Below are positions 1 to 64,000 of a stretch of 64,000 bases of DNA, in pieces. Each line of letters opens with the position of its first letter. Position 1 is the stretch's first letter. The stretch is from Chrysomallon squamiferum (Eukaryota; Mollusca; Gastropoda; Neomphalida; Peltospiridae): assembly GCA_012295275.1 (NCBI GenBank), contig CM022679.1, positions 5,363,657 through 5,427,656 on the forward strand, read 5' to 3'. A model generated the notes under the pieces. It was not told where the DNA came from. It saw only the letters and a list, made by a program, of their open reading frames with translations, and searched no databases. A program made the position numbers and the translations under genes.

Positions 1-176
1 TCATGGTAAATAAAACTTATTTACATAATTCATTAATACAAATAGTCTGTGGACGGTCATAAATTCATGGATCAGAAAAAACTATTTACAGTCTCAAGTG
101 TATTGGCATGACCTTTATTTTATTATGTATAGGATTAAAAATAATTAAAGTAACTGTGCATTTTTTTTTTATAATA

Positions 177-227
<51 letters not shown>

Positions 228-621
228 TTATTGTCGTTTTGTATTTAACAATATGACAGCCAACAAGTTCAGAGTTTATATATAGCACAAACTTATTCAT
301 TAGTTATCGACAGAAATACTGAGTTATCATGATTATATAATTATTATTTTATCGCTTGGTAGTTGCATAATATTATGCACGTTATCTTTATTTTATTTTA
401 TTTTATTTTATTTTTACTGACCAGATATAATTTGAAATAGTTTACTATCTAGATTATATAATTCTTAGTAATTCAAGCAATAATGGTGCAGCTCATGATA
501 TAATTTAACGGGTTCTCTATGATATCTTTTCAAATATGCATCATGGTGGTAAAATAATTCTGATAAATCTATGCTTGTTGTTTGTCGTTCACTAGAGTAT
601 AATACCTAAATCTATTCACAG
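1..621 (+). other. probable intron of the polyketide synthase gene
   Basis: No reading frame is supported here. The stretch ends in a clear splice acceptor (ttcacag, AG at 620-621) directly before sequence coding TGTKAGDPVE, the conserved ketosynthase segment that normally follows a catalytic histidine. The remaining KS exons must therefore lie left of the window. It contains an (ATT)n tract at about 177-227 and a TTTTA run near 388-412. Confidence 0.7.
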
Positions 622-3600
622 GGACTGGAACAAAAGCTGGAGATCCCGTAGAAGTTCAGAGCTTAGGCAACTTTTTTCTGAGTATGGCGAAACAGAAGAA
701 GAGATATATTGGATCTGTGAAGACAAACATTGGTCATCTCGAACCCGCAGCTGGTGTAGCCGGACTCATCAAAGTCTTGCTCATGATGAAGAATAACAAG
801 ATTGTCAAGTCACTTTTGACAGGCGAGCAGAATCCAAACATTGACTTCCGAAAGTTCTCTTTTGAAGTTCCCACTGAAGTTCATGACTGGGACAACCCTA
901 AGAAAGTATCTTGCATAAATTCTTTCGGATTTGGTGGAAGCAACTGCCATGCCATTGTTACAAACTACAGAGAACCGCCTTGCGAGCTAAAACAAGAAAA
1001 TGTGACACCTTTGCTGTTTTGTTTCTCTGGACAGAACATGAAAGGGCTAAAAGACAGTATCCAGGAATTTATTTCATTTGCAGAAACGAACCCAGCAGAA
1101 GATGTTCGAGCCATATCATTTACCTCAACTGTAAGACGAGATCACTTTCATGTGAGGAAGGCGGTTACGGCTAATTCACTGAATGAACTGGTGGGAAAAC
1201 TGAAATCTGCACAGATGTCGGAATCGTCGCAGAGGCGCAAAGAATGATTTTCGTGTTTGGGGGAATGGGCACATCGTGGAAGGGAATGTGTAAAGAACTC
1301 ATGTCAGAGTTTGAAGTATTCAAAGAAAAGATTCTAGAGATTGACAGATGTTTGAAAGTTCACGTATCGTGGTCGCTGTATGAACGACTCATCAATGACT
1401 ACAATGTGGAAGACTCTTTGTTCGGACCACTTTCCATATTTGCATGTCAAGTGGCACTGGCCACCCTTTGGAAACATCTGGGAATTAATCCTGACTGTAT
1501 TGTTGGACAAAGCATAGGTGAAGTGGCAGCTTCTCATATTGCTGGAGTCTGGTCCCTTGAAGAAGCTGTGAAGATTATATTTTACAGAACCTCAGTCCTG
1601 TCTGATGCAACTGGGGGAAGAATGGTCATCTTTCGGAACATTTCAGTTAAAAAACTTGAAAAACTGATTTCGAAATATGAAGGCAGAGCAAACATAGCGC
1701 TTTATTACAGTCCAAAATCGTGTTGTGTCAGTGGTGATGCTGATGCAGTTGAAGAGGTGGAAAAAGCTTGCATTAACGAAAATGGGATTAATCTGCTTCC
1801 ACTGAAAGTCAACACAGCGTTCCACAGTCACCACACAGAAAAATCCAAAGACAAACTGCAAGAGCACTTGTCTGGCATGCAAGGCAGTAAACCTGATGTA
1901 GAAATCATATCAACAGTTACTGGAAAAGCAGCAACTGAATCAGACTTTACAACACCAGCTTACTGGGCAGATAATATCAGACAACCGGTTCTGTTTGGTC
2001 CAGCTATTGTTAACTCCATTAAAATTGAATATGTCAATGTCTTAGTTGAAATTGGTCCAAGACCTGTGCTGGGATCTCATATCTGTGACCTATTTACCGA
2101 GGAAAATGTTGTTGCAGTTCCTTCGATGAAACAGAATTCTGAACTCAGCTGTTTGATGGCAACAGTAGGGAAAATGTACGAACACGGCGTTAACTTCAAC
2201 TGGAAGACCTTATTCAAGGAAACAGAACAAAATACTGAACTACCAAGATACACTTTCTGCAGAAACAAATGTCTGTATGTATCAGAAACCTTTCGACAAC
2301 AGCTCATGGGTTTAGATGATACGAAAAATATTCATCCGTTTCTGAAAACAATCTACTACAAAGATTCACGCTGTGATCACAAAATCATCATTTCACCAAA
2401 CACAATAGGTAGTGTTTACGAACACAGATTTTCTGGAACTATTCTCATCCCTGGCGCTCTGTACGGCGAGGTCGGCTTTGCTCTCGGACAACACTACTTT
2501 GGAAAAGAAGAAAGTAAGAACTTGAGGGTTTCACTAAAATTCAAACACGCTGTCATACTGGAAAAGGATAAAATTGAAATACTTGACGTCGACATAATCA
2601 AAACAAAAAACCGAAATCAATACGATTCGTGGTGCATAAACAAAACAAATTGTACGTCAAGGGACAGGTCGTTTGCGAAAAGTCGGAAAACGAGAAAATT
2701 AACATTGAAAACATACGAGGAAGATGTCCGCAAGAAATCGAAAAAGATTTACTTTACAAGTATCTTCTAGAGTTTGGAATGACATTTGGAGAAATGCTGC
2801 AAATAGTTACAGAAACAGTGAGAGGCAAAACAGAAAGTTTGTCTCGAATATCGTTAAATACAGTGATCAAAGAAGAAATGAACGGAACCACGATTCACCC
2901 TGCGGTACTGGATGCCATGTTTCAGACTACAGCAACGTGCTATCCGGTTGATTCGGCTCTCCGAAGAGCTCTTCCAATTCTGGTTGACGGTCTCAGAGTA
3001 AGAAGACCGGTTGAAGACCACATGATTGCATACACTAGACTCCTGAATGGTGAATCCAGTTCAAACAAGCTCTTTCGCATCTTCTTGCTCACCGAGGAAG
3101 GTAACGTCATAGCAGAGGTTGATAAATATGTCTCTAAAACCGTTGGCTCACAGAAAGAAGAAATCATTTTCGAAATGCAGTGGCATCCTTCAGAAGAATT
3201 ACAAACCAAAAATATTCTTCTCCCAAAACAGAAAATATTGGTGATTGCTGACAACAAAGAAAATCAGCCACAAAACGGTTTTATTTATAACAACATGGAA
3301 ACCGTTCTGAAATTTGACGTGTCTTCGCTTTCACCTTTTTCTGCAGTGGTATTTATATGTCAGGTACGAAACACTGAAAATATTTCAGGTGCCGATATGC
3401 TAGAAATAGTCACAAACTGTGCAATGAATCTGAGAAGACTGTTAATGCACTTGAGCAACCAAAGTGCGACAGTCCCACTGTTCATAATCACTGAAAATGC
3501 AGTAAACATCGGGAACGACGTTTCAGTAGACTTGGTGGCTGGATCCTGCTGGGGGTTTGTGAGGACGGTAATGCGAGAGCAGATATATTCCTCGACAACC

Positions 3601-6600
3601 ATCGTAGACGTTCACACAGACCACTCTAACACGTTCCATGCTTTAATGTCCGCTGCTGTACAGTACCTCTTATCTGAAAAGAGTCGTCAAGGAATTGCTG
3701 AATTTGTCATAGATGAAAATCACATTTGGTATCAACAGCTGTTTCAAAATGAAGAAATGCCAATATTTCGTCTTAACAAATTTATCAGTCCCGCCAAAGC
3801 AACCATGTTTTCTGAGAGTGAGAATTCTGTTTTCCATCCATTTTTTGAATATGACAGTGAAACAGAATTCAGTTTAAATCCGAACACTGTAGACATTATG
3901 ACAACAAGCATAGTGATCCATAACTCTTTACTCTACCAGCAATGTGTTCCAGGTCCTCAGTCACTGACTTTTGGCACAAATATAATAACACTTGAAGGAG
4001 CTGGAAACGTGTGTGGACAAAATCATACGGAACAGAATGTGGCGTTTTTATTTCCTTGCAATGCCGGTTCAGTGATAACAGTTCCCCTGCACTGCACGAT
4101 ACATATCAGGAAAATTCCATTTTACACGCCGGGACTTCTGACTAAACTGTATCTACTCTGGCACCATTGCCTGTTACTGGAAAAACAGCAGGAAATTATG
4201 AACAAATCTAAACACCTCATCCAGCTGCCATTCTCCACGACTTGTCAAGGAAAACTGACAAATATTATCGTTCTCTGTTCTGAAGTCACTCTTCCAGTTG
4301 GAAAGGCACTTGCACTGATGCTCCAAACGGCAAATAAGACAAAGGACATTGAAATTCAAATATTTCATATCGACACTCACACCACAGTTCAAACGAATTA
4401 CGAAACAATAATTTTGTCTACGGTTCAGATGAAAGATAATGTTATTCAAGCAATCCGCAAATACTGGCCTGATGCTAAATATCTGATATGCATGGATCAG
4501 TTGCTTTCTAATCATGCTGCTCAACAGCTAAGTAATTACAATCGAATGCTTCAGATTCAGAGAATCAGATGTAACGATATTTTTACCTGCAGTTCAGTGA
4601 TAGCTACACTGCCCAAACTGGCTGCGTGGATTTCAAACAAAAAGAATTACGTCAACAAAGTTGCAGCAACATTAAAAGAACTTCCAAAAGATGAAACAAA
4701 ATCCAGTATCATTTCAATGATGCACTGCTCTACCATTCAGATTTTCGACAGCAGCGGTGTTAGTCCTTTGCCAGTGAAAACTACAGAGAAAGATTTACTT
4801 CGTCCTGATGGTCTGTATGTTGTAGTAGGAGGTCTAACTGGCCTCGGACGGGAATGTGTTAAATTTCTGGCTGAGAGTGGAGCAGGCGCAATTCTGATTA
4901 TGAATCGCCGAGAAGCACAGCGAGATCAAAAAGAGGAAGTAAAAGAACTGGAAACTTGCTTTGGCTGTAAAATTGTTGCCGATCAGGTTGATGTCACGAA
5001 CATGTTATCTTTGGAAAATTCTCTGAAAGCAGTTGAAGCTAAATTACCAAAATATAAGTTCAAAGGAGTTTTCTTCGGAGCTGGAGTTCTTGCAGACACG
5101 ACAATGATCAATATGACAGAAGACATGTTTCAGAAGGCGGCTTTACCCAAGATACAAGGAGCGTGGAATATGCATCTTCTCACCAAAAACATCCCTCTTG
5201 ACTTCTTCATCATGCATTCTTCAGTTGCAGCAGTATTTGGAAACCCTGGGCAGTCAAACTATGGAGCAGCCAACGCCTTCCTAGATTCATTAGCGCACAA
5301 CCGCAGACAGGCTGGACTTGCAGCACAGAGCATCAACTGGGGACCTCTTAAACTTGGAATGTTGAACGAGAAACCCGAACTTGTGCAAGCATTAGAAAGA
5401 GCAGGATATATTCCTCTTAGTACAGAAGAAATCCATAAATGTCTTCTTTCCGCACTTATGTTAGACATGCCTTCCATCTTGGCAGCCAAATTTAACTACA
5501 GTCAGTTAGCCAAAAGTATCCTTCATGAGAACAATGACGTACTGGAGTTTAAAGTAAGCTCTATCCTTGATATTCCAACCGCTGAAAATGTCAAAAATGA
5601 TTCTTCAAATATCAAACAGCACATCAACACAGAACAGCTTAAAAATATGGACAATAGCAAACGGCTTGAAAAAGTAAGAGAATACATTACTGAACTGTTG
5701 GGAAATGTTCTCAGCTTCGATCTGGCAGATTTCGATTTAGATAAAGGTGTGCAAGAGTTGGGATTGGACTCGATGCAAGCAATGACCCTCAGCAACCAAA
5801 TCAACCAAACGTTTCAAGTACGGATCACTCCGGCTGGTCTCTTACAGCAAAACCTGTCAGTAAATGGGATCACAGATCAAATTAGTTCCTCTTTGTTTAA
5901 TCAAGACCATTCACCTGTTATTGTAGATCCTAACAGCACTTCAGCTTTACTTGAACAGTCACTGTCTTACATGGAACATGTTTTCTATCAGATGTACTCT
6001 GAAAACCCTGCTGACCCCAGTTTATTTTTCCTGGCTGAATTAACACTTCCAGACTCTGCAGCCAATCCAGAACTGTGGAGAAGGGTATCCGCAGAGCTGA
6101 TGTCAAGACACGAAGTTCTGAGGACTACGTTTGAAAAAGTGCCGGAAAGTGAAAACTTCAGATGGAACGTGAAGAGAAAAGTGAATGCAGTAGGAATGAA
6201 ACCTGATTTCACGGTACTGGAAACAGAACAGTTGGCTGAAATAGAGGAGAAAACAACAGAAGCTTTTCATTTAGAAACAAAAGGTCCACTTCGCTTTATT
6301 CTGATTCATGGTAAAACATCGCGTTTGAGAATAGTGTACAACAACATCGGCTTTGATATGCAAGCCATCGGCGTGATATTTCAAGATCTTATAACAGTTT
6401 TTATCTCTGTCCAGTTTATGTTCACACTTCAAGATCTGAAAACTGTGGGAGGAAGTCTGATAGTCGTGGAGATGGAGAAGATACTGCAGGAGAAGGGTGA
6501 TGACCTGAAACACTTTTGGAAACATACACTTGATGTTGATATTCCAGAAATTAGCTTAGGCGATGTAAATCTTCAGAGAGAAGTGACATTTGAAACATTT

Positions 6601-7305
6601 GGAAAAGAAAAGGTAACTCTGACACGTGATGTTTATGAAGCACTTCAACGAGTGTCCATGTCAACTGGCTTGAGCATGTTCAAGCTGCTGGCCTCAGCTT
6701 ATCAACTACTACTTCATCTGACATCCGGTGAAGCCGTTGTCGTTCTTCTAGCTGCAGTCGACGTCAAGCAGCACATTGGAAGCGTCAGTCACGCCGTGGG
6801 GAGGGGAGCAAATCTCATTCCTTTGTTAGCCACGTTTTCGTCCGATGACGTTAGCTGCGCCGACTTTCTCAAGAGCAACGAAACTTCAATTCAGACGTCA
6901 TTAGATCACTGCTTGTGTCCACTGGATGTCATCGAGGATCTTGTCAGCGCTGAGAAATTCAGAAACATTACTAGAAATAAGATAGTCATGGTCGAAAACG
7001 ATTTTTCTGTATCTTTGTCACAGCTGGGAAAAGAAAGAGGCTATGCATTTGACATCATCAGAACCGAAGACATGGGGACTCATGCAGAGGCCCAGCTCAG
7101 TTTGTGGAATAGTCCAAAAGAAAAGAAAATGACACTTGAACTGACGTACAACACAAATGTTATATCCTCCAAACGCGCTAAAACAGTGATGCGCGCTCTT
7201 AGAGACATTGCTATTAAAATTGGCAACGACGTCAGTCTCACGATTGCAAGTTTGCGGAGCATAGGAAACCTTGAAGAGATCAACTCACTCGATGCTTATC
7301 TGTAG
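622..7305 (+). CDS. animal FAS-like type I polyketide synthase, 3' part, with two apparent frameshifts
   Basis: Multidomain cytosolic enzyme expected to build a polyketide or unusual lipid from malonyl-type units. Seen in order (nucleotides): end of KS with NIGHLEPAAG (622-970); AT with GQSIGE (Ser codon 1511) and AFHSHH (1244-2200); DH with HRFSGTILIPG (His codon 2423) and HPAVLDAMFQ (2330-3130); structural half-KR (3165-3760); degenerate ER (3860-4560); KR with GGLTGLG and the Ser/Tyr/Asn set HSS..NYGAANAF (4801-5500); ACP with GLDSMQ (Ser codon 5770); condensation-like domain (5947-7302). No methyltransferase or thioesterase is visible. The reading frame shifts at about 1200-1243, between KS and AT, and at about 2601-2616 inside DH, in an A-rich run; both breaks sit in conserved domains and each looks like one missing base. 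Everything from 622 to the TAG at 7303-7305 is one exon. A fatty acid synthase is less likely because the ER is degenerate and there is no thioesterase. Confidence 0.9.
5947..7302 (+). other. C-terminal condensation-like domain of the polyketide synthase
   Basis: Follows the ACP directly in the same frame (about 450 residues). RHEVLRTTFE at 6106-6135 is the hallmark of the N-lobe in the condensation / CoA-dependent acyltransferase superfamily. The catalytic HHxxxD motif is expected about 75 residues later; NNIGFD stands there (6340-6357), so the Asp is kept and both His are replaced by Asn. A latch-like C-lobe follows to the stop. Seen: the position, and the missing His pair. Inferred: the domain is non-catalytic, or works without the usual general base, as a product-release or docking module. 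Confidence 0.75.
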
Positions 7306-7624
7306 AAAAGAAAACGAAAACAGAAAAAAAAAGAAAGAAAAAGGGTCTACTTTGATGCGATCGAACAGTTTCCATCACTGAATGATTAACACTTCGATTT
7401 CAGACGACAATAATACAAAACGATAATTAAATTTCAGTTCGTGCCAATGTAAGCTGTTATAACATTACAGAAAAATTAGGTAGTAGTCATCATAACTAAA
7501 AATTTCAGCTCTAATTTGCATGAAAAATGTAATTGCGTAGTAGGCCCAATTTGATGCCAGCAAGGTCAAATCATAGCACTCAAGTAAAAAAAAAAAAAAA
7601 AAAGTAAATGAAAAAGAAATCAAT

Positions 7625-7630
7625 AATAAA
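7625..7630 (+). terminator. candidate polyadenylation signal of the polyketide synthase
   Basis: AATAAA about 320 bp after the TAG stop codon, on the coding strand, in an A-rich 3' region. No transcript evidence; other AATAAA-like words occur nearby in this AT-rich stretch. Confidence 0.35.
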
Positions 7631-8279
7631 AAAATCATTTTATATGTTTTATGTAAAGATTTGGTAATCATTGCAAATTAAAGTATGGTATGTAGTTAGA
7701 GAAAGGTATGTATTTAAATATAACTTTCATAAAATATAATGAATTATTATGAACTGGTATATAGTAATGTAATTTAATTCCTATAAAATGAATGACCAAT
7801 GGAAATTCAACAATTTTTGTTTTATTATTTCATTCCATTTATATGATGTGATAATATATATTTACTTTTTTATTATTGTTTTTGTGGATATTATTAGTAG
7901 TATTAGTATTCATATTAAAACTACTTCTATTACACTGTCGACTATTGTTACGATTATCACCGTCTTTACTATCATTGCTGGATTATCCCATTTTGCATAT
8001 CTATAAATCCTTTCGTGATTTTTTGTAAATATCGTATATACAAATACCCTATGTGTAAAGAATGTTTTTCATATCTTAAAATTGTGCTGATTTTGTTGAA
8101 GCGATATAAGTTTTTCTTTTTCAATCTTTTTTTTTTTTTTTTTTTTTTTTTTTCAGTTATGATACATGTATATATTAAGTGGCTACTTCAGTTTTTTATT
8201 ACTAAATTTTTGTAATCCATGTTGAATTTTTTTAGATGCTTTTGATTTTCAGTTTCTTCAAGAATACTGAATTTCATGT

Positions 8280-8760
8280 ACATACTGTATTAGTGTGGTC
8301 GTTAATCAGTAGTAAATATTTACCGAGTGTTAGTGATTTTTATCCGCATATTCGTAACACTGACAGTTACCTACTTTGATTTTTTTACTCCTAAATATTT
8401 TCTTCAGATTTAGTGATAAATATTTGCACATAACACATTTTCATAACATCTCTACTATGTATTTCAACACAATACATTAATACATCCCACGAATTGAATA
8501 CTGACAATATGTTTTCCTAATGGCAAAATGTTACTTCTTAGTATTGAATATTAACAACACATTATGTTTTCAGTTTCTGTGTACTGAATATTTTCATACA
8601 TTATATTTTCAGTTCGCTGTACGTAGTACTGACACATTATATTTTCCATTTGCAAATATTTTTCTCGCATTACATTTTCAGCATATTAAAAATATATTAT
8701 TGAATATTTTCCGTTCGTAATAATAATTTTTCTTCATATCTTTTTTCATACATTACCTTT
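8280..8760 (+). repeat. degenerate AT-rich minisatellite
   Basis: Irregular copies of a unit of roughly 45-55 bp resembling tactgaatattttcatac followed by attatattttcagt. Copies differ in length and sequence, so this is an old array. Confidence 0.5.
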
Positions 8761-8925
8761 TTCGTTCCCGACAATGGAATTTTTGAAAAAAAGGGAGAGG
8801 AAGTTCTTAATGTATATATATATAATTATAATCTGACCTTGCTTGCATTAAAATGATGATGTCGCTAGGGATACATGTATGACAGAAAAAAGTAAACAAT
8901 AACATAAGAAAATGTACACCATATA

Positions 8926-8930
<5 letters not shown>

Positions 8931-9001
<71 letters not shown>
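8931..9001 (+). repeat. (GA)n microsatellite
   Basis: Uninterrupted GA dinucleotides for about 70 bp, followed by an (ATT)n tract at about 9018-9068. Confidence 0.95.
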
Positions 9002-9002
<1 letters not shown>

Positions 9003-9017
9003 GATTAATAAAAATGA

Positions 9018-9070
<53 letters not shown>

Positions 9071-9367
9071 AAGTTATATTAAAATAGTTTTCTTGCAATA
9101 AGTGCAGAATTTAAATGAAATATATATATATATATATATATCATTTTCCACATTACTTGTTTCCATTTTTTGTTGTTTTTCGTTGTTTTTTTTGTTGTTT
9201 TTTTAAGAAAACAATTTTAAAAAGAAAACTACAAAAGCTTCCATATTCTTTGGAATTATTTTATTTATTTTGTTTTATTTTATTTTTATTTATTTATTTA
9301 TTTATTATTATTTTAAGAACACTTTTGAAATGGAAACTACAATTGATCCTACTTTTGTTGGAATTTC

Positions 9368-9398
<31 letters not shown>

Positions 9399-9526
9399 TC
9401 ACTTTTCGAGAAAAAAACCGGTATATTTTCTTTTATATTTTAAATTTATTTTATTTTTATCATATTGGATTTATATATAAATAATAAAGACTTTTTTAAC
9501 AACACTGAAATTATCGATTTTTTTAA

Positions 9527-9615
9527 GTTTAGTTAAATAAATTAGAATTTTTTTTTTTAAAACCATATTTTTTTTATATTCAAATATATATAAGAATTAT
9601 TAATTACTTTAGAAA

Positions 9616-9681
<66 letters not shown>

Positions 9682-10108
9682 TTATATTTTATATTTTATT
9701 TTTTTTTTTATTTTGGATTTTATCATTCACTAGATATATACATTATTTTATATAAATAATTTTTTTTTTCACACTGAAATGTGTGATTTTCTTTCAGAGT
9801 ATTTTGAAAAAAAAATAAAACGATATATTTTTTTCTTGTTTTTATATTTTTTTTTTATATTTATTTTTCTTTTTATTAATTTGGATTTTATCATTAACTA
9901 GATATATACGTTTTTGTACAAACATATAGACATTTTCTGTTACAGAATAGCGAAAAACCAGCATTTTGTTACTTTATAGAGTTTTTGAAGTTTAGTTATA
10001 TAAAATAGAATTTTTTTTTTCTTGTTCTTTTAAAATAATTTTTTTTATATATATATTCAAATATATCTAAGGACTTTTAATTACTTTAGAAAACGTTTAT
10101 TATGATTA

Positions 10109-10110
<2 letters not shown>
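9527..10110 (+). repeat. direct duplication of an AT-rich segment
   Basis: The segment beginning aagtttagttaaataaa at 9527 recurs at about 9990 as aagtttagttatataaaa. Both copies are followed by a T-rich run, a ttcaaatatat word, and attactttagaaaa with an (ATT)n tract. A second shared word, ggattttatcatt, then tagatatatac, occurs near 9715 and 9880. Confidence 0.55.
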
Positions 10111-10151
<41 letters not shown>

Positions 10152-12212
10152 ATTCTTTGTACAAACATACATATAATACTTATAATCACATTATACTAAT
10201 TTTGTAACATTATACGTGTATTTGAGTAGCGATGTAAACGTAATGAAATATGTTTTGAATTAATTTTGAAAATAACGTTCTGCTGTGCTCCATTCTAGGC
10301 GATAACCATGCTGAGAAATAAAAATATTCAGGCATATAATAAACAAGAAAACAATCGTTATGTTTGCAAACAATTATATATATGTTAGCCATATACTTAA
10401 TTATTATCTCTAATTGGAGAAAATTATTTTCTTGAGTGCTCAGTATTTCTATTAAATTAGGTTTATGCAGTTCTCATACAAAAATAAAATTAATGAGAAT
10501 CAATATATGTTTTTAACTTAATTTTTTAATACATATTTTAATTTTTTTATTATTATTATTTATTTATTATTATTATTATTCTTAAACATATTTAATATCG
10601 AATGTAGTGTACCAAACATTTCATGGAAAATAATGGGGAAAAAAATATAAAAGTAGCTTGATGATTTGATACTTAAACAGAATTATAAAGAACAAGCTCG
10701 TGGTTTATATACACCTCTACGTAACAACAGTACGAAAGGAATGCTTCTATTTGCTGATTTTTTAAATTAATTAATTTATTTATTTATTTTAAAGAAATCT
10801 TATAACGATATTTCTCGGCAAAAGGTAGTTGTGAGTTGAATATTGTGAAAAATAATGTTCATATTAATCAGAATTAATCTAATATTCAGTGTAATCCATA
10901 ATTAGGTTTAGTATATACATAATTTATTGCAAACAATCCTATCAAAACTGTTAAATAACTAAGATTGTTTTAACATTTGAAACTGTTTTATTATTGTGTT
11001 GCTACATTATCGCATTCAGGGAATAATTTGATAAATATTAAGCCGAAAATATACGTAATACTTTAAATATTTTTAATCACGAGAGCATTTTTTATTTGTT
11101 TTGTTGTTTTAATTAATTAGTTTATTTATTTATTTGTTAGTTTGTTTGTTTTGTTTTGTTTTGGATTTGTAGGGGGGTTATTGGGTTTTTTGTTTTATAA
11201 TTTAATGCTAGGCATATTCAGATATAATTCTGATTACTGAGCCATATATTCAGTCAATTTTGAAATATATAAAATCAAATTATTCCCTATTTTGAGTTCT
11301 ATTAATAGGAAAGATTATATCCAACTAGTGTATTATTATAATATATGTTTTTTTTCAGATAATTATTACCTTATTAAAAGAATAAATACCTGTATTAGAT
11401 TTTTTAACTTTAAAACTGTCTTTTGTACATGTCTGTACCTGTCTGCTGTTATTTACAGTTATGAATAGGATACCTCACTTCTGATTACATACCTCACTTC
11501 CCTTTATCTACATTATTCAAGTAAATTGTTTTATACAGTAAAAAATTATTTTCGAAAATGAATAAAAATGAAAATTTAAAACCGTGTATGTGTGTGCATA
11601 TATTTTTGTTTGTGTGTAAGTGCGTGTTTGTGAGTTTATATTATTTGTATGTGTCTACAAATATATTTTTATTAACTTGCATGAATAATAACGGGAAAAC
11701 ATAACAATAAATAAATTAATTAATAAACAATCGGATAAACAAACAAAGAAACAAATAAATTAATTAATAAATAAAATACAAGCTCACCAGTTCAAGCACA
11801 GGTTTAATATTTATTATTTTACTACAAACACTGAAATCTCACAACAGGTGAACAAAGAAAAACATGAACAGTTTGTTAGAAGACAGGACATTTGTTAGCG
11901 GGATTCATTGTCGAGTACAATCGACATCTGTGGACGATAAGTGGACGGAAATTCTTCAGGGTTTCGTTGATTCAGGAAATAGAAAGGAAAGAAGAACTGA
12001 ATGAGTGAACGAAAAAAGAAATAATACATGAATGAATGAAGCCGAAAGTGAAGCTTTTAAGGAGCACTGTATCACACGCACAAACACACACATATATATT
12101 TATAAATAAATAAATACACAAGTAAATAAGTAAACAAAATAACACACAAAGAAATAAATAAACGAACAAACAACTAAATGAACAAAGAAACAAAAAAACA
12201 AAAACAAGCAAA

Positions 12213-12247
<35 letters not shown>

Positions 12248-13289
12248 AGCACTTGTTGAAAAAAAGAGTGGACTGCTGGTTTGTGTTCCTCAGTGAATTT
12301 ATTTGTTCTTTATTGCTGAATACACTACATCTTAGAACTAAAATATAACTGAAATAAGTTTAATAAATATCTCTGATCAAAGTTTTGTAAGTACTCTTTA
12401 TTACGATTTCAAACAAGAAGAGAAGATACGATAAAGCTTATCATTCAACTTGAAATATCCTTAATATATGACGTATTTGAATCTCATTTCTGTGTGCATA
12501 GGTGCTTTGGAGGCACTCGCTCGACAGGGTCAATAACGACAGTTTATTTTTCCAGATACGTGACATCAGCTATCAGTCTAATAAAGAAATGACCCAGCAC
12601 AAATGTACAATCCAAAATAAACACAACAATTATAAACATATTTATAAGCCACCACTGTTACACATTTATTAGATTTATCTAAGTCCAGATATGTTTAAGC
12701 GATTATTTAGTGCAATAAATTCAGTGCTTCTTTCTTTTTCTTTTCGTTTTTTTTTTCTTGCGTGTGTGTGTGTGTACGTACTTATGTGCGTACGAGCATT
12801 AAGTTTTAACTGCTTGCGATATATCTCAAAAGCCAACGCAAGCACTGAAATATATTTTATATTCAATAAGTTTAATACATGAGCAGTTACATACAATATT
12901 CAACCCATAAGTTTTAACATGAGCGGTTACATACAGCATGTTCTAGAAGACACGGGTCATAATTTTTCAGCTTACAACAATAAACTGAAGATACAAGTAA
13001 TTCTAGCTGACTTCTTGGGGAAAACCCGGATTCTTTTTTTCTCCTGAGAAAATCTTAGATGTGTGTATTTTCATTGGCTCAGATATGTTTTCTTCCCGTT
13101 CGTTTGTTTGTGGGTGTTTTTTGTTCTTTTTCCTTTCTTAGTTCAGGGCTTCCATGGTAGCACAACAAATACAGGTTAAGAATAACTTGTACTGACTGAC
13201 CAGGATATACTGTGTTGGTTTTCTTTCCTGAGAAAATCTTAGAAGTGTATTTTCAGTGGCTCAAACATTTCTTCTTGCTTTTTCCTTCT

Positions 13290-13320
<31 letters not shown>

Positions 13321-13917
13321 TTGTGTAACTGACTTTAATACACGTCTGTGCCTAAGCACATTTATTTTCATAAAGTTGACAGTTTTTATAGAATACCTCA
13401 CTTAATAAATGAATAAATGAAAAAAGAAAGAATATATGAATGGATGAAGAAAATGAACGAAGGAATTAGTCAATACATAAATGAAAGAATGATTGGATGA
13501 ATAGGTAAGTGAACGAATGAATGAGAAAACAAAACAAAAGAACGTGTTCTTGACCGGAAAAACAATAATATGAGGGAATGAATGAACGATTAAGTAACAT
13601 ATATTTTCGTAGACAGTACAGCCGAAGATGAACGTCTGAACGAGCGCTGTATTAAATCATTATAAAACAACAACAACATCACCAACAACAACAACAATAA
13701 TGAAAATAAAAAATATAACAAACAAAATTAATTAATTATATTCATTTCATTAGTTTTATAATAGTGGTATTCTTGTTTAATATTTTCTGTTTAGCTCACA
13801 ATAATAAAATAGTGAATTTATTGTTAAAACGTATAAGTGTGGAGATTGTACTGAAAAGATTTAATAAAAAGAGTAGACCAAGCGTATCTGCGATATGTCA
13901 CACATTCGAGTTTCAAA

Positions 13918-14018
13918 ATAAATAAATAAATAAACAAACAAACAAACAAACAAACAAACAAACAAACAAACAAACAAACAAACAAACAAACAAACAAACA
14001 AACAAACAAATAAATAAA
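13918..14018 (+). repeat. (AAAC)n microsatellite
   Basis: About twenty AAAC units flanked by AAAT units. It lies inside the second copy of the local duplication and is absent from the first. Confidence 0.9.
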
Positions 14019-14326
14019 TAATGCCCTTGTCCTTGAACTAAAATAGAACTGAAGTAAGTTTAATAAGTATCTCAGAGTTTTATAAGTACGTTTTACTAAG
14101 ATTTCTGAAAGAAGTGATACTGTAAGCCTTACCATACAACTCGAAATGGATGACATCGCAATCTCGTTTATTTGTGCATTCGTTACAAACAGACGAATCG
14201 ATAATAACAGTGTACACGTCGACAGCAAGTATCTAATAAAGAAGTTAGCCAGCAGAAATATACAATGCATATAAACACGAATAAGTCACCTCCGTTATAA
14301 CTATATTATTTTAAGTACAGATATGT

Positions 14327-14579
14327 TTACACACACACACACACACACACACGAATACAAACCAATACACACATACATACACCAACATAAATACACAGAT
14401 ATTTACACACGTGATGAAAAGTCATCAAACAAAATCGAAACAAAACATGACCGCAACAACAACGACAACAGCAACAGCAGCAGCAGTAATAATAATAAGA
14501 AGAATAAGAATAAGAATAATAATGTGCTTAACTGATCAATGATATCGGAGGAATAGGAAATATCAACCTTATTAAAAAA

Positions 14580-14638
<59 letters not shown>

Positions 14639-14770
14639 GGTGATGCAGCTGTTGTTGTTGCGGTCATGTTTTGTTTCGATATCATAATATTTTTCCGTTT
14701 AGGAGTGTATATATCTGCATATTTATGTTGGTGTATGTAAGTGTTTGTTTATCAGTGTATGTAAGTATGT
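14327..14770. repeat. imperfect palindrome with 28-bp perfect inner arms
   Basis: Positions 14436-14463 are exactly reverse-complementary to 14651-14678 (arm begins cgaaacaaaacatgaccgca). Complementarity continues outward through the acatacaccaacataaata word near 14380 and its inverse near 14728. The centre holds short trinucleotide runs and an (ATT)n tract (14581-14638). Confidence 0.75.
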
Positions 14771-14788
14771 CGCTGTGTGAACAGTTTC

Positions 14789-14933
<145 letters not shown>

Positions 14934-16187
14934 TGAGTGTAAAAAAGAATATTTGTTGTTTAATGGTAGGTTATAAATATATATGTATATATATATATTT
15001 TTTTTTTAATCTCCAAAACCAACACGAGCACTGAATTATATTTTACATTCAATAAGTTTAATACGTGACGGCTTAGTATTTCATAGATCCTGTTCTAGAT
15101 AACACGGGCCATAATTTTTCATCTTGTAACAATATATTAAAGGATAAACGTAATTCTAGGGGAATACCCGGCTTATCGGTGTCTCCTGTGTAAATGTTAG
15201 AGGTGCATTTTCATTGGCTCAGAGGTTTTTCTTCCCGGTAGTTCGTTCTTTTGTTCGTTTCTTTCTTTCTTAGAAAAGGACTAACGCTAACCCAATAAAT
15301 CAAAGATTAAGAATATTAACAAACATACGATCGTTTGTTTTGAATATTTTTTTTTTTTTTTTTTTTTACACGCCTCTTTATAAACGCACTTATAATCAAG
15401 ACCTCACAAACGTCAGACTGAAACGTATGGAAGACATTCACCTGCACTCCTACCACTCGACTACCGAGACCACTTTAGAAAAGTGATCACCGCTTCTCGC
15501 TAAAGTCGCCGCTCTTTGCCTTTAGTCATTTTAGCACGAAAGAACGCGCGAATGTGCGAGTCTGAGGATGTGAGCGTGTATGCGAGTTGACTTGATTATA
15601 TTTTATGGAAATTAAATATATCGAAATGATATTAACATGCTCTCTCTCCAATACCCGTTATATTTGCGTTTTAGTTCAAATGAATTTTTTTTTTTTAAAT
15701 TTAAATATTTTAGCATTTTCATTTTTACGACGTGCATTTGCGTCTCCCCCCCCCTTTTTGAACCCGTTTAGGTAGGAGTTTGTTGGTAGCCTTTTCATTT
15801 TGTTTATTTATGCACAACAAATTTCTTCCAAGATTAAACCTTTTAAAACAAACTGCAAATACTGAGCAATGGTGAAGTTTTCAATACGATCCGACGGAAT
15901 AATCAATTTGTATTTTCTTAATTTTACATGTTCCATCTTTCACAGTTTGAAAGCACAATATTCTGAACCTTATAGTTAACATTTCATGGGAAAAACTAAA
16001 TCTTTTGAAGAAAATTTAAAACAAATAACTGGGTATATACAGGAAAGGTGTCAACCGTAATACTGTTATCAACCGATATATCAGACTTGCACTGTAATCT
16101 TCAAACGTTTCAATAAAAATTAAATGCATTTCTGGCCATTCCCAGCAATATTAGAAGTGATAAATAAAACAAGAGTTTTTACGATGC

Positions 16188-16193
16188 TTTATT
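16188..16193 (-). terminator. polyadenylation signal of gene G1
   Basis: AATAAA on the minus strand, just after a candidate last exon (acceptor AG at 16239-16238, exon from 16237). The preceding text, actgtggtggaattta, resembles the 3' ends of G2 (ctctggtgtgaag) and G3 (cgctggtggaa), which supports it as the true gene end. Confidence 0.6.
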
Positions 16194-16576
16194 ATTAAAT
16201 TCCACCACAGTAAAAATTGGTCATCTTAATGAAAACCTGAAAAGAGTAAGAATCTAGAATTAGACAAATACATTTTTAAAATTTTGTATATTATTTCCAT
16301 TACGTGTAAACGCCTCAGCAGAAAACTGGCTACTTCATTTCATTTTGTTGTAATGTTTAACAGAATGTAGCGAAGGAAAATACACGTTTAAAATGCTGTA
16401 ATATTAAAAACTTCAATGAAGTATACAAATATCAATACATTTGAGACAAATTAAAAACATTTACGATAATGTTTTGCGCATTTAACTTGTACTACGTCAT
16501 TGTTCAATTCGAACGATTTTCAATTTGAGCCTAATTCGATGTACGGAATGACTTGAGCACATTATCGAAAAGACCA

Positions 16577-18959
16577 TCAAGACCAATCTACGACTCGGAC
16601 AAAACCAGAATGTTCTAATTCTGAAAATGTTCAGTTTAATGAAAATAATTCTTGATAAGAATTCTACATTTCATTATATTTTTTGGCATTATGTCGGTAC
16701 ATTTATACCACTTTCTATTAAACCGAATTGTGAAATAAAAAGGAATTGTAGATGAGAAAACTCGTGTAAATTATGACTACCTGTTTTCTGTACGAGAGCT
16801 CGTCTACGAAAGCCGGGTTCTAGTGGCTGTGCTGAGGCAAGCGACACTCCACTGTTCAACGCAGGCTGACCGCCGTAAACGGGTGTCGTAATAAAGTCTT
16901 TCAAAAACGAGCAAGCTTCGTGCAGCAAGTCGAGGAAAGGCAGATGAATATCCTGAAAAATTCAGCGTTTTACGTTTCGTTTTCTCAAGCGACAATAAAT
17001 CAACAGATTTCCGTGAAATGTTCGTTTTATCCAACAGCGTATTCACTTGTTATGTTATAAACTGAAAACTCACCTTGTTCATCTCTTCCAAGTGTTTCGA
17101 AATTCTGCAAAGACTTAATGTTCCCTTGACAACAGAATGCTTCAGTTTCTCAGTTTTCGGCGATTCAGACATTTCATAGCGCTTTGCTGCCACAGAATTG
17201 CCCATGGAACCGCCGTGGTTGCCTCCGCCGAACTCGCCTTTCGAATTGCCCATGGAACCGCCGTGGTTGCCCCCGCCATTCGAATTGCCCATGGAACCGC
17301 CCTGGTTGCCTCCTCCGAATCCGCCATTCGAATTGCCCATGGAACCGCCGTGGTTGCCTCCGCCGAATCCGCCATTCGAATTGCCCATGGAACCGCCGTG
17401 GTTGCCTCCGCCGAATCCGCCATTCGAATTGCCCATGGAACCGCCCTGGTTGCCACCGCCATTCGAATTGCCCATGGAACCGCCCTGGTTGCCCCCGCCA
17501 TTCGAATTGCCCATGGAACCGCCCTGGTTGCCTCCGCCGAATCCGCCTTTCGAATTGCCCATGGAACCGCCCTGGTTGCCACCGCCATTCGAATTGCCCA
17601 TGGAACCGCCCTGGTTGCCCCCGCCATTCGAACTGCCCATGGAACCGCCCTGGTTGCCTCCTCCGAATCCGCCATTCGAATTGCCCATGGAACCGCCCTG
17701 GTTGCCTCCGCCGAATCCGCCATTCGAATTGCCCATGGAACCGCCCTGGTTGCCACCGCCATTCGAATTGCCCATGGAACCGCCCTGGTTGCCCCCGCCA
17801 TTCGAACTGCCCATGGAACCGCCCTGGTTGCCTCCTCCGAATCCGCCATTCGAATTGCCCATGGAACCGCCGTGGTTGCCTCCTCCGAATCCGCCATTCG
17901 AATTGCCCATGGAACCGCCGTGGTTGCCTCCGCCGAATCCGCCATACGAATTGCCCATGGAACCGCCGTGGTTGCCTCCGCCGAATCCGCCATACGAATT
18001 GCCCATGGAACCGCCGTGGTTGCCTCCGCCGAATCCGCCTTTCGAATTGCCCATGGAACCGCCCTGGTTGCCACCGCCATTCGAATTGCCCATGGAACCG
18101 CCCTGGTTGCCCCCGCCATTCGAATTGCCCATGGAACCGCCCTGGTTGCCTCCTCCGAATCCGCCATTCGAATTGCCCATGGAACCGCCGTGGTTGCCTC
18201 CTCCGAATCCGCCATTCGAATTGCCCATGGAACCGCCCTGGTTCCCTCCGAATCCGCCATTCGAATTGCCCATGGAACCGCCCTGGTTGCCTCCTCCGAA
18301 TCCGCCATTCGAATTGCCCATGGAACCGCCGTGGTTGCCTCCGCCGAATCCGCCATACGAATTGCCCATGGAACCGCCGTGGTTGCCTCCGCCGAATCCG
18401 CCATACGAATTGCCCATGGAACCGCCGTGGTTGCCTCCGCCGAATCCGCCATACGAATTGCCCATGGAACCGCCGTGGTTGCCTCCGCCATTCGAATTGC
18501 CCATCGAACCGCCCATGGTGTTGCCGTAGTTGCCGCCCATCGAATTACCGTAGTTAGATCCTCCATTAGAACCGACATCGTTAGAATAGTGGCAGACATC
18601 CAGCAGAATTTCCATCAAACCCGCATCCAACAGTTGAGAAGCTCTAGTTCTGCTCACGTTAGAACTGTCTGGAATGGAGGTGTTCAGTTCTGGTGACTGA
18701 AAGAAGTCGGTAAAACGAAATACAAATTCAGATACGGATTGCGTACATACAGTCGAATAAAATGTTCTAAAAATTAGATGTTTACCTCAACGTTGTTCAA
18801 AATTGTTACGCCAGCACAAATTTTCTGGACTCCTTTCTTAATCCGTTCTTCCAGTCGTCTTCGTCTGCCTCTGCCTCGTCCTGCACCTCTGTGTCTGCGA
18901 CAGTCCGTCACATGTTGACAGACAACTGCCAACACCATCAGAATTATCAACACCTTCAT
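16577..18959 (-). CDS. G1: secreted protein with a long Gly/Asn/Ser repeat
   Basis: Family not recognised. Exon 2 (18962-18786; ATG 18959-18957) codes a signal peptide MKVLIILMVLAVVCQHVTDC, then an Arg-rich helix with one Cys. Exon 3 (18696-17074, 541 codons, uninterrupted) starts with a helix LLDAGLMEILLDVC, carries about 30 copies of GGSMGNSNGGFGGGNQ (16 residues, alternating with a 13-residue form), and ends with KLKHSVVKGTLSLCRISKHL. Exon 4 (16952-16781) codes FLDLLHEACSFLKDF. Exons 2 to 4 join in phase 0; exon 4 ends in phase 1. A possible last coding exon (16620-16577) would add about 15 residues and a TGA; this end is tentative. The two C-terminal helical exons found in G2-G4 are not found here. 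A non-coding first exon ends at 19157. Inferred: an extracellular fibrous, mucus or matrix protein. Confidence 0.8.
17195..18510 (-). repeat. coding minisatellite of G1, 48/39-bp units
   Basis: About 30 units, each containing cccatggaaccgcc on the plus strand. Two unit lengths (16 and 13 residues) alternate in short blocks that themselves recur, a higher-order pattern made by repeated unequal exchange. All units are multiples of three bases. The block is markedly GC-richer than its surroundings, and its lack of stops opens long meaningless frames on both strands. Confidence 0.95.
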
Positions 18960-19156
18960 TTCCTGGATTTATAATAAAACCACAGTAATTAGGATTTTTT
19001 AAATATCAGCTTGCTTTAAATTAATATGTACATACTTAAGTAAATAAATAAAATTAAAATTAAACTGACATGCCTTCAGTTCCATCTTAGCATCTGAAAA
19101 GAGGCAAAGAAAATCAAAATCTAACCTATAATTCAGAAATGAAAAAATAAGTCTAC

Positions 19157-19252
19157 CTTAATCGAGCAAAGCCCCCAAAACAAACAGCAAAGAAAAACGT
19201 ACATCTTTTTATATGAAGTATGTGGTCACGTGTTAGACATGCAATTCACGTG
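19157..19252 (-). promoter_or_regulatory. G1 promoter and non-coding first exon
   Basis: On the minus strand: CACGTG (19252-19247), 14 bp, CACGTG (19232-19227), 13 bp, TATAAAAA-type box (19213-19206), then a short first exon ending in aag with donor GTAGAC (exon end 19157). The two E-boxes lie 20 bp apart centre to centre, about two helical turns. Confidence 0.75.
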
Positions 19253-19320
19253 CTTTTTGTGTTATTACTGATTTTGATTTATTCATTTACTTGAGTTTCT
19301 TTAAAAATGTATCTCTTTTG

Positions 19321-19370
<50 letters not shown>

Positions 19371-20210
19371 GTTTTTTTTTTTTAATTCTAAAATAATTAT
19401 TTTCTGGGTTTTGTTTAATATTATTTCCTCTTTATATTTTATATACATATATCATTATTGTTGTCGTTATTATTTTGTTGTTTTAATTTTCATTTATGTT
19501 CGGATTTTTTTTTCTTTCAAATTTCATTCATTCACTTGCTTGATGTTGAGAAAGTAAAGCAGTAAGAAGCTTGCACAGTCTTATAAAATTACATATATAA
19601 ACACATATTTAAAAAAAAAAAAAAAAAAACTTTGTAAACATTTGTAAATAAATCAGTCGATAAGAAGCAACCATATACATACATACAAACAGATACAGCC
19701 AACAGACAGAGAGAAATTTAATGGGTTTTTCTCTTATCTATTTATGATATTTCGGATTGTGCCTGCGCATCTGCATATATATGTGTATATATATATACGT
19801 GTGTGTGTATGTACAGACAAACCTAAAGTTGAGGGGAAAATTTTGTTTCTAAACAATAGAGGACAAAGGCATGGTAATATATTTTATTTGTTTATTTTAT
19901 ATTGTTTTGTTTTGTACACTTAACTGAATGTCTTTCTAAATTGTTTTTAAATAGCAGATATGTTATTACGGGCGCAGTTTGCTGTATTGCAACTAACGGA
20001 TCAGGTGTTTTATCGGAATTTTCTCGACAGAAAACGTTTTGGGCAATTCCGCAATTCCACTGAGCTGCTGTCCTATTTCAAACACCCCGTAACAGCGGTT
20101 TGACAAAACAGTTTGAACCAGTTTAGAATTTACACGTGTATTTTGTTTTTAGAATTGTTAGGCGTCAATATTTTATAATGAAAATAAAGAACAAATGACT
20201 TTTTGTAATT
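19253..20210. other. G1-G2 intergenic region
   Basis: Between the G1 promoter and the 3' end of G2. Contains an (ATT)n tract (19322-19370), poly-A near 19610-19629 and short TA/TG runs. No coding exon was recognised. Confidence 0.6.
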
Positions 20211-20216
20211 TTTATT
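20211..20216 (-). terminator. polyadenylation signal of gene G2
   Basis: AATAAA on the minus strand, preceded by attttctctggtgtgaagt, which matches the context at the G3 3' end. Confidence 0.6.
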
Positions 20217-20427
20217 ACTTCACACCAGAGAAAATATTATCATTTCATGTTGACACCTGGAGTTCTAATACGAAAAGGCAAAATAGTTTAAGAAATGTAC
20301 ATGTGTGTTCATATGAATATAGTTTCCGATCTGTTGTTAAGCCGTCAATATTGATAATATTTTAACCAATTTGAGAAATAAATTTCAGTTAGAACGTACG
20401 TAAACAATCAACATAAATTTTATCGTT

Positions 20428-22026
20428 TTATATATGCAAGTATGGCAGTTTTACTGAACGATAAACATCTGATCGTTTCATTGGTTTCATCAGCAGTTTT
20501 AATACTTTGAAGAGATTAACGTATGGATATTTCAAAGCCTCCAATAAATCTTCGCAGACGTCCTTGCACTGGTCTTTGACACTAATGAACAGCTGCGTCT
20601 GGGATGACAGATTTTCCTGCAGTAACACGAAGGCTCCACTCTGAAAATGGTACATTATGAACACATTTTTGAGATCAATATTTTTACATACTGATTCTGA
20701 AATACAAAATAGTGTCAAAAACTGAAACTGAATTTCCTTTAAACAAATATCTATTAAGACTTCAGATGGTAAATTACGTTTCTTTGCAAAATCGTGTGAA
20801 TGGCATTTAAAAACTTCAACTTACGTCTTCCATTTCTAAAAGGTGCTGACACATGTTTGCTATTCTTAACACGATATCTGAAATAAGAAAAAAAATCACT
20901 ACTGGTATTTAGAAATATAGAATGTACAGTTTCAACACAAACCATTCAGTCTAGTGTATGAAATATTTAACCATTTTGTAACTTGCTGATATCCAATATT
21001 AAAATATACCAATTTTGATGTTCGGCTACACATACAAACGCACATTAATATTAAAAACAATTTCGAGGTTTCCTGCGGATTTCGATATATTATTATTTAA
21101 AAGGTGGATCAGATTAAATACCCGATTTTATTTTAGAAGCACCCTCTGCGTCAGACGTGGGTGGGGGTGTGGTAGATACTGCACGTTCCCTGAGGACAGG
21201 TGTGGTTGGTGACACACTACGTGACAGCACAGTTGCCTTATCATCAAATGTTTTCAGAAAAGTACAAGCTTCATCCAGGAGTTCGAGGAATGGCTGTTCT
21301 AGTTCCTGCAAGAAATTTAAGATATCAAATAAAACTAACAAATTTGTTTTACAATATCAAACATAATTTCATAAAAGGAAAAAAACAGAAGTAAGAAAAT
21401 TACCAAATCCATTTTTTCCAGATGTTTAGAAATTCGACAAAGTCTGGATGTGCCTCTGTCAATGGAATGTTTCAGTTTGTCTGTTTTGGGATATTTTAGC
21501 ATTTCATTGCGCTTTGCGGCTTCCGAATCATCGTCTTGTCGTCGTCGTCCTTGTCATGATCATCGTCGGAATCTACGGAGTCGCAGACGTCAAGCAGAAT
21601 GTCCATCAAACCCGCGTCAAGCGCTTCAGAAGCTCCGTTTCTGTTCATAGCTCGTTGAACTGGAGACGTGTCTGGATACGATGCATTTTTCGAGTCTTCC
21701 GAATTCTGAAACGAAAATATTTTAAATTTGACATTAAATCAACTATTCGTTTGTCTACATAAAATCTAGAATCCGTTGTCGCTTGTTAAACCAATTTACT
21801 CACTGGAAACCCAATATACAACAAGCTTATACCGATTTGTCATTTTACTGTTTTAAAAAACTACCTGAACATCGTCCAGTATTTTTACGCCAGTACAAAG
21901 TTTCCGGATGCCTTTCTCAATCCGTTCTTCCAGTCGTTCACGTCTACGTCTTCCACCTCCGTGTCTACGACAATCTGTGAGATGACAGACAACTGCTAAC
22001 ACCATCAGACCTACCAACACCTTCAT
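20428..22026 (-). CDS. G2: secreted protein with Asp-rich centre, one apparent frameshift
   Basis: Paralogue of G1 and G3-G5. Exons: 22029-21865 (ATG 22026; MKVLVGLMVLAVVCHLTDC, then RRRRERLEERIEKGIRKLC); 21705-21404 (ASYPDTSPVQRAMNRNGASE, GLMDILLDVC, a short Asp/His/Lys run, then KLKHSIDRGTSRLCRISKHL); 21305-21143 (PFLELLDEACTFLKTF and a Thr/Pro-rich tail); 20877-20825 (IVLRIANMCQHLLEMED); 20640-20428 (AFVLLQENLSS..CKDVCEDLLEAL to TAA). Phases agree except in exon 3, which is 302 nt instead of a multiple of three: near 21535 an expected aaggac reads aagac, and the direct frame then stops about 11 codons later. Either a real disabling deletion or an assembly error. Its last helix has two cysteines where other members have one. 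The final exon is longer than in G3/G4 and its exact end is less certain. Confidence 0.75.
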
Positions 22027-22514
22027 TTTCTGAATATATAAACAAGGTAACACTATTAAACACTTAGATATTAATTTTCTAAGCAGCAATAATAATAATA
22101 AATAATAATTATTATGACAATGAATAATACTAGTAAGATAAAAAAAATAAAATAAAAAGATAACAAGGAGTGTAGAACTGTAAATCACTGAAGTTAGGAC
22201 GGACGTCAGTGGCTCAACACACCATATTACGAAACATTTAACATTCTGTTTAACAATATTAATATTTCTGTAAACGGTCATTTGATCTTTAACACTGTTT
22301 TTGTACGCCACCAACGAGCTACGTGACAGCTGATGGGCAATTCTTCATCCATTTAAAACAATTACGATTATATGGAAAAAAATTACAAATTACAAAATTG
22401 AAATAATCTCCGAAATTAATTACTATGAAAAAAATTGCCCAATAGAAATGTTAATAATGGTAATGTACAAAGAGTAAAATTCAAAGAATAAAGAAAAAAA
22501 GAAGAAAAAACAAC

Positions 22515-22593
22515 ATGGGAATCCATTTATCAGATTTGTTTTGTGTCGGTGTCGTTTCGGTATCGGGTAAATGTATTCCCAGGCTAAGTCAAC
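22515..22593. repeat. small inverted repeat in G2 intron 1
   Basis: Counterpart of the 17-bp hairpin in G5 intron 1 (32237-32304), with the same central text (gtgtcggtgtcgtttcggta). Here the two arms have several mismatches. Confidence 0.6.
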
Positions 22594-22667
22594 TAAAATA
22601 AACGACAGAAGAAAAACAAAATAGTGTACGAAATTTAAAAGGCATTTACGAAAGTAACGAACACTAC

Positions 22668-22752
22668 CTTTGACTCAGCAAAGCCAGTTTCCAAATTAAT
22701 GCATGCGTTTTTATACAGGTGTTGATCACGTGTTTCGCACACGATTCACGTG
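22668..22752 (-). promoter_or_regulatory. G2 promoter and non-coding first exon
   Basis: Minus strand: CACGTG (22752-22747), 14 bp, CACGTG (22732-22727), 11 bp, TATAAAAA (22715-22708), then a first exon ending tcaaag with donor GTAGTG (exon end 22668). Nearly the same sequence as the G5 promoter, including the downstream words gcatgcatt and ctggctttgct. Confidence 0.8.
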
Positions 22753-22868
22753 TTTCTCGTTTTTATTCGGAAAACTTTCTTCGTTTTGTTTTCCGAGATT
22801 CAAAAATTAAACTTTTCTTTCATTGTATTTTTTTTTCATTTATTGTATTAATTTCAATTTTATTCAAA

Positions 22869-22907
<39 letters not shown>

Positions 22908-24201
22908 ATGTGCTATTAATATCTAAAATTGTATAGGTTTTCCTTATTTTATATCCGCTTTACTTATTTATTAGTTTTATATATATATTTTTTTTTTATT
23001 TATACATTGTTTTTCATTTGTTTTATTTTTCTTGTTATTTAGTTTATTTACTTATTTCATATATTTGTTCATCTGCTTTATTTATGTTTTTTTTTTGTTT
23101 TTTTTAAATGTATTTAATTACAACTAATATTCTTATTTATTACTTATATATTTTATTTCGTTCGTCTGTTAGTGTATTTGTTCAATTTATTCAGTTATTC
23201 TTTTTTAATTTTTTTTTTTTAATTATTTCATTTTGTTCCTTTTCATTTCATTTATTACTTTTAACTACCAATATTGCTACTACATCTATATTTTATTACT
23301 AATTCGTAGTTGTAGCAGAATTAATCGTTTGTAGTTATAGGTGTAGATGCAATAGTAAAAAGTACATGTGTTTGGTTATAAATGTTTTATATAAATCTGT
23401 ATTAACGTCAAAGCACACGCGTCGTTTTAAACAGACGGGTTTGCGATGCAGGACTTACCTGAGTTATTGTTGAAACATTTCAATGGTAATCGAGTTGAGA
23501 ACGAAGAAATATTTTAAAAGTACACTCTACAAATTCTTAACATTTAGCGTCTGCAATTGATTAAACATACAAGAAGAAAATCTATTCGTCCACGGGCAAT
23601 GCATGCAGAATGTCATTTAATGAAAGTAGATTTACAACACCGATTAGAATGGTAAATAATCCAAGAGGTTTGTAATATTTATCGATCACCACACTGATTT
23701 TATCTTTTAAGTCAAGTACCTGCGGAGTTGTTTTAAATCTTTAGTAGATTAAACACTTTATTTTATTATACTCTGTTGAAGCATTTATGTAAATATAAGG
23801 TTTTGATATCGGTCCATTTGTTAAGTGTTTTTAATCTCGTTTTTAGATATTAAAGAAAATTCCCCGCCGTTCTACACCCGCCCTTTTCCTAACGCAATAG
23901 TTTAGTATTTAGATTAATCAATGTTTGTTCCTTAAAAATTTTAAAAAAATTAGTTATTCGATTTTTAATCAACATCGTAGTACAAGTCCGTCCGACCAAG
24001 TAAATATTAATCTAAATTTCGTACGTCAGCCGAAATAAATGTACGTTTCATGTTCAGCTTTGAAGCCGTTTTGGTACTATATGCATTACAGTTAGTAATG
24101 TTTACTTAACTAAGCATTTCTAAATACTAAATACACAGCGAAACATTTCCAGACCTGTTCAACGTTTCAGAAAACAAAACGGCTATTTTTTGTTTCAATT
24201 A
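22753..24201. other. G2-G3 intergenic region with the outer half of an inverted-duplication arm
   Basis: 22820-23300 is T-rich simple sequence with a poly-T tract (22869-22903). From about 23480 to 23860 the sequence is a reverse-complement match, interrupted by differences, to about 31310-31680. No coding exon was recognised. Confidence 0.65.
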
Positions 24202-24207
24202 TTTATT
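24202..24207 (-). terminator. polyadenylation signal of gene G3
   Basis: AATAAA on the minus strand, in the last exon about 40 bp after the stop codon and just after cgctggtgg, a word shared with the 3' ends of G1 and G2. Confidence 0.65.
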
Positions 24208-24244
24208 CCACCAGCGAAAATATTTTCATTTTCTCTCCAAGGTT

Positions 24245-25788
24245 TTAGATCTGAAATTGAAGAAAAAACATCTCAACGTTAGCATTCAATATATATTTTA
24301 CGAAATATCGTTGAAAAATAGATTAAAAGTTCCCGTTTTATAATTAAACGTACGGACCTTGGGTTTCAATGCACCAGACAGATCTCGACAGAATCCTAAC
24401 CACCTGTTTTTGATGATGATGAACAGTCTTGGGTTGGTGGGTAGATATTTGTGCATTAGCTTCATAGCTCCAATCTGAAAATCAGATTAAGAATTCTTCA
24501 ATGTCGGAATTTTCAACTAAAATAGTTTAGCATCGCATTTTATACAACAAGTATAAACAATGTCGGCTTTCCCAATTACACTAAATTATGGAAAATTTGA
24601 ACGAGTTTTCAATTTCATGTAAATTCTGTGACAGCGTTACAATTGTATTTACCTTGTTAATTTTGGAGAGGAGCTGACAAATTTTCGCCATTTGCATTAC
24701 GATATCTGCAGGGAAAAAAAAAAACATTACAACCGTTAACATAAAATAGCACACGTAATGGAGTAAAAAAAAAAAACTCGCTGAAAATATATTTACCATA
24801 TACATACACACATTTTAAAAATAACATTTAAAAACCACCTGGTGCACTGGGGAAAGCCGATTCAGGAAAACCTTCGGGTTGGGGCGTTGTCGGTACGAAA
24901 CGTTCTTTAAGGACAGGCGTGGTGGGCGGTACATCAGATGGGGGTACAGTTGCCTCACTGCTAGGACGAGATTTCCTATCTGCAAAATCTTTCAAAAATG
25001 CGCAAGCTTCATCAAGCAAATCGAGGAAAGGGAGATCTAAACCCTGTAGGAAGGAAATTAAATGAATATAAAAATGCGCGTTCTGTCGAGATGCATTTCA
25101 GTAAACTTATTACATTTATACAATAATTACCATATCCATCATTTCCAAATGTTTCGAAATTCTACAAAGTCTGAATGTGCCTGCGACAACGCGATGTTTC
25201 AGTATGTTGATCTTTGGAAATTTTGGCATTCCATCACGCTTTCCCGCTTCCGACTCGTCCATCGAGTCATCGTCGTCCTCGTCCTTGTCATGATCATCGT
25301 CCTCGTGATCATCGTCCTTGTCATGATCGTCGGAATCTACGGAGTCGCAGACGTCAAGCAGAATATCCATCAAACCCGCGTCAAGCGCTTCAGAAGCTCC
25401 GTTTCTGTTCATAGCTCGTTGAACTGGAGACGTGTCTGGATACGATGCATTGTTCGATTCTTCAGCATTCTGAAAAGAAACACGGTTCAAATCTAATCCG
25501 CTCAGTTTCTAAAACGTCTTCATGAAACGCAATTCAGTGTACTTTGTTAAAAATCATTTCGGCATATTATTGAAGGAAAAATCCAACTTCAAACTACTAA
25601 GCTGTTAAATACATTTGAATGTTTACCTCCAGTTTGTCCAGAATTTTCACGCCAGTACAAAGTCTCTCGACTCCTTTCTCAATTCGTTCTTCTAGACGTT
25701 CGCGTCTACGTCCACCTCGTCCTCTACGACCCTCCGTCAGATGTTGACATACACACGCTAACACGATCAGAACTACCAACACCTTCAT
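24245..25788 (-). CDS. G3: secreted protein with acidic Asp/His/Lys centre, intact
   Basis: The cleanest member, with seven exons and no disruption. Coding exons: 25791-25627 (ATG 25788; MKVLVVLIVLACVCQHLTEG, then RRRERLEERIEKGVERLC); 25469-25131 (ASYPDTSPVQRAMNRNGASE, GLMDILLDVC, an acidic DDHDKDDDHEDDDHDKDEDD run, then RLCRISKHLEMMDM); 25043-24839 (LPFLDLLDEACAFLKDF, then a Pro/Thr/Ser tail); 24705-24653 (DIVMQMAKICQLLSKINK, the Asp codon split by the intron); 24474-24358 (IGAMKLMHKYLPTNP.. with one Cys); and 24250, where ATC is followed at once by TAA (24247-24245). About 293 residues with six conserved cysteines, one per helix. Phases are 0 except the exon 4/5 junction (phase 1). The acidic segment might bind calcium; that is inference. 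Confidence 0.87.
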
Positions 25789-26224
25789 TTTCTGTAATAA
25801 AAAATGAAAAATACAATACTTTAACCGCTACATTGTAACCTTTCACAATGTCATGCACATTATACGTTTAAAAATAGTCGTAATTTGTGAAAGCTAAAAT
25901 TACATCATCTACCAACGACGTTATGAACAGTTTTGCGATACTTGCAACTTCAGTAATTTAATAAAAACCATTTAAAGCATATTCGCGTTTGACGAAAGCC
26001 GAGGAAAGTTCTGGTAACCATTTCCCCCCCCCCCCCGCCTCGCGACCAAGTCTTATTGCCTCCGTTTATCAACTTTAAAAAACGAGCCAAAAATGAATTT
26101 AGGAAGCTTAAAATAGCAACCGTATTCAACAGTTTTCATTGAGAAACAAAACACGAATAGCAATTTAAGACGAATGTATAAATTTAAAAATCAAAAGAAA
26201 CATATAATAAATATTTGCTGTTAC

Positions 26225-26318
26225 CTTAACTGAGCAATACCCAAAACAATCTTCAAGGTGGTTTCTATGTCTTTTTATAGAAATTAGATGATCACGTGAT
26301 AGGCTTGCAATCCACGTG
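26225..26318 (-). promoter_or_regulatory. G3 promoter and non-coding first exon
   Basis: Minus strand: CACGTG (26318-26313), 14 bp, CACGTG (26298-26293), 13 bp, TATAAAAA (26279-26272), and a first exon ending gttaag with donor GTAA (exon end 26225). Confidence 0.8.
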
Positions 26319-26643
26319 CATTTCGTTTTTTCTTGTTTTATCGTGATTTTTTACTTTGCCATTTATTGCGACATTTTTTAAAATATATTTATATTATCAA
26401 AAAAAAAAATGTCTTTCATAATGTGTTTATATTTTTACCACATTTGATCGCACGCACACACACACACACACAAAAATAGATATTTTATTGTCACCTTATA
26501 TTTTATTTGTATTTTAATAATATAAATAGTAGTATTGACACAATAATAATCATTACTGTAATAATAGTCTTTGTTATATTAATGTATTTCATTATGGTGT
26601 TACTGTTGTCAGTTATGCTACTTTTCTGTAAGAAAACGAAAAG
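26319..26643. other. spacer between the divergent G3 and G4 promoters
   Basis: About 325 bp separates the outermost E-boxes of two promoters that fire in opposite directions. The spacer is AT-rich with a (CA)n run near 26452-26472 and shows no coding potential. It is short enough to hold shared regulatory elements. Confidence 0.6.
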
Positions 26644-26765
26644 CACGTGCACTGGTTTTACATGTTTCATGTGAGTGTTTCACTTATAAAAAGAGTCGCT
26701 GTAGGATTTAGTTACACATTCTTCATCCTGTCGTTGTGTTTGTCGTATTCGTCTTGTTCTTGATC
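26644..26765 (+). promoter_or_regulatory. G4 promoter and first exon
   Basis: CACGTG (26644-26649), 18 bp, a diverged CATGTG (26668-26673), 11 bp, TATAAAAA (26685-26692). A non-coding first exon probably ends near 26768 before a GTAAG donor. This is the only member whose second E-box and spacing have changed. Confidence 0.65.
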
Positions 26766-27143
26766 GGGGTAAGTAGTTAACTGAGCAGTAAGGAAACTGT
26801 ACATTAAATAAATGAATAAATAAATAAATATTTAATATTTAATATGTAGCGTTTATTCCGTTTCAATATCTCTGTCCAAATACTTGATTAAATGTTGAAG
26901 ATTCATAAAAACTCGTTTTTATTCTCTTTCCGTTTCGGTACAATACAAAATAAAAAAAAAATAAAAAAAAGGACATGTTGTAAAAAATCGCTTTTCTCTA
27001 AAGTTTTGTTCTAAAAGCTTATAACGTATCGGCTGTAATCGGAATTAAATTTCATAAGGCAAAAAATATTTGAAAACTTGACATTTTAACTTTTTAAATT
27101 CGCGTATTACAAACCATAGATAGTTGAGATTTTTTTTCAGAAC

Positions 27144-29086
27144 ATGAAGCTCGTCTTGTTCCTCGTGATGTCCGTATGTCTGACTGGGCACTGGACAGAC
27201 GCACGTGGACACCGAGGAGGCCAACGTTATCAGCATAGACTGGAAATGCGACTGAAGAAAAGGATAACCAAAATGTGTGGTCGAGTACAGGTGCTGAACA
27301 AAATGGAGGTAACCAATTTATTTTGATATTCAAAAATGACGTAAATAGAACGCAACTGAATGGTTAAGGGTTTGCATATAGTCAGACAATAATAATTTTT
27401 AATACAAAATTTGCAGAAGTATATTTTATAGGTTTGAGTGAGTGATTTGTGGGACTGATTAAAAGCGAAGAGTAAAAATCAATACAACTGGGTTTTAAAA
27501 TTTATAGCAGCGTGACTTCTACAATGACGAGTGATCCTTAAGATCATTAAAATTTTAGCTAATTTTTTTTTTTCCCAAAAGACGCCTGATCTGCCAGACG
27601 TTACTGTACCAGCCAGCACAATGACTATGCCTACTACACATATGCCTCATACGACGGATATACCGCCATTTGAGACTTCTGCAGATACACCTGTACCGTC
27701 GTCGGCATTTTCTGTACCGTCGTCGGCATTTTCTGTACCGTCGTCGGCATTTTCTGTACCGTCGTCGGCATTTTCTGTACCGTCGTCGTCGGCATTTTCT
27801 GTACCGTCGTCGTCGGCATTTCCAGTACCGTCGTCGTCGGCATTTCCTGTACCGTCGTCGTCGGCATTTCCTGTTAAACGAAGACTAGGCAAAGACGAAG
27901 CTATAGAACTTCTGGATCTGGGTTTAAAGAACATCCTCGTAGATGTATGCAAGAAAATGATGGAAAGCGGAGAGCTGGAATTTGGTCCGAATCCCGAAGA
28001 AATGCTAGAATCAAGATTAGTTGATAAACTGAGACACAGTATCGTTAGAAATGCTGTCAGAGCATGCAGAACTACCCAACATCTGGAAGAATTCGAGGTA
28101 ACTTCTCCAGCCTTACAAGTTTTAATTCCGAACTTAATTTACGTTTTACTTTAATTTCAATAAACTTCAATAAACTTCAAATTATTCACAAATTTTTATC
28201 GACTCGTCAGTCTTCAATTAATAACAGATTAAAAGTGCCAAAAAGAAGCGAATGTAAATTTAAAATTTTAAAACTCATGTATGACATTGTAAATTTTAGA
28301 ATGTACCATACCTGCAACATCTGGACAAAGCATGCAGGTTCCTGTCTCGCGCCGAGGAGAATGAATACGTCACCACTGCTGCTGCTTTCCCATTTCCCAC
28401 GTCGTACACGTCACTGCCAGCATCGTCTTCTCCACCTTTCTTTAGAGCCATACCAGCTAAACTGGGTAATCGCCTGACTTTAAACCAATTTAAAAGTAAA
28501 TCGATGCAAAACGCCAATGCTTTAAATTGTATAATCCAAATTCCTTCACTAGTTTCCCAAATTTTACTACCAGCTTATTTGTAAACACTTAGTATCGAGT
28601 CTTTCCGCATTTGAAAGAATTTTTGTTCAAAAGCAAAACGTAAACATTATTGAATGAAAACATGTCTAATACAGTTTTTTTTTTTTTTTTTCTTTCACAA
28701 GATGTTGTAAGGAAACTTGTAAAAGTTTGCAGAGAAGTACTGGTTGTGGACAAGGTATGTTGGATTTTTCAAATGCTGAATTTAACCTGCATGAACTTAA
28801 TCTGTTCCTGTGTAGTCAATTGTTCATATAATTACGTACATCGTCCATTACCGTTAAAAAAAAATCGAAAAAGTAACAGCTATTTTGAAAACTCAACGTC
28901 GTAAAAATTCTCTCAGCGAAAATTTATAGCTTGAGATTTCTAACATGATTTTGCTCTAAACTTCAGAATGGTGCCATGACTTTATTTCACAAGTATCTGC
29001 CAAACAAGCCTGCTTTGTTTATTGAGATTATGAAAGGATTTCTGACTTATTGCAAGAAGCTTGTCGGTGCAGTAAACGTGCAGTAA
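27144..29086 (+). CDS. G4: secreted protein with Ser/Ala/Phe/Pro repeat, intact
   Basis: Most diverged member, on the opposite strand to G1-G3. Coding exons: 27141-27308 (ATG 27144; MKLVLFLVMSVCLTGHWTDA, then a basic helix with KMCGRVQVLNKME); 27582-28097 (Thr/Pro/Met-rich start, about eight VPSSAFS-type repeats, then a helix with LLDLGLKNILVDVC, an inserted Glu-rich segment, and RACRTTQHLEEFE); 28300-28465 (YLQHLDKACRFL, Ala/Ser/Pro-rich tail); 28702-28754 (VVRKLVKVCREVLVVDK); 28967-29086 (NGAMTLFHKYLPNKPALF.. with one Cys, TAA at 29084). About 339 residues, all phases consistent; the 53-nt exon has the same length in G2 and G3. Here the repeat precedes the GLxxILxDVC helix, whereas in the other four members it follows it. 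Confidence 0.83.
27705..27872 (+). repeat. coding minisatellite of G4
   Basis: Tandem copies of gtaccgtcgtcggcattttct (21 or 24 bp), coding VPSSAFS or VPSSSAFS; the later copies carry one extra tcg codon and Pro variants. Confidence 0.9.
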
Positions 29087-29242
29087 ACGTAATAGGTACG
29101 TAATTTTAATTCTAAATTTTTTTTTTTTTTTTTTTTTTTACAAATGTTTACTAGCATGTAGAAATTTAAATTCCAAATTAAACTTTTTTTTTTTTTTTTC
29201 CAGATTTCGAACCGGGAAAACAATTTTGGTGATGGTTATAAC

Positions 29243-29248
29243 AATAAA
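29243..29248 (+). terminator. polyadenylation signal of gene G4
   Basis: AATAAA in a final non-coding exon that begins at 29204 after a poly-T/ccag acceptor. The preceding caattttggtgatgg resembles the G1-G3 3' ends. Confidence 0.6.
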
Positions 29249-30504
29249 ACATTTAAAATTTTAATTTGACTTTTTCTTATTAAATACGATCTGCGGGACT
29301 GAACTGACGTACTGACAATCTCGCTTATGAACATAAAATGTATAAACGATGAACGAAGAAGAGAATGACAGATCCAGAAGCTTAGTTCGGGAACACTGGA
29401 AAGTTAAAAATGTGCACAAACAGGCCAAAACATTTATTCCAGCTACGAGTAATTGAACTAAATATTCACCAAGAAGAAACTAGCAACGTTAAACGGTCGT
29501 ATAGTTGGTAATACCAGTACCTTGATTATAAACTTTCTATAGGTAGAAATAAAAGATGGCTGTCTCGCTCATTAATAGAATAATAATTTCTATACAACCG
29601 GTCTACGATAGTTTATTGGTTTAAATTGAACTGATTATTAAAGTTTACGTTTCGTAAACGCCGGCTTTTTCTTTTAGGGCAACGACCTCGGGATCAAAAT
29701 TGAAAAGGGAGGAAATTGTTGGTCTATATCTATACAAATATAGATATATGCCAAAGCCAGCGATACTAAAATTTATATTTTAACGCACAAACTGCATTAA
29801 ACCTTTCCGAAGCACCCTAGCAGTTTTTTTGTTTTTTATATATATATATATATATATACTTTACATGAGTGCATATGCTCATTTACTATTAATATAGTAA
29901 AACAAGAATAATAGAAATAAAAGAAACAAAATAAAAACGATATGTAGGTCAATTGTAACGGAAATAATAAAAACATTTCCTAATTAAAAAAAAAATAAAA
30001 AAAAAAAATTAAGTAATTCCAAACTAAAATAAAAATATCTGATTCTACTACAAACTAAAATGTTGCCACTATATATTTTTTTTTTTTGATTTGCTTCCGA
30101 TCCATAACCGTTATAAGAGATGTACCCAGCCTAACTTGGTTAAGACTGGACACTTTTTACAGTGGGACCGATTTTTTTCTTCTTATAAACTACAAATCTA
30201 CATACACACAGAAGAATGTAGTACAAACCTGTAATAGAAATTCAAACGCTCCTGCGTGAAAGTTTAACGCCCCCTATTCCGAATGAATTTTTAAATTATT
30301 TTTGTTTCCCGAATAGACGGCCAAGAAAACTTTTTTCTGTTTTCCTTTTTTTTTTTTTTTTTTTTTTTTTTTCTAAATGACTTGGACTCACTGCAGAACT
30401 GAAAACCAGTTCCCTAAATTGGCAGAAGACGTATTACTTAACAGAAAGATAAAGGTTCACTAATTTTATTACTTGCGGAAACGGCAATATCGTGCATTAA
30501 GAAC

Positions 30505-30541
<37 letters not shown>

Positions 30542-32064
30542 AGTTTGAGTATAGTGTCTGCATTTCAAACAATATTTTCTTAAAAGGTCACTAACTAGAC
30601 ATCCATATAGACTTAACGCATCACTCAATACTTTCATGAAAAATCCAGTTAGTTTCATAATAAAATATATGAAAACAATAATCGTCAATAGGTGTGTGTG
30701 TGTGTGTTTGTGTGTGTCTATATACATATATATGTGTATGTATCATGTAATATATATGTGTATATATATTTATATGTATATATTATAGTCTGTGTGTGTG
30801 TAAATTGATGCTAAATAATTTACTGTTTTGAAATCTGATTACAAATGTTATTTCTGTGGTGTGTTTTTTTGTTGTTGTTGTTGTTGTTGTTCTATATATA
30901 AGTAAAACAAGATAGACATAACTAAAATAAATGATTAAATTAAGCAATAGAAATACTGAATAACTTAGAAACCAAAATTAGACTAAATTTCAAATAATTA
31001 GCAGTAACATATTATTCCATTTCATAGATTTGAGTATGCAATAATAATAGCAAGACCGACTACTACTTGAACAACTTGCAAGTTTTATTGTAGCGAAAAC
31101 GAATCTTAATAACTTTAAACTCGAAACAATTCAGCTGATGTATTAAATAGGTGTAAATTAGTATCTTCTTGATCAGTCGGATTATGCTCCAATTTTATCA
31201 AAAATATAATCGATAGAACAGTTTTTTGAAAATTCATTAAAGGAACAAAACACCTCTTAATTCGTCTAAATAATGCAAAACTATAGGAATAGGTGAAACA
31301 AGACTTTAAAAAATTGCCAAATGGACCGATATCAAAAACTCTTTGCTGTTTAGACTAATAAACGAGATTTACATAAAAGAGTAACTCCGCGTAGTGTTCA
31401 GTGAAAATGTAAAATCAAAATAAAGTAGGATGATGATTGAGAAACAGCCCTGATTTTCAGATAAATATTATTTAAACCTCTTGGATTATTTACCATTCTA
31501 ATCGTTGTTGTACATCTGCTTTTATTAAATGGTATGCACCATGCATTTCACATGACTGAATCGATTCTCTTCTTACATGGTAAGTGTTGCAGACGCTAAT
31601 GTTAAGAATTTGTAGAGTGTACTTTTAAAATATTTCATCGTTCATAACGCGATTACATTCATAAAACGACTGAAATGTTTTTCAAAAACCATATAAGACA
31701 TTAATATAGGGGGGTATGTAAAACTGGTGTTTGTTATAAAAGTATAACAACAACAAACTACTATTTCTGTTGCATCAAGAACATCTACAGAAGCTATTAC
31801 GACTAATTTATGAATTCTTCTGCTACAGCTACCAATTAAAAATAAAATACAGTAGCAATATTAGTGAATAAAATGTAAACAAATACAATAAACAAATAAG
31901 AAAAGTAACTAGAACAAAGCAAATTTATTCAATAAATGAAACAAGTAAATAAACAAAGAAATTAAATAAAGAAAGAAAGAACAAAAGAAATAAGAAACAA
32001 AATAGTTAAAATAAAACAATTAAAAAAAATTAAATAAAGAAAAATTCAGCAAGAAAACGAAAAA
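29249..32064. other. G4-G5 intergenic region
   Basis: No exon of the G family or any other gene was recognised. Contains TA, poly-T (30348-30373), (TG)n (30507-30539) and (TTG)n runs. From about 31310 onward it is the outer part of the right inverted-duplication arm. Confidence 0.65.
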
Positions 32065-32149
32065 CACGTGAATTGTGTTCCAAACACGTGATCAACACCC
32101 GTATAAAAAGGCATGCATTCACGTGAAGACTGGCTTTGCTCAATCAAAG
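32065..32149 (+). promoter_or_regulatory. G5 promoter and non-coding first exon
   Basis: CACGTG (32065-32070), 14 bp, CACGTG (32085-32090), 11 bp, TATAAAAA (32102-32109), a third CACGTG at 32120-32125 near the expected start of transcription, then a first exon ending atcaaag at 32149 before donor GTAACG. Confidence 0.82.
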
Positions 32150-32236
32150 GTAACGTTCGCTATTTTTATTGTTGCATTTTAAATTTCGTACACTATTTTG
32201 CTTTTTTTTTCTGTCATTTCTTTTAGTTGGTTTAGC

Positions 32237-32304
32237 CTGGGAATCCATTTACCCGATACCGAAACGACACCGACACAAAATAAATCTGGTAAATGGATTC
32301 CCAG
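32237..32304. repeat. 17-bp perfect hairpin in G5 intron 1
   Basis: ctgggaatccatttacc (32237-32253) is exactly reverse-complementary to 32288-32304, with a 34-bp loop. The counterpart in G2 intron 1 has mismatched arms. Confidence 0.8.
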
Positions 32305-32745
32305 CCTTGTTTTTAATTATTCTAGTTTTACTCTTTGTACATTGCCTTTCATAAGTATTTCTGTTGGGCTGTTTGTTCCTATTTATTTATTTTTTATTTT
32401 TTGGACATTTGAGAGTTTTGCGGAGATAGTTTCAAATAGTTGGCTTGTAATTTTTTACCGTATAATAGTAATTGTTAAAGATTTGCCCATCGTTGGCAGA
32501 GTACAAAAACAGTGTTAAACATCAAATGACCGTTTATAGAAATGTTAATATCGTTAAACAAAATGACAAATGTTTCATAATATGGTTTCTTCAGCCCTTG
32601 ACTTCCGTCCTAACTTGAGATACTTTTGTCAATTTTTATTTTACTAGTATTTATTTATTATAATAATTATTACTATTATTACTACTACCACTACTACTTC
32701 TTAGAAAAGTAATATATTTAATATTGTGACATTGTTTATCAGAAA

Positions 32746-33915
32746 ATGAAGGTGTTGGTAGGTCTGGTGTTGGCGGTTGTCTGTCATCTCACAGATTGTC
32801 GTAGACACGGAGGTGGAGGACGTAGACGTGGACGACTGGAAGAACGGATTGAGAAAGGCATCCGGAAACTTTGTATTGGCGTAAAAATATTGAACCATGT
32901 TGAGGTATTTTTTTTTAAAACGGTAAAATATCAAATCGGTATAAACTTCTTGTAGATTGGGATCCTTTAATTGTATAGTGGGTAAATTGGTGTAACAAGC
33001 TACAACGGATTCTAGATTTTATGTAGGCAAACGAATAGCTGATTTAATGTCAAATTTAAAATATTTTCGTTTCAGATGGCGGAAGACTCGAAAAATGCAT
33101 CGTATCCAGACACGTCTGCAGTTCAACGAGCTATGAACAGAAACGGAGCTTCTGAAGCGCTTGATGCGGGTTTGATGGACATTCTGCTTGACATCTGCGA
33201 CGACATAAATGTTAATAATGACGATCATATGAGCCTAACGAGCGTACCGACAGATGTGCCCACCGACAATTCCTTGGGCAAAAAGTCGGTGACGGGACCC
33301 ACGGGCATGCCCAGCGGCGGAGGCTGGCAGGACAGACCCACGGGCATGCCCGGGGTGGAGGCTGGCAGAACAGACCCACGGGCATGCCCGGGGGTGGAGG
33401 CTGGCAGGACAGACCCACGGGCATGCCCGGGGGCGGAGGCTGGCAGGACAGACCCACGGGCATGCCCGGGGGCGGAGGCTGGCAGGACAGACCCACGGGC
33501 ATGCCCAACGGCGGTGTCACGGGCATGCCCAACGGTGGACCCATGGGCAGACCCACGCAAGGAGTGTCCGATCCTGCAGAAGTTGACAAAGTGAAACATT
33601 CTGTCGTTAAAGGAATTTTCCGCCTTTGTAAAACCGTTAAACATTTGGAAAGAATGGAAATGGTATTTAACTTTTTATTTTATTTAAAAATGTATAAAAT
33701 AAAATATCCTGGCTTAACACTCGAATGGTGAAGTCTAATGTTAATCTGTTTAGCTATCCTAGTCTTAAATTGTCGCAAACATTTTATTTTACTTTGTTTA
33801 TCTTGTCTAGGATGTCGATCTTCCGTTCATGGAGTTTTTAAACGAAGCTTGCATGTTCTTAAAAGATTTTGGAAGACACAACGTGCATGTCCGTTTTGTC
33901 GACCATACCCAATGA
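32746..33915 (+). CDS. G5: secreted protein with Gly/Pro/Met/Trp repeat, one apparent frameshift
   Basis: Close paralogue of G2 at its 5' end. Exons: 32743-32904 (ATG 32746; MKVLVGLVLAVVCHLTDC, then RRRGRLEERIEKGIRKLC); 33076-33662 (ASYPDTSAVQRAMNRNGASE, GLMDILLDIC, then PTGMPGGGGWQDR units of 39 bp, then KVKHSVVKGIFRLCKTVKHL); 33811 to a TGA at 33913-33915 (DLPFMEFLNEACMFLKDFGR). Exon 3 is 587 nt: the second repeat unit has four G (33352-33355) where the next unit has five (33390-33394), so the direct frame leaves the repeat and stops at 33594. The exon 4 helix ends early and the Pro/Thr tail of G2/G3 is out of frame after the TGA, so the end may also be decayed. The two C-terminal helical exons are missing; the next exon found, at 34199, carries the polyadenylation signal. 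Confidence 0.7.
33290..33550 (+). repeat. coding minisatellite of G5, 39-bp units
   Basis: About five units containing acgggcatgcccggggg and ggaggctggcaggacagac, followed by shorter Thr-Gly-Met-Pro-Asn-Gly units. GC-rich against AT-rich surroundings. Confidence 0.9.
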
Positions 33916-34242
33916 GGCCAACGCCTTTTCTGAACGAGCTTTCCGATAGAAGCCAGGTAAATGTTTGAAAAGATTATAGTAAGTCCATATTAACATTATT
34001 TCATCTCAAAATGATGAAAAAAAAAATAGTAATACGATTTGATTTTATATCGGTAATATTGTAAACTATCATCTTGAAATTCTGTAAGCTGAATAATTCG
34101 ATAGTTAACATAAATTTTTGTTTAATAAATGTATATTGCTGTTAAGAATGAGCCTCACAAATCTTAATACGAAAAAATTAAACTTGTTTTCGTTTCAGGT
34201 AAACTTAAAATTCGTTATACTATTTCGATGGTTGTGGACATG

Positions 34243-34248
34243 AATAAA
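34243..34248 (+). terminator. polyadenylation signal of gene G5
   Basis: AATAAA in a final exon starting at 34199 after acceptor tttcag; the preceding tatttcgatggttgtgg resembles other family 3' ends. Confidence 0.6.
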
Positions 34249-36114
34249 GTGATTAAACTTATATTTGTTTTGTAGTTTTAAATGTTCAGTTTAGAATTGT
34301 GGTGTGTATGGCTTTCTGTTGATATACATTCTACCCTCACGAGTGAAGCATGACTACAATCTTTTGATGTGTAAAACTCCGCAAGAGTCGTGAAAAAGGG
34401 AAGAAACTGAAGGTTACTGAGGGCAGTTCGTCAACAGGCGCAGGCAACCAAAATGAATTGGCCAGTTGTACACATGTCTGAAAGTAGCTCATGTGAATTC
34501 GCAAAATAAAACGGTGGAACAAGGGAGATTACTTTCAATAATGTGTCGATGTACTTTCTCTCCCCTGTTCTGTTTTACACTCTAAACGGTAAATGTGGGG
34601 CGGGATTTTTTTAAATTTCGTTTAAATTCCATTGCTTTTCCTTATACGAACAGCTTTATATACAAATTGAGATACTAATTAATATACCTTTGTAGTTTAT
34701 TAAAAATAGGTTACAGAGACGGATATTTCATTTCGTTGTAGTGATATAAAATTGTTTTTGCTTGTTAATAATTATTAATATTACAGAGTTCTGAAGTGCT
34801 ATTTGATTCTTTAACTAACGCGTTTAATTTATATTTATTTTACCTACAAGTGGAAGAAACTTTTTATTCAAAATGCTCGAGAGAACAGATTTGTGTATAC
34901 ACTAAACACAACTGCCAATCTTCATTACATGTATAAATCGGCTAACTTTTGTCATAATTGAATGTATGTTCTCAGTAGTTCAAGTTTCATTACTAATTTA
35001 AAAGCCGTTCCCTGCTGTGCCTAACAAGGCAGAATGCTGGCGAATTCCGACTGATTACAACAAGCTTTCGTAAACGCATCTGACTAAAAACTCGCTGTAC
35101 ATTAGCCGATAACACTGCAATTGTTTACATATGTTCAAGATGAACTGCTGACATAGTTGACGTATGTGTGTATTGTAGTCGGTTTTGGATTTCATTGTTC
35201 GTAAAATGATGGGGATGGTGACACATTATCCGTTACCCGACAATAGGTATCTCTGAAATGAGCACGTATTTTTTTGTCTTTGATAATTCCTACCCCAGAT
35301 AAAAACGTAAATACAGAAAGCTAGATACAAACATAAAACCAGATACAGATGAATGGGTGAATGGACGGATCGGAATGTAGATGGGAACACTATTCATACG
35401 TACGGTTAAATTTAAAAAAACTGAGAGCAAAGGGGTTTGCAATCAATAGAACATATATCTGAATTAACGCCTGCTTGTTCAACATGGTTCTTGTTACGAA
35501 TATTTAGATTTTATAAATGGAAATATGATCACTCGACTCGTTTACCAGGTTAACAGAACGGACATTAACAGAACTTTCGTTCACATACATTGATAATATC
35601 GTTCATATGCTTGATTTTTGATGAACCTGTTTAATACTGCAACACAAACTTGATGAAGACCTCTCGAAAAGTGTCTTGAGATGAGTTTTCAAATTTCTTT
35701 CATTTTCACAACAGATGAAAAACAAAATTCTCTCGTATTGGCTGTCACTCTTAAACATGCTTGTCTGATTTCATCACTGCCTCTTGGTACACACGGACGT
35801 TTCTGAAAGATAAAATAAATTGCAGTGTCTCGTACACACGTTTAGCTTGATGGAGTGAACGGCAGATGCCACGGTGACTTCAAAACACTGTAATATATCT
35901 TGTAATCTGAAATTAAAGCGGCCACGTTTCTGAAATTTTCTGAAATGAAAATGGCCTTATTGCAATGAGTTATTCAAAAAGGCCTTCTGAGAATGCTTTT
36001 ATTGTTGTATTTCAGTTCAGAGGCCATGTTTCAGTGGCAATATGATTTTCATCAATTTTATTAGGGCAGTGGTTATTCCGTTTAAAGACATTTAACCTTT
36101 TTGAAATATTCTCT

Positions 36115-36158
<44 letters not shown>

Positions 36159-37166
36159 TTAAAACTATAAGAAAATATCAAACACCTATTATTTAAACGC
36201 ATATTATCAAGTCCATTAATGTGCAAATATTTAGATGTTATCTAATGCTATTTTAGTTCAAACTGCGTGACTTGCATTACGAGTGCTTCTTGCTGGGACG
36301 TGTTTGGTAAAGAGGACATTAACCTGAGAGATTCGTTATTTCATGGATTTAATGTTTTATATCTCTATTATATCAAACCAGTATATTCAAAAGTAACATA
36401 GAAAGTTCCACTTTATATATATTCACACTTTGTTTTGTTTATATTTGTGCCTGTGATTATATATGTGTGTGTTTGTGTGTTTGAGTGTATGTGTATTTCC
36501 TTGTATCATTGAATGACTGCTTATCAATTTGTTTCGAAATTCGTACACGTAATATAGAAATTTTCATCTCTGTCAAACATTGATATATTACTACAAACTT
36601 ATCATACGGCTATTACCACAGAAACGAAATATGTGTAACTAATATATGAAGTATACCTCTGAACGTACCATTTACTAAATAAGCATTAAAGTAATATGAA
36701 ATTCTGATGATTAATTCACGTATGGATTACAAATATAATTTACAGGCATTGTGAAATCTGAATATCTTTAATCAATTCTGTCAATGATACCGACTGTAAC
36801 TTAGATTTATTAAACGTCGCTTGCGAAATAGTTTCTTTACGTTCAGTCGCTATTTCTAGGTTTGTAAAGGAGATTATCCTGTGTAAATGACGGTATTATG
36901 GACACACATTGAATATAATTATAGTATCAGAGAATGAAAAGACTCAAAGATTTCAGTAATGCGGTCAAGATCAAATGAGTTTAATAAATATATACACGTA
37001 TATTAATTGTATACAAAACGCCGCATATTCTTTACAGATTCCGAACAATCAAACACAGAGACACATTGGATTAGTTGAAATATTAAGTATATGAACTGTA
37101 TTAGTTACTATATTTAAAACAGAACCTATTTCGCTGTTTTACCATTACTACCAGTACATCGTGTCT

Positions 37167-37202
<36 letters not shown>

Positions 37203-37605
37203 CATGGGCCATAGCATACATCTCAGGGACGGTAAACACAACAGAATGCTTGCGTTAAATGATAAAATAAAAAGTTTGATTTTCTAAAAAGACAAAACTA
37301 TTGGTATTTATTTACCTATTTATCATTTTTTAAATATCAGTGTACATCATACAGAGAAAGGCTATTGTTACCACAGATGTACAGAAATGCTTGCCATCAG
37401 CAAGCTAGTGTAAGTTGCGCATGCGTATTTAAATAATAATTTATAGTGTAATATACAGGATAAAATGGATATATCTATTTTAATGGTTTTATTATTGTTG
37501 TTGTTGTTATTATTCTTATTATTGCATTTATTCATATCTTTACTTTTATTTTTATTTAAATTTTTACTTTTAGATTGATTTATTTATTTTTATTATGATT
37601 ATTAT

Positions 37606-37647
<42 letters not shown>

Positions 37648-39752
37648 GCAAATTTTGATTACAGATGTACAGTTGTCAGACAGTTCATTGTTATATCATA
37701 GGAAAAGCTAAAAACAAACAAATACAACAGCAACAGCAACAACGACAACAACGACGACAACAACAACAACAACAATAATAATAATAATAATAATAATAAA
37801 AATGAATAAATATTTTATTTACATACAGAAATAGAAAATGTGCTATAATGTCACTCAGTATTTGACGTTTGTTAACATCAACTTCTGCGATAACCAAAAT
37901 GGCGGACACGCGAAACACTAACTGACCACTGAGAAATGTCGACACATTCACACAACCACAAACACAGCTTCCCTGAAACATGGAATTAGTACCACTAATA
38001 AAGATTAACTCACATTCGGAAGTAAGGTTTTCTTCACTGCAGAATGCTGCAGATTCTGTAGATGATGTTCAGAACATTTCGTATGAGATACTTAACGAAA
38101 ATTTAATTATGAAAAAAAAAAAAATTAATTAGACAGAAGTCATAATCTTCACTTTGAAGTGCCGAAGATTCTTAAGTGTTTTTCCGCCTGTGGATATGTA
38201 GTAATTGATTATTTCAGGGCTGTGGAGGTTCTTTGAGGTTAAAGTTTCTTCCAGAATATTTAGCAGTCTTTATGCTTTGCGTAACTATGTGTATTCTACA
38301 GCTATGTGGTCTAGAGTTGTGTGATCTAGAATTGTGTGATCTAGAGTTTTGTAATATATAACTGTGTAATCTAGAATTGTGTGATCTAGAGTTGGTTGTG
38401 TGATCTACAGTAGTGCAGTCTAGAGTTGCGTGATCTAGAATTGTGTAATCATCAGCTATTTAATCTAGAGTTGTGTGATCTTGAGTTATATAATCTCGAG
38501 TTGTGTGATCTAGAGTTGGTTGTGTGATCTAGAGTTGTGCAGTCTAGAGTTGCGTGATCTAGAGTTGGTTATGTGATCTACAGTTGTGCAGTCTAGAGTT
38601 GCGTGATCTAGAATTGGTTGTGTGATCTACAGTTGTGCAGTCTAGAGTTGTGTGATCTACAGTTGTGCAATCTAGAGTTGCGTGATCTAGAATTGTGTAA
38701 CCTAAAATTGTATATTCTAAAGCTGTGTGATCTACAGTTGTGCAGTCTAGAGTTGCGTGATCTAGAGTTGGTTGTGTGATCTAGAGTTGTGCAGTCTAGA
38801 GTTGCGTGATCTAGAGTTGTGTGATCTACAGTTGTGCAGTCTAGAGTTGCGTGATCTAGAATTGTATATTCTAGAGTTGTGTGATGTAGAGCTTTTTTCT
38901 CTAGAGTTGTGTGATCTACAGTTTTCTAATCTAGAATTGTGTAATCTAGAGTTTTGAATCTACAGCTGTGTGAACTGAAATGTGTAATCCACAGTTATAT
39001 GATGATGATGATGATGATAATGATATAACAATAACAATAAAAATAACAATATCAACAATAATAACAATAACAATGATAATATCCATGTCTGTGCGTGTGT
39101 GTTTGTGTATTTGTGTGTATGTGTGTATATATATAAGAAAAACAAAAAACAACATAAACCTCAGGACATTATGTATAGAATTCTTTATGCAGTGTCGATA
39201 TACATATATATTTCAGAATTGCAAATTAAAGTACATACTATTATATTTATGTAGAGAATAGTGTATACATATAAATAGAATTTCATATAAAGATTAACAT
39301 ATATGCAGAATGAGTATATAGTAATGTAATACAGCTTTTCTATTTACTACTTTCTAAATAATTTTATTCTGATAAAATTGATGACGAATTTTTATTTTAT
39401 TATATATTTCCTTCAGTGAATGAGATAAACTTATATCTCCCTATATCGATTGTATAATTACTTTTCTATTATTGCTAGTATTAGTATTAGAATAAAAGTT
39501 ATTATTATTATTATTAGTAGTAGTAGTAGTAGTAGTAGTAGCAGTAATAGTAGTAGTAGTAATGTTCTTCTTGTTGTTGTAGAAGTAATAGTAGTACTAG
39601 TAGTAATGTTTTTGTTGTTGTCGTAGAAGTATTAGTAGTAAAAATTATTATTATTAATCTCCGTTTGGAATACAATTATATCTTCTAAAAATATTACACA
39701 TGATAGGATTTATTTCATTTATACACAGTATATACATCAGTATTACGGTTTA
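34249..39752. other. intergenic region between the G cluster and the guanylate cyclase
   Basis: No gene found. 34250-36100 is mixed sequence without repeats or long frames. Then (CT)n (36111-36154), poly-T (37170-37202 and 37611-37644), trinucleotide runs near 37740-37800, and a 15-bp minisatellite (38287-38995). The minus-strand frame at 37691-37981 is mostly a reading of a trinucleotide repeat. Confidence 0.6.
38287..38995 (+). repeat. minisatellite, 15-bp unit with TCTAGA core
   Basis: Some 45 copies of gttgtgtgatctaga and variants (gttgcgtgatctaga, gttgtgcagtctaga). Some copies gain or lose a few bases, giving a second-order pattern in which gtgat and cagtc variants alternate. Confidence 0.92.
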
Positions 39753-39911
39753 AGGCCCGTACCCAGGAATGAGATGTGCGTTCCTTTGCAAAGAAAGTCA
39801 ACATCAAAAAAAAAGAAAGAAGCTTGAAAAAAAAAATAGATAAAGTATCTTTTGAGTTGTGCTTCCCCAGCCCCCTCACCCCATCCATAAATGCTGCGGC
39901 GGTACGGGCCT
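39753..39911. mobile_element. possible short inverted-repeat (MITE-like) element
   Basis: 159 bp bounded by an 11-bp perfect inverted repeat (AGGCCCGTACC at 39753-39763 and its complement at 39901-39911). No coding capacity and no clear target-site duplication. It starts about 30 bp past the cyclase stop codon, so it probably lies in the 3' UTR. Confidence 0.4.
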
Positions 39912-39939
39912 GAGTATTATAGTCAACAGAACATTGCTG

Positions 39940-63973
<24,034 letters not shown>

Positions 63974-64000
63974 CTAAATGAAAAAAAAAAAAAAAAATTG

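Follow-up and report, generated by a model that had tools for sequence, protein, structure and literature searches.

Five paralogous genes lying between 16.2 and 34.2 kb in DNA from the scaly-foot snail Chrysomallon squamiferum – a deep-sea vent animal – form a family of secreted gastropod proteins, orphan and tandem-duplicated, which is well supported and for which a fold and a function can be proposed. The window, meaning the whole stretch of DNA that was analysed, is 64,000 nucleotides long. Genes G1, G2 and G3 are on the minus strand, G4 and G5 are on the plus strand, and common to all five are phase-0 exons, helices that carry Cys and an N-terminus resembling a signal peptide.

Gene models and copy history

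The first-pass annotation had placed five paralogs at 16188..34248, and this is confirmed by shared exons and phases and by profiles of exon 1 and the other helix segments, which recover five copies from the six-frame window at E-values from 1e-32 to 4e-11, the profiles having been made from the same five copies and the next-best match having an E-value of 0.071. The AATAAA signals of G1 and G5 sit at the outer coordinates of that interval. All five genes have three coding exons with GT/AG sites in phase 0, and an AG lies 3 nt upstream of the ATG in each. The gene ends originally proposed for G2, G3 and G4 were too short, as these genes have two further conserved exons after exon 3 (one entered in phase 1 and left in phase 0, then the next) that encode a third helix pair; it lies in small exons missed at first reading, and gene models of this kind easily end too early. 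Profiles of these further exons found no third-module exons for G1 and G5. The description of the proteins as small does not hold for G1, which is 659 aa long. The exons are as follows, with signal peptides and helices as predicted.

G1, 18786..18959, minus: coding exon 1, signal peptide, Arg-rich stretch, helix A1 (Cys)
G1, 17074..18696, minus: exon 2, helix B1 (Cys), 459-aa Gly/Asn/Ser repeat loop, helix A2 (Cys)
G1, 16781..16952, minus: exon 3, helix B2 (Cys) and tail
G1, 16226..16236, minus: last coding piece and stop, then AATAAA; like the G3 last exon by eye
G2, 21865..22026, minus: exon 1, signal peptide and helix A1
G2, 21404..21705, minus: exon 2, helix B1, acidic linker with frame break, helix A2
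G2, 21122..21305, minus: exon 3, helix B2 and Pro/Thr tail
G2, 20825..20877, minus: exon 4, helix A3 (Cys)
G2, 20429..20640, minus: exon 5, helix B3 (Cys); conserved at 20524-20640, 3′ limit uncertain
G3, 25627..25788, minus: exon 1, signal peptide and helix A1
G3, 25131..25469, minus: exon 2, helix B1, Asp-rich loop, helix A2
G3, 24839..25043, minus: exon 3, helix B2 and Pro/Ser/Thr loop
G3, 24653..24705, minus: exon 4, helix A3
G3, 24358..24474, minus: exon 5, helix B3
G3, 24245..24250, minus: exon 6, last codon and stop
G4, 27144..27308, plus: exon 1, signal peptide and helix A1
G4, 27582..28097, plus: exon 2, SSAFSVP repeat loop 5′ of helix B1, then B1 and A2
G4, 28300..28465, plus: exon 3, helix B2 and tail
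G4, 28702..28754, plus: exon 4, helix A3
G4, 28967..29086, plus: exon 5, helix B3 and stop
G5, 32746..32904, plus: exon 1, signal peptide and helix A1
G5, 33076..33662, plus: exon 2, helix B1, GGGWQDRPTGMP repeats with frame break, helix A2
G5, 33811..33915, plus: exon 3, helix B2

Reading is open over all spliced exons in G1, G3 and G4. The frame is broken in the acidic linker of G2 and in the repeat linker of G5, and the last exon of G5 also looks frame-shifted near its end. A polyketide synthase neighbouring the cluster, itself a pointer to this snail as the source, is likewise read in successive overlapping frames. Because of this, and because the scaly-foot snail assembly is described as built from nanopore plus Illumina data (PMC7142155), indel errors in the assembly are plausible, and the breaks in G2 and G5 are possibly such errors.

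At conserved codons dN/dS is 0.30-0.48 in nine of the ten gene pairs – fewer segments being covered in pairs involving G4 – and is undefined through saturation in the tenth. Divergence at synonymous sites with retention of the amino acids shows that purifying selection has acted. The B segments taken separately give 1.76 for G2-G5 and 0.92 for G3-G5 (46 codons each), and the 5′ parts of the genes are gene-conversion-like mosaics.

A three-fold helix module with variable loops

The protein appears to be built from three repeats of a unit in which a Cys-bearing helix A is separated by a phase-0 intron from a Cys-bearing helix B. G2, G3 and G4 have three A-B units per protein, two were found in G1 and in G5, and mature G3 and G4 have six cysteines, one per helix. 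Segments are repeated within the protein, strongly for A and more weakly for B: A1-A2 and A2-A3 similarities are each matched by 0 of 2000 column shuffles, A1-A3 by 23, B1-B2 by 28 and B1-B3 by 11, with B2-B3 not significant (320 of 2000) and A-B cross controls at 90 to 228 of 2000. Comparison of whole modules by hhalign gives P-values of 0.0017 (1 versus 2), 0.0074 (2 versus 3) and 0.073 (1 versus 3), with low probabilities for the module pairs (15, 5 and 1%). The helices are predicted solely from single-exon structure models of two exons, with mean pLDDT of 56.7 and 79.3; the 39-residue B3 model has no Foldseek match, which is uninformative at such length. G3 and G4 share a strongly conserved GAM.L.HKYLP segment in their third module.

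The loops are mutually unrelated in sequence and different in most paralogs. They consist of Gly/Asn/Ser repeats in G1 (459 aa, 48% Gly, 30 GGSMG units), Asp runs in G2 and G3 (18 of 33 residues in the G3 loop), SSAFSVP repeats in G4 (Ser 27/97, Pro 19/97), which occupy another loop, and GGGWQDRPTGMP repeats in G5. By hydropathy rather than SignalP, the N-termini of G1, G3 and G4 are hydrophobic (best 19-residue mean 1.2 to 1.9), and by hydropathy rather than TMHMM these three proteins have no transmembrane segment, the highest 19-residue mean elsewhere being 0.84 to 0.99.

Relatives and comparable systems

The earlier designation of the family as unrecognised is borne out. No Pfam family reached its curated threshold when G3, G4, the first three exons of G1 and parts of G2 and G5 were searched, and no significant relative was found in the PDB. 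A set of 5.8 billion proteins, which includes those of Gigantopelta, Haliotis, Patella and Lottia, held no protein at E <= 1 by a method that needs shared 5-residue words. Weak Pfam matches of G3 fall mostly on its acidic run; a Pfam octapeptide-repeat profile on the G1 repeats (E 0.039) and a PDB profile match to a viral fusion protein (E 0.067) were both taken as chance or composition. Bacterial or viral origin was considered and rejected: scans of genome and viral contigs with a two-protein alignment produced 135 and 140 pattern matches, respectively, none of them a relative, and the first 95 residues of G3 have no match in phages. The data are consistent with the further proposal of lineage specificity, as judged from the 5-residue-word protein search and from the snail's own genome as the sole mollusc genome covered. 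In that genome, a G3-based search places the family at this one cluster only. A match outside the cluster (C13, E 0.64) sits on a Pro/Thr repeat frame and was rejected; a second is in C8 (E 6.6). Neither a tRNA nor an Rfam match at gathering score is present in the window.

Silk-like structural proteins (SLSPs) are defined by at least 25% Gly in an 80-residue window, a signal peptide and no transmembrane segment (McDougall et al. 2016; PMC4944945), and G1 resembles them in its signal-like N-terminus and glycine-rich repeat domain. Computed for G1, G3, G4 and a stretch of G5 read alone, the best 80-residue Gly fraction is 0.51 in G1, 0.35 in the G5 stretch, 0.10 in G3 and 0.05 in G4, so that G1 and the G5 stretch reach the SLSP glycine level, G3 and G4 fall below it, and the family as a whole does not qualify. 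With only 10% Gly in G3 and 5% in G4, it is helices and not glycine that define the family, and composition supports the matrix, mucus, adhesive or shell material suggested at first for only part of it. Like molluscan shell matrix proteins, these proteins are secreted-looking, have no relatives found, and carry Asp- or Gly-rich stretches inside a conserved protein; unlike them, they have no Pfam domain at cut-off, and their presence in shell is putative. G1 resembles spidroins in having Cys-bearing helix segments that flank a Gly-rich repeat core, but the G2, G3 and G4 loops are acidic or Pro/Ser, and Pfam searches with the single exons of G1 and with G3 and G4 brought up no spidroin domain at E <= 10. 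Saposin-like proteins have helices with six cysteines, as do G3 and G4, whereas in the present family each helix has a single Cys and phase-0 introns split the three A-B pairs, and G3 and G4 have no saposin match in Pfam.

Proposed role and alternatives

We tentatively favour, at a little short of even chances, a secreted helical scaffold with changeable low-complexity loops that serves as a structural component of extracellular material. The helices, with one cysteine each, would pair through disulphides into a compact scaffold responsible for anchoring or assembly, and the loops would set the bulk material property of each paralog: elastic or gel-forming if Gly-rich, cation-binding if Asp-rich, possibly glycosylated if Pro/Ser-rich. 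The most likely role would be as part of mucus, periostracum, or shell or sclerite matrix. The published finding that the scaly-foot snail mantle has a higher ratio of low-complexity-repeat genes favours this reading, and that the scale epithelium does not have it speaks against a role in scales (PMC7142155).

Conserved basic helices would be in keeping with host defence or signalling as well. A role as secreted defence or symbiosis proteins, with basic disulphide-pinned helices that would bind microbes and with variable loops and gene conversion that would reflect an arms race, is unlikely, if deserving of some weight: mature G1 (pI 9.6) and G4 (pI 9.3) are basic, an Arg-rich segment precedes helix A1 in G1, G2, G3 and G5, the clustered duplicates have conversion-like mosaics, and the snail is reported to house bacterial endosymbionts (PMC7142155). 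However, mature G3 is acidic (pI 5.2), the conserved codons are overall under purifying selection with the two B-segment pairs as exceptions, and loop variation appears to resemble repeat slippage, not residue-level change. Orphan status, tandem arrangement and fast evolution are common among reproductive secretions. A seminal, albumen-gland or egg-capsule origin would match the lack of found relatives, the tandem cluster at a single genome site and the repeat-length diversity, but no sequence feature specifically indicates such a secretion, and we think this quite unlikely.

That the proteins are secreted signals or carriers, cytokine-like helical bundles with the loops as tolerated insertions, seems highly improbable; conserved one-Cys helices and the strongly kept GAM.L.HKYLP segment would fit, yet loops of up to 459 aa would be odd for such a protein, and profile and PDB searches gave no match. 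Decay of the cluster, with some or all copies being pseudogenes, is equally hard to credit: the frame breaks in G2 and G5 and the third module not found in G1 and G5 point that way, but G1, G3 and G4 are open, dN/dS is low in nine of ten pairs, and assembly indels offer a plausible source for the breaks.

A more ambitious form of the structural-material reading would make this a new architecture – exon-pair-triplicated, one-Cys-per-helix hairpins forming a constant scaffold, with unrelated loops swapped in at different positions to give elastic Gly/Asn, cation-binding Asp and Pro/Ser materials for the armour or mucus of the scaly-foot snail – and this we regard as distinctly doubtful. The animal is known for its iron-sulphide-coated armour. 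If the materials reading is true, the cluster would be a compact natural experiment – one conserved core in five copies over 18 kb with four kinds of loop – and would offer a direct test of how the property of an extracellular material follows from loop sequence.

The gene cluster and its surroundings

The window is animal DNA carrying spliced genes, among them:

within 16.2-34.2 kb, minus strand: G1, G2 and G3, paralogous genes for secreted-looking proteins
within 16.2-34.2 kb, plus strand: G4 and G5, further paralogs
603-7305, plus strand: polyketide synthase-like gene, in three overlapping frames

All five paralogs begin with a hydrophobic N-terminus, by the look of which their proteins would be secreted, and in four of them an Arg-rich stretch comes next. 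Three phase-0 coding exons bounded by GT/AG sites are present in every gene, and an intron in the 5′UTR is suggested because an AG lies 3 nt upstream of every ATG (5/5). Profiles of exon 1 and other helix segments, built from the same five copies that they match, recover all five at about E 4e-11 or better, and the best match elsewhere in the window is at E 0.071. The first-pass annotation's claim of a five-paralog cluster is thus borne out by common exon structure and profile matches, and at the sequence level a real gene family is well supported.

The polyketide synthase-like gene has ketoacyl synthase, acyltransferase, dehydratase, KR and ACP domains and a C-terminal condensation domain, and its best six relatives among the matches listed are from Gigantopelta aegis (55-58% identity). 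Protein kinase-like and guanylate cyclase domain pieces lie on the minus strand at about 41.9-50.4 kb, over several open frames and arranged as in a receptor guanylyl cyclase. Long GA, CT, CA and TTA simple repeats occur at many sites (e.g. 14790-14930, 41458-41793 and 54805-55146) and give rise to spurious long open frames.

A repeated helix module

The first-pass gene models end too early, as extra exons with cysteine-bearing helices lie 3′ in G2, G3 and G4. A phase 1 GT donor is possible at the end of exon 3 of G1 to G4, and a search for short exons entered in phase 1 and left in phase 0 places one with a cysteine-bearing helix downstream of G2, G3 and G4, chosen by eye among 12 listed candidates; a further exon follows it, conserved in all three genes. 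The full models comprise 293 aa in six coding exons (G3) and 339 aa in five (G4); the two proteins are 35% identical over their length and 49% identical within the final helix exon. Profiles of these two exons, which hold the third helix pair (A3 and B3), match their own source genes, the next-best matches being at E 0.17 (A3) and E 0.36 (B3); they revealed no third helix pair in G1 or G5.

Each module consists of helix A, a phase-0 intron and helix B, and MAFFT places the second pair on the first when the halves of G1, G2 and G5 are entered as separate rows. When columns were shuffled around the shared cysteine (2000 shuffles), the counts were 0 for A1-A2, 0 for A2-A3 and 23 for A1-A3, and 28, 11 and 320 for B1-B2, B1-B3 and B2-B3. 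Helix periodicity is lost on shuffling as well, and the A-B cross comparisons control for this only in part (A1-B1 90, A2-B2 228, A1-B2 153 and A2-B1 226, each of 2000). Comparison of modules by hhalign gives P 0.0017 (1 v 2), 0.0074 (2 v 3) and 0.073 (1 v 3); the corresponding probabilities are low (15%, 5% and 1%). On these results the A segments appear convincingly related to one another and the B segments weakly so, and duplication of a two-exon unit would fit the phase-0 intron that separates A from B in every module.

The loops between helices are of low complexity and varied composition. Between B1 and A2, G1 has 459 aa, 48% of them Gly, in which the unit GGSMG occurs 30 times, and G3 is rich in Asp (18/33); the long repeat of G4 is placed between A1 and B1 instead (27 Ser and 19 Pro of 97). 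The repeat units of G5 are GGGWQDRPTGMP, 39 nt each, and the B2-A3 loop of G3 is Pro-rich (12/48). Mature G3 and G4 have six cysteines, one in each helix; in G1 four cysteines fall in helices and a fifth lies close to where the signal peptide is presumably cleaved.

Searches for relatives

The family had been described as unrecognised, and within the scope of our searches it remains so. Pfam, queried with G3, G4, G1 exons 1-3 and parts of G2 and G5, gave no match at a curated cut-off, and the PDB no significant relative of G3, a G3+G4 profile or G1 exon 2. In a large protein set, searched by a method that depends on exact shared words, none of 803 candidates for the first, shorter G3 model reached E 1, nor did any of 7984 scored candidates for G3+G4, a capped set that may have been filled with low-complexity matches. 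This negative is informative because the set includes Gigantopelta, Haliotis, Patella and Lottia proteins.

The host genome searched has 404,604,130 bases in 22 contigs (the window being C15:5363657-5427656), below the 444.4 Mb given for the scaly-foot snail (PMC7142155) and the 455.36 Mb of another assembly (PMC7736800); 15 linkage groups and seven unanchored contigs, 22 in total, are described (PMC7142155). All five matches to G3 exon 1 lie within the cluster, as do 20 of the 22 matches to the G3 protein at E <= 10, the other two being at E 0.64 and E 6.6. The family is not mentioned in the passages of text covered by our literature search, and its genes may nevertheless be annotated elsewhere.

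Selection, mosaicism and a possible role

In conserved codons dN/dS is 0.30-0.48 in nine of ten gene pairs, those with G4 spanning fewer segments (71-128 codons), and is undefined through saturation for G3-G4. The A2-B2 part gives 0.12-0.44 in the six of ten pairs where it is defined (G1-G4 on 18 codons); short B segments run counter, at 1.76 (G2-G5) and 0.92 (G3-G5). The 5′ parts of G2 and G5 are near identical (dS 0.06-0.08, intron 1 91%) and their A2-B2 parts saturated (pS 0.75); G2 and G3 have a near-identical B segment (dS 0.06) yet just 56% identity in intron 1. Such mosaics among G2, G3 and G5 are of the kind that gene conversion would leave. G2 and G5, with their upstream DNA, also share inverted similarity (78% over 1,233 and 84% over 200 aligned columns), which spans 21580-23683 and 31460-33201 and takes in non-coding DNA upstream of both. 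An open frame of 52 aa (23582-23740, minus strand), which may or may not be coding, lies mostly within it.

Frame breaks interrupt the linkers of G2 and G5, and these genes may be true pseudogenes. Assembly indels are a plausible source of the breaks because the probable source assembly was built from nanopore and Illumina reads (PMC7142155); the neighbouring polyketide synthase is likewise split over its frames.

AlphaFold2 models have two helices both for G3 exon 2, at low confidence (mean pLDDT 56.7), and for the B3 exon (mean pLDDT 79.3); since they cover single exons alone, a hairpin fold with disulphides is something we infer for the family. As read from their sequences, the five genes are a family under selection, without recognised relatives, in which a repeated helical module is joined by changeable low-complexity loops. 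The likeliest reading, which we hold tentatively, is that the proteins may be structural components of a secreted material such as mucus, periostracum, or shell or sclerite matrix.
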